Part shown: positions 1-64,000 of the stretch, piece after piece
Layout of the letters: each line of letters opens with the position of its first letter
Position numbering within the stretch: the stretch's first letter is position 1
Assembly: GCA_025060505.1 (NCBI GenBank)
Contig: JANXBU010000004.1
Coordinates: 93,117 to 157,116 of the forward strand
Direction of reading: 5' to 3'
Origin: Candidatus Calescibacterium sp.
Lineage (GTDB): Bacteria; Calescibacteriota; Calescibacteriia; Calescibacteriales; Calescibacteriaceae
Length of the DNA stretch: 64,000 nt
Program-made: the position numbers and the translations under genes
Notes under the pieces: generated by a model
Seen by the model: the letters and a program-made list of their open reading frames with translations, nothing else
What the model was told of the DNA's origin: nothing
The model's database searches: none

Positions 1-588
1 TTTAGTATCCAAAAATACTCTGAATATGTAAGGATTCAGTATAACCCATATTTTTTTATCTAACTCCACTTCAACAAAAGGTATGTTGATACCCTGAAAA
101 AGTATTTCTATTTCGTTTCCAAATGTTTCTTCACCTTCAACAAAAACAGATGTTATTTCAGATGAAACTTTTTTCTTACCAACCTCTTTCCATTCACAAA
201 CAGCTGGTCCGATTTCCTCAAATTTGAAAGGTATAGTGAATCCAAGTTCAGTTTTAAGTTTTTCTATCTCCTTTTCTCTCTCCTTCCACTCCTCATCCTG
301 GTATTCAGTTGGTAAACATCTGAAAACCTTTATTTCTCTTTCTTTCTTCAAGATTGAAATTTTTACTGGCTTCTTATTATTCAGAGATTCCCTGAGTATA
401 TCTGAAAAAACTGAAGCAAACAATCTAGCGTCAGACTTTGCTTTTTCCTGAGAAACAAAAGGCAAAGAAGGGAAAACCAATCCTAAAAAAAGTGATATAA
501 TTCCCAAAACAATAGCTAACTCTATCAATGTAAATGAGCGAAAAACTTTGGAAGTAGGAACATTTCTGCAACATTTCACCAATTTCAT
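1..588 (-). CDS. Type II secretion pseudopilin (GspH-like), 3' end outside window
   Basis: This reading frame is open for 196 codons and runs off the left edge, so the C-terminus is missing. The N-terminus has the type IV prepilin signature: a leader of about 18 residues, the motif FTLIELAIVLG with Glu at +5, then a hydrophobic helix. Such proteins are cleaved by prepilin peptidase and assemble into the periplasmic pseudopilus of the T2SS. The body is hydrophilic and resembles minor pseudopilins of the GspH class rather than the major one, but this is judged by position and general build only. The residue before the cleavage site is Ser instead of the usual Gly. It starts 45 bases after the gspG stop on the same strand, so the two are probably cotranscribed. 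Confidence 0.75.
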   Translation of the reverse strand, partial: MKLVKCCRNVPTSKVFRSFTLIELAIVLGIISLFLGLVFPSLPFVSQEKAKSDARLFASVFSDILRESLNNKKPVKISILKKEREIKVFRCLPTEYQDEEWKEREKEIEKLKTELGFTIPFKFEEIGPAVCEWKEVGKKKVSSEITSVFVEGEETFGNEIEILFQGINIPFVEVELDKKIWVILNPYIFRVFLDTK

Positions 589-633
589 AAATCTATAAGT
601 CTCTCAAGAATATATATCAAAATCGAATTGTTT

Positions 634-1008
634 TTATTGCGCAACCTGAGATTCTGTAGATATATCATCTTGCGTTCCGATTGATTTATCTGGACCAGCC
701 GATTTCAGTGTAAAAGTCTTACCGTCTGAAACATAGTAATACTCGCTTCCCCACGGATCCTTTGGAATTTCCTTTCCCTTGAGATATCCACCCTTAACAA
801 GTGATCCTACGCCCTCATCTGTAGTTGGATATCTTCCCTGCTCCATTTTATACAATTCAAGAGCTTGCTCTATCATACTTATTTGGGTCTTCGCTGTTCT
901 TTCTCTCGCTCTTTCAAAATATCTTACAACATTTATACCTACAAGTCCTGCCAAAAGTCCCACAATAAGAACAACAACCATTATCTCTATCAATGTAAAT
1001 GCTTTCAT
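634..1008 (-). CDS. gspG: GspG, major pseudopilin of type II secretion
   Basis: The protein has the prepilin motif AFTLIEIMVVVLIVG followed by the GspG globular domain: a GRYPTTDEGVGSL-like segment, DPWGSEY, and an Asp-rich C-terminal loop (DKSIGTQDDIS) of the kind that binds calcium in GspG. It forms the main shaft of the T2SS pseudopilus in the inner membrane and periplasm. I chose the ATG at 1008, giving a three-residue leader before FTLIE, because a GGAAGG-like ribosome site lies just upstream. An in-frame ATG at 1029 would give a ten-residue basic leader and is a fair alternative. The residue before the cleavage site is Ala, not Gly. It is followed by another pseudopilin, and no other T2SS gene lies next to it in the window. 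Confidence 0.9.
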   Translation of the reverse strand: MKAFTLIEIMVVVLIVGLLAGLVGINVVRYFERARERTAKTQISMIEQALELYKMEQGRYPTTDEGVGSLVKGGYLKGKEIPKDPWGSEYYYVSDGKTFTLKSAGPDKSIGTQDDISTESQVAQ

Positions 1009-1128
1009 CTTTCTATTCTTCCTTTCCATAATAAAAAATATAAAAACTAAGAAACAAAAATGTGAATAGATAGTAAAATGTTTAATAGAACATTTCATAG
1101 AGCTGTGAATTGAAAAAAATGATTACTC

Positions 1129-1134
1129 ATTATA
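1129..1134 (-). promoter_or_regulatory. Possible -10 element upstream of gspG
   Basis: The minus strand reads TATAAT here, with a weak -35 match (TGGAGA) 17 bases upstream. It would give a leader of over 100 bases before gspG. The AT-rich background makes chance matches common. Confidence 0.3.
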
Positions 1135-1297
1135 CTTTTTCTCATCTTCTTCTCCAGAGATAATGCTTCAGAGATTTCAAAGACAAGATTTACTCTGACA
1201 GAGGTTACATTGAAGGGAGGGTTGTAGGTTCGGACAGTTTTACTTTATTTTTTGTATTTATTTTTTTGAAATTTTGAATGAAAGGAATGAGAAAGAG

Positions 1298-1321
1298 AAG
1301 GGGGGATTTTGTTCCCCCCTT
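1298..1321 (-). terminator. Intrinsic terminator after the large exported protein gene
   Basis: A perfect 9-base inverted repeat (AAGGGGGGA and its complement) flanks a 6-base loop and starts 6 bases past the stop codon of the 1341-residue protein. The G/C-rich stem stands out in this AT-rich DNA. On the minus strand it is followed by a pyrimidine-rich tract with few consecutive T residues. It separates the large gene from the gspG operon. Confidence 0.75.
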
Positions 1322-1327
1322 TTGTTA

Positions 1328-4300
1328 TTATCCGTTAATCCTTCTTCTTATGATAGCTAATGAAATCATCACACCTGCGAATACAATCCAGGAAACAGAG
1401 GCAGTAGAACAACCAAGTATTCCTGCATTTTCTGTTACAAAGAATCTGTGTGTATATTGTGATATATTTCCTACATCATCTTTTGCTTTTATCTTCAGAA
1501 TATGTTCACCTTTTGAGAGTCCGCTAAGTTCTATTGATGTAAGCTCATTAGCCGGAACCCACTGTGACCACTCTCCATCATCTACAGCATAAGATACGAG
1601 AACCTGATCGGCCGAAGCCTGTGCGTCCTTCACATCTGCAAAGAATACTGCTTTAGAACCTCTTACTACCTCTGGAGCAGTTACATTTATATCTGGACCA
1701 AGCGAATCGACTCTGAATACAAACTTAGCCGGAGTTGGATCTATAAGTTTTTCTCCATCCTTTGCTCTAACCTCAAAGACATGCCATCCCTCTAGCAGGT
1801 GTGTTAGAACAACGGAATTTTCTTCAGACCAAAGGTTCCATGTTCCACCATCAAGCCTCCATGAGTATCTTACCTTGTCTGAGTTTGGAGACCAACCGGA
1901 AAACTCTATTCTTGTATAAAGTGCACTTGGATCTGATGTATGCGTTATGAATGTTTCAGGTGGTGTTATCATTTTTCCATTGCCATTGACAGTGTAATCA
2001 GCAAACCTAACATTCATTGGAACACCCGGAGCAAGACCAGCTATACTACCAATTGTGTCAACAAGGTCAATACCAAGACCGTTGAGGAGTTTTACTATAT
2101 TACCAAATGTTGGTCTTCCACGCCAATGTATAAACATTTCAAAGTAGTCTCCTATACCATCTGTTGTTGCACCAGGCGCATTGTGTGGGAACGCGGTATC
2201 CCAGGGCAGATTACCAAACTCAGGGCCAACCCACGGGAAGTTGAATTCCATAGGTATCTGTAGTAAAGCAGCAGGATCAAGTGCAACTCTTAGCTTTGCT
2301 CCAGCGAGTCCGTTAAGAACAACCGGGAGGATATTTCCAAGTATCTCTGCCCAGTTTGAACCAGAAAGTCCCAAAGCATTAGAGTTGTATGCAATGAAGT
2401 ATCTCACATCTGGATCAACATATAGTGTGAGATCTATAACTCTTGCAAATGTTCCTCCCTGTGGGAAGTAGTTTCCACCTCTATCCGTGGTCTGACCAGT
2501 GTAATAGTTCCTGTAGAATGATGTTAGAGGTTGCGAAAAGTCAGTAGAGTCTATATTCGGGAACCTCACAGTTCGTGCACAATCTGGTGAAACACAAGGG
2601 ACTATATCTATATCAACAGAAAGCATCAGACCAACCGTTAATCCAAATACTCTCATCCAATTGTGGTTTGCATTAGTAATATTTCCTGTTGTTACAACAT
2701 TAAACGAAAGGTCTATGTATGGAAGGTCTATTAGCAAATCAGCTGTATCGAACCATGTTGTTGGTGAAACAAACATTGTGAATCCACTTCCAAATGTCGC
2801 ATTCTGTACAAATTGATCCCAGAAGTTATTTCTTGTTGAACCTGTAGAGTATACGGAGAGAACTGGTCTGAATGTAGGTCCTCCGGTTTTTGAATATGCC
2901 ACAACCGATAGCGGTCTATTATACGTTGCAGCTCCACCGCTATTACCAGAAGGAGAACCAGGATCTTTGTAGTTTGGTATTATCTCGATTGCCATTTCCT
3001 TGTTTGGGAATGAGTCTTTGAGTTTTGGCATAAAGAAAGCAAAAGAATCTGTATTTAAGAATCCACCTGCAAAGCTTCCAAGCATTGGTGTATATTTGTC
3101 CACCCATATACAAGCTATACCGTCTCCAACAACTTCGTATAATATTCTTGATACAAGGTTATGGTGTATTCCTACTCCAACATAGTAATTTGTTACAGAA
3201 TATCCATATCTACCTTCTGCAAGTGTTGGTGCCACTGGATACTGCGGTAAGAACTGCGAGGAGAAGACATGTGGGAACTGTCCGTTATTTGCGTTAAGAT
3301 TACCTGTACATTGAGCAACGGTTCTTATAGTTGACGGACAACCTGTTTGAGGAACACACTCTCTTATAGGAATGATCTGGCTTGTTGCAGCCTTAGGCAT
3401 AGGAGTAGCAAACTGAACACAGGATGTAACGTATTGATTGAAGCTTGCTCTCTTCACGTCTGAGAGGCTCGTAGCAGAAGAGTTCCATATAACATACCTT
3501 ATATCTGTTGCAACATTCATTGCCAAAAGAATTCCCGCCGAATCTGCCCAAAAGTCATTAGTGAATCCGAGATCTATGAATATCTTATTTGGTTTATGCT
3601 CATAGTATGTAGTAGCTCCAACATAAACTACTTCTTCCATAGGATGTTCTATTGGGTTCAAAGATTCAAGTATATCTTTCAAGTCAAAAACCTGACCCGG
3701 GAACAAGAAGTATGCTATACAAGTATCGTACTGATTCACCGTAGTTTTTCCGCTTACACAGCTTACATTAAAGTTATCAATTGCAATCAATCTCAAAACA
3801 GCATCAAGCCATAACAATGTTCTTGCAACCTTCTGTGAAACTCTGTATTCTGGACAGTACTGCGCTGATCCTACTGTGTTCCAAGCAATGTTTCTGCAAG
3901 CAGGAGTAGTTACAGAGGCAGCCATTGGAATCATATCATAAGCTATTCCTGCAATGACATCCAAACCTTTCAAGTTTATACCAAGACCTCTTACGACCTG
4001 CGCCCAATCTGTATGGTCTGTGAAATTACCCTTAATTTGGATTCCAAGCCTTAAGCCCAAAATCGGTATCCTTAAATAAACTCTACCATTTACATAGTTT
4101 GATATAACACGGGATTCATCATATGTGAATGTTGTATTATTTGGCGTCTCCCACTGTGGATCACATATATGCCTGTCATTTATGGCGTCTCTATTCTTGA
4201 AACAATATGAAAGAGCGTTGGGGAAAGAAGTTACACCAGGGTTAAATTGACAAACATTTCCCACCCAAACACAATCTACATATCTTGTCTGCGAATCAAC

Positions 4301-5353
4301 ATAAGGAGACGAAAATGTCAGTGCAAGCTCAAAGTTTCTCAGCTCAACTGATATATCAAGTCTATCATCTGATGTATGTTCTGTAAGATCTCCTTCACAA
4401 GTTGCAGTTGCAGGGTAGTCCGTTCCTATATCTTCGTTTAATCTTACCGTAACAGCATCTCTTTTGTAATCAACAATTAGCCTATTATAGGTCACTCGGT
4501 CTAAGAAGAAAAATGGATCCCAGCTTTGTGGAGGCGATATAGGACAAAATGTATTAGCATTATCTAATCCACATTTTCCAAATGGTCTCCATGACCATCC
4601 ACCCATTGCAAACGTTATCGGATTTGAAGATGTTCCAACTCTTTTATCTCTTTCCTGTCCCCATATCACACCATTCAAACATATAGGAGCTCCTTCATCG
4701 TTTAGAAGAGGAATCGGTAAACACAAAGAAATAAGTCCTTTTCCATCATCTTTACACTGATTAGTTCCTTCATCCCAAGTTCCAGTTGGGTTATATCCTG
4801 CTATATATTCAAAGTAAATATCATTACCGAAACAGTGAGTGACTCCTTCTCCAAGGCTAAAATTCGGAGCAGTTGTTGTTATACCACATGCAGCAGTCGA
4901 GTTATTCCAGTAATATGAATATGTTGGATTATTTGGATAGTTATTTGTAAGCCATTCTTGAAATTCTTGTAAGTTATCCCAGAAATCTGCAACAACCTTA
5001 GTGTCTGTACATCTGTCAAGAAATGTCATAGCCAAGTAATTAACAAGATTTGCAACCGACGGATCTCCGGAAAGAATATCTGATATAAGTTCTCCGATCT
5101 CGTTTAAACCAGATTTTGTAAGTCTTACAACAACGTTGTGCTTTTCAAACTGGTTTCTGTAAAGAATAGAAGTAACACCATCAAGTCCTCCCCAGGTAAT
5201 CGGATTTCTAAAACCGGCTGAATATGGGTTAGCTGATGTTTCATTAAGACTCCTCCTTCTTTGAGCAGATGCGTCTGAGACAAAGATAAGAACAAGACCT
5301 ACAAAGAATGAAAAGACCGCAAAAGCCCTTGCCTTCTTTATTATACCTGCCAT
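1328..5353 (-). CDS. Large exported protein with Gly-Cys C-terminal sorting tag
   Basis: This is a 1341-residue protein of unknown function. A signal peptide occupies residues 1-30 (cleavage expected after SDASA). The body is rich in aromatic residues, Asn and paired Cys and shows no enzyme motif I recognise. Near the C-terminus are two beta-sandwich repeats of about 80 residues with YSWRLDGGTW and YAVDDGEWSQW strands, each ending in an EVRAKD or KIKAKD element, typical of extracellular Ig-like modules. It ends with GCS (Cys1315), a hydrophobic helix and RRRING, the layout of MYXO-CTERM and JDVT-CTERM tags that anchor proteins at the surface after T2SS export. T2SS pseudopilin genes lie just downstream. 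The start at 5353 is supported by a GGGAGGTAA ribosome site and a promoter immediately upstream; in-frame codons back to 5461 are rejected. Confidence 0.85.
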   Translation of the reverse strand: MAGIIKKARAFAVFSFFVGLVLIFVSDASAQRRRSLNETSANPYSAGFRNPITWGGLDGVTSILYRNQFEKHNVVVRLTKSGLNEIGELISDILSGDPSVANLVNYLAMTFLDRCTDTKVVADFWDNLQEFQEWLTNNYPNNPTYSYYWNNSTAACGITTTAPNFSLGEGVTHCFGNDIYFEYIAGYNPTGTWDEGTNQCKDDGKGLISLCLPIPLLNDEGAPICLNGVIWGQERDKRVGTSSNPITFAMGGWSWRPFGKCGLDNANTFCPISPPQSWDPFFFLDRVTYNRLIVDYKRDAVTVRLNEDIGTDYPATATCEGDLTEHTSDDRLDISVELRNFELALTFSSPYVDSQTRYVDCVWVGNVCQFNPGVTSFPNALSYCFKNRDAINDRHICDPQWETPNNTTFTYDESRVISNYVNGRVYLRIPILGLRLGIQIKGNFTDHTDWAQVVRGLGINLKGLDVIAGIAYDMIPMAASVTTPACRNIAWNTVGSAQYCPEYRVSQKVARTLLWLDAVLRLIAIDNFNVSCVSGKTTVNQYDTCIAYFLFPGQVFDLKDILESLNPIEHPMEEVVYVGATTYYEHKPNKIFIDLGFTNDFWADSAGILLAMNVATDIRYVIWNSSATSLSDVKRASFNQYVTSCVQFATPMPKAATSQIIPIRECVPQTGCPSTIRTVAQCTGNLNANNGQFPHVFSSQFLPQYPVAPTLAEGRYGYSVTNYYVGVGIHHNLVSRILYEVVGDGIACIWVDKYTPMLGSFAGGFLNTDSFAFFMPKLKDSFPNKEMAIEIIPNYKDPGSPSGNSGGAATYNRPLSVVAYSKTGGPTFRPVLSVYSTGSTRNNFWDQFVQNATFGSGFTMFVSPTTWFDTADLLIDLPYIDLSFNVVTTGNITNANHNWMRVFGLTVGLMLSVDIDIVPCVSPDCARTVRFPNIDSTDFSQPLTSFYRNYYTGQTTDRGGNYFPQGGTFARVIDLTLYVDPDVRYFIAYNSNALGLSGSNWAEILGNILPVVLNGLAGAKLRVALDPAALLQIPMEFNFPWVGPEFGNLPWDTAFPHNAPGATTDGIGDYFEMFIHWRGRPTFGNIVKLLNGLGIDLVDTIGSIAGLAPGVPMNVRFADYTVNGNGKMITPPETFITHTSDPSALYTRIEFSGWSPNSDKVRYSWRLDGGTWNLWSEENSVVLTHLLEGWHVFEVRAKDGEKLIDPTPAKFVFRVDSLGPDINVTAPEVVRGSKAVFFADVKDAQASADQVLVSYAVDDGEWSQWVPANELTSIELSGLSKGEHILKIKAKDDVGNISQYTHRFFVTENAGILGCSTASVSWIVFAGVMISLAIIRRRING

Positions 5354-5398
5354 GGTATTTACCTCCCTTGATATTTTTTCTAAGGATTTCATACCAAA

Positions 5399-5427
5399 AC
5401 TATAATCATTCATTTTTAAAAAGTCAA
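5399..5427 (-). promoter_or_regulatory. Sigma-70-type promoter of the large exported protein gene
   Basis: On the minus strand TTGACT (5427-5422) and TATAGT (5404-5399) are separated by exactly 17 bases. Transcription would start near 5392, about 40 bases before the ATG, leaving room for the strong ribosome site. This is the best promoter match in the window. Confidence 0.7.
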
Positions 5428-6201
5428 GCAAAAGTGACACTATCTTCGCCTTATTTTTCAAGGGATCCAGAATTCAGAATTTGCAAATTCACAAAAAATC
5501 ATCATTTTGTGCACAATTTGGCCATTTATTATCTACACGGAGAATAATCCACAAGAGTTAAAATTAGCATAGCTAATTTTTAGCATAGATAACACTGGGA
5601 GGAACGGAGAGCGGATATGATTTCATGAATTATTTTTGCATATGAAATAATATCCTTTTGATATTTTCCACAGAAGGTATCAAATATCTGCAATAAACAA
5701 AAGAACTAAGGAATCTACACCAGTTTTTCTATGCTTAGCAAAACAATATCAAAAGCTCTGGCCGAGCCATAACCTGTTGTATATTCAAAAATGCTAACAA
5801 AAAATTTTATCTCAAGCTTACCTATAGGACAAATAACCAATATTACAACTATCTCATAAAACCATTTGTCCCTTCATCAGCTCCATTATCTCGTTTTTCC
5901 GGAAAATCACTTTTCTTCCCCATAATGGAGACGTCCCAATAAAAAATCTAATTCAGATCCACTATAGCATAAAATAAAAGACACAATGGAGTATTAAAAA
6001 TTTGCCACGGTTCTTCTATTTCATAGCAAATCGGCAGTTTTATCATTACAAGATCTATTTATCATACACGATTATACACAAGCCTTTTCTCGATTCTCGG
6101 ATATCTACTCTTACAATCTAGGAACTATTTTTTGTTTGCAGCAAAGTCAATAAGCTACAACACTTCCCAAAAATCTAAAACAAATCAAGGTCTTTGAGAA
6201 A
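5428..6201. other. Gene-free stretch between the large gene and atpA
   Basis: No convincing coding sequence is seen on either strand over about 770 bases. It holds the inverted repeat at 5560-5580 and four nonamers resembling DnaA boxes, all on the plus strand: TTGTGCACA (5507), TTATCTACA (5529), TAATCCACA (5545) and TTTTCCACA (5664). No terminator hairpin is obvious after atpA. The rest looks featureless. Confidence 0.5.
5560..5580. repeat. Perfect 9-base inverted repeat, possible operator
   Basis: AAAATTAGC and its exact complement flank ATA. It lies about 130 bases upstream of the promoter of the large exported protein gene. A second partial copy of the core (TAGCATAG) follows immediately. 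It could be a regulator site; nothing links it to a particular regulator. Confidence 0.35.
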
Positions 6202-7728
6202 TTATATGCTTTTCAATAGAGAAGAAAAATATGTATCAAATTCATCAAGAACTTTCTTGAGTCGCTCTTCAATTTCCTGTGTCAACTCCTTTTTATCTTT
6301 TATGGTTTTCAGAACATCTGGATATTTTGATTCCAAGAATTTGTATAGTTCTTCTTCGTATTTTTTACAGACCGCAACAGGATACTTATCAAGATACCCT
6401 CGCGTTCCAGCGTAAATTATCACTATTTGCTTTTCAACAGGTAGAACCTCGTGAACACCTTGTTTGAGAATCTCTGTAAGCCTTCTCCCTCTTTCTATCT
6501 GTTTCAAAGTAGCTGGATCAAGATCTGAGCCGAACTGAGCAAAAACTTCCAGTTCCCTGTATTGAGCGAGCTCGAGTCTCAGCATTCCGGCAACCTTTTT
6601 CATTGCTTTTATCTGGGCATTACCTCCAACACGCGAGACTGATATTCCAACGTTTATAGCTGGGCGAACACCCGCATAAAATAAATCAGGTTCAAGATAT
6701 ATCTGACCATCTGTAATAGAAATAACATTTGTTGGTATGTAAGCCGAAACATCTCCTGCTTGAGTTTCTATTATTGGGAGTGCTGTGAGAGAACCGCCTC
6801 CGAGCTCATTTGAAAGTTTCGCCGCTCTTTCAAGAAGTCTTGAGTGTAGATAAAAAACATCTCCGGGGAAAGCTTCTCTTCCCGGTGGTCTTCTGAGCAA
6901 AAGCGCAAGAGCTCTGTAAGCCTGAGCATGCTTTGTAAGATCATCATACACCACAAGAGCGTGCATCCCGTTATCTCTCAGGTACTCCCCAATTGTACAG
7001 CCAACATAAGGTGCGATGTACTGCAAAGTCGGTGGTTCAGATGCAGACGCAACCACAACAGTAGTGTAATCCATAGCTCCATAATTTTTTAGTGTATCAA
7101 CAACCTGAGCTATTGTTTGGAGTTTCTGTCCTATTGCTACATATATGCAGTAAACTGGGGGCTCCGCATATTTCTGATTTATAATAGTGTCAACAGCTAT
7201 GGTGGTCTTACCAGTCTGTCTATCTCCTATTATAAGCTCCCTTTGACCTCTTCCAATTGGAATCATTGCATCTATGGCTTTTATTCCTGTTTGCAGTGGT
7301 TCTCTTACAGGTTGTCGCATTATAACACCCGGTGCTTTGACCTCCACTCTTCTTGTTTCTTCATAACTTATCGGCCCGAGTCCATCTACTGGTTCCCCGA
7401 TAGCATTTATAACTCTACCTAAAACTGCTTTCCCAACCGGAACCTCAAAAAGCTTATTAGTTCTTTTAACAATATCTCCTTCCTTTATATGTTCAGTGTT
7501 ACCCATAACCGCTATTCCAACTGACTCCTCCTCCAAATTCAATATCACACCTTTTTCACCTGATTGAAATTCAACAACCTCCCCTGCCATAGCCTCTGAA
7601 AGCCCAAAAGCTCTGGCTATGTAATCTCCAACATAAGTAACTACACCGGTGTGTTCAAACCTCGCTTCAAGATCTACTCCCTTTATTCTTTCTTTTATTA
7701 TAGAAGAAACTTCTTCTGCCCTGAACAT
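6202..7728 (-). CDS. atpA: ATP synthase F1 subunit alpha
   Basis: At 508 residues this is a full-length F1 alpha subunit, the non-catalytic nucleotide-binding partner of beta in the F1 hexamer. It carries the Walker A sequence GDRQTGKTT near residue 170, the [15 protein letters not shown] block before it and the conserved [28 protein letters not shown] segment region. The start at 7728 is preceded by an AGGA ribosome site. Neither atpH nor atpG flanks it: a receiver-like gene diverges upstream and gene-free DNA lies downstream. The atpD-atpC pair is about 6 kb away on the same strand, so the usual atpAGDC order is broken. Confidence 0.97.
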
Positions 7729-7792
7729 ATTTCCTTTTCTTAATTACTCCGAAAATGAAAGATACAAAAACAACTTTTTTATTTATATTCTT

Positions 7793-8281
7793 GTGAATAT
7801 CAGATTTGTCTTGCGCGACATAAGAGAAGCAAGAATATTAAAAGGTATCCTTGAAGAAAACGGATTCAATACTGAAATCTACGAAAACATTGAAGATATA
7901 TACTCAGATATAGAAAAAACAGAAATTATATTCATAGATATACTACGTATTGATGAGAACAAGATCATCGGTGGAAACAAAATAAATCAGGACATAGAAG
8001 CAAAAAAAGAAGAAATAAAATCAAATGAAGAGAAAAAAAGAATAAAAGAAATATGGATAGTATTCATTGTTCCCTTCTGGATGCGATTCAACTCGGAGAA
8101 AGCAAGAGAGCTTGCAAGAAAAATTGGATTCAGGTCTGCCAGATACATAAAAAGACCTTTCACTGCTCAAGAGATCGTTGAATACTGCAAAAAAATATTG
8201 CAACAGAAAAGGAATAACAGTGATAACAGAAACATTAAAAAGAAAAATCAATCAATAGAAAAATTATCTTTTGAAGAATAA
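7793..8281 (+). CDS. Degenerate response-regulator receiver-like protein
   Basis: The 162-residue product resembles a CheY-like receiver fold. RFVLRDIREARILKGILEENGF matches the first strand and helix, IIFIDIL supplies a candidate phosphoacceptor Asp at the third strand, and YIKRPFTAQEIVEYCKKIL matches the Lys-Pro-Phe corner with the final helix. The acidic pair normally found at the end of strand 1 is not intact, and a charged insert replaces the middle, so phosphorylation is doubtful. I chose the GTG at 7793, since the frame upstream overlaps atpA antisense. A TATATT sequence lies just before it. The C-terminal tail is basic. It precedes hom by 31 bases and may be cotranscribed with it. Confidence 0.55.
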   Translation: MNIRFVLRDIREARILKGILEENGFNTEIYENIEDIYSDIEKTEIIFIDILRIDENKIIGGNKINQDIEAKKEEIKSNEEKKRIKEIWIVFIVPFWMRFNSEKARELARKIGFRSARYIKRPFTAQEIVEYCKKILQQKRNNSDNRNIKKKNQSIEKLSFEE

Positions 8282-8312
8282 TAAAGAAAAATACGAAATA
8301 TAGAAAAAGGAT

Positions 8313-9584
8313 ATGAAAAAAGTAAAAGTTGCAATACTCGGATGCGGGAATGTAGGAAAATATGTTGTCAAGAACCTAAATCAGCTTAGTGATTATATAA
8401 AGAGCAAAGAGGGGATAGAATTAGAGATAACAAAGATTCTCGTTAAAGATAAAACAAAACCGAGACAAGCAAACGGCTTTAAAATACCAAAAGAACTTCT
8501 TACAACAAGTTTTTCAGATATTATAAAGACGAAACCAGATATAGTAGTAGAGCTAATAGGAGATTATGAAAATTCAAGAACATTTATCAAATCTTGCATT
8601 TCTGATGGAATAAAGGTAGTCACTGCAAACAAGTTTTTACTTTCCATGGATGATGATATAATACAGAGTCCACTTGTTTTTTTCGACGCTGCGGTTGGAG
8701 GAGGAATACCTATAATAAGAACATTACAGAATGCGGTTTTTGATGAAGTTTACGAGATAACAGGAATACTTAATGGAACAACCAATTTTATTCTCACAAA
8801 GCTGGAAGAAGGTATGAATTTTCAAGAGGCTCTGGAACTAGCGCAAAAACTAGGTTATGCAGAACCTGATCCGTCATATGATATAAACGGGATTGATGCT
8901 TTACAGAAAATCTGCATTCTTTCAACCGTATATTTTGGAATAAGACCCGATACTAAAAAGGCTGTGCGTGAGGGTATATCTGGAATAGACAAGATAGATA
9001 TAGAATTTGCAAAAGATTTCGGATACACTATAAAGCCAATAGCAACAGCAAAAATAGAAAGTGAGCAGACAATAAACATTTCAGTATTTCCAATGCTTGT
9101 GCCAATGAGCTCGAGTTTAGCAGCCGTTAAAGGAAATCTGAACGCTGTTTTAATAAGGGGAAAAAGAATAGGAGAACTATTTATAAAAGGACAAGGTGCA
9201 GGCGGAGAACCCACTTCCATATCTGTAATATCTGATATAATAGAAGCAGCACGAACTTCTGAACCAAAACAAAGAGTATTCATAACCAACAAATTCAAAA
9301 TCGCAGTTCAAGATGAAATAACATCAAAGTTCTATGTAAGAATAGAAGTAATAGACAAACCCGGAGTTTTAGCAAAAATAGCAGATAGCTTCGGAAGAAA
9401 CAATGTATCAATAGAATCAGTACTACAAAAGCATAGAGCATACAACAGAGGAGTACCAATCTTTATAACGACTCATGAATGCAAGGAAAAGAATATGAGA
9501 TCAGCTCTTGAAGAATGCTCAAAATTAGATGTTGTTCTTGAAACACCGTTTTTCCTGCGAGTATATAGCGAAACAAAATCTTAA
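8313..9584 (+). CDS. hom: Homoserine dehydrogenase with ACT domain
   Basis: This 423-residue enzyme reduces aspartate semialdehyde to homoserine in the threonine/methionine pathway. The N-terminus has the Rossmann motif ILGCGNVGKYV, followed by VTANKFLL, an AAVGGGIPIIRTL substrate segment and the GTTNFILTKL motif of the family. A C-terminal ACT domain (FYVRIEVIDKPGVLAKIADSFG region) occupies roughly residues 345-420 and suggests amino-acid feedback control. The ATG follows an AAAAGGAT ribosome site. It is a single-function enzyme, not fused to aspartokinase. Neighbours are unrelated by pathway. Confidence 0.95.
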   Translation: MKKVKVAILGCGNVGKYVVKNLNQLSDYIKSKEGIELEITKILVKDKTKPRQANGFKIPKELLTTSFSDIIKTKPDIVVELIGDYENSRTFIKSCISDGIKVVTANKFLLSMDDDIIQSPLVFFDAAVGGGIPIIRTLQNAVFDEVYEITGILNGTTNFILTKLEEGMNFQEALELAQKLGYAEPDPSYDINGIDALQKICILSTVYFGIRPDTKKAVREGISGIDKIDIEFAKDFGYTIKPIATAKIESEQTINISVFPMLVPMSSSLAAVKGNLNAVLIRGKRIGELFIKGQGAGGEPTSISVISDIIEAARTSEPKQRVFITNKFKIAVQDEITSKFYVRIEVIDKPGVLAKIADSFGRNNVSIESVLQKHRAYNRGVPIFITTHECKEKNMRSALEECSKLDVVLETPFFLRVYSETKS

Positions 9585-9716
9585 TACAAACCAATCAAGA
9601 CACAAACTAATCGAGCTTCATACTTTTTTGATTTTTATATATCTCAGGAGCAAGTCTCATAACTTAATAGTAATTAAGCTATCCACAGCAAATGATAAAT
9701 TTTTTAGTGAATAGAT

Positions 9717-12092
9717 ATGGCAGTAGAAAACAAGAAAGAAAGTGGAACAATAATAATAATAAAAAAGAAAAGAGATGAAGAAACTAAAACACCAGAAACA
9801 CAAAAGCAAACAACAGCTGAACAGGAAGAGATAAAAAGAAAACCGGATTTCAAGAGAAAAAGTATAGAACATCCAAAAGCATACAAAACATATCAACAAG
9901 ATAGAACAGATCAACAAAAAGAAATACAAAGACCTACAAAATTTGATAGGAAACCATCTTTCAGAGAAAGATACGAAGAGTTAAGAAAAACAGAAAAAAG
10001 AGAAGAAATAAAGAAAGAAGAAGAAAAAAAGGAAGAAGAGATAAGAATCAAGGAAGAAGAAAAGAGAATTGTTGAGGAAACAGAAAAAAAGGTAGATGTT
10101 GAAAAAAAACTTGAACAAACAGAAAGCACGCTCCCTGAACAAGTAAAGGAATCTGAAGAAAAGAAAGAACAAGAGGGAAGCAGCGAAGGAGTAAAGTTTG
10201 GAGATGTAGAGATTTTCTCTGGAAGAGAAGATATAATCCCGTTCAGAGCCAAAAGATTCTTCAGCTACAAGAAAAAGAAAAAGAAAAAATTTCAGAAAGC
10301 AGAAGAATACGAAGAAGAGATAAAAAAGGAAGAGAAAACAGAGCCAAAGAAAATAAAAATATCTGGAATTATAAGAGTAGCAGATTTATCTAAAATCACT
10401 GGAATAAAATCATCTGAAATCATAAAAAAGCTTCTTGAGATTGGGAAGGAGGTTACAATAAATCATTTTATAACATCAGAGGAAGCTGAATTAGTTTGTC
10501 TTGATTACGGAATTGAAGTAGAAAGGGAGGAATTTGACGAAACAAAGTTTTTCGATACATCTACTGACTCAGAAGATTCTCTTAAGAAAAGACCACCTGT
10601 TGTTGTAGTTATGGGACATGTTGATCACGGAAAAACTACCTTGCTTGACTCAATAAGAAAAACAAACATAGCAGAAACAGAGTTCGGTGGAATAACACAA
10701 AGTATCGGAGCATACACAGTTGAGATAAATCAACAAACGATAACATTCATAGATACCCCGGGTCATGAAGCATTCACAGAGATGAGAACGCGAGGAGCAA
10801 AAGTTGCAGACATAGCAGTCTTGGTTGTAGCAGCAGACGAAGGTGTAAAACCACAGACAGAAGAAGCGATAAGTCACGCAAAAGCGGCGGAGCTTCCAAT
10901 AATAGTTGCAATAAACAAAATAGATAAACCCGGAGCGAATCCTGATTTCGTCAAAAATCAACTTGCTCAGCTTGGACTTATTCCGGACGATTGGGGTGGA
11001 GATGTGCTTTACGCGAACATATCTGCCAAAAAAAAGATAGGAATTGATGAACTACTTGAAAAAATACTTCTACAAGCTGAAATACTTAATCTGAGAGCAA
11101 ACCCTTCAAGATTAGCGGAGGGAGTAATAATAGAATCAAGCATAGATAAAGGACTTGGAGCAACAGCAACTGTCATAGTTCAGAGAGGAACTCTGAAAAA
11201 GGGAGACGTCTTTGTCGCCGGACTTATGTGGGGAAGAGTAAGAAACATCTTCTCAGATAAAGGAAACGTATTGAAGGAAGTTCCACCTGGATTTCCTGCA
11301 AAAATAGTTATCGGAGGAGAACAAATACCTTATGCAGGGGATAAGATTTACGTCGTCAAAGACGAGGAAATAGCGGCAAAGATAGTTGAAGAAAGGAAAC
11401 TCAGAGAAGGTAAAAAAACACAACAATCAATTTCACTTGAACAGATTTTTGAAAAAATTAAAGAGGGGAGTCAAGATAAAGTCGTTTTACCTTTAATATT
11501 GAAATCATCCTCTGCTGGATCTCTTGACGCACTTGAGAAAGAGATAACCGCTATAAAACATCCGAATGCTGAAATAAAGATAATACTCAAAGGAATAGGG
11601 ATAGTATCTCAGAGCGATGTTAATCTCGCGGCAGCCTCTGGCGGAATAATAATAGGATACGGAGTTGGAGCAGATAAGAATGCACAAAACCTGGCCAAAA
11701 TGCATAAAGTACAAATAAGACTATACAGAATCATCTACGAAATAGTTGATGACATCAAGAAAGCCCTACAAGGTATGCTTAAACCAAAGGAGAGAGAAAT
11801 TGTATTAGGGAAAGCAAAGATCTTAAAAATTTTCAAATTATCTGTTGGAAAGGTTTTAGGATGCTTTGTTGAGTCTGGAAAGCTCATACAAGGAACAAAC
11901 GTAAGGGTTAAAAGAGATGGAGAAGAACTAGGAGTAGGAAAAATAATTTCGCTCAGAAGATTCAAGGACACAGTACAGGAAATAACCGAAGGTAACGAAT
12001 GTGGATTGATAATAGAGGGTGTTCAGGACGCTAAAGAAAATGACATAATCGAATGTTTCAGAATAGAGAAGGAAGAAATAAGTATAGCGTAG
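9717..12092 (+). CDS. infB: Translation initiation factor IF-2
   Basis: This 791-residue GTPase places initiator tRNA on the 30S subunit. The first 220 or so residues are a low-complexity Lys/Glu-rich extension. An IF-2 N-domain ([19 protein letters not shown]) follows, then the G domain with G1 GHVDHGKTT (about residues 300-308), G3 DTPGHEAF and G4 NKIDKP, and domains II-IV to the C-terminus. It stands alone: the usual nusA and rbfA partners are not adjacent. It ends six bases before the 3' end of a converging tRNA gene. Confidence 0.97.
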
Positions 12093-12097
12093 GATAG

Positions 12098-12171
12098 TGC
12101 GCCTGGCGGGACTTGAACCCGCAACCTTCGGATTCGAAGTCCGACGCTCTATCCTGTTGAGCTACAGGCGC
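12098..12171 (-). tRNA. tRNA-Arg, anticodon TCG
   Basis: A complete cloverleaf can be drawn: acceptor GCGCCTG/CAGGCGC, D-stem GCTC/GAGC, anticodon stem TCGGA/TCCGA with loop CTTCGAA (anticodon TCG), and T-stem GCGGG/CCCGC with loop TTCAAGT. The discriminator is A. CCA is not encoded. It would read CGN Arg codons, which are rare here compared with AGA/AGG. Confidence 0.95.
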
Positions 12172-12217
12172 TTGAGCTAAAAAACTCCCAAATCCCAATA
12201 GATAACTTATAACAAAT

Positions 12218-12499
12218 TCAACAACTCTTCTTTATAATATAATATGTGCACTTACCACTTCTGATTTTATCAGAAACGAATTCCTTACTGCTTATCATCT
12301 TATATATAACCCTCAAAGGAATTCTCAGTTGATCTGAAAGCTCACGAGCAGTTCCATATACATATCCCTTCTTTGAAAGTTCCATCTCCATTCTCAACAT
12401 ATAATTATCTGGTATTCTACTATCATCATGAAGTTTTTTCTTCGTCTTGCTTTTGGCTTCCATTGATCTCTTTTTACCTTTCTTCCTTCCTCCGATCAT
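12218..12499 (-). CDS. Small basic protein with a helix-turn-helix-like C-terminus
   Basis: The 93-residue product starts with a strongly basic tail (MIGGRKKGKKRSMEAKSK). It continues with GTARELSDQLRIPLRVIYKM, which reads as a helix-turn-helix, and ends in a short strand-rich segment that could be a wing. It overlaps the end of the upstream gene by four bases (ATGA), so the two are translationally coupled. I do not recognise a named family. DNA binding is inferred from the motif and from its partner. Confidence 0.6.
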   Translation of the reverse strand: MIGGRKKGKKRSMEAKSKTKKKLHDDSRIPDNYMLRMEMELSKKGYVYGTARELSDQLRIPLRVIYKMISSKEFVSDKIRSGKCTYYIIKKSC

Positions 12500-12996
12500 T
12501 CTCCTAACCTCCTGTTTTTGTCTTCCTTCAAAAATTTCTCCGGAGACTCAACAAAATACTTCATAATCTTCCTCACGAAAAGATTCAAAGGTTCATTTAT
12601 TTTATCCTTGATATTATTATAGATATACATTGAAATCTTCAGAGAAACTGTTTTATTCCTCATTATCTTTTCTTTTGGTTTTCTTATTTTACCTCCGATT
12701 TCTATACCAAAAAATTTTGACAGAACATTTACAAGCATGCCACTGGCAGAATATCCTAATCTTTCGGCGGTCTGAATAAATTCTCGCACTGTTTCATCAA
12801 CTTTCATTTCTATCTTCTTCTGACGAGGCTCAAGTGAAACCTTATTCTCTTTCCTCAAATTCATCTGCTCCTCTGCCTTCTTTTCTATAACGTAGGTTAA
12901 AAAATCAAAAATATACGAAAGCTTCTCTTCATCATCCCCACAATATTCAATAGAAGCTTTCACAATGTTTCTCAAATGAAATTTCTTTTTTTTCAT
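12496..12996 (-). CDS. Putative tandem ribbon-helix-helix DNA-binding protein
   Basis: The 166-residue product contains two segments shaped like ribbon-helix-helix domains: KKIEMKVDETVREFIQTAER followed by SASGMLVNVLSKFFG (about residues 65-105), and KTVSLKISMYIYNNIKDKI followed by NLFVRKIMKYF (about 120-155). The start at 12996 (MKKKKFHLRN) is chosen because the upstream extension is hydrophobic, lacks support and overlaps the divergent promoter region. The gene is divergent from a small exported-protein gene. The pair with the next gene looks like a two-component set of DNA-binding regulators, perhaps of plasmid or mobile-element origin. I cannot name a family with certainty. Confidence 0.55.
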   Translation of the reverse strand: MKKKKFHLRNIVKASIEYCGDDEEKLSYIFDFLTYVIEKKAEEQMNLRKENKVSLEPRQKKIEMKVDETVREFIQTAERLGYSASGMLVNVLSKFFGIEIGGKIRKPKEKIMRNKTVSLKISMYIYNNIKDKINEPLNLFVRKIMKYFVESPEKFLKEDKNRRLGE

Positions 12997-13009
12997 CTTA
13001 TCAAAATTC

Positions 13010-13038
13010 TTGACAAAAAAACAAAAGGTGATTAATAT
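13010..13038 (+). promoter_or_regulatory. Promoter of the small exported protein gene
   Basis: A perfect TTGACA (13010-13015) is followed after 17 bases by TAATAT (13033-13038). Transcription would start about 28 bases before the ATG at 13073. It sits in the divergent gap shared with the ribbon-helix-helix gene. Confidence 0.6.
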
Positions 13039-13072
13039 ATAATAGTAACTTGAATAAAATATTTTTATTGAT

Positions 13073-13354
13073 ATGAGAACGGGCATAAAAAAATTAAAGT
13101 TGCTTTTCTTATGTTCCTTTTTTGTGTCCACTATGCTTTCCTTTCCAAACTTGGTCTACGCCCAGCAAAAGAAAGCTCCGCAGAAAAAAGTTATAAAGTT
13201 AAAAGAAATAGTGATAAAACAGAGAGTAATAAAGCCACAGGCTATGTTTATCCTATCAAAAAGTCAGCAGGCAAATGTAAAATCAGATATAACAACATCG
13301 CAAACATTCTCCCAAGAAACATTGAAAACAATAAATGAAGATTTCCTAAGATAA
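13073..13354 (+). CDS. Small exported protein
   Basis: The 93-residue product has a signal peptide of about 30 residues ending LVYA before QQKKAP, then a short mature part with VIKLKEIVIKQRVIKPQAMF and IL. From memory, small exported proteins with a comparable 'KPQA..IL' segment occur in deltaproteobacteria near TolQ/ExbB-ExbD type genes; that resemblance is not verified. An ExbD gene occurs in the window but 16 kb away. Function is unknown. Expression is supported by the strong promoter upstream. Confidence 0.6.
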   Translation: MRTGIKKLKLLFLCSFFVSTMLSFPNLVYAQQKKAPQKKVIKLKEIVIKQRVIKPQAMFILSKSQQANVKSDITTSQTFSQETLKTINEDFLR

Positions 13355-13384
13355 GTTACCTTCAAAATGATTTGTATGCTCAAT

Positions 13385-13624
13385 CTATGGAATAAGTATG
13401 AATATTTCTTTACCGTCTGTATGTAAAATTCCTTGTCTACCTTGAAGGTCTATTTCTTTGAGCGTCCCTCCTTTTTCTTTGAGCTTTATTTTACCGACAA
13501 CAATAGAGGAAAGTTTAGCGTGCTCCTCAAGAATTTCGGCATCTCCAACAGTAGTCGTAACGTATACTGAATCAACATCTCCATAATAGATTTTCGAATA
13601 TGGATTTTGAACGAGCAACTTCAT
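13385..13624 (-). CDS. atpC: ATP synthase F1 subunit epsilon, N-terminal domain only
   Basis: The 79-residue product matches the beta-sandwich domain of F1 epsilon (VQNPYSKIYYGDVDSVYV, GDAEILEEHAKLSSIV). It binds the gamma subunit at the base of the rotor. The family is usually about 130 residues with a C-terminal helical hairpin that inhibits ATP hydrolysis; here that hairpin is missing with no trace downstream. Short epsilon subunits of this type are known in some bacteria. The gene follows atpD after two bases, so the two are cotranscribed. Confidence 0.85.
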   Translation of the reverse strand: MKLLVQNPYSKIYYGDVDSVYVTTTVGDAEILEEHAKLSSIVVGKIKLKEKGGTLKEIDLQGRQGILHTDGKEIFILIP

Positions 13625-13626
13625 AA

Positions 13627-15186
<1,560 letters not shown>

Positions 15187-15240
15187 TTATTTTCTAATAT
15201 AAGAAAAGTAACTGTGATGTTTTTGAAACTTGACCAACTC

Positions 15241-15246
15241 TATAAT
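15241..15246 (+). promoter_or_regulatory. -10 element close to the start codon of the YrdC-like gene
   Basis: A perfect TATAAT ends 11 bases before the ATG at 15258. If it is used, the transcript would have almost no leader. No clear -35 match is seen at the expected distance. Confidence 0.35.
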
Positions 15247-15257
15247 AATTTATTCTA

Positions 15258-15869
15258 ATGCTGAAACTTAAAAGATGGGATGAGGTAAAATCAAAGTCAT
15301 CTACAATAAGAGATATCTATGAAAAAGGTGGGGGAATAATCTTTGCCGACAAAGTTCTGGACAAAAATTTTCTAACTCTTGCAGTCTGTCCGTTTATCTC
15401 AAAGTCATTCGAAGATTTTACAAAAGCAACAAGGGAAGCAAGAAATCCTCCTCCATACCTTTATATAAAGGATGAAAAATATATATCAAAATTCTTTTTC
15501 CTCAAAAACTTTGAGGAAGTAATTTTAAGAAAAATATTAAATACTGAGGAATTCATTTTTGTATCTGTACCAAACCTGAAAATTTCACAGAAAAAAATAG
15601 GAATAAGATTACATAGAGATAAAGATATAAACGAATTAATAGGAATCCTCGGAGGTTTAGCATTATGTATACCAATAAGTTCACAAAAACTAGAAATGTT
15701 TAATCACAGAGCCGATATTGTTCTGATAGGAGATGAGAACATACAGAGTAATTTTCCAACTTTTCTGGAGTGCGTTGATGAAAATTCTGTCAGAATTTTT
15801 TATGAGGGAAGCTTCTCAAAATACTATGTATCCGAAAAACTTACACAATATGGAATAAAAGTAACATAA
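15258..15869 (+). CDS. YrdC/Sua5-like protein, divergent
   Basis: The 203-residue product resembles the YrdC fold used by threonylcarbamoyl-AMP synthase (tRNA t6A modification). KKIGIRLHRDKDINELIGILGG aligns with the 'IGIRIPDHPIALELIKELG' region of the family, and GGGIIFADKVLD and ATREARNPPPYLYI align with the nucleotide-site strand and the 'KGRP...PL' loop. Several usual binding residues differ: the Lys of the KxR motif is not present, and the 'TSAN.SG' segment reads PISSQK. It may be a diverged paralogue with another job, or the sole copy in this genome. The next gene, map, starts 52 bases downstream. Confidence 0.5.
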   Translation: MLKLKRWDEVKSKSSTIRDIYEKGGGIIFADKVLDKNFLTLAVCPFISKSFEDFTKATREARNPPPYLYIKDEKYISKFFFLKNFEEVILRKILNTEEFIFVSVPNLKISQKKIGIRLHRDKDINELIGILGGLALCIPISSQKLEMFNHRADIVLIGDENIQSNFPTFLECVDENSVRIFYEGSFSKYYVSEKLTQYGIKVT

Positions 15870-15921
15870 CATTTCACAGATTATACAACAAAGTTTTTGT
15901 TTTCACTAATATGTTTGTTTT

Positions 15922-16668
15922 ATGATTATTCCGAAAACAGAAGCTGAGATAAAAAAGATGAAAAAATCAGGCAAAATTGTAGCGGAGTTTCTTGAAAAGG
16001 TAGAAAAGTTGATAAAACCCGGTATATCTGCAGACAAAATAGATGCTCTTGCTTGGGAGATAACAAGAAAAAGAGGCGGACATCCTTCATTTTACAAATA
16101 TCAAAACTACCCAGCATCGGTTTGCGTTTCTATAAATAAAGAAGTTATTCATGGAATACCTTATAAAGAAAAGGTAATAAAAGAAGGTGATTTGGTCTCG
16201 GTTGACTTCGGAGTAATATACGATGGCTATCATGCTGACGCAGCAAAAACATTTATAGTTGGTGATGTTGATGAGAAAACAAAACTGCTTGTTGAGGTGA
16301 CCGAAAAAATTCTGTATGAAGCGATAAATTACCTAAAACCAAACATGAGAACCGGTGATCTTGGTAGCTTCATAGAAAATTATGCAAAACAATACGGATT
16401 TTCCGTCGTTAAGGAGTTCTGCGGACATGGAATAGGGAGGAAACTTCATGAAGACCCACCTATTTTGAACTATGGAGTTGAGGGCAAAGGCGTAAAGATT
16501 ATAGAGAATTTAACAATATGTATAGAACCTATGATATGCGCAGGAAGCAGCGATGTTCAAATACTTGAAGACGGATGGACTGTTGTGACAAAAGATGGGT
16601 CTCTTTCTGCTCACTTTGAACACACTATTGTGGTTAGAAACGGTGAAAATGAAATATTGACAATATGA
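15922..16668 (+). CDS. map: Methionine aminopeptidase, type I
   Basis: This 248-residue cytosolic metalloenzyme removes the initiator methionine from nascent proteins. The five metal ligands are in place: Asp in SVDFGV, Asp in GYHADAAKTF, His in FCGHGIG, Glu in CIEPM and Glu in HFEHT. Length and order fit type I enzymes lacking the N-terminal zinc extension. It is not beside secY or adk, its common neighbours. Confidence 0.96.
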   Translation: MIIPKTEAEIKKMKKSGKIVAEFLEKVEKLIKPGISADKIDALAWEITRKRGGHPSFYKYQNYPASVCVSINKEVIHGIPYKEKVIKEGDLVSVDFGVIYDGYHADAAKTFIVGDVDEKTKLLVEVTEKILYEAINYLKPNMRTGDLGSFIENYAKQYGFSVVKEFCGHGIGRKLHEDPPILNYGVEGKGVKIIENLTICIEPMICAGSSDVQILEDGWTVVTKDGSLSAHFEHTIVVRNGENEILTI

Positions 16669-16772
16669 AAATTAAAATAACAGAAAATCACTGAGATAAA
16701 TAAAACATGAATGAATCCACGAATTGATGTGAGGAAAATATAAAAACAACAGAGATAAAGTAAAAAAATACA

Positions 16773-17993
16773 ATGAAAAACAGCAAAATAAAATTTTCTC
16801 CGTTTTTTCTTTCTCTCAGATACTCAAAAGGTAGATCTCCGTTTCTGAGATTCATGAATGCTCTCTCAATTCTTGGGATATCAATCGGAGTTGGTACTCT
16901 CATAGTTGTTCTCTCTGTTATGACAGGTGTAAGGGAAGAGCTCAGGAACAAAATCCTTGGAATAAACCCACACATACTCATAATAAAATCTGGCGGTCTA
17001 ATAGATGATTGGCAGAAAGTTACAGAAAACCTAAAAAAAATGAACGGAGTTTCTGACGTGTTCCCACTTTTTGTAGGAAACGCGATAATCAGAAAAGAAG
17101 AGCTCACCTCTTCTGTTGTAATACAGTGCATCCCATCTGAGTTTGTTAAAAATTCTGATGGATTCAGGAGACTTTTGAAGTCAGGTGAACCATTTGAAGA
17201 TAACAGAGCAGTAGTCGGTGCTGTGCTATCTAAGAATTTAGGACTTGAAGTCGGTGATAAAATCACAATTATTTCTCCATATGGTGAATCCACAATGTTT
17301 GGATTTGTTCCAAACACAACAGAAGCTTTTATTTCTGGAATAATTGAGGTTGGAATCTTTGATTGGGACTCCGTATTTTTGTTCTTGGATTTGAAAAAGT
17401 GTGATGAACTTTTTGAAACAAAAAACTGGGTCAGCTCAATCGCAGTTATGCTCAAAAATCCAGAAGAAGCGGATGCAAAATCATATGAGATTCAGGAAAA
17501 GTTGAAGTATCCATTCTTTGCGCTACCATGGACCAAGACACAGAAGAACTTGTTCGCAGCGATGCAACTTGAAAAAATTGGTATGACTGTTATTCTGACC
17601 CTGATAATACTTGTTGCTTCATTTAACATACTTTCAACCCTCGCAATCTTACTAAGAGATAAATCAAAAGACATAGCAGTACTAAAAGTTTTTGGATTCT
17701 CGCTTTCAGAAATAAGAAGGGCTTTCTTAGGCGTTGGTATGATAATTGCAACAAAGGGAATAATTTTGGGAACAGCTCTTGGATTAGGAATCTCTTTCCT
17801 GATCTCAAAATACAAAATAATTCACCTTCCTGAGGATGTATACTTTATCTCAACGCTACCGACCAAACTCAAAATACAAGATATAATACTAAGTTGGATA
17901 ATAGCACTAACAACATCCTTCATTTCATCAATAATACCAGTTCAAAGAGCAATAAAGAAAGAACCATTTGAAATACTAAGAAAGGAATTATAA
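16773..17993 (+). CDS. LolC/LolE-type lipoprotein-releasing permease
   Basis: This 406-residue inner-membrane protein has the FtsX/MacB topology: one N-terminal helix (ALSILGISIGVGTLIVVLSVM), a large periplasmic domain, and three C-terminal helices from about residue 270. The RYSKGRSPFLRFMNALSILGI start is characteristic of LolC and LolE. With LolD it extracts lipoproteins from the inner membrane for LolA. I cannot tell C from E; many bacteria outside the gammaproteobacteria have a single such subunit. lolD is not adjacent. The presence of the gene supports an outer membrane. Confidence 0.88.
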   Translation: MKNSKIKFSPFFLSLRYSKGRSPFLRFMNALSILGISIGVGTLIVVLSVMTGVREELRNKILGINPHILIIKSGGLIDDWQKVTENLKKMNGVSDVFPLFVGNAIIRKEELTSSVVIQCIPSEFVKNSDGFRRLLKSGEPFEDNRAVVGAVLSKNLGLEVGDKITIISPYGESTMFGFVPNTTEAFISGIIEVGIFDWDSVFLFLDLKKCDELFETKNWVSSIAVMLKNPEEADAKSYEIQEKLKYPFFALPWTKTQKNLFAAMQLEKIGMTVILTLIILVASFNILSTLAILLRDKSKDIAVLKVFGFSLSEIRRAFLGVGMIIATKGIILGTALGLGISFLISKYKIIHLPEDVYFISTLPTKLKIQDIILSWIIALTTSFISSIIPVQRAIKKEPFEILRKEL

Positions 17994-18002
17994 TTAGAAA
18001 AC

Positions 18003-18986
18003 TCAAATATCTGAAAATTCCATGGAATCAATTTGATTTTTTATGAAATCCAAAAATTCTCTTACAACAAAATCTGGTTTGAGATTTTTCATACAAGCAA
18101 AATGCGACCTTGGGCAGGTGTTAGGTCCGTGCAAAGAACAGGGTCTGCACGGTAAGTCGGTCTGCAAAATCCTGTAAGCTGAAAAATTTGGGAAGAAACC
18201 GAACTCCGGCACAGTTGGTCCGAAAATAACAAAACAAGGTTTTGAAAGAGACGAGGCAATGTGAGATATGCCATTGTCAACTCCCAAGAAAAAATCAGAA
18301 ATATAAAGTATAGCTACAACATCTTTGAGAGTAGTTCTGTTGAGAAGATCAACAACATTTTTATTTTTTAGTGCATATCCGGTTGTTTTTGTTTGCCCAA
18401 CAAGAATAAAAAGTATATCATCTGGTAAGAAATCAAAAAGCTCCTTCCAATACACATAAGATTTTGTTTGCCAGTTAGAAAATGGTGCAAAGACCACTTT
18501 TTTTCTAGAAACGAAGGGTTTCAAAAACTTCCTCCATTTTTCTACATAATGTTTATCAACAAAAATCTCCGGCTTACCTGCCTTCAGACCAAGAGGTTCA
18601 AGTATTCTTGAAATTCTCTGCGACTCGCTTTCAAGGTCTTTACCGAATTTTCTGACCTTTTTAGTAAATAAAAAAGATAATGTGTTTTCTTCAAATCCTA
18701 CTCTTTCCTTTGCTCCAGACAAAAGAGATATAATGGCAGATGTAGCAGAAAGATGCGGAACAATACAAATATCAGGTTCGAGAGCATTCAGATGAACAAC
18801 AAGCTTGAGTAAATTCATATACTTTGATCTTTCCTTTTGAAACTCTATCACTTTATTTGATGTAAGTTCCTTTGCAAATGGTCTTGCTACGAGATACACA
18901 TTATCCTTCCCGAAGGAAGAATTCAGAGAACTAATGACCGGAGTAGTAATTACAAAATCTCCTATGAAAGCAGTTTGAACGAGCAA
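18003..18986 (-). CDS. Glycosyltransferase family 9 (heptosyltransferase)
   Basis: The 327-residue protein matches ADP-heptose:LPS heptosyltransferases. It has TAFIGDFVITTPVISSL at the N-terminus, KKVVFAPFSNW near the middle, and FFLGVDNGISHIASSLSKPCFVIFGPT at the nucleotide-sugar site. It would extend the lipopolysaccharide inner core on the cytoplasmic face. The best start is a TTG at 18986, which places the first strand directly at the N-terminus as in the family. The C-terminal CRPCSLHGPNTCPRSHFACM segment is the Cys-rich tail typical of this group. It converges with the LolC/E gene, ten bases apart. Confidence 0.9.
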   Translation of the reverse strand: MLVQTAFIGDFVITTPVISSLNSSFGKDNVYLVARPFAKELTSNKVIEFQKERSKYMNLLKLVVHLNALEPDICIVPHLSATSAIISLLSGAKERVGFEENTLSFLFTKKVRKFGKDLESESQRISRILEPLGLKAGKPEIFVDKHYVEKWRKFLKPFVSRKKVVFAPFSNWQTKSYVYWKELFDFLPDDILFILVGQTKTTGYALKNKNVVDLLNRTTLKDVVAILYISDFFLGVDNGISHIASSLSKPCFVIFGPTVPEFGFFPNFSAYRILQTDLPCRPCSLHGPNTCPRSHFACMKNLKPDFVVREFLDFIKNQIDSMEFSDI

Positions 18987-19319
18987 TACTTTGTCTTTTC
19001 GATATATCAGTGTATTTTTACTCTTATGAAATTTTGAAAATGAGTAATATTGAACGGGAATTTTGTGAGAAATTCTCCCTGCTGGAATACAGCCCTGAAG
19101 AACTTCTCTGAATTACTCTGCCACAATCATAGTGTTACCTCCCGCATCGGAATGAAATCTAGGACTCTCTACAAGAAAATTGGAATAAAGAATTTGATGA
19201 TTGCTTACCTTTATATCGGATTAGCTTTTGTGTTTTTATCCAGAGAAGAACTTAGCTCTGTAAAATAACATTCAAAAATCAATAGCTTCCACAAGAGAGT
19301 ATTTGTACCGGAGAGAATA
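18987..19319. other. Intergenic stretch with a possible decayed small gene
   Basis: On the plus strand an ATG at 19040 opens a 23-codon frame (MSNIEREFCEKFSLLEYSPE), and a second frame continues to 19268 with a hydrophobic segment. Together they could be one small gene with a shift near 19105, but neither half is recognisable. Nothing else is seen. Confidence 0.25.
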
Positions 19320-20270
19320 TCAAGAAGCGGAAAGCTCTTTGATTTCAGGTTTTTGGGAGTTTTTCAGAAATCTTAGAACCTCATTTATGTAAGGGATAGA
19401 ACTAAAAGCTCCTTTTTTGGTTGTAGAGATCGCTCCAGCTGCGGACGCATAAACTACCGCTTCTTTTATGCTATATCCTCTGCTTATGAACGAAGCAAAG
19501 TAGCCGCAGAAAGAATCCCCAGCTCCAACGGTATCCACACTTCTTACAGAAAAAGCTGGCATATGGAAAAACTCTTTTTTGTTGCAGAATATAGCTCCTT
19601 TTTCCCCAAGAGTAATAAGAGCTCCACCGGAAACTTTATCTGCCAAGTATCTTGCTATGTGTGATGTATCTGAATTAAGTTTAAGCCTGCTGGCAAGCGC
19701 TGATGCTTCAAGCTCATTCATAACAACAAAATCAGCAAGATGATATACATCTTTGACCCATTCCTTAAATGGAGCAGTGTTGAGAAATACTCTTTTTCCA
19801 TTTTTTCTTGAAAAATGAATACACATTTCAACTATATCCTCCTCAAGCTCACATTGAAGCAAAATAGAATCAAATTTTGATCTTTTTAGCTCTTGGTAAA
19901 CTTTGCTTTTGTTTATCCTTTTGTTTGCACCGGGGGAGACAACTATTTCGTTTTTCCCATCATCTGATCTGACAGTTATAAATGCGCAACCGGTTTTGCC
20001 TTTTGATACAATGAGAGTGTGCTGGAAATTTTTGTTTTTCTTACTTTCCTGTTTCAGAAAATCCAAAAGCATATCTGCGATAATATCGTCACCAACACAG
20101 CCGATGAATTTGGTTTTTGATCCAGCCCTTGCGCTTGCAACAGCTTGGTTAAGCCCCTTTCCTCCGGGCGATTCAAACAGAGTTCCGTCTGTTACAGTTT
20201 GACCAACTTCTGGGAAACGGTCAACATATATGGTGAAGTCATAGTTGATAGAACCGACAACAATGTTCAT
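19320..20270 (-). CDS. rbsK: PfkB-family sugar kinase, ribokinase-like
   Basis: This 316-residue protein carries the ribokinase signatures: GSINYDFTIYVDRFPEVGQTV at the N-terminus, ESPGGKGLNQAVASARAG for sugar binding, and DTVGAGDSFCGYFASF with the catalytic Asp near the C-terminus. It would phosphorylate ribose or a similar sugar. No ribose transporter is nearby, so its substrate may come from nucleoside turnover. I chose the ATG at 20270; a TTG codon directly before it is less likely. The start lies ten bases from the 3' end of a tRNA-Val gene on the same strand. Confidence 0.88.
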   Translation of the reverse strand: MNIVVGSINYDFTIYVDRFPEVGQTVTDGTLFESPGGKGLNQAVASARAGSKTKFIGCVGDDIIADMLLDFLKQESKKNKNFQHTLIVSKGKTGCAFITVRSDDGKNEIVVSPGANKRINKSKVYQELKRSKFDSILLQCELEEDIVEMCIHFSRKNGKRVFLNTAPFKEWVKDVYHLADFVVMNELEASALASRLKLNSDTSHIARYLADKVSGGALITLGEKGAIFCNKKEFFHMPAFSVRSVDTVGAGDSFCGYFASFISRGYSIKEAVVYASAAGAISTTKKGAFSSIPYINEVLRFLKNSQKPEIKELSAS

Positions 20271-20279
20271 CAATAGTTG

Positions 20280-20351
20280 TAGGCGGGAAGGGAATCGAAC
20301 CCTTGACCTTCGGCTTGTAAGGCCGACGCTCTACCTCTGAGCTACCCGCCC
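20280..20351 (-). tRNA. tRNA-Val, anticodon TAC
   Basis: The cloverleaf is complete: acceptor GGGCGGG/CCCGCCT (one G-T pair at the end), D-stem GCTC/GAGC, anticodon stem TCGGC/GCCGA with loop CTTACAA (anticodon TAC), T-stem AAGGG/CCCTT with loop TTCGATT. The discriminator is A. CCA is not encoded. Confidence 0.95.
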
Positions 20352-20443
20352 GACTTTCTTTAAAATTAGCAAATAATCAAAAAATTTCCTGAAGCTCAAA
20401 ATATTTGAGTTCAAAAAAGCAAAGAATCTTAAACTCTATCATT

Positions 20444-21468
20444 TCAGTATACTTTTTGCATAACTATGCTCTCGATCCGCTGATAGGTTGGTACCAAAAA
20501 TTTTCCTCTCAGACCTTTTATCTCTCTCTTTTCCACATTACCCATTCTGATTTCAAATGATCCAATTCCGGGCCAGCAATTCAGATCTTTATCGCAACCA
20601 AATATTTCAATAACTGGAAATATCCCAAAGGAAGAATCTATAACACCTATAATTCCCTCAAAAGAAAATTCGATCTCATAGAGAAGATTAGAAGAAAAGA
20701 TTATATTTTTCTTTTCCCTGTTTTGTTCTAAAATGCGCTTCTGTACTCCATATTCCACTGTTCTTAGGTCTTTGATCTCCAACGTAAGCTCATCTGTATA
20801 GAGCTTTGCTCCTTGCTTAACATCATTGATGATAAAATCGTAATATAAATCATATTGTTTCATAGCATTTTCAGTAACAGGATACTTGTATGAGAACTCA
20901 TCAGATCCACATATTACATGATCAAGACCATCTGAACATATGTAGAACCTTGATTTTTGGTAGTAACAGTCAAAGAAGCATAGACCATCAACTCTCGCAG
21001 GCTGATATATCAAGAAAATCAATTTTACTCCGGGAGTAACAGCAAAGAAGTATTCCACTTCCTTTTTATATGACCCCCTACTGATCGTGCGAACTCACAA
21101 GCCTGATCTATAACGCAGTAATACAGATATAAATCAGCTGAAGTTTCTATCTTAACAATATATCCTTCCCACTTGTCTGGAATTATATACTCCGTATCCA
21201 AATCAAATACTCTTGTGACCTTTCTTGGAGCATGAATGAAAAGCTTTGTTCTTGGCTCTCCTATATCATCAAAATAGTACTCTTTATCAAACTCTAATCT
21301 TTCAAAGTATTTTTCGGATGAGAACATCTCCTTCCAGCTTGAAGAATTTTCCCCGAAGGGAGCTATATAATCTGATTCAGAAAGAACTTTCCTCTTTATT
21401 CTTTCCTGAGCACAACCTAAGTTTAAAGAAACAAAAAGCAAAATCAAATATTTCACCACCCCTTTCAT
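20444..21468 (-). pseudogene. Lipoprotein gene split by a one-base shift
   Basis: Two overlapping frames form one protein of about 340 residues. The first half (from 21468) has a lipoprotein signal, LILLFVSLNLGCAQ, with the lipobox Cys. The second half (ending 20444) is Cys-rich (GLCFFDCYYQ, YICSDGLDHVICGSD). The shift lies at the C5 run 21074-21078 (G5 on the coding strand); one extra G joins the frames as RSVGGSYKKEVEYFF. The cause could be a real mutation, slippage-based on/off switching, or a consensus error. The family is unknown; as written, only a truncated 147-residue lipoprotein is made. Confidence 0.7.
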
Positions 21469-21575
21469 TTTTTTGCAAAGATAGTTTTATATTTCTAATA
21501 TTGAACACAAAAACAACCTGAAACAAACAAAACAAATAAACAAAAAATCAAAATGTATCAAAATTCTTGCAATAG

Positions 21576-24500
21576 ATGCCCAAAAGGAAAGACATAAACA
21601 AGATACTGATCATAGGTTCAGGTCCAATCGTAATAGGTCAAGCAGCAGAGTTTGATTATTCTGGAACACAAGCCATAAAGGCGCTGAAAAAGGAGGGATA
21701 CAAAATAATAGTTGTCAACTCAAATCCAGCAACAATAATGACTGACCCAGAAATAGCTGATAGAACATATATAGAACCGCTTACAGCTGATTTTGTAGAG
21801 AAAATAATTAAGAAAGAAAGACCAGATGCACTGCTTTCAACTCTTGGAGGACAAACAGCTCTGAACATCTCATCTGAGTTGTGGGAATCCGGAGTTCTGA
21901 ATCAATACTCAGTTGAGTTGATTGGAGCAAAATACGAGACTATAAAGAAAGCAGAAGATAGAGAAGAATTCAGAAAGTCAATTGAAAAAATAGGACTTGA
22001 AGTTCCAAAATCTTTTTTTGTAGATTCTCCAGACAAAATACAGGAAGCAATTAGAAAAGTCGGAGTTCCCTGTGTTATTAGACCATCTTATACTTTGGGG
22101 GGTACAGGAGGAGGAATCGCATGGACCGAGGAAGAATATTACGAAAAAATAAATTTCGCTCTCAGAATAAGTCCAAAAGGATCGGCAATAGTTGAGGAGT
22201 ATCTTGACGGATGGAAAGAATACGAACTTGAAGTTATGCGAGATAAAAATGATAACTTCTCTGTGGTCTGCACAGTAGAAAATCTTGATCCAATGGGTGT
22301 GCACACTGGTGACTCAATAACAGTAGCTCCAGCCCAAACTCTTACAGATAAAGAATATCAAGCAATGAGAGATGCCGCAAAAAGAATAATGATTGAGATA
22401 GGAGTTGATACTGGTGGTTCAAACATACAGTTCGCAGTAAATCCTAAAAATGGAAGAATGGTAGTTATAGAGATGAACCCACGAGTTTCAAGAAGCTCCG
22501 CTCTTGTTTCAAAAGCAACTGGATTTCCCATAGCCAAAATAGCTGCTTTACTAGCGGTTGGATACACCCTTGACGAGATACCAAACTTCATCACGCAAAA
22601 AACACCTGCTTCATTTGAACCTTCAATAGATTATGTTGTAGTCAAAATCCCAAGATTTGATTTTGAAAAGTTTCCGGAAGTTGACCCATTTTTGGGGACA
22701 CAGATGAAATCAATAGGAGAAGTTATGGCAATCGGAAGAACTTTCAGAGAGGCTCTACTCAAAGCAATAGAGTCAATAGAAAAGAAGCCATCGTTTCCTG
22801 AACACCTGAAAAAACTTACACAGAGCGAAATTGAAAACTATCTTAAACCACACCCTATGAGAATTTTTGTGATATTTGAGCTTCTCCGAAGAGGCGAGAC
22901 TCCTGAAAAAATTTCAGAAAAAACCAGAATAGATCCTTGGTTCATACGACAAATGAAGAAAATAGTTGAGATTGAGAAAAAAATACAAACCGCAAAATTT
23001 GATGAACTTAGACCTGAACTTCTTAAAGAAGCAAAAGAAAATGGATTTTCAGATAAATACATAGCTTACCTTCTCGGTAAGTCGGAGGACGAAGTAAGAA
23101 GGATTCGCTACGAAAAATCTATAAAACCATCTTTCAAATGCGTTGATACTTGTGCAGGAGAGTTTGAAGCATACACACCTTACTATTACTCTACCTATGA
23201 TTATGAGAACGAATCTTACGTTGTGTCGGGTAAGAAAAAAGGAGTAATCATAGGTGCTGGACCAAACAGAATAGGTCAGGGAATAGAGTTTGATTACTCA
23301 TCTGTTCATGCGATAGATGTTCTCAAAGAACTCGGATACTACTCAATAATGATCAACTCAAATCCTGAAACAGTTTCAACGGATTATGATGTTTCAGATA
23401 GACTCTATTTTGAACCTTTATCTTTTGAAAGAGTTATTGATATACTACATCATGAGAAACCAGATCTCGTGTTTGTAAGCTTTGGAGGGCAGACACCCCT
23501 GAACATCGCTAAAAAGATTGCATCAGAGGGTTTCAACATAGCCGGGACTCCTCCGGATTCAATAGATATAGCAGAGGATAGAGAGAAGTTCAGAGAGCTT
23601 CTTGAAAACTTAGGGATAAAACAACCTAAATCTGACATAGCATTTTCACTTGAAGAAGCAAAAGAAAAAGCAAGAAAAATAGGATATCCGGTTCTCATAA
23701 GACCATCTTTTGTTCTTGGTGGAAGAGCAATGTCTATTGTAGGAAATGAATCTGAGCTTGAGTTCTACATACTTTCCGCAATAGAAGCCTCGCCCGGCCA
23801 ACCCATACTCATAGACAAATTCATGGAAGGAACTATTGAGGTAGATGTTGATCTTGTGTGCGACGGAAAAGATGTTCTTTTTGGCGGAATACTCAGACAC
23901 ATAGAGCCAGCCGGAATACATTCTGGGGACTCCGCAAACATAATTCCAGCAAATGACCTGCCAAGAAAAATCAAAGGAGATATTGTTGATATAACTTACA
24001 CTATATCAAGGTGGCTCGGTATTGAGGGAATTGCCAATTTTCAGCTGATAATTCATGATGGCGATGTATATGTTCTTGAAGCAAACCCACGAGCGTCAAG
24101 AACTGTTCCTTTCATTTCAAAGTCAATTGGAATACCGCTTGCGAAAGTTGCAACAAAAGTGATGTGTGGATACACCCTCAAAGACATTGGGATAAGAGGT
24201 TATATGGAATCAAAATTTTTCTCTGTCAAAGAAGTTGTTCTACCGTTTCTGAAACTGAGGCATGACCCGGTTCTCGGACCAGAGATGCGCTCAACCGGAG
24301 AGGTTATGGGAATTGATTTCTCACCATTCATCGCATTTTACAAATCTCAACTTGCATCGGGAAACAAAATACCAATCTCCGGAAGCGTTCTTTTTACAGT
24401 CAGAGATAAAGATAAAGAAGAAGCATACAAAATAGCTTATGAATTTGAAAAACTTGGATTCAGAATATTCGCAACAGCTGGAACATACGAGTACTTCAGA

Positions 24501-24818
24501 AGAAAAGGTATAAATTGTACCGTTGTAAGAAAACTCGGAGAAGGTAAGCCAGATATAGTTGATATTATAGAAAGCCGTAAAATAGATCTCCTTGTAAATA
24601 CATTTGACTTTGACAGAAAAGCAATATCTGATTCCGGATACATAAGAAAGTCTGCTCTTTTTTCCGGAATATGCTATTTTACGACAATAGAAGCAGCGAA
24701 ATTTGCTATGCTATCTATAAAAGAAATAAGAGAAAAACTTAATGGAGATATTTCCAGAATAAATGTATATTCACTACAAGAACTCTACTCAATAGAGAAA
24801 AACTATGATGTAATATAG
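21576..24818 (+). CDS. carB: Carbamoyl-phosphate synthase large subunit
   Basis: This 1080-residue enzyme makes carbamoyl phosphate for pyrimidine and arginine synthesis from bicarbonate, ATP and ammonia supplied by CarA. The two homologous ATP-grasp halves are both present: the first begins [21 protein letters not shown], the second [21 protein letters not shown]. The C-terminal allosteric domain (about residue 935 onward) follows. The length is standard. carA is not adjacent. The start is the only ATG close to the first strand. Confidence 0.98.
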
Positions 24819-24860
24819 ATTTAATACAATAGCTTAAAACATAATTACCAAGACAAATTA

Positions 24861-25979
24861 TCAACCAAAAAAGTAAGGGTATCTGAAAACTCCATCCTCT
24901 GTTATTATAGCTGTAATAAGTTCTGGAGGAGTTATATCAAATGAATAGTTTAGAGCTTTGGCATCGTCTGGAGCAATCTTTACTCCAAAGATCTCCTTGA
25001 CCTCGACATCACTTCTTTGTTCTATTGGTATTGATTCAGAATTTGGGTCTATTGTCGTTTTTGGAGCACACACATAAAAAGGTATTGAGAAATAATGAGA
25101 AGACACAGCAAGCATAAGAGTTCCTATTTTGTTTGATGTTGTTCCATCTCTCAGAATTCTATCTGCACCGGTGATGACACAGGAGTTTTTATGTTTTGAC
25201 ATAAGAAAAGTTGCTGATGAATCAACAATTATTCTGAAATCTATTTTGTTTTTCAGAAATTCCCATGCGGTAAGACGAGAACCTTGTAGATATGGACGAG
25301 TTTCAAGAGAGTAGACCGTGAAGTTTTTTCCTTTGAGCTTTGCTGTTCTTATTACAGAAAAGGCTGTTCCCCACCCTCCTGTTGCAAGAGCACCAGTATT
25401 GCATATAGTAAATACATACCCTCCGTCCGGTATAAGTTCTGAACCATTTTCACCAATAAGGTAACAAGAAAGATAATCATAAAACCATATTTCTTTTGCT
25501 TTCTGTTCCATCTTTTCAACAACATCTTCTGGTGATGAACTAACAAAAACACTCTGCATATCATCAATGGCTTTCTTGAGGTTGTACGCAGTGGGTCTTG
25601 TGTTGAGGAGTTTATGTTTCATTTCTTCAAAATCCGAAAAATTTACTTTTCCTCTATTCTCCAATCTTTTTCTGATTCCGTATAAAATACCAAATGCAGC
25701 AGATATACCTATTGCTGGAGCACCACGAACAACCATACTCCTTATAGCCAAAGCTACATCGTTTTCATCAAAGCACTCAACCCACTTTTCACTGTGAGGC
25801 AGAAACCTCTGGTCAAGAAACTTTATACTGCTGTCAGATAATTCAAACCATATCCATTTTTTTACACCTTCTGTTTCTTCATAGAATATTTTTTTTATTT
25901 TATCCAGATCTATCTTATCCTCCTTCAAGTACACTCTCCATTCATTCAAATACATTTCTTTGTTCATTTCTATCTTCAT
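24861..25979 (-). CDS. mtnA: S-methyl-5-thioribose-1-phosphate isomerase family
   Basis: This 372-residue protein belongs to the MtnA/eIF-2B-alpha fold family. Diagnostic segments are RSMVVRGAPAIGISAAFGI, the catalytic Cys in TICNTGALATGGWGTA, ETRPYLQGSRLTAWE and the catalytic Asp in VITGADRILRDGTTSNKIGT. It isomerises methylthioribose 1-phosphate in methionine salvage. Related enzymes act on ribose 1,5-bisphosphate, but the RPYLQGSRLTAWEL-type motif favours MtnA. No other salvage gene is near. Confidence 0.92.
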   Translation of the reverse strand: MKIEMNKEMYLNEWRVYLKEDKIDLDKIKKIFYEETEGVKKWIWFELSDSSIKFLDQRFLPHSEKWVECFDENDVALAIRSMVVRGAPAIGISAAFGILYGIRKRLENRGKVNFSDFEEMKHKLLNTRPTAYNLKKAIDDMQSVFVSSSPEDVVEKMEQKAKEIWFYDYLSCYLIGENGSELIPDGGYVFTICNTGALATGGWGTAFSVIRTAKLKGKNFTVYSLETRPYLQGSRLTAWEFLKNKIDFRIIVDSSATFLMSKHKNSCVITGADRILRDGTTSNKIGTLMLAVSSHYFSIPFYVCAPKTTIDPNSESIPIEQRSDVEVKEIFGVKIAPDDAKALNYSFDITPPELITAIITEDGVFRYPYFFG

Positions 25980-26023
25980 GCTTTTCCTGATTATAATTCT
26001 AAATATAAAAATTAAAACTGAAT

Positions 26024-27316
26024 ATGATCTTTTTATTAAAGCTTGTTCTATTTGTAATTTCTGCTGCTACGACATTATTCTTATATAATCTGGGGAGTAT
26101 AGCTTACAGAAGTATACTTGTTATATCTTCTCTGAATTTTGTCATAGCTCTACTGATTTATTATTTGATTGGTTTTGATTTATTGTCCATAATTCTATTA
26201 ATAATTCTCTTTGGAATATATGTGTTCATATTCTACCAGAAGTATATAAGACCTCAAGAAGATTTAGGTAAGAAAATAGATTTGATAAGTGCAGAAATAG
26301 ACAAAGAGAAAAATCAAGAGAAAATAATACAACATATTTTAGATATCAACATTTCCACTGATAAGACAACTCCGCTTATAAAATTTTTCAAGGAAATAGC
26401 AAATTTCTTACTATCTGAAAAACAAAAATTTTCCAGAATGCAAAAAATGTTTATACTGCTTACAAACTTTGCAAGATACTCTTTTTCCGAACAAGATAAA
26501 GAAAAACTCATAAAAGAACTAAGCAATATGATATCGTACACATTCCCAGAGAAAAAGTTTTGGGTTATCAAGCAGAAAGATATACAAACAAGTCAGGTCT
26601 TAGGTCCGAACTTTGATGAGGAAGATCTATCAAATATAAGAATGGGGAAGTTAGAAGGGAAGACATACACATCTTTCCCCATATTAGAAAATGGAAGTGC
26701 TTTTGCTTATATCATTATAAAAAATGGAAGCATAAATGAGTATGAAAAACTCTTCTTTTACCTGATATCTAAGTTTTCAGAGTCAGTCATAAAGAGAATA
26801 GATAGAGAGAAGGAAATTGAAATCAAAGCAATAACAGACCCTTTAACAGAGCTTTACAACAGGAGGTACCTTGTTCAACATCTTGAACAAGCTTTTGCTA
26901 AATTTAGAAGACTTGGTAATATCTACTCTCTTGCGATATTTGATATAGATGGCTTCAAAAAGATAAACGATAACTATGGACACTATGTTGGCGATGAGAT
27001 ACTCAGAGAATTTTCAAAGATATTGAAAAGCAGTGTTAGAGCTTATGATATTCCAGCAAGGTTTGGGGGAGATGAATTTGTCCTCTTTCTTGATGGAACA
27101 AGTAAAGATGATGCTGTAAATGTAGCGAAAAGAATAGCAAAAAAGTTCTCAGACTTTTCTCCGTCCAGAGAAATGATAAAGGAAAATTTATCTGTAAGCT
27201 GGGGTTTAGCAACCATAAATGAAGCTCCAGGACATTTCGAAGATATAATAAAATTGGCAGATAAGAGACTTATCAAATCGAAACTCTCTGGTAAGGGAAA
27301 AGGAAGCTGGGAATAA
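26024..27316 (+). CDS. Membrane-bound diguanylate cyclase (GGDEF)
   Basis: The 430-residue protein starts with two or three membrane helices (residues 1-75), then a linker that may hold a degenerate GAF-like domain, then a GGDEF domain from about residue 265. The active site is intact (RFGGDEF, about residue 348), as are DPLTELYNRRYL and DIDGFKKINDNYGH. An RxxD inhibitory site (RAYD) lies five residues before GGDEF, so product inhibition by cyclic di-GMP is likely. Its last 44 bases overlap the end of the converging sufD gene. Confidence 0.93.
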   Translation: MIFLLKLVLFVISAATTLFLYNLGSIAYRSILVISSLNFVIALLIYYLIGFDLLSIILLIILFGIYVFIFYQKYIRPQEDLGKKIDLISAEIDKEKNQEKIIQHILDINISTDKTTPLIKFFKEIANFLLSEKQKFSRMQKMFILLTNFARYSFSEQDKEKLIKELSNMISYTFPEKKFWVIKQKDIQTSQVLGPNFDEEDLSNIRMGKLEGKTYTSFPILENGSAFAYIIIKNGSINEYEKLFFYLISKFSESVIKRIDREKEIEIKAITDPLTELYNRRYLVQHLEQAFAKFRRLGNIYSLAIFDIDGFKKINDNYGHYVGDEILREFSKILKSSVRAYDIPARFGGDEFVLFLDGTSKDDAVNVAKRIAKKFSDFSPSREMIKENLSVSWGLATINEAPGHFEDIIKLADKRLIKSKLSGKGKGSWE

Positions 27317-28379
27317 GATCTAAATCTCCTAAAATAGGCATTTTATCAACAGATTCTTGAACAAAACCATCTACAATCAACTTTTTAGCAAGATCTTCAC
27401 TCAGACCACGACTCATTATGTAAAAAAGTTCGGTTTCAGAAACCTTACTTATTGATGAACTGTGTTTAGCCTTTACTAAATTTGTATCTATCTCCATAAG
27501 GGGGACAAAATAGACTTTGGCTTTATCTGACATCTTTATAGCTTTAAGCTCAACATAAGAATCAGAATTTACAGCATTACCCTTAACCCTCGCACCACCA
27601 ACATAATTTACAGAAGATGAATCATACATAACTGCTCTGGCAGACAAATATCCAGTGGAACCACAACCTATGTGTTCAATTGTTGAATTAAATTCTATAA
27701 ATTTATTTCTTCTACCTAATATAACATCGCGAACGGAACAAGAGCTATATTCTTCAAGAAAATAATCTTCAAAAGAAAAAATTCTTGAATCCCCGAGCCA
27801 AATTCTACCAAGATTCAATCTTGAACCTTTTTTCAAATCAAATTCCTTACTCAATACCAAAGAAGAATTCGTATTTTCAGATGAAAAAAATTCAAGCTCA
27901 GAATTCTCAAGAACATTAATTCTTAAAGAACTCACAGCTGAAAAATACGCCCTTTGATCAAATAACTCGATGACCTGAGCTGAACCTTTCACGGAAATTT
28001 CCAGTCTGGAAGCAAAAACTTGTTTTGAATCTTGATTAGACTCCATATAAAACAATACTAATATCTTTTTTTCATCCTTCGCTTCAATCATTAGAAAATC
28101 TGATTGCTCCAACAGAAAGTCTGATACGCTACTTGAAGAGTTTTGTTTTTTTCCTGAATCTGATCCTTGAGGTAAAATACTAAAACCAATACCATCTTCA
28201 CAAAAAAATTTCTTCTGCAAGGGTAGTATAATAATATTGAACTTATCTGGTTTTTCGAAACCTAGAGATTTAAGAGTTTTGTACATATCTACAGAATTTA
28301 CATTAGACCAGCTTTCAGATATTACTTTTGAGTCGTCATCTATTCTAACTCTTGAATATCTGGTTCTGGCAAGTTCCAT
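27273..28379 (-). CDS. sufD: SufB/SufD-family Fe-S assembly protein, SufD-like
   Basis: The 368-residue protein matches the SufBD core, the right-handed beta-helix scaffold of the SUF iron-sulfur assembly complex. The C-terminal signature is clear: VPLMEIDTNLVKAKHSSSIS followed by SETELFYIMSRGLSEDLAKKLIVDGF. It is shorter and more divergent at the N-terminus than SufB, which favours SufD. sufB, sufC and sufS are not in the window, so the operon is dispersed. Confidence 0.88.
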   Translation of the reverse strand: MELARTRYSRVRIDDDSKVISESWSNVNSVDMYKTLKSLGFEKPDKFNIIILPLQKKFFCEDGIGFSILPQGSDSGKKQNSSSSVSDFLLEQSDFLMIEAKDEKKILVLFYMESNQDSKQVFASRLEISVKGSAQVIELFDQRAYFSAVSSLRINVLENSELEFFSSENTNSSLVLSKEFDLKKGSRLNLGRIWLGDSRIFSFEDYFLEEYSSCSVRDVILGRRNKFIEFNSTIEHIGCGSTGYLSARAVMYDSSSVNYVGGARVKGNAVNSDSYVELKAIKMSDKAKVYFVPLMEIDTNLVKAKHSSSISKVSETELFYIMSRGLSEDLAKKLIVDGFVQESVDKMPILGDLDLIPSFLFPYQRVSI

Positions 28380-28478
28380 CTTCTAAAAATACTTAATGAT
28401 GATATGAAGTTTGAGTATTTCAGAAATGTATTCCCGGTTCAATGCAAAAATCTCCAACTGAGAAAAGTTAGAGAATTA

Positions 28479-29264
28479 CTATCCGATAATCGACGAGAAA
28501 TCAGGAACTGTATATTTTGAAGAATAACCACGAGGTGTAAGCATAATTCCATTCTTGTATATTGTCGTTGAATTTCCAACGATTATAGTTGTAAGCATTC
28601 CGAGGTTTTCAGCGTTTGGCATATCTTTTAGAGTTGTAACCTTTATTTTCTGTCCTTCCCGGAAAGCACTTTTAATAACTGCAACAGGAGTATCTGGTGA
28701 TCTGTACTCCATAATTATGTCTCTTGTTTTCTGAAGCTGCCAAGTTCTTTTTTTGCTCAAAGGATTGTATATAACTATAACAAAATCCCCAGCAGCAGCA
28801 GCTCTTACCCTTTTTTCTATAAGCTCCCATGGAACGAGCAAATCACTCATAGATACCACAGCGAAGTCCAAAGATAAAGGTGAACCAACTAAAGCAGCGC
28901 ATGCGGAAGCAGAAGTTATTCCGGGAACCACCTCAACATCTGGGTTCATACCCGGCCTCCATCCGGATTCCAGAAGAATCTCGTAAATCAAAGCAGCCAT
29001 CCCATATATTCCAGCATCACCCGAAGAAACTATTGAGACTATATTACCAGATTGAGCTTTTTCAACAGCCATTTTAGCTCTATCTATTTCCTCCGTCATA
29101 CCTGTTTCTATCACTTCTTTACCATCTAAAAGATGTCTTATCAGATCGATGTATGTTTCGTATCCTATAACAACATTACTTTTTTCTATACAATCACGAG
29201 CCCAGAAAGTCATGTTTTTTTCATCTCCGGGACCGAAGCCCACAACAAAAAGTTTTCCACTCAT
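28479..29264 (-). CDS. cobJ: Precorrin-3B C17-methyltransferase
   Basis: This 261-residue tetrapyrrole methylase has the family motifs VVGFGPGDEKNMTFWA, the IVSSGDAGIYGMA loop and EVVPGITSASACAALVGSPLSLDFAVVSMSD, the last typical of CobJ/CbiH. It methylates C17 and contracts the ring during cobalamin synthesis. It stands alone, with no other cob/cbi gene in the window, so the pathway genes are dispersed or the enzyme has another role. Confidence 0.9.
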   Translation of the reverse strand: MSGKLFVVGFGPGDEKNMTFWARDCIEKSNVVIGYETYIDLIRHLLDGKEVIETGMTEEIDRAKMAVEKAQSGNIVSIVSSGDAGIYGMAALIYEILLESGWRPGMNPDVEVVPGITSASACAALVGSPLSLDFAVVSMSDLLVPWELIEKRVRAAAAGDFVIVIYNPLSKKRTWQLQKTRDIIMEYRSPDTPVAVIKSAFREGQKIKVTTLKDMPNAENLGMLTTIIVGNSTTIYKNGIMLTPRGYSSKYTVPDFSSIIG

Positions 29265-29381
29265 AGTAAATCAGGAAATTTTACATCCAAAAGGAGAAAA
29301 ACAACAAAAATTCAAGAATGGTTTGAGCAAATTTACTGAAATTTTTTATGGACGAGAAAAGAAGATCTCAGGCAGAGATTC

Positions 29382-29915
29382 TCAAAATATTCCAGCAGCA
29401 ATTGCTACATTCGGGAAGAGATATTTTTTAATTCTCTTACCGTTCTCTTCTATCCAACGCTCTCTTGCTGCATCCATAGTTTTGATTATGGTCTCGTATT
29501 CGATTTTATCCTCTGGGAGCAATATAACTGTCCATTCATTCGGGTATTGTTGCTTTATCTCCCAGAGTTTATCGTTTAGAGCTTGAAAATCATATTCACC
29601 ATTTGTTTTTTTCGGAATGGTAGGTTCACCTGCTCTCTCTTGTAGAATAGCACCCGCACCTCCTATGTAAAATCCCTTTTCTGTTATAGCTATGGTTAGG
29701 TCTAACCTTTCCTCTTGTTGTTGCTGTTGTTGCGCTTGTTCAGCGGTTTGAGCTTCCGCACCACCAGCACGAGGCATTGATGACTCTACAATACCAAGAT
29801 TCATAAAACTTGCAACCATAATCAAAAATATAATGATAACAGAAAGCATGTCTATAAAGGGTATGACGTTTATATCACCCGAAACTGCCAGTTCTCTTTT
29901 CTTAGATCTTAACAT
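29382..29915 (-). CDS. ExbD/TolR-family energy-transducing protein
   Basis: The 177-residue protein has a short cytoplasmic N-terminus, one membrane helix with the conserved Asp (INVIPFIDMLSVIIIFLIMVA), and a periplasmic domain preceded by a Gln/Ala-rich linker. ExbD/TolR proteins couple proton flow to TonB or TolA, or to gliding motors, together with ExbB/TolQ. The partner is not adjacent. The GAGAILQERAGE insert and long C-terminal region make the periplasmic part larger than in standard ExbD. Confidence 0.85.
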   Translation of the reverse strand: MLRSKKRELAVSGDINVIPFIDMLSVIIIFLIMVASFMNLGIVESSMPRAGGAEAQTAEQAQQQQQQEERLDLTIAITEKGFYIGGAGAILQERAGEPTIPKKTNGEYDFQALNDKLWEIKQQYPNEWTVILLPEDKIEYETIIKTMDAARERWIEENGKRIKKYLFPNVAIAAGIF

Positions 29916-30056
29916 ATTTTTCTATTTCTATTTATTCACTTCTGAAGTTATCTAAAAATTTTTCAACAAATTTCAGAAGAAAACAATCAAGTTATCAGAA
30001 AAAACAGATTTTTAAAATTTTAAAATAAAGGTAAATAAATCAGAATAACTCCTGTT

Positions 30057-31337
30057 ATGGTGTATTTATCAAAGAGCATTCTTAGAGGAGAAGTTGAAAT
30101 ATCTGGTTCAAAAAATGCTTTCTTCCCAGCAGTTGGTGCAGGAATAACACTTGGAGCTAAGAAAATAACAATAAAGAACACACCCCTTGTTCGAGATATT
30201 TATGTAATGCTGAAAATAATAGAGGAACTCGGGGGAAACTTTGAAATAGAAGGAAACAAAGTTTCTATATACACTGAAAAAATAGAACCCAAGCTAATTG
30301 ATCAAGAAACATTTAGCAGAATAAGAGGTGGAGTTGTAATATTTGGGGCACTCCTTTCAAGATTTGGGAAAGCATACATACCATATCCTGGGGGATGCAA
30401 AATAGGTAAAAGACCGATCGATCAACATGTGAAAGCAGCCAAAGATCTTGGATTCTATGTTGAAGAAACCGAATATGGAGTAAAAGCATATGGAGAAATC
30501 AAGAAAAATAAAATCTCATTTGACATAAAAACTGTCACCGGAACAGAAAACGCAATACTCATGTCAATCAGATCTAGTAAAGAAGTAGAAATCACAAATT
30601 ATGCAAAAGAACCAGAAGTTCAGGAGCTTATAAAATACCTTGAAAAATATGGTGTCAGATTTATAAAGGAAGAAGATAAAATAATAATTGATCCAACGAG
30701 CAAAGAAGAACAAGAAGAGGTAGAATTCGAGCTGATACCAGACAGAATAGAGGCTGGAACATTTCTCATAAGTGCTGCATCAACTGAAGGAAGAGTGAGA
30801 ATTAAAAATGTCATACCGGAGCACCTTGAAATAGTAATACAAAAACTAAAAGAAGCCGGAGCAAAAATACATATAAGCCAAAGCGAAATAGAAGTAGAAG
30901 GAAAGCCGATATATGACCCCCTTTACATAGTAGCAGATTCATATCCCGACTTTGCAACAGATCTGCAACCACAGATAACAGTTATGCTTCTGAAATCCAA
31001 GAGTAAAAGTGTGATAGAAGAAAGAGTTTTCCCAGAGAGAGTAAACCATGTATTTGAGCTCAGAAAAATGGGAGCACAAATAGATATATCTGGTAATAAA
31101 ATAATTATCTACCCTGGGAAAATATATGGAGGAACCTCTGTTGAAGCGAAAGATCTAAGAAGCGCAGCATCTTTGGTAATAGCTGGACTTATTGCAGAAG
31201 GTGCTCCCACTTTCATTAGAAACTTTGAAATCATAGAAAGAGGATACGAAAAGTTCTTAGTAAAAATACAGAAACTCGGTGCTAAATTCTACAAAGAATT
31301 AAAAGAGGGGATTAAAGATGTACCCAATTTTGCTTGA
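30057..31337 (+). CDS. murA: UDP-N-acetylglucosamine 1-carboxyvinyltransferase
   Basis: This 426-residue cytosolic enzyme performs the first committed step of peptidoglycan synthesis. It has the family start ISGSKNAFFPAVGA, the catalytic Cys near residue 114 in PGGCKIGKRPIDQH, the DLRSAASLVIAGL motif near the C-terminus and the final IERGYEKF block. Its last 20 bases overlap the start of lgt in a different frame, so the two are coupled. Confidence 0.96.
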   Translation: MVYLSKSILRGEVEISGSKNAFFPAVGAGITLGAKKITIKNTPLVRDIYVMLKIIEELGGNFEIEGNKVSIYTEKIEPKLIDQETFSRIRGGVVIFGALLSRFGKAYIPYPGGCKIGKRPIDQHVKAAKDLGFYVEETEYGVKAYGEIKKNKISFDIKTVTGTENAILMSIRSSKEVEITNYAKEPEVQELIKYLEKYGVRFIKEEDKIIIDPTSKEEQEEVEFELIPDRIEAGTFLISAASTEGRVRIKNVIPEHLEIVIQKLKEAGAKIHISQSEIEVEGKPIYDPLYIVADSYPDFATDLQPQITVMLLKSKSKSVIEERVFPERVNHVFELRKMGAQIDISGNKIIIYPGKIYGGTSVEAKDLRSAASLVIAGLIAEGAPTFIRNFEIIERGYEKFLVKIQKLGAKFYKELKEGIKDVPNFA

Positions 31338-32289
31338 CCTCGGCCAGATAAAAATATATACTTACGGTGTATTTCTTGCATTAGCTTTTATTCTTGCTAC
31401 AGACTATGTTTCAAGAGTATCAGATGAACTCAAGGTTCCACCAAAAGATATAATTGACCAAATAATATGGCTACTTATAGCCGGACTTCTTGGAACTCGT
31501 ATAGTATACATAATTCAGAACATAGGAGAATACATAGAAGAACCAATAAAAATACTCAAAATATGGGAGGGAGGATTAGCCTGGTACGGTGGAGTAATTT
31601 TCGGAATAATTTCAGTATATATATGGTCTAAAAAAAACCAAAAAGAGTTCCTAAGGGTACTTGACCTTGTTGCACTTGGTGTTATTTTAGGTCTCGCAAT
31701 AGGAAGATGGGGATGCTTTTCAGCCGGATGCTGCTACGGAAAACCAACAGACTTTTTCACATCGGTTATATTCAAAAACCCAAAGACCTTAGCGATACAG
31801 GGAGTTCCAATACACCCAACCCAAATATATGAAGCTTTGGGAATGTTTTTTGCATTCCTATTCGCAAGAGGAATTATGGTTGGAATTTCTGGAACGAAAA
31901 AAATATTTGAGCTCAAAACAGATATATTTATTGCATTCGAACTCATCCTGCTGAGGTTCTACTACCTTTGGTATTCAAAAGGAATATCATTTCCATCAAT
32001 AACTGACCTATGGTTCATTCCTGCTTTTATATTGATAACTTATCTGACGAAGTACATCGGTATAAAAATCGGAGAAGGTAAAAATTATTTCCCAGGTCTA
32101 ATTACAGGGTTTTACTCTATATCTTACGGAGCACTAAGATTCTTTCTTGAATTTGTAAGAGATCCTTCTGGTCTCTCTGGATTCATAGTAGACAAAGTTA
32201 TAACAGCAAATCATATCGTATCGGTTATCCTTTTCTTATTTGGAATGTATATACTTTTGTTCAGGAGTGCCAAAGCGGAGGGAAAATAA
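31318..32289 (+). CDS. lgt: Prolipoprotein diacylglyceryl transferase
   Basis: This 323-residue membrane enzyme transfers diacylglycerol to the lipobox Cys of preproteins. It has about seven membrane helices, GGLAWYGGVIFGI (Tyr replacing the His of the E. coli enzyme), GRWGCFSAGCCYG (a variant of the Lgt signature) and RFFLEFVRDPSG with the conserved Arg. The Tyr and Cys variants also occur in other bacterial lineages. It overlaps the end of murA by 20 bases. Its activity fits the lipoprotein signals seen at 21468 and 32822. Confidence 0.93.
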   Translation: MYPILLDLGQIKIYTYGVFLALAFILATDYVSRVSDELKVPPKDIIDQIIWLLIAGLLGTRIVYIIQNIGEYIEEPIKILKIWEGGLAWYGGVIFGIISVYIWSKKNQKEFLRVLDLVALGVILGLAIGRWGCFSAGCCYGKPTDFFTSVIFKNPKTLAIQGVPIHPTQIYEALGMFFAFLFARGIMVGISGTKKIFELKTDIFIAFELILLRFYYLWYSKGISFPSITDLWFIPAFILITYLTKYIGIKIGEGKNYFPGLITGFYSISYGALRFFLEFVRDPSGLSGFIVDKVITANHIVSVILFLFGMYILLFRSAKAEGK

Positions 32290-32369
32290 TATTCCAAAAA
32301 ATTCCTGAATCCTTCACTCTTATTTACTAAGTATTTCACAGCATCAACAGCAGTAAGAATCTGAAAAAA

Positions 32370-32822
32370 TTACCGCTGAAATTCAATTGTATCCTTACCA
32401 TCAAAAGGAGGACTAAATATAACTATCGCATAGACACCTTTTCCTCGTGCTAAAAAATAGTGAGGAGTACCTCTTTGAACAAACACAGAATCACCCTTTT
32501 TCATATCATATTTTTTATCTCCTACAAAAAATACACCTTTACCTTTCAAAATAATCACAAAAAGATCGTGTTTTTGATGTACATGTGGTTTCTCTCCTGT
32601 ATCAATTCTTACTAAATGAAAACTCAGGTCTTGTGTTCTGTGTAGCTCCTTTCTTCCTATTCCATCTGACCAAGAAAGTTGCTCATTTTCTACAATAAAT
32701 GTTTTATCGCCGGAAGCAAAATATATCTCTTTTTTACTACAAGAATAGATTAGAGATGACGAAACCAATGTAAACAGAGCAAAAAACAAGAACAGGAAAA
32801 ATTTGAAAGAATTGGGAGTCAT
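32370..32822 (-). CDS. Cupin-domain lipoprotein
   Basis: The 150-residue protein starts with a lipoprotein-like signal ending SSLIYSC (lipobox Cys near residue 28). A single cupin barrel follows: HVHQKHDLFVIILKGKGVF supplies two His, and GTPHYF a third, so metal binding is plausible. It would sit at the membrane surface facing the periplasm. The ligand is unknown. A 33-base tandem duplication directly upstream includes the DNA just before its start codon. Confidence 0.75.
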   Translation of the reverse strand: MTPNSFKFFLFLFFALFTLVSSSLIYSCSKKEIYFASGDKTFIVENEQLSWSDGIGRKELHRTQDLSFHLVRIDTGEKPHVHQKHDLFVIILKGKGVFFVGDKKYDMKKGDSVFVQRGTPHYFLARGKGVYAIVIFSPPFDGKDTIEFQR

Positions 32823-32886
32823 ATCAATAGAGATTTTAAGAAAAATTTAATGTATATCAATAGAGATTTTAAGAAAAATTTAATGC
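32821..32886. repeat. Perfect 33-base tandem duplication upstream of the cupin gene
   Basis: Units 32821-32853 and 32854-32886 are identical except for the last base (t/c). The duplication covers the leader of the cupin lipoprotein gene on the minus strand and doubles any site it contains. Confidence 0.9.
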
Positions 32887-32907
32887 ATCAAAACCTATTG
32901 ACAAAAA

Positions 32908-34308
32908 TCATAGTTTCCTATATTCTTTAAATTCTTTTGCAACTTCCTGAATAGATTGTTTCGCATCACCGAATAACATATATGAGTTATCAAGATAGAA
33001 CAGAGGATTTGGAACTCCTGAAAACCCAGCTCGCATACTTCTTTTGAGTACTATTACAGTTTTGGCTCTGTCCACTTCTATGATAGGCATTCCGGATATC
33101 GGAGTATCTTTTGAATCACGTGCAAGTGGGTTGACAACATCGTTTGCTCCAATAACAAAAGCTATATCTGTTTCTGAAATCAGAGAATTGGATTCTTCAA
33201 GGGTTTTTATTTTATCATATGGTATGTCTGCTTCTGCGAGAAGAACATTCATGTGTCCTGGCATTCTTCCAGCAACCGGATGGATTGCAAAATACACTTC
33301 TTTTCCATCTTTTGTAAGAAGATTGAAAAGTTCTTTCACGGCAAACTGAGCTTGCGAAACAGCCATACCGTATCCTGGGACAAAGGCTATGGTATTTGCG
33401 GAATCAAGTAAAATTGCGACTTCCTGTGGATCTGTTTTCTTAACCCTTCCCTTTATTTGAACACCAGCAAAAGCTTCTTCTGTCATCTGAATAGTGACAT
33501 TCCCTATGAGTATATCTACAAATTTTCTGTTCATTGCATCTGCCATGATTTTCGTGAGGATGAATCCGGATGAACCGACAAGCGAACCTGTTATTATCAA
33601 TCCATAGTTGTTCAGCACGAACCCAGAAATCGCAGCTGCAAGCCCAGAGTAAGCGTTAAGCAGAGATATAGCAACTGGCATATCAGCTCCACCAATCGGT
33701 ATCACAAGCATAACTCCAAGAACAGCGGAAACCCCAAAAATAATCCAAGCAAAATTTACATTTCCCGAACTTACTAGAAATCCTGTTAGCACCAAAGCTG
33801 ATATTAGAAGAACAAGGTTCCAGAGCTTATGAAGCGGCAAAGATATAGGATCTCCTTTGATTATTTCTTGGAGTTTAGCGAATGCGATGAAACTTCCAAA
33901 GAATGTAACCGAACCAACAATTATTGAAAGACCAACAGCTGCTCTGTTCCACTCCAAAGGGACACCCTCTGGAATTTTAAAAGCACCATAAAGAGTAGAG
34001 ATAGCAACAAGAGCAGAAGCAATACCACCGAACCCGTTAAATATTGCAACTGTTTGGGGCATTTGAGTCATTTTAACAAGATAAGCCCAAGCTCCTCCAG
34101 CGACCGCACCTATTATAAGACCAATTGCTATGTTTCTGAAATGAACTATGTCTTTGACGAAGAGAGTAGCAACAACAGCAAGCAGCATACCGAAAGCCGA
34201 AATCAGATTTCCTCTGACAGCAGTTTTTGGAGAACTCAGAAGTTTCAGCCCAAAAATAAAAAGAACAGCGCTTACAAGGTAGGCAATATCTATAAGAGAT
34301 TCCCTCAT
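32908..34308 (-). CDS. pntB: NAD(P) transhydrogenase subunit beta
   Basis: This 466-residue inner-membrane protein has about eight or nine membrane helices, then the NADP-binding domain III: VAILLDSANTIAFVPGYGMAVSQAQ, HPVAGRMPGHMNVLLAEA and FVIGANDVVNPLARDS are diagnostic. It uses the proton gradient to reduce NADP with NADH. A strong GGGGGTGAG ribosome site precedes the ATG. It follows pntAB after 14 bases. The NAD-binding subunit PntAA is not beside them. Confidence 0.96.
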   Translation of the reverse strand: MRESLIDIAYLVSAVLFIFGLKLLSSPKTAVRGNLISAFGMLLAVVATLFVKDIVHFRNIAIGLIIGAVAGGAWAYLVKMTQMPQTVAIFNGFGGIASALVAISTLYGAFKIPEGVPLEWNRAAVGLSIIVGSVTFFGSFIAFAKLQEIIKGDPISLPLHKLWNLVLLISALVLTGFLVSSGNVNFAWIIFGVSAVLGVMLVIPIGGADMPVAISLLNAYSGLAAAISGFVLNNYGLIITGSLVGSSGFILTKIMADAMNRKFVDILIGNVTIQMTEEAFAGVQIKGRVKKTDPQEVAILLDSANTIAFVPGYGMAVSQAQFAVKELFNLLTKDGKEVYFAIHPVAGRMPGHMNVLLAEADIPYDKIKTLEESNSLISETDIAFVIGANDVVNPLARDSKDTPISGMPIIEVDRAKTVIVLKRSMRAGFSGVPNPLFYLDNSYMLFGDAKQSIQEVAKEFKEYRKL

Positions 34309-34322
34309 AATCTCACCCCCAT

Positions 34323-34601
34323 CTATTTTCTAAACATTCTGAGCATTCTATCTGTAACTAGATAGCCTCCGAAAACATTTACTGAAGCAAAAACAACGGC
34401 GAGTGTTCCGAGTATTTCAGCTACCCTCTGCTCACCGGCTCCAGCAGCAACAAGGGAACCAACAAGAGTTATACCACTTATAGCATTAGAACCAGACATA
34501 AGAGGAGTGTGTAAAAGGGGGGGAACTTTTGTTATAACCTCAAAACCAGATATAAGTGCTAAGACAAAAATTATTATACCAACTGTAACCGGATCTACCA
34601 T
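34323..34601 (-). CDS. pntAB: NAD(P) transhydrogenase alpha subunit, membrane part
   Basis: The 92-residue protein is the separate membrane domain of the alpha subunit found in three-subunit transhydrogenases. It has helices around VGIIIFVLALISGFEVITKVP and LAVVFASVNVFGGYLVTDRML. A GGAGGG ribosome site lies upstream. It should assemble with PntB and a soluble PntAA, which must be encoded elsewhere; the next gene upstream is an unrelated cyclase. Confidence 0.93.
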   Translation of the reverse strand: MVDPVTVGIIIFVLALISGFEVITKVPPLLHTPLMSGSNAISGITLVGSLVAAGAGEQRVAEILGTLAVVFASVNVFGGYLVTDRMLRMFRK

Positions 34602-34687
34602 AAATTTTCCCTCCTTTTACAAGATTGTTACTCCGTAGGATTTAGATTTTCAAATTTCAAGAAGTTTGATTCCTGAAATTGAGCGAT

Positions 34688-35932
34688 CTAGTCTCGAACG
34701 ACCATTGTTTTTGTAATTGTATCATGTAGAAGACTTTTACCACGACTTATCAGAAGTGGGATGATTATACCAAGACCTGCTGGAAGAACCATAAATATAA
34801 GCAAAATAGCTCGCAGAAAAGAAATTCTTATATCCGGAGGAGATCTGTCTAATCTTTCTACTCTTATCTTCATTATCCACTCACCCAACGTTCTACCTTT
34901 GAAAAAAAACCAAGAAAGAGAAAGATAGATAGCAAACATAAATATTTCAATACCGCTGAGATACAGATAAGATATAGAAAACTTCTTTTCCTCACCGATT
35001 TTTATCTCAACCTTACCTGGTTCTGTATATATTTCTCCGCCCTGTGTCTCTATCTCAAGCTCACCTCTTCCAGCTTTGATTTTGCCAAGCGGTGTCTCAA
35101 ATTCAAAAAGTTTTATATCTTCTTGTGGGATTTTCTTCTCTGGATCATTCACCTCCCTTTTCTCCACAGCACCGGACTCTGCTACATCACCAGATTTAGT
35201 AATCTCCTCTCCTTCTATTTTGGCAATTTCACTCTCTTGGCTAGCGTCAATTTTTTGTAGAACCTCATTTTTATCATGGCCGAACAGACCTCTGAAAGCA
35301 AAGGTAGTGATCAATCCCACAGATGATACAAATACTATAACATCAAGATAAAAGGCAATGAATCGTTCCCATAATCCAGCTGGTTTTACATAAAACCTGA
35401 CATCATCTGTTTCAGAAACGAACCTTTCAGGATCTCCGTATACAAATATTTTTATACCATCCCCAACGCCCTTTACAGAGAGTTCCTTTGTTGGTAAAAA
35501 ACCGTTTTTATCTTTAAGAATATGATAAGTTGATTCAGATATAGCGAGGGCACCACCCTTAAGAGTTTCAAGCATTCTGAAAGCGAAATTTACATCGTGA
35601 CCAAAAACATCATTATCATCGAAAAAAACTTCCCCAACCGTTACAAAAATCTTGGCTTTTGTTTGAGTTTCTCTGTAATAGTCAATTATCTTTCGCGAGA
35701 AATTTATTGATTTATCTATTGTATTGAAGACAACGATTGCACCATCTCCCAAAAACTTTATTACCTTGCCATTATTCGATTCAGCATTGGTTTGAATCAA
35801 AGATTTGAAATTTTCAAGAAAATTTGAGAGCTCATCTGCTGAGAGATTAGAGGAAAAGTTCGTAAAACCTTCAAGATCAACAATAGTAAGGACAATCAAT
35901 TGTGGAGACCTTTTTGTCTCCAAATTATTCAT
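34688..35932 (-). CDS. Class III nucleotide cyclase fused to an RDD membrane domain
   Basis: The 414-residue protein has an N-terminal adenylate/guanylate cyclase domain (about residues 10-165) with both metal Asp residues (Asp19 in VDLEGFT, Asp63 in FLGDGAIVVF) and the GHDVNFAFRM segment carrying the transition-state Asn and Arg, so catalysis looks intact. A C-terminal RDD domain follows (GLWERFIAFYLDVIVF, then GRTLGEWIMKIRV and LLHDTITKT), split by a charged loop of about 100 residues. RDD domains are thought to act in transport or membrane sensing. I chose the ATG at 35932 over a TTG at 35938. A cyclic-nucleotide-binding protein is encoded at 54.5 kb. The fusion is unusual. Confidence 0.85.
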   Translation of the reverse strand: MNNLETKRSPQLIVLTIVDLEGFTNFSSNLSADELSNFLENFKSLIQTNAESNNGKVIKFLGDGAIVVFNTIDKSINFSRKIIDYYRETQTKAKIFVTVGEVFFDDNDVFGHDVNFAFRMLETLKGGALAISESTYHILKDKNGFLPTKELSVKGVGDGIKIFVYGDPERFVSETDDVRFYVKPAGLWERFIAFYLDVIVFVSSVGLITTFAFRGLFGHDKNEVLQKIDASQESEIAKIEGEEITKSGDVAESGAVEKREVNDPEKKIPQEDIKLFEFETPLGKIKAGRGELEIETQGGEIYTEPGKVEIKIGEEKKFSISYLYLSGIEIFMFAIYLSLSWFFFKGRTLGEWIMKIRVERLDRSPPDIRISFLRAILLIFMVLPAGLGIIIPLLISRGKSLLHDTITKTMVVRD

Positions 35933-36125
35933 TACCAAATATATAGTATAAATATTTCTGCAAGAAGATTAATTAGTAAAAGCTATCATTCACCACTGTT
36001 CTGTCGCAATCAATTTCTGGGTAAAGAATTTCAAAAAGATAACTGCGCGATTCGCTACAAAAGTTCAAAGATGCCTTTTTGAGCTTATACTTAAGCTGAT
36101 ATAAGAAAATTAAGATAAAATAAAA

Positions 36126-37472
36126 TCACAATTTTGAGCTCACCGTACTCCCCTCAGTATCAATTATTTTTAGAGTTTTTCCGTTGTGTAGTTTATTTCT
36201 TATCGTATTCTCAACTATATTCATAGGACAGAAAGGTCCGCACATAGAACAAGCTTTTGTTTTTGTGGATCTTTCTTCATATATCTTTCTTGCTTCGTTA
36301 GGAAACAGAAGGAATTGAAATTGTGTCTTCCAATCAAGTTTGTACCTTGCTTCGGAAACGATTTTATTTCTCTCAACCGCTTTTGTATTTCCTCGTGCGA
36401 GGTCTGCGATGTGTGCAGCTATTTTGAAAGCAATAAGACCATCTTTTACATGTTCTGGTGTGGGTAATCCAAGATGTTCTGCGGGAGTTATGTAGCATAG
36501 CATATCAGCTCCATACATTCCAGCAAGAGCTCCCCCTATTGCTCCGGCGATATGATCAAATCCAGCAGCAGTGTCACAGGGAAGCATCCCCAAAATGTAA
36601 AAAGGAGCACCCCTGCACAATTTCTTTTGTATCTGAACATTTGTTGCCACTTCATTAAGAGGAATATGACCAGGACCCTCTACCATAGTTTGAACTCCTG
36701 CTTTTCTTGCTCTTTCAACGAGTTCTCCGAGAGTAATAAGTTCGTGAATTTGCGGTCTATCTGTTGAGTCTGATGTTGAACCTGGGCGCAGGCTATCTCC
36801 TAAACTCAGTGTCATATCGTACTCCCTTGCAATCTCAAGCAATCTATCAAAGTACTTGTAAAGAGGATTTTCCTGCTCATTGTATATCATCCAAGCTGCC
36901 ATAAGCCCACCACCACGAGAGACGATTCCAGTTGTTCTTGAAGTATTCATGTATGTTCTCAAAGCTTCCAAAGTTATACCACAGTGAACCGTGATGAAAT
37001 CAACTCCTCTCTTTCCGTGTTCCTCTATTACTTCAAACAGGTCATCGACTGTCATTTTGAAAAACGAGCCTTTTTCCTTCGCCGCACGAAACTCTGCTTC
37101 ATATATGGGAACAGTTCCGAGAGGAACTTTTGCTTTACTTATCAAAGTTCGCATTATGTTTTCAAGATCTCCACCAGTTGATAAATCCATAACGGTATCT
37201 GCACCGTACTGATGTGAAATCTCTATTTTCTCTATTTCTTCTTCAAGATTAACATAGTCATACGAAGTTCCCAAATTAACGTTAACTTTTACAGAAAGTC
37301 CCTGACCTATACCGGTGAATCTATGTATATCATGATTCGGATTTGCTGGAATAACAACGAGACCCGCTGCGACAAGTTCTCTTAATTTCTCCGGTTCAAT
37401 GCCCTCAACTTCTGCAACATATCTCATCTGTTCCGTTATTATACCTTTTTTTGCACTTTCAAGTTGAGTCAT
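36126..37472 (-). CDS. thiC: Phosphomethylpyrimidine synthase
   Basis: This 448-residue radical-SAM enzyme makes the thiamine pyrimidine from aminoimidazole ribotide. It has MVEGPGHIPLNEV, FYILGMLPCDTA and the C-terminal cluster motif CSMCGPFCPM. The start at 37472 (MTQLESAKKGIIT) is set by a GGAGG site seven bases upstream; the ATG at 37490 has no such site. No TPP riboswitch elements are visible upstream. Confidence 0.96.
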   Translation of the reverse strand: MTQLESAKKGIITEQMRYVAEVEGIEPEKLRELVAAGLVVIPANPNHDIHRFTGIGQGLSVKVNVNLGTSYDYVNLEEEIEKIEISHQYGADTVMDLSTGGDLENIMRTLISKAKVPLGTVPIYEAEFRAAKEKGSFFKMTVDDLFEVIEEHGKRGVDFITVHCGITLEALRTYMNTSRTTGIVSRGGGLMAAWMIYNEQENPLYKYFDRLLEIAREYDMTLSLGDSLRPGSTSDSTDRPQIHELITLGELVERARKAGVQTMVEGPGHIPLNEVATNVQIQKKLCRGAPFYILGMLPCDTAAGFDHIAGAIGGALAGMYGADMLCYITPAEHLGLPTPEHVKDGLIAFKIAAHIADLARGNTKAVERNKIVSEARYKLDWKTQFQFLLFPNEARKIYEERSTKTKACSMCGPFCPMNIVENTIRNKLHNGKTLKIIDTEGSTVSSKL

Positions 37473-37898
37473 ACCAAAACCTCCAATCATAAAATGTTAG
37501 TAATTGTACAAAATAAATAAATGTTTTATCAAATTTCGCTACAAACAAGCTTGACCAAAACTTATTGATCAGTTAGCTATAATTTCAATCGCTAGCGAGA
37601 AACAATATAGACCAAACAACATATGTAGTTTAGTCCGTATCAAATACGAACCCATAAATTCTTTTTGCATTAAAAATAAATAACTTTTTCCGGAAAACAT
37701 AATAAAGATTGAGCAAAAATACCTTATGATCTCAAAAAACAGTTTAGATAATGCTGTGGAGTGAAAAAAAGAATATACAAAATAATGAAAAACGCTACCC
37801 CGTTGCAAACACTTATGCAAACTCTTAAAATCCATGGCAGACAAAAATCTCCGCAAGAACCAGATTCGTGAATCAAAGTCAAGAAACTATAAAACTTA
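37473..37898. other. Gene-free stretch between thiC and the GcvH-like gene
   Basis: A 95-codon minus-strand frame here (37569-37856) has no recognisable features and an unnatural Phe/Tyr-rich composition, so I do not call it. No hairpin terminator or riboswitch is evident. Confidence 0.4.
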
Positions 37899-38297
37899 TT
37901 ATTTTTCTTCTAGAGTCTCTAAGAATTCCTTATACTGTTCGCTTGTCATAAGCTGTGATTCAAGATTATCAGATGTTTCAATTTCGATCAACCAACCGTC
38001 TTTATACAAACCATCGCCATAAAGAACATCTGGAGATTCAGTCAATTCGGAATTCACTTTCGTGACCGTTCCGGAAACCGGAGAGATTATCTCGAATTCA
38101 TAATCCGGCATTTTGATCAACCCCAAAACATCTCCAGCGGAGACCTCACTACCCTGATCAACATCAAAAGCAATTTCCTCTATTTCATCTGAAATGGAAA
38201 ATATATAATCAGTGAGGTAAAGCCTAACCCTTTCTCCCTTTGTTTTTTTCACCGCTATGTGATCTTCGGAGTAGAAAAATCCTTTTGGTATCTTCAT
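37899..38297 (-). CDS. GcvH-like protein lacking the lipoyl lysine
   Basis: The 132-residue protein aligns along its length with the glycine-cleavage H protein (AFDVDQGSEVSAGDVLGLI, ISPVSGTVTKVN, LYKDGWLIEIE). In the family the lipoylated Lys lies eight residues before the conserved PVSG; at that place there is Asp65 in LIKMPDYEFEIISPVSG. Lys62 is three residues off. The protein is therefore probably not lipoylated in the usual way and is unlikely to serve glycine cleavage. No gcvP or gcvT is in the window. A structural or carrier role without lipoate is possible. Confidence 0.75.
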   Translation of the reverse strand: MKIPKGFFYSEDHIAVKKTKGERVRLYLTDYIFSISDEIEEIAFDVDQGSEVSAGDVLGLIKMPDYEFEIISPVSGTVTKVNSELTESPDVLYGDGLYKDGWLIEIETSDNLESQLMTSEQYKEFLETLEEK

Positions 38298-38798
38298 AAC
38301 TTTTAACTTTCCGTATTTTATACTTTCCTAAGTCATAAAATCAAAAAAAACAAAAATTTTCGGTTTAATCACTTTGCTATAAAAATGTCCCTGTTATTGA
38401 TTGAAGATCACAAAAAACGAATCAGATCTTCAAGAACCCTACTAAGAAATTCAGACAATGAGAAAGCAAATGATTCCTGTTCAAATAATTGGCTTATCTG
38501 AAAACATACAGAATTTTCTTGAAGAGCTTCCTGAGCATAATATTTTCATCCATAAATTACAAGATTCTTGCGAAAGGATAAATGATTTTTAGAAACGTCA
38601 TTAACTTACGACATCCTAAATCTGAAATGAAATCTTTTTCGTCAGAGCATTCATACGGATTACACCAATTATACAATGATTTATTTATGGATAAACAAGT
38701 TTATGGTTTTGATTTTTTCCTAAGGCTAGTTTAGAGCTTTTATTCTCTATCTATTTTTGCAACAGAGTACTTTCATCAACAATTTCTTTACAATACAT
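38298..38798. other. Gene-poor stretch with a possible receiver-domain remnant
   Basis: Apart from the remnant listed at 38385-38592 nothing supported is seen. No terminator or RNA gene is evident. Confidence 0.4.
38385..38592 (+). pseudogene. Possible remnant of a response-regulator gene
   Basis: An ATG at 38385 opens a 38-codon frame starting MSLLLIEDHKKRIRSSRTLL, which resembles the first strand and helix of a receiver domain. An overlapping frame from 38458 has IPVQIIGLSEN, like the fourth strand. The middle is missing, so at most this is a decayed gene. The match is short and could be chance. Confidence 0.25.
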
Positions 38799-39722
38799 CT
38801 AACCCCTAAAAACAGTTTTCAGGTATCCCTCATAAATCATTGGAGCTGTTCTGAGTTTATTAAGCTCAGAAGGTCTTATTAGTTTGAATGAAGTATGCTC
38901 CCAGTCTATTTTGACAAATTCAACAGGAGATATGGCAGAAATAGCCAAAAAAGGATGTATTACCCACCTTATCCTTATTTTTGGATCTACAAACTCAAAT
39001 GGAGAGCCCTGAATCATTTCTTTGATGAATTCTTTTTTCATTGATGTTTCTTCCTCCAATTCCTTGAACGCTGTCTGTAAAGAAGTTTCACCTTTCTCGA
39101 TATGTCCGGAAGCTACGCCCCACATTCCCTTATATGTTCCAACCTTTCTGCTCCTTTTCATCACCAGAATCCTACCATTGTAGTAAACAAATGTAGAAGA
39201 GACTTCTTTTGTTTCCAAATCCCATCCTATTATATGATTTTTTGCAGCCGAAAAGCAGAAAGCAGCTATGTTCTCCATAATTCTTTTTCTATCTCCCCTG
39301 AACACGTTTACGAAACTTGTTTTACCCTTCTTTGAGCGCACCGAAACAAAAGAAAGACCAACTGGCTTCTGCGGAGTTCCACCATCCGGCCCAAGTATAG
39401 AGCTTTCACAGACCACAACATCTGCTCCTGAAATACTTATGAATTTTTCCGCGCAAACGTCTACAAACTCTTCCGAAACAGCCCCCTTTGGAGAATTGAA
39501 ATCAAAATAATTTTTCATATCGTAGGAGTACGGCACAATAGATCCTATGAATATCTTTGATGCTCCCTTTCTTTTCACTATGTTATATGAAAGGAAACCG
39601 CCCACGGAACACTCAACAAACGCAATTTTCAGCTTCTTGTAATGAAGCAAACCCACAAGCTCTTGCGCTCTCTTTTCAAAGTTACCAAAATACGGAGAAT
39701 ACGGAATATTTTTCTCAAGCAT
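38799..39722 (-). CDS. CinA C-terminal (PncC-like) domain fused to a Nudix hydrolase
   Basis: The 307-residue protein joins two domains. Residues about 16-130 match the CinA C-terminal/PncC fold, which deamidates nicotinamide mononucleotide: KIAFVECSVGGFLS aligns with the family's 'AESCTGG', and PYSYDMK keeps the conserved Tyr and Lys, as does DGGTPQKPVGL. The catalytic Ser of 'ESC' is Cys38 here, with Ser39 next to it. Residues 150-307 form a Nudix domain with box GHIEKGE, then KELEEETSM (206-228; Lys for Arg and Ser for Gly). A Nudix partner could split NAD-like dinucleotides to NMN or hydrolyse ADP-ribose. The start is the ATG at 39722, rather than a TTG at 39743. Confidence 0.8.
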   Translation of the reverse strand: MLEKNIPYSPYFGNFEKRAQELVGLLHYKKLKIAFVECSVGGFLSYNIVKRKGASKIFIGSIVPYSYDMKNYFDFNSPKGAVSEEFVDVCAEKFISISGADVVVCESSILGPDGGTPQKPVGLSFVSVRSKKGKTSFVNVFRGDRKRIMENIAAFCFSAAKNHIIGWDLETKEVSSTFVYYNGRILVMKRSRKVGTYKGMWGVASGHIEKGETSLQTAFKELEEETSMKKEFIKEMIQGSPFEFVDPKIRIRWVIHPFLAISAISPVEFVKIDWEHTSFKLIRPSELNKLRTAPMIYEGYLKTVFRG

Positions 39723-39765
39723 GACCAAAATAGGATAAGGCAAAATACAAATTTTAAAAGATAAA

Positions 39766-40443
39766 CTATCTTCTTGTTCCGTAAAACATATTAGGTAAAG
39801 AACTCCAGAAGCTCAGGTATGGAATCGCAAATTCCCTTACTACTTTCTGAACTCCCTCAGCCCATCCCCAATCATGAAAGATTACATATCCACCACTTTT
39901 TAACATAGGAAAGAATAATTCAAAGTCAGTCTTGCAACCTTCATATGAATGATCTCCATCTATAAAAAGTAAATCTATTCGACCATTCGTAATCTCTCTT
40001 ACCTTCTCTACGGCTTTGTAGGAAAAATCTCTGATTGTTATTATCTTGTGACGAAAGGCATAGGTATTTTTTAAAAATTCACCATAGGTGTCTCTTTTCT
40101 CCTCATTCATTGCATCGTTCATCCAGGTGTCAACACATATAAGCTTTGAGTTTGATTTTAAACCGGCGCTTATAAAACATGCAGATGCTCCAAGATAAGA
40201 ACCAATCTCAAGAGCAAAACCATCCACTACTTCAGATGCCAAATAAAACAATTTCCTCTTTTCATTTGGCATAACGCTGGTTCTTATCTTTTCTGCTTCC
40301 TTCAGCTCGGGATGTAATTCAAGGAAAACTTTATGCTTTATAGTTTCTGAAATCTGATAAGGTAAATTTCTCAATATCTTTACTGAAACCTGAACGGTTC
40401 CAACAAATCCCTTCCTTTTGATTTTCTGTAAGATTTCAGTCAT
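39766..40443 (-). CDS. Class I SAM methyltransferase (Methyltransf_24 type)
   Basis: The 225-residue protein has the SAM motif GFALEIGSYLGASACFI and the downstream IDLLFIDGDHSYEGCKTDFELFF and GGYVIFHDWGW segments of the CmcI/Methyltransf_24 group, which often acts on sugars or cell-surface glycans. It diverges from the sugar cassette that starts at 40531, and could belong to the same function. The acceptor is unknown. Confidence 0.8.
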   Translation of the reverse strand: MTEILQKIKRKGFVGTVQVSVKILRNLPYQISETIKHKVFLELHPELKEAEKIRTSVMPNEKRKLFYLASEVVDGFALEIGSYLGASACFISAGLKSNSKLICVDTWMNDAMNEEKRDTYGEFLKNTYAFRHKIITIRDFSYKAVEKVREITNGRIDLLFIDGDHSYEGCKTDFELFFPMLKSGGYVIFHDWGWAEGVQKVVREFAIPYLSFWSSLPNMFYGTRR

Positions 40444-40530
40444 AGAGTTTATAATGAAAATGAAAATTATAAATTCAAAATCTGATCATAAAAATTACTA
40501 AAAGATAAAAACCAGCTAACATATTTTACT

Positions 40531-40962
40531 ATGGTCAAAGAAATACCAATTGAAGGATCTGAATACATATATAGCAAGGGAGAACTCATAGCAGTAATAC
40601 TGCGAAACAATTTTAAATCAGAAAAGATTGTTTTTCTAACACCGAACAATTTATCGCAACAGCTTGGCTATCTACCGCATAAGAAAGGAAATATAATAAG
40701 AGCTCACAGACATGTTTACAACAAAAGAGAAGTTCATTTCACACAAGAGATGATACTCATAAAAAAAGGAAAAGTCAAAGTCAATCTATACGATAGTCAG
40801 AAGAACTATATATGTTCAGAAACTCTCACAGAAGGAGACATAATTCTTCTTTGCGGCGGCGGGCATGGCTTTGAAATCCTTGAAGATTCAGTTATGATCG
40901 AACTAAAGCAAGGACCATACACAGGAGAAGAAGATAAAGAAAGATTTGATGGAATCGAATAA
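40531..40962 (+). CDS. Cupin-fold protein, sugar-locus type (WbuC-like)
   Basis: The 143-residue protein has a single cupin barrel: AHRHVYNKREVHFTQEMILIKKGKVKVNLYD, then EGDIILLCGGGHGFEIL. Proteins of this kind are common in O-antigen and sugar-modification loci. It is the first gene of a three-gene run with an aminotransferase (18 bases downstream) and a methyltransferase. Its precise reaction is unknown. Confidence 0.75.
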   Translation: MVKEIPIEGSEYIYSKGELIAVILRNNFKSEKIVFLTPNNLSQQLGYLPHKKGNIIRAHRHVYNKREVHFTQEMILIKKGKVKVNLYDSQKNYICSETLTEGDIILLCGGGHGFEILEDSVMIELKQGPYTGEEDKERFDGIE

Positions 40963-40979
40963 GATAAACTTGAACAAAA

Positions 40980-42134
40980 ATGGGAGAGGAGAATAAAAAG
41001 ACAAAGTTCATATATGTGAGCCAACCTTGGATAGCAGGTCGGGAAAAAGAATATGTTCTTGATGCAGTAAGCAACGGATGGATATCTTCAGAAGGGAAAT
41101 ACGTAAAAGAATTTGAGGAAAAATTTGCTTCTTTTGTAGGTAGAAAATATGGAATATCTGTGAATAACGGAACAAATGCTTTGATTCTGGCGGTAAGAGC
41201 TCTTGACCTTCCGGAGGGAAGTGAGGTCATAATTCCGAGCTTTATGATAATTTCCTGTGCTCTGGCTGTGATATACAACAATCTTGTTCCAGTTTTTGTC
41301 GATTCGTCGCTGGAAACATGGAATATGAAACCCGATGAAATAGAAAGAAAGATAACAGAGAAAACAAAAGCAATAATTATGGTTCACACCTACGGATACC
41401 CCTGTGAAGTAGACGAAATACTAAAAATTGCCCAAAAATATAATCTCTTTGTGATTGAAGATTTCGCAGAAGCAATCGGCTCCGAGTATAAAGGACGCAA
41501 ATGCGGAAGTTTCGGAAACATAAGTTGCACAAGTTTCTATTCAAACAAACTCATAACAACTGGTGAAGGAGGTATGTGCCTGACCGATGACCCAGAACTT
41601 GCACAGAAAATGAAAAACCTCAGAAACCTATCTTTCATACCCGAAAAAAGGTTTCTGCACTATGAACTTGGTTTCAATTTCAGATTATCAAATCTACTTT
41701 CCGCAGTTGGACTCGCTCAACTCGAATTGATTGAGCAGAGGATCAGCAGAAAATTAAAGATGGCACAGATATACTATGACACATTGGGAGAACTCGAGGA
41801 GAAAAAAATTATAAAACTACCTCCAAGAAGCAATAGAGATCATAAAAATACTTTCTGGATGTATGGAATTGTTATGGCGATCAAAATTCCGGCAAAATAT
41901 ATAATGGATAAATTAAAAGAATTCGGTATAGAAACCCGTCCCTTTTTCTTTCCTTTACACCTACAACCAGCGTTCAGAAAATTCAGCTGGTTCCGTGAGC
42001 AAAAACTACCAAATGCAGAATATCTGGGAGAATATGGATTCTATATACCATCTGGACTCGATCTTGAAGAAAACGACATAATACATGTTGCAAAAACTGT
42101 AAAAAATCTGATTTTAGAACATGCCAATATATAG
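40980..42134 (+). CDS. DegT/DnrJ/EryC1 sugar aminotransferase
   Basis: This 384-residue PLP enzyme resembles perosamine synthase and related nucleotide-sugar aminotransferases. It has VNNGTNALILAVRAL, IPSFMIISCALAV, the VIEDFAEAIGSEYKG Asp segment and the PLP Lys in SFYSNKLITTGEGGM. It would convert a keto nucleotide sugar to an amino sugar for surface glycans. With the neighbouring methyltransferase it could give an N-methylated amino sugar. Confidence 0.9.
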   Translation: MGEENKKTKFIYVSQPWIAGREKEYVLDAVSNGWISSEGKYVKEFEEKFASFVGRKYGISVNNGTNALILAVRALDLPEGSEVIIPSFMIISCALAVIYNNLVPVFVDSSLETWNMKPDEIERKITEKTKAIIMVHTYGYPCEVDEILKIAQKYNLFVIEDFAEAIGSEYKGRKCGSFGNISCTSFYSNKLITTGEGGMCLTDDPELAQKMKNLRNLSFIPEKRFLHYELGFNFRLSNLLSAVGLAQLELIEQRISRKLKMAQIYYDTLGELEEKKIIKLPPRSNRDHKNTFWMYGIVMAIKIPAKYIMDKLKEFGIETRPFFFPLHLQPAFRKFSWFREQKLPNAEYLGEYGFYIPSGLDLEENDIIHVAKTVKNLILEHANI

Positions 42135-42152
42135 AATAAAAATTCACTGAAA

Positions 42153-42920
42153 ATGAGCATAACTCAGTTTGAACAAAAGTACTCAGAAATATATGATTTA
42201 ATATATCAAGACAAAGACTACGAAAAAGAATGTGATTTCATCGAAAGAATATTTTCCAAATTTGGAGTAACAGTCTCAAGCATACTAGATCTTGGTTGCG
42301 GGTCCGGCGGACATGCTATACCACTTTCACAAAGAGGATACAGCATTACGGGAGTTGACATATCTACACACATGTTGAACAAAGCTATTGAAAAAGCAAA
42401 TAAATTGAAAACAGGTTGCAGGTTTCTACAAGGAGATATAAGAAAAATTCAAATCAATGAAACATTTAACGCAGTTATTTCTATGTTTGCCGTCATAAGC
42501 TATCAGATAGAGGATCAAGATCTTGTTTCCACATTTGAAACAGCTTACAAGCATCTGAAAAAAGGAGGGATATTCATTTTTGATTTCTGGTTTGGTCCAG
42601 CAGTCCTGAACGAAAAACCCAGTCTGAAATTCAAGGAGGTAAACCTTGATAAAATGAGAATCATAAGAATAACAACTCCTTCAATTGATATATTCTCAAA
42701 CACAGTTGATGTCAACTTCAAAGTTTTTGTAATAGACAAAAACAGAAAAAGCTTTGATTTCTTTGAAGAACTTCACAGAGTAAGATATTTTTTTCCAAGA
42801 GAAATCAGCTCAGTGCTGAAAAATATAGGATTTTCTGAAATACATTTTTTCCCGTTTCTCGACCTTTCAAGAAAACCGAACGAATCCGATTGGAATGTCT
42901 CATGTGTAGCACTCAAATGA
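42153..42920 (+). CDS. SAM methyltransferase, sugar N-methyltransferase type
   Basis: The 255-residue protein has a clear SAM site (ILDLGCGSGGHAIPL, ITGVDISTHML) and an N-terminus, YSEIYDLIYQDKDYEKECDFI, typical of methyltransferases acting on amino sugars such as DesVI-like enzymes. It lies 18 bases after the aminotransferase. The assignment to amino-sugar N-methylation is inferred from the neighbour. Confidence 0.8.
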   Translation: MSITQFEQKYSEIYDLIYQDKDYEKECDFIERIFSKFGVTVSSILDLGCGSGGHAIPLSQRGYSITGVDISTHMLNKAIEKANKLKTGCRFLQGDIRKIQINETFNAVISMFAVISYQIEDQDLVSTFETAYKHLKKGGIFIFDFWFGPAVLNEKPSLKFKEVNLDKMRIIRITTPSIDIFSNTVDVNFKVFVIDKNRKSFDFFEELHRVRYFFPREISSVLKNIGFSEIHFFPFLDLSRKPNESDWNVSCVALK

Positions 42921-43420
42921 TTTTACTTTGTTGTAGAGTATAATCTCCTATATGCAAAAATATCGTTTTTGAAAACTAATACTAAGAGAATTTGTAATTG
43001 CAAAAGAACAAAGCAATCTCATCATATAACAAACAAAAATACGGAAACAACAAAACACATAAAGAACTATGAGATTGACAATCAAGAATAAAGCCTTTCC
43101 CTGTTGTAATGATTTAGATTTATCTTGAATTATTTTTCAAATTTTTACATGGAGAGTCTTCTATATTTGTGATAGATCCAAACAAAACTATTTAATTGCT
43201 CTACCGAAAAATTATATCTAGTATAGAGTGTGAAAGGAAGCTTTAAAAATTCTCGGTGATCCTATCATTTTAATTTCTAGACATGAAAACAACTGACTCC
43301 TCACCAAAATAGCAGATCAATTCAACAAGTTTTCAAGAATTTGCTGTTTTAATATCTATTTTCCTTACGATTCTTTTTATATTTTTGATTATCTGTTCTT
43401 GAATCTCCAAATTCAAGTTG
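42921..43420. other. Gene-free stretch left of the Rpn pseudogene
   Basis: About 500 bases with no supported gene. The first part is A/C-leaning on the plus strand and the later part becomes T-richer, so it lies at the beginning of the composition switch. No canonical DnaA box (TTATCCACA) is visible. Confidence 0.45.
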
Positions 43421-44390
43421 ATGAAATATGACGCAGAAATAAAACGAACTTTTGAAAAAGTAGCTCTTGGTGTTCTGAGAATTCTTGGATATGAAGTCGT
43501 TGAGATAAAACCAATTCCGCTTGAGATGCAATTTGGAAAACTTGTAGCTGACTTTTTAGCTGTTGTAAAGCTCAAAGATGGAACAGAGTTCATTTTGCAC
43601 ATTGAATTTCAGACAAAAAATGATCCAGATATGCCAAAGAGAATGCTTGGTTATTTTTATGTTGTAATTTCAAGATATAATCTTCCGATAAGACAAATTG
43701 TTATTTATTTAGGAAAGGAAGAGCTTAAAATGGGCAACAGGATAGAGATGAGAAGTGAGGGAACATCTATTTCGTATGAATACGAAATAATAGATCTGAA
43801 AGAAGTGGAAGCTGAAAATTTTTGGAGTCAGATGCTCCAGATGTGTATTTACTTGGGATACTCGGTAAAGCTCAAAACATATCAGAAGTAATAAGGAAGA
43901 TAATAACAAGGCTCAGAGAAAGTTTTGAGAAAAGAGAGATAAGCAACCACAATTTGTTAGAAAATATATAAATAGGTTAGGAGTATTTGCAGAGCTCAGA
44001 GACATAAGAGAAGATTTAAAAAAGGAGGTACAAAAATCAGTGATAGATATAGACATAACTAAAACGTGGTTGTATCAGGAGGGAATGCAGGAAGGCATAC
44101 AGAAAGGAAGAAAGAAAGGGATACAGGAAGGAAGAAAGGAAGGTATAAGAGAGGGGATAAGGAAAGGAATAAAGCAGGGCATAATAGAGGGAATGAAGAA
44201 GGGCTTGAAGGAAGCAATACTTTCTGTTATAAAAGTGAAATTTGGTAAAACGCCATCATCAATTAGGAAAGTGATAATGCACACTGATGATATTGATAAA
44301 CTTAGGCTTATGAAGAAGGAAATATTGAGATCAAAGACTCTGAGAGAATTTGAGAAAAGGATCAGATCTATGAATCACAACAGTAGATAG
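43421..44390 (+). pseudogene. Rpn-family PD-(D/E)XK nuclease gene with two frameshifts
   Basis: Three consecutive frames make one Rpn/YhgA-type protein (recombination-promoting nuclease, once annotated as putative transposase). The first part has the nuclease core, with PLEMQFGKLVADFLAVVKL and FILHIEFQT. The middle continues as LGKAQNISEVIRKIITRLRESF in another frame, and the end in a third with NRLGVFAELRDIREDLKKEV and the family's Gly/Lys/Glu repeats (QEGIQKGRKKGIQEG). One added T near 43848 and one added A near 43937 would restore it. It is thus inactive as written, or misread. Such genes are mobile and often decay. Confidence 0.8.
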
Positions 44391-44900
44391 TTTTTTGTAT
44401 TAATTGAGAATTGAAAAAGAGATAAGTAAAGACCTGAATTTATATAGAACTGAATTTGGGTCTATAAACACATACTCAGATGCCTTTTACCACTTTACCG
44501 AGAAATTCACATAAAAAATTGCTAGCGACTTACGACTCGCATTACCATTGAGATAGACCTGAGACAAAACTTTTGGACTCAATGTAATTTGTCAAAAAAA
44601 GAGATAAAAGGGCTCTCAGGAATTTCTCAGATTGTCTTGTATCCTTTGTTATTCTGCTGTATAGCTGGGGTTTCGGCAATGCACTTGAAGCTTTGTAAAT
44701 TCTTCAGAAATCGGTGAGTACATAGTTTCTGTGATATAGTTTCTGTGATCAGGATAGTCTTTCTTGGCAAAGTGATTATATTATGATACAATCGTGTAGT
44801 TTTGTATTGCGTTGCTCTAGCAAAAGTATTTTTTGTTTTATCAATATACATCAAAAAATGCTTGCAAGGCAGTTTTCTATGATAGAGATAAAGCGAAAAC
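44391..44900. other. Gene-free stretch between the Rpn pseudogene and leuB
   Basis: No supported gene over 510 bases. It contains a perfect 14-base tandem duplication (atagtttctgtgat, 44723-44736 and 44737-44750). It lies at the right side of the composition switch, T/G-rich on the plus strand toward its end. No DnaA box consensus is seen. Confidence 0.45.
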
Positions 44901-45965
44901 TTACAAATACATTTCTTTTATTTTCTTTACAACATAATCACCGAATTCACGCGTTGAAACGGGTCTTTGGTTCCTCTCTGCTATATCTTGAGTTCTTAAT
45001 CCATCTTTTATTGTTTTTTCTACGGCTTTTTCCACTGCTTTTGCTTCTTTTTCCATGTTGAAGGAGTATCTGAGGAGCATTGCTGCCGAAAGTATTGATG
45101 CTATTGGGTTTGCGATCCCTTTTCCTGCTATATCTGGAGCGGAGCCGTGAACTGGCTCATAGAGTCCGAAGTTTGAATCTCCCAAACTTGCAGAGGGGCA
45201 GAGTCCTAATGAACCAATAATGGCTCCTCCTTCGTCGGAAAGGATGTCTCCAAAAAGATTGGGGCAGAGCAGAACATCGAATCTTGCAGGATTCACAATA
45301 AGATAGAAGGAAGCTGCGTCAACATATACATGTTCCAGTGATATATCTGGATAATCTTTTGAGATTTCGGAGACAATCTTGCGCCAGAATGCGGAGACTT
45401 CAAGAACATTTGCTTTATCAATTGATGTGACTTTTTTCTTTCTTTTTCTTGCGAGCTCAAAGGCAAGCCGAGCGATTCTTTCTACTTCTTCTCTTGTGTA
45501 AGAAGCTGTATTGTATGCTCTGTTTTCTTCAATTGCTCGGGGTGTTCCAAAGTATATGTCTGATGTGAGTTCTCTTATTACAACAAAATCAATTTTCTTC
45601 AAAAGAGCTGGGCGCAGTGGAGATATTTTCTTCATCAGTATTTTTATTGGTCTTATGTTAGCCCATAGATTCAGAGATTTTCTTAGTTTGAGCAGCCCAC
45701 TTTCCGGCTTTTTGTCCATCGGTAGGTTATCCCAATTCGGTCCTCCAACTGCTCCCAAGAAAACAGCATCAGACTTCTTTGCTTTCTCAATAACTTCGTC
45801 TGTGATTGGGACACCTCTTTGATCTATTGAGATCCCACCAATAAGCTCATACTCAAACTCAAATTTCTCTTTCGTTATTTCAGATATACATTCTAGAACT
45901 TTTATAGCTTCATTAGCGACTTCTGGTCCTATTCCATCTCCGGGTAGAACTAAAATTCTTTTCAT
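44901..45965 (-). CDS. leuB: 3-isopropylmalate dehydrogenase
   Basis: This 354-residue enzyme oxidatively decarboxylates isopropylmalate in leucine synthesis. It has LPGDGIGPEVANEAI at the N-terminus, the LLKLRKSLNLWANIRP substrate loop, VRELTSDIYFG, and DILSDEGGAIIGSLGLCPSAS followed by EPVHGSAPDIAGKG. The ATG has a textbook GGAGGAAG ribosome site eight bases away. leuA, leuC and leuD are not adjacent. Confidence 0.97.
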   Translation of the reverse strand: MKRILVLPGDGIGPEVANEAIKVLECISEITKEKFEFEYELIGGISIDQRGVPITDEVIEKAKKSDAVFLGAVGGPNWDNLPMDKKPESGLLKLRKSLNLWANIRPIKILMKKISPLRPALLKKIDFVVIRELTSDIYFGTPRAIEENRAYNTASYTREEVERIARLAFELARKRKKKVTSIDKANVLEVSAFWRKIVSEISKDYPDISLEHVYVDAASFYLIVNPARFDVLLCPNLFGDILSDEGGAIIGSLGLCPSASLGDSNFGLYEPVHGSAPDIAGKGIANPIASILSAAMLLRYSFNMEKEAKAVEKAVEKTIKDGLRTQDIAERNQRPVSTREFGDYVVKKIKEMYL

Positions 45966-46062
45966 GTTTTCTTCCTCCTTATAAGATTTCTACAAGATTT
46001 TGAAAAAATAATCAGCTGAGTAAAAAATACAAAAAGTAAAAAAAGTTTGTGGAGGTAGGTTT

Positions 46063-46596
46063 ATGAAGATAGAAGCCAAAGAGATTTTAGAGCTTGAAAG
46101 AGATGGTAAGAAGATAAAGAGAGTTATAAGAGGTAGATTCTTTGAAGATTTTGAGGTTGGTGAAAAATATTATCATCACTGGGGTAGAACGCTGACTCAG
46201 ACAGATAATGTTCTTTTTTCTACTTTAACAATGAATTTCAATCCGATATATTTTAATGATGAATGGGCAAAGATTTGCGGGTACAAAGGAGTGGTTATAA
46301 ATCACTTTCTTGTGTTTAATGTGGTACTTGGTATGAGTGTTGAGGATCTGAGCGAACAAGCTCTGGCTCTTTTGGGATATACGGACATAAAATTCTATCA
46401 ACCAGTTTATCCGGGAGATACAATATACTCATTTTCAGAGGTTATAGAAAAAAGAGAATCAAAGTCAAGACCTGAGGCCGGAATTGTAACATTCAAAACA
46501 ACAGGTGTGAACCAGAATGCAGAGATTGTAGTTGACTACAAAAGGTCTGTTCTCGTCAAGAGAAAAGAATTTTTCCTAAAAAAGGAGATAGAATAG
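46063..46596 (+). CDS. MaoC-family hot-dog dehydratase
   Basis: The 177-residue protein is a single hot-dog domain: FFEDFEVGEKYYHHWGRTLTQTDNVLFSTLTMNFNPIYFND, then GYTDIKFYQPVYPGDTIYSFSEV. Family members hydrate enoyl-CoA thioesters. In the standard hydratase motif the active site reads D-x-N-P-x-H; here it is NFNPIY, as in a recognisable subfamily of bacterial MaoC proteins, so the substrate may differ. A GGAGGTAGG ribosome site fixes the start. It ends two bases before the converging membrane-protein gene. Confidence 0.85.
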   Translation: MKIEAKEILELERDGKKIKRVIRGRFFEDFEVGEKYYHHWGRTLTQTDNVLFSTLTMNFNPIYFNDEWAKICGYKGVVINHFLVFNVVLGMSVEDLSEQALALLGYTDIKFYQPVYPGDTIYSFSEVIEKRESKSRPEAGIVTFKTTGVNQNAEIVVDYKRSVLVKRKEFFLKKEIE

Positions 46597-46598
46597 CA

Positions 46599-48418
46599 CT
46601 ACTTGTTTATATATTTGAGAATGTAAAAATCGTCTATTATTTGTATCTCTTCTAAGTAATTCTCCTTTTGATCCTTGGGATTCTTCCTTACTATGACATC
46701 AATTCTGTATTTCTTCATAAGTTCTACTATAGATTCTTTGTTGCTTAGGACTTCTATTATTTTTTGTATAACCTCGCCTTCAAATTTTTCATAGTCATTG
46801 TAGGTAGCAGGTGAGCTCGGGATTGAAACACCCTTTGGGAGTCCAAAATATGCTTGGAAATACCATATTCTTGCTTCCCAAGTTCTGAGCCACTGGTTTG
46901 TGTTTCTGAATTCTTTTATCAAGTTGATTATTTCTTCTTGGTTTTTACCTATTAAAATTTGTTTTATAAGAAATCTTTCAAATACTTCGTTGGAACTTAG
47001 GTCGGAAAAATAGTTCATAAGATTGTGGAAGGTGTACCTGCCAGTTGTCGCTGATATTTTGATTTCGTATATTTTGTTCGTTTCTTCCGAAATTATTACT
47101 GCATCTTTTTCAGTATTATTTTTTATCCAATTTATCAACTTTAAAAAAGTCTTTTCTGATAGTGAATCTTTATGAGATGAATGGAAAAATAGATACCAGT
47201 TGTATGAAAATCCAGAGAACATGATTCCAGCGATTATGTAACCTGCAAGTCTTGATCTGTTTGCAATTTTATCTATGACAAAGCCGATGCATATTCTTCC
47301 AAACATTTTAAATGTTCCCTGTATGTGTTCTGGTAGTTGTAGAGATATTCCAGTTACGATTTCTTGGAAGAAGTATAAAGAGAATCCACAGAGTGTTGAT
47401 AGCAGAATGAAAATATTTTTCTTCGCGAAATTTCGTGATAGCAAGAAAAATGCAACTGAGATAAGAAGAAAGGTAATGTATATTCTTGGTTGAGATGTTA
47501 TAGCGTGAGGTATCTTTATAAAGATAGCGGCTCTTTTTATAGATTCACCAACCATTTCTGTCTGAAGGTAATTGAGAATTAGAGCAGGTGAGGCAACAAG
47601 TGCTCCGAGTATCAAGATTTCAAAAGTTGACTTTATGTCTTGTTTATTCTCTTGGTTCTTGGAGAACGGATATGTAATAATTAAATATATCAACATAAGC
47701 AAAACAGATAAGTTTGCATAGAGCCACCATTGTAGTGTAGAATAATACAGAACGCCAAGAGCTACGCCAGATAGTAATTTGTATTTTCTTTTATTCTCTT
47801 GCGGGCTATCAAGGAACTTCACAAAGCATATGGAGAATAACAAGAAAAAAGTAAGGAAAAAGGATGGGTTAAATATTCGTGATATTTCAAGGAAAAGTCT
47901 TCCTGGAGAGTTTGGAACTCCAATAATGCTGCTTGCTACTTCTGAAATTGTTGAAAGCTCGTCTGCTTTACCGATGATCACTCTTGATATGCTGTATATG
48001 AATCCTGCTAAGATTATAGCTGTGGTGAAATTTGAGAAAAAACAAAAAGAATAGCGGATCTTTTTTTCAGGAGAATCTCAAGAAGTTTGAGAAATAAGAA
48101 TAAGTTCAGAAAAATAGCTATAAAACGAATTATTGTGGTACTAAATACTGCAAAATAATAATCGCCTATGATAAGTTTTAGTGGGTATATTATACAAAGT
48201 AGGGGGACAATCAATCCCCATTTTTGCTCGTAAAATGTAAATTCTCCTCCACAGAAGCTAACTTGTTTAATCCATATCAATTCATCAAAGTCAAAATATG
48301 TAATGCTATTTTCGGTTATCGCGAGGTAGATAATAGTAAAATTGATAAATAAAGATGTAAATAGAGAAACGATAATATTGTTCAGATTTCTGTGCCAGAA
48401 ACTTTTATTGTTTATCAT
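46599..48418 (-). pseudogene. Membrane glycosyltransferase-like gene split by a one-base shift
   Basis: Two frames form one membrane protein of about 600 residues. The N-terminal part has helices and an extracytoplasmic loop with FDFDELIWIKQ, reminiscent of the Asp-rich first loop of GT-C enzymes that use polyprenyl-phosphate sugars. The C-terminal part has more helices and a soluble tail ending near RIDVIVRKNPKDQ. The shift is at the T7 run 48061-48067 (A7 on the coding strand); one extra A gives LLKKKIRYSFCFFSNFTTAII. The start is an ATG at 48418, or a TTG at 48439 that overlaps the upstream stop. It follows the GT4 gene directly. The exact function is unknown. Confidence 0.65.
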
Positions 48419-48435
48419 TCCTTGTTTTGATGGAT

Positions 48436-49795
48436 TCAATGTTCTATAAGTTCGGCAAATTTTTCAGCCATTTTGACTGATGAGAACTCCAATATCTTGT
48501 CTATATTGGGAGAAAAGTGGATATCTTGATTCTCTATTACTATTTTTTCAAGTGTTTTTACGATTTCTTCAGGTTCGTTTTTAACGAATATACCTGTTTC
48601 GGTCTCTTTTATTATCTGATTTGCTTCTGAATCTTCAACTTTTCCGATAGATATAATAGGTGTTCCTGCTGTAATATACTCGTATAGCTTTCCTGTGATT
48701 ATACCTTTTTCTGTTTCGTTTTCAATTTCCGTTAGATTGAAAAACAGAAGATAATCAGCTTCCTCCTGAATTTTCAGAGATTCGTTTATATCAACAATTC
48801 CTCGGTATTGAACTATGTCTTGTATGTTTAGATCTTTGATCATTTGTTCTATGGGTATGTTTGGTACACCATATATTTCAACTTTCATAAGATTTTTGAG
48901 TTCTGGGTATTTTTTCTTCAAAATATGTATCGCTTTGAAAAAATTTTCTGGACTTCTTCTTACTGGATAGAAGGCGCCCGTATATATGAAATTTTTTATT
49001 TTATTTTTCTTTCTTTTTTTTGTGTTTATTTTTTCTACTCTCGTAAGCTCTTTTTCTCCAAAGGAATTTCTAACAAGTAATATTTCTTTGTTCATCATGT
49101 TGTTCATTTTTTTCTCAGATATTCCGAGATAGTTGTGATTTGATCTGCTTTTGATATAAAAAATTTTTCTATTGGTTCAGAGATCTTTGCTGAAAATTTA
49201 TTAGAGAAGTACAAATCATGTGACCAGAGGTCTCTGTAATCTGCAATCCATTTTAAAGAGGGAAAAAGCCTTTTGATGATACCACCTATTATGTGTACAG
49301 ATGGTGGAGGAGAAGTTGATATGATCGCATCAAAAGCTTTTTTTTCATCCTTCATTCTTCTTATAATGTAAAAAACAGCTGGGGTATCCATGGCATAACT
49401 ATATCGAAGTTCGGACCGAAGATTTTTAGTAATAAATCGCGAAATCCCTTTAGTTTTATCAGGATGTTCCTATCTATGTTCTGATCTATTTTTTCGATTT
49501 TTCTCTGATTTTGATTGATTCTCTTTCTCGTTGTTTCAATCAATTTGTTTAGCAGATCAAATGGTTTATTTGGTATTTCTACAAGTTCAAAGTTGATCTC
49601 CGGGTATTTTCCTATATATCCGTATAAAGGGATTTTGGAGGTAGTCAGAACACAAACTTTATAGCCCATTTCTGAAAGATGATATGCAAGGTAATAAGGT
49701 CTTTTTGATATATGAAACAGAGGTGGAAAGTAATGAGTTATCAAACATATTCTCTTTTTTGCCTTGGGAAATTTGGTTTCTATATGTTCATGCAT
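48436..49795 (-). pseudogene. GT4 glycosyltransferase gene broken by two one-base shifts
   Basis: Three frames join into one GT4 enzyme of about 450 residues. The first (from 49795) has ICLITHYFPPLFHISKRPYYLA. The second has AFDAIISTSPPPSVHIIGG, LKWIADYRDLWSHD and ADQITTISEYLRKK. The third has NFIYTGAFYPVRRSPENFF and GKLYEYITAGTPIISIG. The shifts lie at the G4 run 49381-49384 and the T7 run 49107-49113 on the plus strand, and each is repaired by adding one base. This family transfers sugars from nucleotide donors during surface polysaccharide synthesis. It is in one operon with the next membrane protein. Confidence 0.8.
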
Positions 49796-49883
49796 TTTTA
49801 TTTTTTTAGATTAGCTATAAAATCAATTTTGAAAAAATTATTGAAACTTTTTTAGGTTTATCTGATTAACAATAATGTGAATT

Positions 49884-51239
49884 ATGGCGTGTATCAAGCA
49901 GGTCTGTGGATACATTCCTTTCCTGAGATTGAAAGGTGATGATATAAAAAAGGATGTTAAGGTACCGATTCCGTCTCAAAAAGCTGTTGCTTCTTATGAT
50001 GAAAATCAGGTGACTCTTGCATACGAGTGCGCAAAGGAAATTGTTGATTCTATGGTAAATGATGGTATCGGGTCAGATGGAAACATTGCTCTTTTGTTTG
50101 CTTCGTCTTCTTTTTCTGATTCCGAAAAGAATCCAGCTGTGTTTATATCCGAAGCCCTTGACCTTCCAGAAAGCACAATAACTTTAAATATAACTGGAGG
50201 GAACAATGCCTTTGTTGATGCTGTATATGTGGCTTCGACTTTGGTCGATTCTGGAAAAGTAAAATATGCAATTGTTGTTTCTGGTGAAAAAAGAAGATCA
50301 GATGATTGGAAACTTGATTTCGGATTTTCTGACTCCGGAGGCGCGGTCCTTGTTGCTCCGGATACCGAAAAGGAATTTATTTTCAAAATAAAAGAGTTTT
50401 ATTTCATTTCTGAGGAAACATTTGATACATACAGGAAGAATGGAAAGGTTCTTACCACAGATGAAAGATTTGTTGCTCAGGAAGAGTATCTTGCGATTTT
50501 AAAAAAGCTTTCCGGAATAAATGTCAAGAGATTTTATGTCTCAGTACCAACTTATGGTATATCTCAGGTTATATTAAAACAACTCAAAATAAAAGATGAT
50601 GTATTTCAGAGTTTTGGAAATCTTGGAAACTCTTATATCCCTATTCTTTTGGCTTATTCTACTGGTTTTCTTGATCCAATGGAGGATATTGTAATCATTT
50701 CTTTTGGAACAGGTTTGAAGGGGTTGAGACTTGTATTTTCGGGTGGAAAGAGTTCCTATGACAAAATACTTGCGAAATTCGAGAGAAAGAGATTAATAAG
50801 CTTTGCCGACTACATAAGAATAAAGGATGTTGAGGGTTTTCCAGAAGATGAGTCATCAGTTCCTATGTTGTGGCGAGAGAAGAAACAGAACATCAGATTC
50901 TATGGTCAGAAATGTTCTGACTGTGGTGGTGTGATTTTTCCGATGCAAAACTACTGTATAGTTTGTGGAAGCAAAAACTTGAAACTTGAAAAGCTTCCTA
51001 AGAGAGGCGAGATATTTACATTTACGGAGGATTATCTTACTGTCTACTCTGAAATATTTCCACCAGTTCCTATGCTGGTTGTTCAGCTTGAAAACGGAGC
51101 CAGAGTTTATGTTCAGGGAACAGATGTTGATCCAAAAGACAGATTCAAAATAGGAGACAAGGTTGAGCTTACCTTGAGAATCCTTAATTCTTATGGAGGA
51201 ATGCTGAATTACTTTTATAAAGCAAGGAAAGCGGGATAG
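49884..51239 (+). CDS. Thiolase-fold (HMG-CoA synthase-like) protein with zinc-ribbon/OB domain
   Basis: The 451-residue protein has an N-terminal thiolase-superfamily domain related to HMG-CoA synthase (to about residue 310) and a C-terminal DUF35-type module with a zinc ribbon (CSDCGGVIF and CIVCGSKN, about 348-371) and an OB fold. Where HMG-CoA synthases have the nucleophilic Cys ('NACYGG'), it reads LNITGGNNAF, with no Cys. Condensation by the usual mechanism is therefore unlikely. DUF35 proteins bind acyl-CoA and often partner with thiolases, so a role in acyl-CoA handling is reasonable. The MaoC gene is 3 kb away. Confidence 0.75.
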   Translation: MACIKQVCGYIPFLRLKGDDIKKDVKVPIPSQKAVASYDENQVTLAYECAKEIVDSMVNDGIGSDGNIALLFASSSFSDSEKNPAVFISEALDLPESTITLNITGGNNAFVDAVYVASTLVDSGKVKYAIVVSGEKRRSDDWKLDFGFSDSGGAVLVAPDTEKEFIFKIKEFYFISEETFDTYRKNGKVLTTDERFVAQEEYLAILKKLSGINVKRFYVSVPTYGISQVILKQLKIKDDVFQSFGNLGNSYIPILLAYSTGFLDPMEDIVIISFGTGLKGLRLVFSGGKSSYDKILAKFERKRLISFADYIRIKDVEGFPEDESSVPMLWREKKQNIRFYGQKCSDCGGVIFPMQNYCIVCGSKNLKLEKLPKRGEIFTFTEDYLTVYSEIFPPVPMLVVQLENGARVYVQGTDVDPKDRFKIGDKVELTLRILNSYGGMLNYFYKARKAG

Positions 51240-51266
51240 CCGTCTCGGAAAGTAATGTACCCGTTT

Positions 51267-52394
51267 TTATATTACATTCATTATCTTTTCTGCGATTGTT
51301 TTCCAGTCATAAACTTTTGCGTACTCTATTGAGTTTTTTGAAAGTTGTTCTCGCATTTTTTCATTTGCGCTTATTTCGTTTATTTTCTGGATCAGCTCTT
51401 TTTCGGATGAAAATAGGAGTCCAACATATTTATCTTTAACCACATCCTTGTATCCACCTATATTTGATGCAATAGGTGGGGTACCACAGGCCATGCTTTC
51501 TATAAGAACTATTCCGAAGCTCTCTCCACCTTTTGATGGAAATACAGATACATCTGCGGAGGCATAAATTTCCGGTAAAATTTTCTCTTCAACGAATCCA
51601 ATATACTTGATATTTTTTTGCTTTTTCGCTTCAGCTTGAACAAGAGATCTCATAGGTCCATCGCCACCTATAACTAGATTCAATGGAACTTCTCTGTTTT
51701 TCTTATTTCCGAATTTTCTGATGTTTTCCCAAGATTTTAGAAGGACATCTACTCCTTTGCGCTTATCAAGTCTTCCGAGAAAGAAAAAAGTTATGTTTTC
51801 ATCAGATTTTTTGCCTTTGGATGGTTTGTATAATTCTGTGTCAACTCCCGGCGGAATTATGAAGAAATCCTGTTTCCCAAAATACTTCTCTATTTCATCC
51901 TTTGCACGTTCTGATACAGCTATTTTTACATCAAGTTTTTTCAGAAAAGGTTTCATAATCTGCCTGAATAGTATAAAACCTAAGTTTGGTTTGTCTGTTG
52001 ATGAATGGAATATTCCTACCATTTTGGATTTTGAGAAAATCGTTGCAGGATAGGGTAGAGTGAGTCCAAGGGGTCCGTTCATTAAAACAACATCTGGTTG
52101 AATTGTTTCAAAGGTTCTTTTGAGCTTAATAATGTCTCTCAAACCAACGATGGTTATAAAGCATCTTGTCCCGTTAGCGTATACGCTTATTAGCTTCCCG
52201 AATCTGATAACTTCTCCGCCCATCTTCTGAATTTCATAGTCTTCATAGGGTATGTTTTTTACTCCACCTGTGATAACAAAAACTCTGTTTCCTTTTTCCA
52301 ACAATTTTTTTGTAAGGAAGTATGAGTATTTTGATACTCCTGAGGGAACTGGCGGAAAACTATCCGAGACCAAAATTATCTTTTTGTTTTCCAT
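51267..52394 (-). CDS. GT4 glycosyltransferase
   Basis: The 375-residue enzyme has the GT4 layout: VSDSFPPVPSGVSKYSYFL at the N-terminus, FFLGRLDKRKGVDVLLKSW at the start of the second Rossmann fold, and GESFGIVLIESMACGTPPIAS with the donor-binding Glu pair. It resembles phosphatidylinositol mannosyltransferases and other lipid or O-chain glycosyltransferases. The acceptor and sugar are unknown. It is intact, in contrast to the neighbouring glycan genes. Confidence 0.9.
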   Translation of the reverse strand: MENKKIILVSDSFPPVPSGVSKYSYFLTKKLLEKGNRVFVITGGVKNIPYEDYEIQKMGGEVIRFGKLISVYANGTRCFITIVGLRDIIKLKRTFETIQPDVVLMNGPLGLTLPYPATIFSKSKMVGIFHSSTDKPNLGFILFRQIMKPFLKKLDVKIAVSERAKDEIEKYFGKQDFFIIPPGVDTELYKPSKGKKSDENITFFFLGRLDKRKGVDVLLKSWENIRKFGNKKNREVPLNLVIGGDGPMRSLVQAEAKKQKNIKYIGFVEEKILPEIYASADVSVFPSKGGESFGIVLIESMACGTPPIASNIGGYKDVVKDKYVGLLFSSEKELIQKINEISANEKMREQLSKNSIEYAKVYDWKTIAEKIMNVI

Positions 52395-52455
52395 TTTTGG
52401 TTTTCTAAATTTCTTTGTTTTTCTGGATTTTCATAGTTGATATACTAAAGAAAAC

Positions 52456-53250
52456 TTACTGAAATATAGATGAGTATAGACCTACATGTCCTTGTTTCAG
52501 TTTTTCATATATGAACATAGCTGCGTGTATTGCGCCGTTCGCGAAGACTTTTCTTGAAGTTGCGGTATGCTTTATTTCAATTCTTTCTCCATCCCCAAGG
52601 AAAAAAATTATGTGTTCTCCAACAACATCTCCTCCTCTTACTGCGAAGATCCCGAGTTCATTTTTCTTTCTTGGACCGACCATACCTTCTCTACCTGTGA
52701 TCTTTTGGGTATCCTCTGAACTTAAAGCTTCTGCCAGTAGTAAAGCTGTTCCAGATGGAGAATCCTTCTTCATCTTGTGATGTATCTCTAATATTTCTAC
52801 ATCAAAGTCGGGTAGATTCTTTTTTATTTCTGGAAGAATCTTCAAAATCAGATTTATTCCTCTGCTCATGTTATATGAAAGTAGTATTGGAACATTCTGA
52901 GCGTACTGTTTGATTTTTCTGAGATCTTCTTCTGAAAATCCTGTTGTTCCGATTACGAAGCCGGTTCTAATTTTGTTCTTACAGATGTAATCAAGGTAAG
53001 GAATTATCGCTCCTTTTGTAGAAAAATCAATTATAACGTCTGGTATATTTTCTTTTGCAATGGTTTTAAATCCTTCTGGTGAGGTTATTATTGGAAAGTC
53101 ATAATCGATTTGTGGAAAAAGGTTTTTTATATTGATTTTGCCAAGGCTTTCCGCTTCTATTCCGAGACAAACTTTCAGGTTCTTTTCAGAAGCTGAGTGA
53201 AATACTTCTTTTCCCATTTTTCCAGCGATTCCGGATATCCCTAATTTCAT
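52456..53250 (-). CDS. dapB: 4-hydroxy-tetrahydrodipicolinate reductase
   Basis: This 264-residue enzyme acts in lysine and diaminopimelate synthesis. It has GISGIAGKMGKEV for nucleotide binding, IDFSTKGA, GTTGFSEED and the catalytic EIHHKMKKDSPSGTA segment. The C-terminal AVRGGDVVGEHIIFF and ATSRKVFANGAI complete the family signature. dapA is not adjacent. Confidence 0.96.
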   Translation of the reverse strand: MKLGISGIAGKMGKEVFHSASEKNLKVCLGIEAESLGKINIKNLFPQIDYDFPIITSPEGFKTIAKENIPDVIIDFSTKGAIIPYLDYICKNKIRTGFVIGTTGFSEEDLRKIKQYAQNVPILLSYNMSRGINLILKILPEIKKNLPDFDVEILEIHHKMKKDSPSGTALLLAEALSSEDTQKITGREGMVGPRKKNELGIFAVRGGDVVGEHIIFFLGDGERIEIKHTATSRKVFANGAIHAAMFIYEKLKQGHVGLYSSIFQ

Positions 53251-53485
53251 ATCTTTCAGTTTTTGTGCGACTTTTCAAAATGTATTTTTTTCAGCTTTTC
53301 AGAAAGTATTTTTCAGTGTGAATTAGCTCTTTATTGCTTTGTTGTAAAATTTGTATAGGAAGTTTGTTCCGCGAAATGATCGTGGTGTAATGTTCTCTGT
53401 TATCATATCATTTGTGAGTATTTTTTTTCCTTTGTTATGGAGGTGTTTTATGTCTTGTCTTGAAAAACAAAGAATTTATATATTT

Positions 53486-53491
53486 TATAAT
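53486..53491 (+). promoter_or_regulatory. -10 element close to the start of the GspM-like gene
   Basis: TATAAT ends nine bases before the ATG at 53501, which would give a nearly leaderless transcript. A TTGAAA lies upstream but 20 bases away, longer than optimal. Confidence 0.35.
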
Positions 53492-53500
53492 ATATACTGA

Positions 53501-53926
53501 ATGAGAACAAAAACGATAATTGCTTTTGTGATTTGGGTGATAAATTCTATTTTGCTTTTGTTCTTAATTCAGATAAACTACAAGATTGATGATTTGAAGA
53601 GAAATTTGGATGATGTTGAGAAGAAGGTTTCGGAGATGAGGGTTTGGGCGGAGGATATAAAGCTGGCTCGTGCAAAAAGTACAGATAATGTTAGTGTTCT
53701 TGAGCGGGTGGAGAATTTATCTAAAAAGTATGAGATAAGTTTCGAGTCTGCAAGACCTTCTGGTGACTATGTTGAAGTTGTCGCGAGAGGTGTTGAACCC
53801 TCAAAAGCTGTCAAGTTCATATGGGAGCTTGAGCAGTCTGGTTTGGTTATAGCTAAGTTGAAGTTGAGGAAAAACATATCAGATGCAAATTTGAACGATA
53901 TCGAGGTTTTTATAGAGCAGAGATAA
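53501..53926 (+). CDS. GspM/PilO-like membrane protein
   Basis: The 141-residue protein has a short cytoplasmic tail, one membrane helix (IIAFVIWVINSILLLFLI), a coiled coil and a small C-terminal alpha/beta domain (GDYVEVVARGVEPSKAVKFI). This is the build of GspM and PilO, inner-membrane assembly-platform subunits of type II secretion and type IV pili. Sequence identity to either is weak by eye. It is far from the gspG pair, so the T2SS genes are dispersed. Its end overlaps rpsO by 17 bases, tail to tail. Confidence 0.55.
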   Translation: MRTKTIIAFVIWVINSILLLFLIQINYKIDDLKRNLDDVEKKVSEMRVWAEDIKLARAKSTDNVSVLERVENLSKKYEISFESARPSGDYVEVVARGVEPSKAVKFIWELEQSGLVIAKLKLRKNISDANLNDIEVFIEQR

Positions 53927-54161
53927 TTTTCTTGTAGCTTTCTGGTTTATTCTTTTGGAGATACTTTAAAAATTTGTTTCTTCTGCTGATTAGTACATAA
54001 AGAGCTCTTTTTGATGAGAAATCTTTAGGATGCTTCTTGAGATGCTGCTCAAGGAGCTTGATCCTTCTTGTAAGCAGGCCTATTTGAACTTCTACTGAAC
54101 CTCTGTCGTTCTCGTGTAAAGCAAATTCCTTTATTATCTTTTCCTTTTCTTCTTTTAACAT
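53910..54161 (-). CDS. rpsO: 30S ribosomal protein S15
   Basis: The 83-residue protein carries the S15 signature: EFALHENDRGSVEVQIGLLTRRI, then LEQHLKKHPKDFSSKRALYVLISRRNKFLKYL region. It binds 16S rRNA early in 30S assembly. It is a few residues shorter than usual (88-89) at the N-terminus. pnp, its common partner, is not adjacent. Confidence 0.95.
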   Translation of the reverse strand: MLKEEKEKIIKEFALHENDRGSVEVQIGLLTRRIKLLEQHLKKHPKDFSSKRALYVLISRRNKFLKYLQKNKPESYKKIISAL

Positions 54162-54493
54162 GCTTTTTATTTATAAATTTATACGATCATTTTTGCCATT
54201 TTTCAAGCAATTTTTTAATTGAGCTTGGAAGAACCTCTGCTTCAGCTTAAAGGAGAATATTCACGATATAAATAAGCTCGGTCTTTTGAAAATGAAGTTG
54301 CAAGAACCAGATCTGAATCAGGTTTTAAGTCTGTAAGTAGTAAGTAAATTGATGAATCCTAATTGAATCAATGCTTCCACTGCATAAGGATGGAGTTTAA
54401 TACCTTCGTAAGAAAGACTTTTATGAGTTGTTAGATATTTTTACAAGAAATTTGTGTGTTTCTAAACTTTCTGAGCGAATTTATGTTTTAAAT

Positions 54494-54499
54494 TATAAT
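54494..54499 (+). promoter_or_regulatory. -10 element close to the start of the cNMP-binding gene
   Basis: TATAAT ends six bases before the ATG at 54506. Transcription from it would begin at or next to the start codon. The -35 region is weak. Confidence 0.35.
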
Positions 54500-54505
54500 T
54501 CAGTT

Positions 54506-54982
54506 ATGGAGGAGAAAGACATAATCGGTGTGATTTTGGCAAATCCGCTTTTTTCTGCTTTCAATATGTCGGAGATAAGGGATATAACTCGTTATTTTCA
54601 GAGAGTGAATGTAAAAGCTGGGATTCCTGTTTTTAGGGAGGGAGAGATCGGTGACTGTATGTATTTTATTATCAAGGGAAAGGTCGGTATATATAAGAGG
54701 AAGAAGGATTTGGGTAAGAATATTGAGAGTTTCAAGATTACAGATTTGCATATTGGAGAAAGTGTAGGGGAACTTTCAATTTTTGATAACTATGTTAGGT
54801 CAGCTTCTGCTATTGCGGAAACAGATTGCGAGCTTCTTAGGTTATCGCGAACAGAATTTGAGAAGATGGAAAAGGAGCATAATGATTATGCATACAAGAT
54901 ACTTAAAGCTCTCTTGAAGATAGTTAGCAAAAGGTTAAGAAGAACAACAGATATGGTTGTAGACATACTTAAAGAAGATTGA
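54506..54982 (+). CDS. Cyclic-nucleotide-binding domain protein
   Basis: The 158-residue protein is essentially one CRP/PKA-type cyclic-nucleotide-binding barrel. REGEIGDCMYFIIKGKVGIY and the phosphate-binding cassette GELSIFDNYVRSASAIAET keep the key Glu and Arg. A helical C-terminus follows without a helix-turn-helix, so it is not a CRP-type transcription factor. It may be a sensor partner for another protein. The start at 54506 (MEEKDIIGVIL) is preferred over 54428, since the extension is unlike the family and spans the -10 site. The class III cyclase at 35 kb could supply its ligand. Confidence 0.85.
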   Translation: MEEKDIIGVILANPLFSAFNMSEIRDITRYFQRVNVKAGIPVFREGEIGDCMYFIIKGKVGIYKRKKDLGKNIESFKITDLHIGESVGELSIFDNYVRSASAIAETDCELLRLSRTEFEKMEKEHNDYAYKILKALLKIVSKRLRRTTDMVVDILKED

Positions 54983-55213
54983 ATAATTATATATCATGGT
55001 ACTTTGCTGAGAAAATCAAATAAGAGGGCTCAATTTTTAGAGCATCTTCTCTTGACTCTTCTGCAATTAATGAACTGTAGCTTTTTGAGATTTTGATTGA
55101 TTTCATACATTGATTGGTTTTGGATAAAGAAGAAAATTTTTTACTTTTTTGCGCTTTTATTTAGCAGTTCTGAAATTTTGGAAAATTTAATCATAATAGT
55201 TTAGGATATATCA

Positions 55214-56103
55214 ATGGCTGGTAGGATATTCGTTCTGCTCCCTATATACAACGAGGAACCGGCTCTCAGACAGTTAGTTCAGGATATAAAATCTGTAATG
55301 GATAAGATGGGTAGGGATTGGCTCATTATCGCTTGCAATGACGGAAGCAAAGATAACAGTGGACAGATACTCAAGGAGCTTTCTCAAAAATATCCTATGG
55401 ATATAATCACCCACAATATGAATAGGGGACTTTGGGAAACAATAAGAGATCTTTTTGAACATACTAACGGAGATTGAAAGAACTCAACAGGTTTGACCTT
55501 TGGGAAACAATAAGAGATCTTTTTGAACGCGCTGCGGAGCTTTCTGAAAATGGGGACATAGTCGTTAGAATGGATGCAGACTATACGCATGACCCCAAAT
55601 ATATACCTGAGATGGTAAGAAAAATAGAACAAGAGGGATACGATCTTGTTATAGCTTCAAGATTTGAAAAAGGGGGTGGACAGGTTGGGCTTGATCCATA
55701 CCGATCTTTTGTAAGTTATATGGCACAAATTTTTGCTCGTATAGTTTTTGGTATGTGGAATGTAAAAGAAATCTCTTCTGCTTACAGAGCCTATAAGGCA
55801 GAGCTTGTGAAGAAAGCTATATCTTTTTTTGGAAACGATTTTATTCAGCTCAGAGGTCTTGGTTTTACCTGCTCAGTAGAGAAACTTGTGAAGATGAAGA
55901 TACTTGGTGCGAAAATGAGTGAGGTTGGTTTTGTTCTCAGATACGATAGAAAAAAAAGTCCAAGCAAAATGATAACAAGTACAACTACTCTTGGATATTT
56001 TATTCTTGCTATTCTATATAATTGGCCATTTGGTGGATGGAAGACTACATACAAAAACAGATTGAAAGAGCTGGAAAGAAAAGAAATTAAGAAAAGAGAT
56101 TAA
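55214..56103 (+). pseudogene. GT2 glycosyltransferase gene interrupted by a 68-base duplication
   Basis: The N-terminal frame (MAGRIFVLLPIYNEE, IIACNDGSKDNS, ITHNMNRGLWETIRDLFE) stops at 55477. The rest (AAELSENGDIVVRMDADYTHDP, GMWNVKEISSAYRAYK) continues in another frame to 56103. Removing one 31-base repeat and the 37 bases between the two copies restores a single dolichyl-phosphate-mannose-synthase-like GT2 of about 270 residues. It would make a lipid-linked sugar donor. asnB follows after 31 bases. The insertion may be real or an assembly fault. Confidence 0.85.
55430..55528 (+). repeat. 31-base direct repeat inside the GT2 gene
   Basis: Identical copies at 55430-55460 and 55498-55528 (ctttgggaaacaataagaga and 11 more bases) are offset by 68 bases. 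The 37 bases between them have no counterpart elsewhere in the window that I can see. Confidence 0.95.
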
Positions 56104-56134
56104 AGAAGGAAAAAAGTAGATAGTCCTCTACAAG

Positions 56135-58024
56135 ATGTGTGAAATAGCAGGTGTTGTAAGCAAAAAAGCAATAGATGAGGTTAGAGATTCAGAAATTGTT
56201 AGAAATATGCTCAAGAAACTTGCGCACAGGGGACCGGATGACGAAGGAATATTCATAGGAAAAAATTTTGTGTTCGGACACAAAAGACTTTCAATAATAG
56301 ATATCAAATATGGCAAACAACCTATGGTTACAGAAGATGGAAATCTTGTTATAACTTATAATGGAGAAGTATACAATTATCTTGAATTGAGACAGAAACT
56401 TTCACTGAGCGGAGTCGATTTCAGAACTTTTTCTGATACAGAGGTTCTTCTCAAAACAATATGGAAGGAAGGTGAAGATTTTCTTTTCAAGAATGCAGTA
56501 GGGATGTTTGCTTTTGCCACTTTTGATTTTTCAAAAAACAGGTTTTTGGCTGCTGTGGATTTCTTTGGAATAAAACCTCTGTACTATTTTTACGATGGGG
56601 ATACGCTGATTTTTGCTTCTGAAATAAAAGCTATTTTAGAGTATGTGAAACCTCAAACAAATTATCAAGCAATTTACGATTACATAACTTTTCAGTTTTC
56701 ATTGGGAGATAAAACATTTTTCAAAGGAATAAAGAGAGTTCCACCAGCTCACTACTTGGTTTGGAATTTACATGATGACCCAAAAGTTGTTGAATACTGG
56801 GATATACATTATAACATTGATTCTTACCATACAGAGGAGTATTTTCAGGATACTCTTTTGATTTTGCTTCAAGATTCTGTGAGAATTCACCTGCGAAGTG
56901 ATGTTCCGGTTGGTTCTCATCTGAGCGGAGGACTTGATTCGTCAACTGTATCTGTTCTTGCTGGGAGAAGCTATCCTTCAAAGTTCTATCTTTTTCACGG
57001 TAGGTTTCCGGAATATCCTGACTATGACGAATCAAAGTATGCAAATGTTATACATGGTTTGCTTGAGGATTCAGAGCTTGTTGAAGTGAAACCTAGTGCA
57101 GAAGATTTTATTCAGGATATGCAGAAGATAGTTTATTTTATGGACGAACCTGCTGCGGGTCCAGGAGTTTTTCCGCAGTTTGAATTGAATAAGGTCATAA
57201 AATCTTACGTCAAGGTTTCTCTTGGCGGTCAGGGAGGAGATGAGATATTTGGCGGATACACAAGGTATCTGATAGCTTATCTTGAGCAGTGCTTGAAACA
57301 CGCTATATTTGAAACGAATGAAGAAGGAAAATATGTTGTCACGTTAAGCTCAATTATTGAAAATCTTCCTGAGTTGAAAAATTATATTCCAACATTGAAG
57401 TATTTTTGGAGTGATGGGCTTTTTGATAGTATGGAGTCAAGATATTTCAGATTGGTTGATAGGAGTGATGAGCTAGTTCAGATTATGAAAGATGATTTTA
57501 AGGAAGAATACTTGCGTGAAAAAGAAGGTAGAATATTCGATGAGTTTATAAAGATATTCGATAAGAAAGACGCTAAATCTTATTTTAACAAGATGACTTA
57601 CTTTGATATGAAAACGCTTCTGCCAGCTTTACTTCATGTTGAAGATAGAGTTTCTATGGCGCATTCAATAGAGTCAAGAGTTCCAATTCTTGATAGGAGA
57701 ATCCCTGAGTTTATGGCAACTGTTCCGCCTACGATAAAATTTAAGAATGGAACTTTGAAATATCTTCTCAAAAAATCCGTTGAAAATATACTTCCGAGAG
57801 AAATAGTAGGAAGAAAAGACAAAAAAGGATTTCCTGTTCCACTTAACGAATGGATTACCGAGAACAAAAAATTCAGAGAATTCGTTTTTGATGTAGCTTT
57901 TTCTCTTCCGGATATTTTTGATAGAACAAAGGTTGAGCTCTTGGTGAACAGGGCTCGTCCTTTTTCACGAGGAGTTTGGGGACTGATAAATCTTTCTTTG
58001 TGGTTTTCGACTTTTCGTTTGTAA
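56135..58024 (+). CDS. asnB: Asparagine synthase, glutamine-hydrolysing
   Basis: This 629-residue enzyme has the N-terminal nucleophile Cys2 (MCEIAGVV), glutaminase motifs (LAHRGPDDEG, GHKRLSIID, TYNGEVYNY) and the synthase PP-loop SHLSGGLDSS near residue 264. It moves an amide from glutamine to aspartate or to another acceptor. Paralogues of this length are frequent in polysaccharide loci, where they amidate sugars, and the GT2 gene just upstream fits that. A decayed second copy lies at 63.0-63.3 kb. Confidence 0.93.
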   Translation: MCEIAGVVSKKAIDEVRDSEIVRNMLKKLAHRGPDDEGIFIGKNFVFGHKRLSIIDIKYGKQPMVTEDGNLVITYNGEVYNYLELRQKLSLSGVDFRTFSDTEVLLKTIWKEGEDFLFKNAVGMFAFATFDFSKNRFLAAVDFFGIKPLYYFYDGDTLIFASEIKAILEYVKPQTNYQAIYDYITFQFSLGDKTFFKGIKRVPPAHYLVWNLHDDPKVVEYWDIHYNIDSYHTEEYFQDTLLILLQDSVRIHLRSDVPVGSHLSGGLDSSTVSVLAGRSYPSKFYLFHGRFPEYPDYDESKYANVIHGLLEDSELVEVKPSAEDFIQDMQKIVYFMDEPAAGPGVFPQFELNKVIKSYVKVSLGGQGGDEIFGGYTRYLIAYLEQCLKHAIFETNEEGKYVVTLSSIIENLPELKNYIPTLKYFWSDGLFDSMESRYFRLVDRSDELVQIMKDDFKEEYLREKEGRIFDEFIKIFDKKDAKSYFNKMTYFDMKTLLPALLHVEDRVSMAHSIESRVPILDRRIPEFMATVPPTIKFKNGTLKYLLKKSVENILPREIVGRKDKKGFPVPLNEWITENKKFREFVFDVAFSLPDIFDRTKVELLVNRARPFSRGVWGLINLSLWFSTFRL

Positions 58025-58142
58025 TTGTTTGAATTTGTTTTTTTCATTACGCATTTATTTCTATTTTCTAAGAAAGAAAAATCAGTTATTGCTTGCTTCT
58101 GAGTTTTTCAGATTTTTTGTTTTGTTGCAATCATATGTCTTG

Positions 58143-58190
58143 TGTTGATTTTTGATTCTGATATTCTGTTGATTTTTGATTCTGATATTC
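58143..58190. repeat. Perfect 24-base tandem duplication
   Basis: Units 58143-58166 and 58167-58190 are identical, in the non-coding gap between asnB and serS. It resembles other two-copy micro-duplications in the window. Confidence 0.9.
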
Positions 58191-58249
58191 TTTGCCCGAT
58201 AAATGTTATTCATTTGCGACGGAGCAGAATTTTTCAGTCTGACCGGTAA

Positions 58250-59500
58250 TTAGGATAGATATATGTAATCTGCTTTCATATAGTCTCTTAGAGCTTCTGG
58301 AATTTTTATTGATCCATCTTTTTGCAGATGAGTTTCTATTATTCCGGCGAGACATCTTCCTACTGCGACGCCCGAGCCATTGAGCGTGTGAACAAGTTCT
58401 ACTTTACCTGATTTTCTTCTTAATCTTGTAAGTGTTCTTCTTGCTTGAAAATCTTCACAGTTTGAGCAGGAGGATATTTCAAGGTAGTTTTTGTATCCCG
58501 GCATCCATATTTCAATATCATATGTTTTGGAAGCAGAAAATCCCATATCGTTTGCAGGAAGTAAAATAACTCTGTAATTCAGTTCAAGTAGATCCAGAAT
58601 ATGGCAGGCATCATCAACGAGCTTTTCAAGTTCGTTATATGAATCTTCCGGTTTTGATATTTTCACGAGTTCAACTTTGTTGAACTGATGCTGTCTTATA
58701 AGTCCTCTTGTTTCTTTGCCCCAAGCTCCTGCTTCTCTTCTGAAACAGGCTGAGTATCCAACAATGCTGATGTTCAATTTTTCTTCGGGGATTATTGTGT
58801 CACGAAATATATTTACGAGAGGAACTTCCGCTGTTGGAATTAGCCAGAGGTTATCTTTTTCAATTGAGTACATATCGTCTGAGAATTTTGGGAGTTGTCC
58901 GGTTCCGATCATTATTTCTTCTCTGACTAGGTATGGAGTAAAATATTCTGTGTATCCTCTTTTTACGTGTTGATCTATCATTAGGTTTATCAGAGCGCGC
59001 TCGAGCTTGGCTGCCTGACCTGAAAGAACAGTGAAACCGGATCCGGAGATCTTCGCTCCTGCTTTGAAATCTATCCCGATCTTCTCCGCAAACTCCCAGT
59101 GAGGTTTGTGATGATCTTGACTAAAAGGTTCTCCTTTTACTTTTACAATTTTTGGTTCTCTATCTGGAACGCTTTGGTGAACTATGTTTGGATAAAACAG
59201 TATTAGGTTCTTCCATTGTTCTTCTGTTTGTTCTTTTTGTTCTTCAAGGTTTTTTATTTCTTCTCTTATTTTTCTGGCTTCTTCTTTGTATTTACTTATA
59301 TCTTTTTTTTCTCTTGCGAGAATTTCTATTTCTTCTGTTATTCTGTTCAGTTCGTTTCTTTTTTTATCTATTTCTACTTGTATGTTTCTCCGTTTTGTGT
59401 CTAGTTCTATGAGTTTTTCTACATCGTAATCAATTTCTCTCCTTTTCAGGTTCTCATAAAGTATTTGCGTGTTTCTTTTTATTATATCTGGGTTTATCAT
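58250..59500 (-). CDS. serS: Seryl-tRNA synthetase
   Basis: This 416-residue class II synthetase has the N-terminal coiled-coil arm (about residues 20-105), the core with FTPYLVREEIMIGTGQLPKF, PTAEVPLVN (motif 2 region with FRREAGAWGKETRGLIRQHQF) and motif 3 GSGVAVGRCLAGIIE. The length is normal. Codon third positions are strongly A/C-biased compared with minus-strand genes left of 43 kb. Confidence 0.97.
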   Translation of the reverse strand: MINPDIIKRNTQILYENLKRREIDYDVEKLIELDTKRRNIQVEIDKKRNELNRITEEIEILAREKKDISKYKEEARKIREEIKNLEEQKEQTEEQWKNLILFYPNIVHQSVPDREPKIVKVKGEPFSQDHHKPHWEFAEKIGIDFKAGAKISGSGFTVLSGQAAKLERALINLMIDQHVKRGYTEYFTPYLVREEIMIGTGQLPKFSDDMYSIEKDNLWLIPTAEVPLVNIFRDTIIPEEKLNISIVGYSACFRREAGAWGKETRGLIRQHQFNKVELVKISKPEDSYNELEKLVDDACHILDLLELNYRVILLPANDMGFSASKTYDIEIWMPGYKNYLEISSCSNCEDFQARRTLTRLRRKSGKVELVHTLNGSGVAVGRCLAGIIETHLQKDGSIKIPEALRDYMKADYIYLS

Positions 59501-59618
59501 TTTATTTGTTGTTTTGTTTATTGTTTGTTTTTAATTTTTCTGTAAAGCCAGAATTTTGTTCATTTTCAGCCAAATCTTATGAATTTCATATTATTGAACA
59601 TTCTTTGAAAACGTTTGT

Positions 59619-59624
59619 TATAAT
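59619..59624 (+). promoter_or_regulatory. -10 element close to the start of the Lon N-domain gene
   Basis: TATAAT ends eight bases before the ATG at 59633. A TTGAAC lies 19 bases further upstream, a little far for a -35. Confidence 0.35.
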
Positions 59625-59632
59625 ATTTATAG

Positions 59633-60313
59633 ATGGAAAAGGAGAAAATAGAAGAGAATGTGATACCGCTTTTTCTTGTATCAAATGTTGTTCTTTTTCC
59701 GAAGGTAAGAGTTCCACTTGTCGTTTCCGAAGAGAGATACAAGTCTCTTATTTTTGATTCAATTGCAAAATCTAGTTTTATAGGTGTCTTCCCGACGAGC
59801 AGGATTGGTGTAAGATCTGAAGATATTGATAAGATATATCCGGTTGGTTGTGCTGGTAAGATAGTTTCTGTTTCGGAGGTTTCTCCAAATGTTTTTTCAA
59901 TTGTCGTTGAGGGACTTTTCAGAGTGAAGCTTCTTTCATTACTCAAAGGAGAAGTTTATAACAATGTGAGATTTGAGATATTGCACGATATACTACCTGA
60001 TGAGAAAACTCAACAGGAGCTGAAAAGAGATCTAATAGAAACAGCTGTCAGGTTTCTAATAAAAATAGGTGAAAGTAAGGAGAGAATTGTGGAGATAAGT
60101 CAGATTGCGAACAATATGAATTTTGAGGAAGTTCTGAATTGGGCTATATTTTTGCATCCACTGAGATTTGCTTCAAAGCTTTCTCTTATGTCAGAAAACG
60201 ATGTTAAGGTAAGAGCAAAAAGGTTTGTGGAGGAAGTTAAAAGAGATATATTCTATATGGATCTTATAGCAGAATATAGGGATATAAAGCCTAAGGATCC
60301 GAGGGTTAATTGA
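59633..60313 (+). CDS. Lon N-terminal (substrate-binding) domain protein
   Basis: The 226-residue protein matches the stand-alone LON N-domain family: NVIPLFLVSNVVLFPKVRVPLVVSEERYK and YPVGCAGKIVSVSEVSPNVFSIVVEGLFRVKL. It continues with the helical part of the domain. There is no AAA+ or protease domain. Such proteins are thought to bind substrates or act as adaptors; their exact role is not established. Confidence 0.85.
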   Translation: MEKEKIEENVIPLFLVSNVVLFPKVRVPLVVSEERYKSLIFDSIAKSSFIGVFPTSRIGVRSEDIDKIYPVGCAGKIVSVSEVSPNVFSIVVEGLFRVKLLSLLKGEVYNNVRFEILHDILPDEKTQQELKRDLIETAVRFLIKIGESKERIVEISQIANNMNFEEVLNWAIFLHPLRFASKLSLMSENDVKVRAKRFVEEVKRDIFYMDLIAEYRDIKPKDPRVN

Positions 60314-60837
60314 ACCTTTCTGTTAATCTGAAATTTCCGGTTATTTTCTTAAACGATTCAAGAATCGTAATGATGGAAGTACGGAGCTTTTCTCATATAG
60401 CTTCTTTATCCCGTAGTGAATGAAATTTCTCGGCGTATAAATTCAAGAGCTATATATTCAGGTTTGCTGTGAGCAAGATGGTATAAATTTCGAGAATTTT
60501 AGTGGTTTTCTTATGGGAGTTTCCCAACCGAAGTTATTAGATGCTCAAAATTTGAGATAAAGGTAGTTTTTCTTTCTGCAGAGCGATTATACTTTGTCAT
60601 GATTTTAGAACCTTATCTTGTGTTGGTTTTCGGATATTTTTTACGCAAGAAGGGTTATATATACACAGCGGAGTAAGGGAATTGTTCGGTTGGATCCATT
60701 GAGTTTTTTCTGGAAGGAATTTAGAAAGAATTTGTATGTACATTGTGAATTTTGGGTAGATAATTAATTATAGAAAATAAAAGAATAAAAAATGGTTATA
60801 AGGGAAAAATTTTGCTTTACATTATAAATTTGTAAGT
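60314..60837. other. Gene-free stretch before the repeat protein
   Basis: No supported gene over 520 bases. A perfect 7-base inverted repeat with a 2-base centre (ACGATTC AA GAATCGT, 60353-60368) lies 40 bases after the Lon N-domain stop. A TATAAA at 60823-60828 ends nine bases before the next ATG. Confidence 0.45.
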
Positions 60838-62319
60838 ATGGCAGTTAGGAAAAATCTCAAAAAGAAGGCTATTGGTATGAAGAGGGACTCAAAGATTTCA
60901 AAAGATTTATACAAGATTATAGTATCTGTGGTGGACGAAAGGATAAGATTTTATGAATCAGGTATAGTGCGTGCGGAGTTTGATGAACTGAGAAATATTG
61001 TAAAGGAGTTAGCAGAAGCACAGAGGAGGACAGAGGAGAAGTTTCGTGAGTTAGCGGAGGCACAGAGGGAATCTGAGAGAAGGATAAATGAGTTAGCGGA
61101 GGCACAGAAGATGACGGAGCAGAAGTTTCGTGAGTTAGCGGAGGCACAGAGGGAGTCTGAGAGAAGGATAAATGAGTTAGCGGAGGCACAGAAGATGACG
61201 GAGCAGAAGTTTCGTGAGTTAGCGGAGGCACAGAGGGAGTCTGAGAGAAGGATAAATGAGTTAGCGGAGGCACAGAAGATGACGGAGCAGAAGTTTCGTG
61301 AGTTAGCGGAGGCACAGAGGGAATCTGAGAGAAGGATAAATGAGTTAGCGGAGGCACAGAAGATGACGGAGCAGAAGTTTCGTGAGTTAGCGGAGGCACA
61401 GAGGGAGTCTGAGAGAAGGATAAATGAGTTAGCGGAGGCACAGAAGATGACGGAGCAGAAGTTTCGTGAGTTAGCGGAGGCACAGAGGGAATCTGAGAGA
61501 AGGATAAATGAGTTAGCGGAGGCACAGAGGAGAACAGATGAGAGGTTAGAGCAATTAGCAGAGGCGCAGAGGAGGACTGAGGAGAGGTTAGATAGTCTCA
61601 GCAAGAAGTTAGAGGAGTTAGCGGAGGCACAGAGGGAGTCTGAGAGAAGGATAAATGAGTTAGCAGAGGCGCAGAGAAGAACGGAGGAGAGGTTGGAGAT
61701 TCTTTCAAGAAGGTTTGAGGAATTAGCGGAGGCTCAGAGAAAGACCGAGGAGAGATTGAACGAATTGGCCGAGGCGCAGAGGAGGACGGAGAAGAGAGTT
61801 GAAGAGTTAGCTGAAGCTCAAAAAAGAACTGAAGAGAGGTTAAATCAATTAGCTGAGGCTCAAAAGAAAACCGAAATTGAGATACAGAGGCTTACGGTGG
61901 GTCTATTGAATCTCAGGAGGGAGGTTGGTGGAATTTCAAGAAGTTTTTCATATGCGTTTGAAAATGAGACCTATAGAAATCTTCCAAGGTTTTTGAGGGA
62001 AAGATATGGGATAGAAATAGTTGAGAGACTTATAAGAGCGGAAGTGGGGGGTAAGGAGGTGAATATTCTTGGTAAAGCTGTGATGAATGGTAAAGAGGTT
62101 CTTGTTGTAGGAGAGGTCAAGCTGAGATTAGATGAAAGGAGGGAAGATGAGCAGGAATCAGATGTATTTGAAGAGCTTGAGGAAAAAGTTAAGGCGGTTC
62201 AATCTGAATTTGGTCAAAAAGAAATATTGAGAGTTCTGGTAACACATTATGCTACAAAGGGCATTTTGAGAAAGGCTTCAGAGAAGGGAGTGATTTTAGT
62301 CCAAAGTTTTGAGTGGTAA
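60838..62319 (+). CDS. Coiled-coil protein of 14-residue repeats with a nuclease-like C-terminal domain
   Basis: The 493-residue protein has a short basic N-terminus, then about twenty repeats of 14 residues based on [14 protein letters not shown] (about residues 55-345), predicted to be one long coiled coil. Two versions, [14 protein letters not shown] and [14 protein letters not shown], alternate in a near-perfect block of 28-residue units. The C-terminal domain (about 345-493) has [32 protein letters not shown] and [20 protein letters not shown], which recall the DUF3782-type PD-(D/E)XK fold found behind similar coiled coils. Catalysis is not established. Function is unknown. Confidence 0.8.
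61051..61512 (+). repeat. 84-base tandem repeats, five copies plus a half
   Basis: Units start at 61051, 61135, 61219, 61303 and 61387, with a half unit at 61471-61512. Each contains two related 42-base halves. Copies are identical except for a silent a/g in the 'gggaatctg' segment, which runs a-g-g-a-g-a along the array. This points to recent expansion or ongoing homogenisation. Confidence 0.95.
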
Positions 62320-62360
62320 GTCAAATAAAACTAAGTAGAGTTTTCCAGTAGCATCTCTTA

Positions 62361-62807
62361 TTATGTATTCAGAGTTTTTTGGATAAGATCCATATAATTT
62401 TGGAATATGATTTTTTCATCATACTTTTTGATGACGAGTTGTCTTCCTCTTTTGCCCATAGCAATTTTTTCTTCATCTGGGAGTTCGGAGAATGTTTTGA
62501 TTTTATCGTATAGATCACTTACATTTCTTGGTTTAACCAAGATTCCATTTTTTTCCGAGACAAGTTCTCTACATCCGGGTATATCAGTGGTAATTATGGG
62601 TTTTTCCATAGACATAGCTTCAAGTAATGATCTGGGAATACCTTCGCCATAAGATGGTAATACGGTACGATCCGCTTTACATACATACTCTCTTGTTTTG
62701 CAAAAGGTATGATTATCAAAGGTATGATTATCAAAAAGGCTTAAATTGTTTAATTTTTTTTCAAAGACAGAAGCAGGGTTTTCCTTGTCCAAACTCCTAA
62801 AATCCAT
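62361..62807 (-). pseudogene. C-terminal remnant of a GT4 glycosyltransferase
   Basis: The 148-codon frame holds only the donor-binding half of a GT4 enzyme: KADRTVLPSYGEGIPRSLLEAMSMEKPIITT and GCRELVSEKNGILVKPRNVSDL. The N-terminal acceptor half is missing. The upstream part LDKENPASVFEKKL still matches the family, but the next stretch is altered by a 15-base tandem duplication (DNHTFDNHTF). It belongs to the decayed locus to its right. Confidence 0.8.
62703..62732. repeat. Perfect 15-base tandem duplication in the GT4 remnant
   Basis: aaaggtatgattatc occurs twice in direct succession (62703-62717, 62718-62732), keeping frame but inserting DNHTF. Confidence 0.9.
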
Positions 62808-63004
62808 ATTTCAGAATCCTTTCTTTCTTGACAAATTTTCTCGCCTGCCTTCACAGGTTCAAATAAAATATTATCTCTTAGAATTTACCAACAAACAAAA
62901 GAATGACTTTATTTTCGACTTTCTTTTCAGAACGATACTTAGTGCTAAAGTGATCTGCACTTCGGAAGGTTGAATAACGATTGAGGAAGAATAAACCGGC
63001 GAGA

Positions 63005-63334
63005 AGACCCCAGTGATGAAAAGCCTTTAGAATAAGGTATCAGAGCTTGAGAAAAACATATAACCTTCGCTCTCTAACTCCTTGGCCATTTCTCTAAAGA
63101 TAAACCTCGCCATTATATGTTATAACCAATCCTGAAAATTCCATTGGTTGATGTCCTGCAGATGATAGTTCAAGTATGGCAAGCCGTCTGTGTCCTAAGG
63201 CAAGAGCTGTATTTTTATCAATAAACATACTTGCATTATCTGGTCCTCCGTATATCTCTCATATCTTTTATGATACTCTCCAGAGAGTAGTCTCCTTTCC
63301 AACCTCTATTCCAAAAGCCGACTACTCTACACAT
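63005..63334 (-). pseudogene. Decayed asparagine synthase gene (5' part)
   Basis: The start MCRVVGFWNRGWKGDYSLES matches an AsnB glutaminase domain with Cys2 kept. The frame is then lost, and pieces follow in shifted frames: GGPDNASMFIDKNTALALGH and RRLAILELSSAGHQPMEF, VITYNGEVY, then EMAKELESEGYMFFSSSDT and ILKAFHHWG. At least three shifts or stops occur, and the synthase domain is absent. Compared with the intact asnB at 56.1 kb, it is a different, polysaccharide-locus type paralogue. Confidence 0.8.
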
Positions 63335-63492
63335 TTTGATACCCCATATTATAAGATACGGTAAATAAAAGCCAATTTTTGTTCCCACCTTTACAAAAAT
63401 AGCAAATTGTTGTATGGTATCCAAATATCTCTATGGACTGCAAAAAAATCCATACAAGCAAAACAGCTAATCCTCGTTTTTACGCTCTCAAT

Positions 63493-63878
63493 TTAGGACT
63501 TTATGATTTTTGAAGATAGTCTACTTGTGCCGGTGTAATAAAGAAGCGTGTTGAATTGAAGTTCGTTTATTGTATCTTGCTTTATTCTCAGCGGATTCAC
63601 GATTACTCTATCATTATCATAAAACTCCATAAAGTTGAAGCCTCCAAATGTTGCGGAGTATTGGTCTTGCTTTCCCCCAGCCATCTCAAGGTCTAATCTT
63701 TCTATTTCGTAGGCAAGATGATCAATGTCTTATTCACCAAGAAGCAAACCAAGCCATTCAGCAAAGGCAGATATAACCGCAACAGCGAGAGTAGAAGAGT
63801 TACCAAGCCCCGAACCCGGTGGAGTATTTAACAACCAGCTATCCCAAGACTAAGCGGAGCTTTGGTTCTTATATGCAT
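63493..63878 (-). pseudogene. Decayed GHMP kinase gene, heptose 7-phosphate kinase (HddA) type
   Basis: The first codons (MHIRTKAPLSLGIAG) match the start of HddA-like kinases, then the frame jumps straight to PPGSGLGNSSTLAVAVISAF, the GHMP ATP motif. About 100 residues between them are lost. After a stop, [24 protein letters not shown] and NPLRIK and [15 protein letters not shown] follow in frame to a stop at 63493. The last third of the kinase is absent. HddA would make GDP-D-glycero-D-manno-heptose precursors for surface glycans. Confidence 0.85.
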
Positions 63879-64000
63879 TAAGGACTTCTTCTATTACTCT
63901 AAGTAATCTTTTCTCATATATTGCCCAAGTGAAGTTGTGTTTTATAAACTCTTTACTTTCCTTTTTAATCTTTTCATACTTAATTGGATTTTTAAAGATA
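63850..64000 (-). CDS. C-terminal end of a GT4 glycosyltransferase, partial
   Basis: The frame enters from the right edge and ends at 63850. The visible 49 residues (NPIKYEKIKKESKEFIKHNF, TWAIYEKRLLRVIEEVLNAY) match the final helices of GT4 enzymes. It overlaps the start of the HddA remnant by 29 bases, as coupled genes in a polysaccharide operon do. Whether the whole gene is intact cannot be seen. Confidence 0.6.
   Translation of the reverse strand, partial: IFKNPIKYEKIKKESKEFIKHNFTWAIYEKRLLRVIEEVLNAYKNQSSA

Follow-up and report, generated by a model that had tools for sequence, protein, structure and literature searches.

An origin-like strand-composition switch in a Candidatus Calescibacterium contig lies inside a copy of a dispersed Rpn-type nuclease gene

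The strand composition of the window, the 64,000-nt stretch of DNA analysed here, reverses abruptly inside a broken copy of a dispersed Rpn-type nuclease gene. We attribute this joint to an exchange in which two Rpn copies took part and regard it, on balance, as most likely one end of a genuine inversion within a single replichore. The window covers positions 93117–157116 of contig C60 and forms the right end of this 157116-bp contig, part of a draft genome of 2.28 Mb in 115 contigs with a completeness of 86%. Our genome-wide view was built from 22 contigs amounting to 1.86 Mb of the draft, and four genomes of the same family (G001, G002, G003 and G004) served for comparison.

Polarity was scored as the third-position G+T of every ORF of 120 aa or more, with the sign set by the strand, which cancels the effect of gene direction; across the genome the signed values are bimodal. 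On C60, third-position G+T rises from 0.396 (n = 40) left of the switch to 0.622 (n = 8) right of it in plus-strand genes and falls from 0.560 (n = 67) to 0.400 (n = 9) in minus-strand genes. Lagging polarity is found in 98% of the 109 C60 genes to the left and leading polarity in 94% of the 17 to the right (Mann–Whitney P = 4e-11 for the whole of C60 and P = 1e-8 for the window genes, 32 versus 17), and the flip of the strand-corrected values is completed within ~1 kb. The cumulative G−C and keto skews of C60 have their minimum at ~135–136 kb, that is, at 42–43 kb of the window. Intergenic A+C is 0.554 left of 42920, 0.540 in the spacer up to 43368, 0.477 in the spacer from 44406 and 0.452 farther right. 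Since both spacers already have the composition of their own side, the change must lie within the nuclease element between them. The flip at 43–45 kb and the broken nuclease gene described in the earlier note are thus both confirmed, and the switch is narrowed to 43369–44405. The features concerned are as follows.

1–42920: left domain; plus strand of lagging-strand composition, extending 93 kb farther left on C60 (skew, gene polarity, intergenic composition)
40531–42920, plus strand: last three genes before the joint, namely a small protein without a Pfam match, a DegT-type aminotransferase and a SAM methyltransferase (Pfam)
40980–42134, plus strand: DegT-type aminotransferase gene, C60:134096 (Pfam, synteny)
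42153–42920, plus strand: SAM methyltransferase gene, C60:135269 (Pfam, synteny)
42921–43368: left spacer, A+C-rich (0.540; intergenic composition)
43369–44405, plus strand: Rpn-type nuclease element of ~1037 bp, a dispersed repeat with the composition switch inside it (similarity search, segmentation)
43418–43891, plus strand: ORF for the N-terminal part of the broken nuclease, matching PF04754 / TIGR01784 weakly (under the curated cut-offs)
43963–44036, plus strand: 74-bp exact match common to the copies on C23 (19403) and C36 (4) (exact-match comparison)
44040–44390, plus strand: ORF for the C-terminal part of the broken nuclease (ORF and similarity)
44079–44217, plus strand: 12-nt (4-amino-acid) repeats in the C-terminal part, their number differing between copies
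44406–44900: right spacer, composition switched (A+C 0.477; intergenic composition)
44901–45965, minus strand: leuB (3-isopropylmalate dehydrogenase), the first gene past the joint on the right (homology, synteny)
44901–64000: right domain; plus strand of leading-strand composition, reaching the contig end (skew, gene polarity, intergenic composition)

The gene at the joint recurs in the genome, with about two dozen copies or fragments in all. It resembles the Rpn (YhgA-like, PF04754/TIGR01784) nucleases in its N-terminal nuclease-like domain, in a variable C-terminal part with 4-amino-acid repeats and in its many paralogues (PMC5350276, PMC10327210). Rpn proteins, which act as anti-phage toxin–antitoxin nucleases (PMC10327210), typically carry four-residue repeats of this sort. 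It differs from them in that all family matches here fall below the curated cut-offs (the intact copy on contig C23 has E 1e-7 with TIGR01784 and E 1e-3 with PF04754, and the window copy matches more weakly) and in that the window copy is broken, its halves matching in different frames and the second half containing a stop; judged from sequence, nuclease activity in this lineage is putative. Of all copies, the one on C23 aligns to that in the window over the greatest length; its orientation relative to its contig is the same, and identity is 85% overall and about 92–95% in much of the 3′ half. The longest exact match of the window copy to the rest of the genome is 74 bp.

Association of polarity switches with this gene family is not confined to the window. 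Two-state segmentation of polarity over the 1.86 Mb gives eight switches, one of them at dnaA and another a gradual maximum on contig C27 that looks like the terminus. Five of the remaining six, on C60, C23, C38, C93 and C115, lie within 600 bp of an Rpn copy. Only 2.3% of gene gaps are that near to a copy (binomial P about 4e-8 for five of six), a result that is stable at penalties from 5 to 16. With the Rpn ORFs excluded, four of eight switches are still near copies (P 2e-6), and the C38 switch shifts one gene away.

The counterpart of the window switch is found on C23. At C23:18859–20361, at the sister Rpn copy, polarity changes in the opposite sense, from leading to lagging, and exchanging the arms of the two contigs (C60-left with C23-right, C23-left with C60-right) yields a single polarity in each product. 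Gene order in the relatives supports the first of these pairings. In all four, the orthologues of the C60:134096 aminotransferase and the C60:135269 methyltransferase directly adjoin those of C23:20361 (a methyltransferase) and C23:21084 (a glycosyltransferase), which are the first two genes past the C23 copy on its right; none of G001, G002, G003 and G004 has a nuclease between the two pairs. G001, G003 and G004 agree with the rejoined arms in gene order and orientation, and G002 has the two C23 genes flipped as a pair. The neighbours of leuB in the four relatives are different genes; adjacency of C23-left and C60-right was not seen in these genomes, in which gene order is largely reshuffled. 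The FliO-like gene at the end of C23-left was uninformative as a guide to the ancestral neighbour, fliP being elsewhere (C25) and the G002 carbamoyltransferase beside the FliO orthologue being joined by its other end. The adjacency of C60-left and C23-right in relatives and the opposite switch on C23 together indicate that an exchange took place at two Rpn copies, with the joints on C60 and C23 as its reciprocal products. Location at a dispersed repeat, an edge of opposite sign at the sister copy and flanks that adjoin in relatives are all features of an inversion edge, and they support the earlier note in its second suggestion, an inversion edge (or a misjoin). An inversion between the two Rpn copies of C60 itself (at 4–5 kb and 136.5 kb, on opposite strands) was also considered and rejected, polarity being constant at the 4-kb copy.

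If the inversion is genuine, one Rpn copy would originally have lain between the methyltransferase gene at 42153–42920 (C60-left) and that at C23:20361 (C23-right), where the plus strand is lagging, and its sister, in inverted orientation, between C23-left and leuB (C60-right) in DNA of leading polarity. Crossing over where the two inverted copies are nearly identical would flip the segment between them and leave one edge with a skew minimum, that in the window, and one with a skew maximum, that on C23. Ordinary homologous recombination would be sufficient, with cleavage by the Rpn nuclease perhaps assisting, which is speculative. We infer that both copies lay on one replichore and that the recombination, of the ordinary homologous kind, was a cellular event and no product of the assembler. 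Events of this kind are already known: rearrangements increase with mobile elements and inverted repeats (PMC12863080), and skew breaks are on record both for rearrangement (PMC12863080) and for misassembly (PMC7717575). As at other repeat-mediated inversion edges seen as GC-skew breaks, the sign changes abruptly at a dispersed repeat and in the opposite sense at its sister; the repeat here differs in being an Rpn nuclease gene, with no terminal repeats visible, rather than an insertion sequence or an rRNA operon. The strengths of polarity do not fit as well. C60-left has −0.071 and C23-right −0.026, C23-left +0.052 and C60-right +0.109, and such unequal strengths of rejoinable arms count against an inversion, since a recent single inversion would keep them matched. 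Neither this reading nor a misjoin accounts for the mismatch well.

An assembly misjoin is nevertheless the main competitor and a serious one, which we rate as falling somewhat short of probable. A short-read assembler would have mis-threaded two Rpn copies, making C60 and C23 reciprocal chimeras of a cell that has C60-left joined to C23-right and C23-left joined to C60-right (or to C36). An overlap of exactly 77 bp with another contig is common among the contig ends and indicates de Bruijn assembly with k = 77, probably by an assembler of the SPAdes type, and the assembly repeatedly breaks at the Rpn gene family with these exact overlaps. C23 runs through a 119-bp tract that also opens C36, so that its path needed a read-pair choice which could be wrong. 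At the switches on C23, C38 and C93, the unused ends of C36, C32 and C104/C18, respectively, start at the same tract and have the polarity that fits a uniform rejoin, a pairing that is interpretive; these forks favour misjoins at the three sites. The unswapped order is, moreover, that kept in the relatives, and breaks in skew are known to betray misassembly (PMC7717575). The joint in the window itself is harder to explain in this way. All contigs matching the window copy were examined for shared stretches, and none has a stretch of 77 bp or more in common with it, so that the exact repeat of at least k expected at a misjoin is lacking (74 bp against 77). The copy is ~15% different from its nearest sister and has frame breaks of its own, which gives it a unique path at k = 77, and a gap-closing step across the 74-bp overlap would be required. 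With contig-end overlaps of 77 bp and no more than 74 bp in common between the window copy and any other, there is no branch at this point in a k = 77 graph, which favours a real joint. The case thus resembles the misassemblies detected by SkewIT (PMC7717575) in having skew breaks with a reciprocal partner and a repeat at the joint, and differs from them in that the copy at the joint is unique at the apparent assembly k, making misjoining less straightforward.

Overexpression of Rpn in Escherichia coli increases RecA-independent recombination (PMC5350276). A more far-reaching reading would make the expanded Rpn family the main rearrangement system of the lineage, with the nuclease cutting at or near its own copies and promoting exchange, and with the polarity breaks marking those copies; we regard this as unlikely. 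Still less likely is that the right 20 kb was acquired or translocated in some other way (as an island or from a second replicon) and abuts the Rpn copy by chance. The polarity of C60-right (+0.109) is among the strongest in the genome and the relatives do not preserve its gene order, which speaks for this reading, but the segment carries the core genes leuB, dapB and serS, the best matches of leuB (66–70%) are within the same family, and the reciprocal pattern on C23 would be left unexplained.

That a main or second replication origin lies at 43–45 kb, the first suggestion of the earlier note, is the least probable reading, barely credible to us: the direction of the switch fits, with a lagging-to-leading skew minimum on the plus strand as at oriC, but the same kind of minimum occurs on C38 and C93, each at an Rpn copy, the genes on either side of the switch belong apart by the gene order of the relatives, and both dnaA and a cluster of DnaA-box-like sites are on contig C21, which led us to reject it. 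The single strong DnaA match of the genome is at C21:23312–24370 (TIGR00362, over the cut-off). Right after its stop, in the 143 bp at C21:24374–24516, are seven 9-mers with at most one mismatch from TTATCCACA, six of them identical to TTTTCCACA, the densest such cluster in the 1.86 Mb read, and C21 has its own sharp lagging-to-leading switch, a skew minimum, at this place. In the relative G003, four TTTTCCACA sites are found at the equivalent position behind dnaA, and TTTTCCACA is apparently the DnaA box of the lineage. At the junction in the window, where the earlier note saw neither dnaA nor a DnaA box, there is no cluster of such sites, TTTTCCACA occurs three times in the window, always more than 8 kb from the junction, and the only dnaA of the genome is that on C21.

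A repeat joint in a draft genome can therefore mimic an origin by a sharp skew minimum, and it can be unmasked by finding dnaA, by looking for sister repeats with the opposite switch and by asking whether the flanks adjoin others in relatives. If the joints described here are real, Rpn nuclease genes would be hot spots of rearrangement in a bacterial lineage that has been sampled poorly; if they are not, C60 needs splitting at 43.4–44.4 kb of the window.

Several further observations were made. The DnaA of C21 is short (352 aa) and its match to the family model starts only at position 103; it appears to have no N-terminal domains, and the DnaA of G003 is similar in the part that aligns. Secondary groups of DnaA-box-like 9-mers, with four and five members in 800 bp, are also found at a distance from dnaA, at ~5529 of the window (C60:98645) and at C115:47871. 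To the right of the joint, the protein encoded at 49884–51239 begins with a part weakly similar to archaeal-type HMG-CoA synthase and ends with one weakly similar to a thiolase-associated BbsA-like domain, and on these matches is possibly a fused acyl-CoA enzyme; a gene for a MaoC-like hydratase (46063–46596) lies near it.

The other switches at Rpn copies are at C93:21.0 kb, C38:145.5–146.4 kb, C115:4.6–6.6 kb and C23:18.9–19.8 kb, and the ends of C21, C104, C18, C32 and C36 carry the same tracts as three of these four. The contigs concerned are candidates for misjoins or inversion edges; adjacency tests in the relatives gave no conserved neighbours for the switches on C38 and C93. A weak switch at C115:76860–76909 is next to hydrogenase-type genes, with no Rpn copy nearby. 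On C27, at ~200–350 kb, polarity fades and reverses only by degrees, across more than 100 kb, a pattern to be expected where a terminus region lacks a fixed stop.
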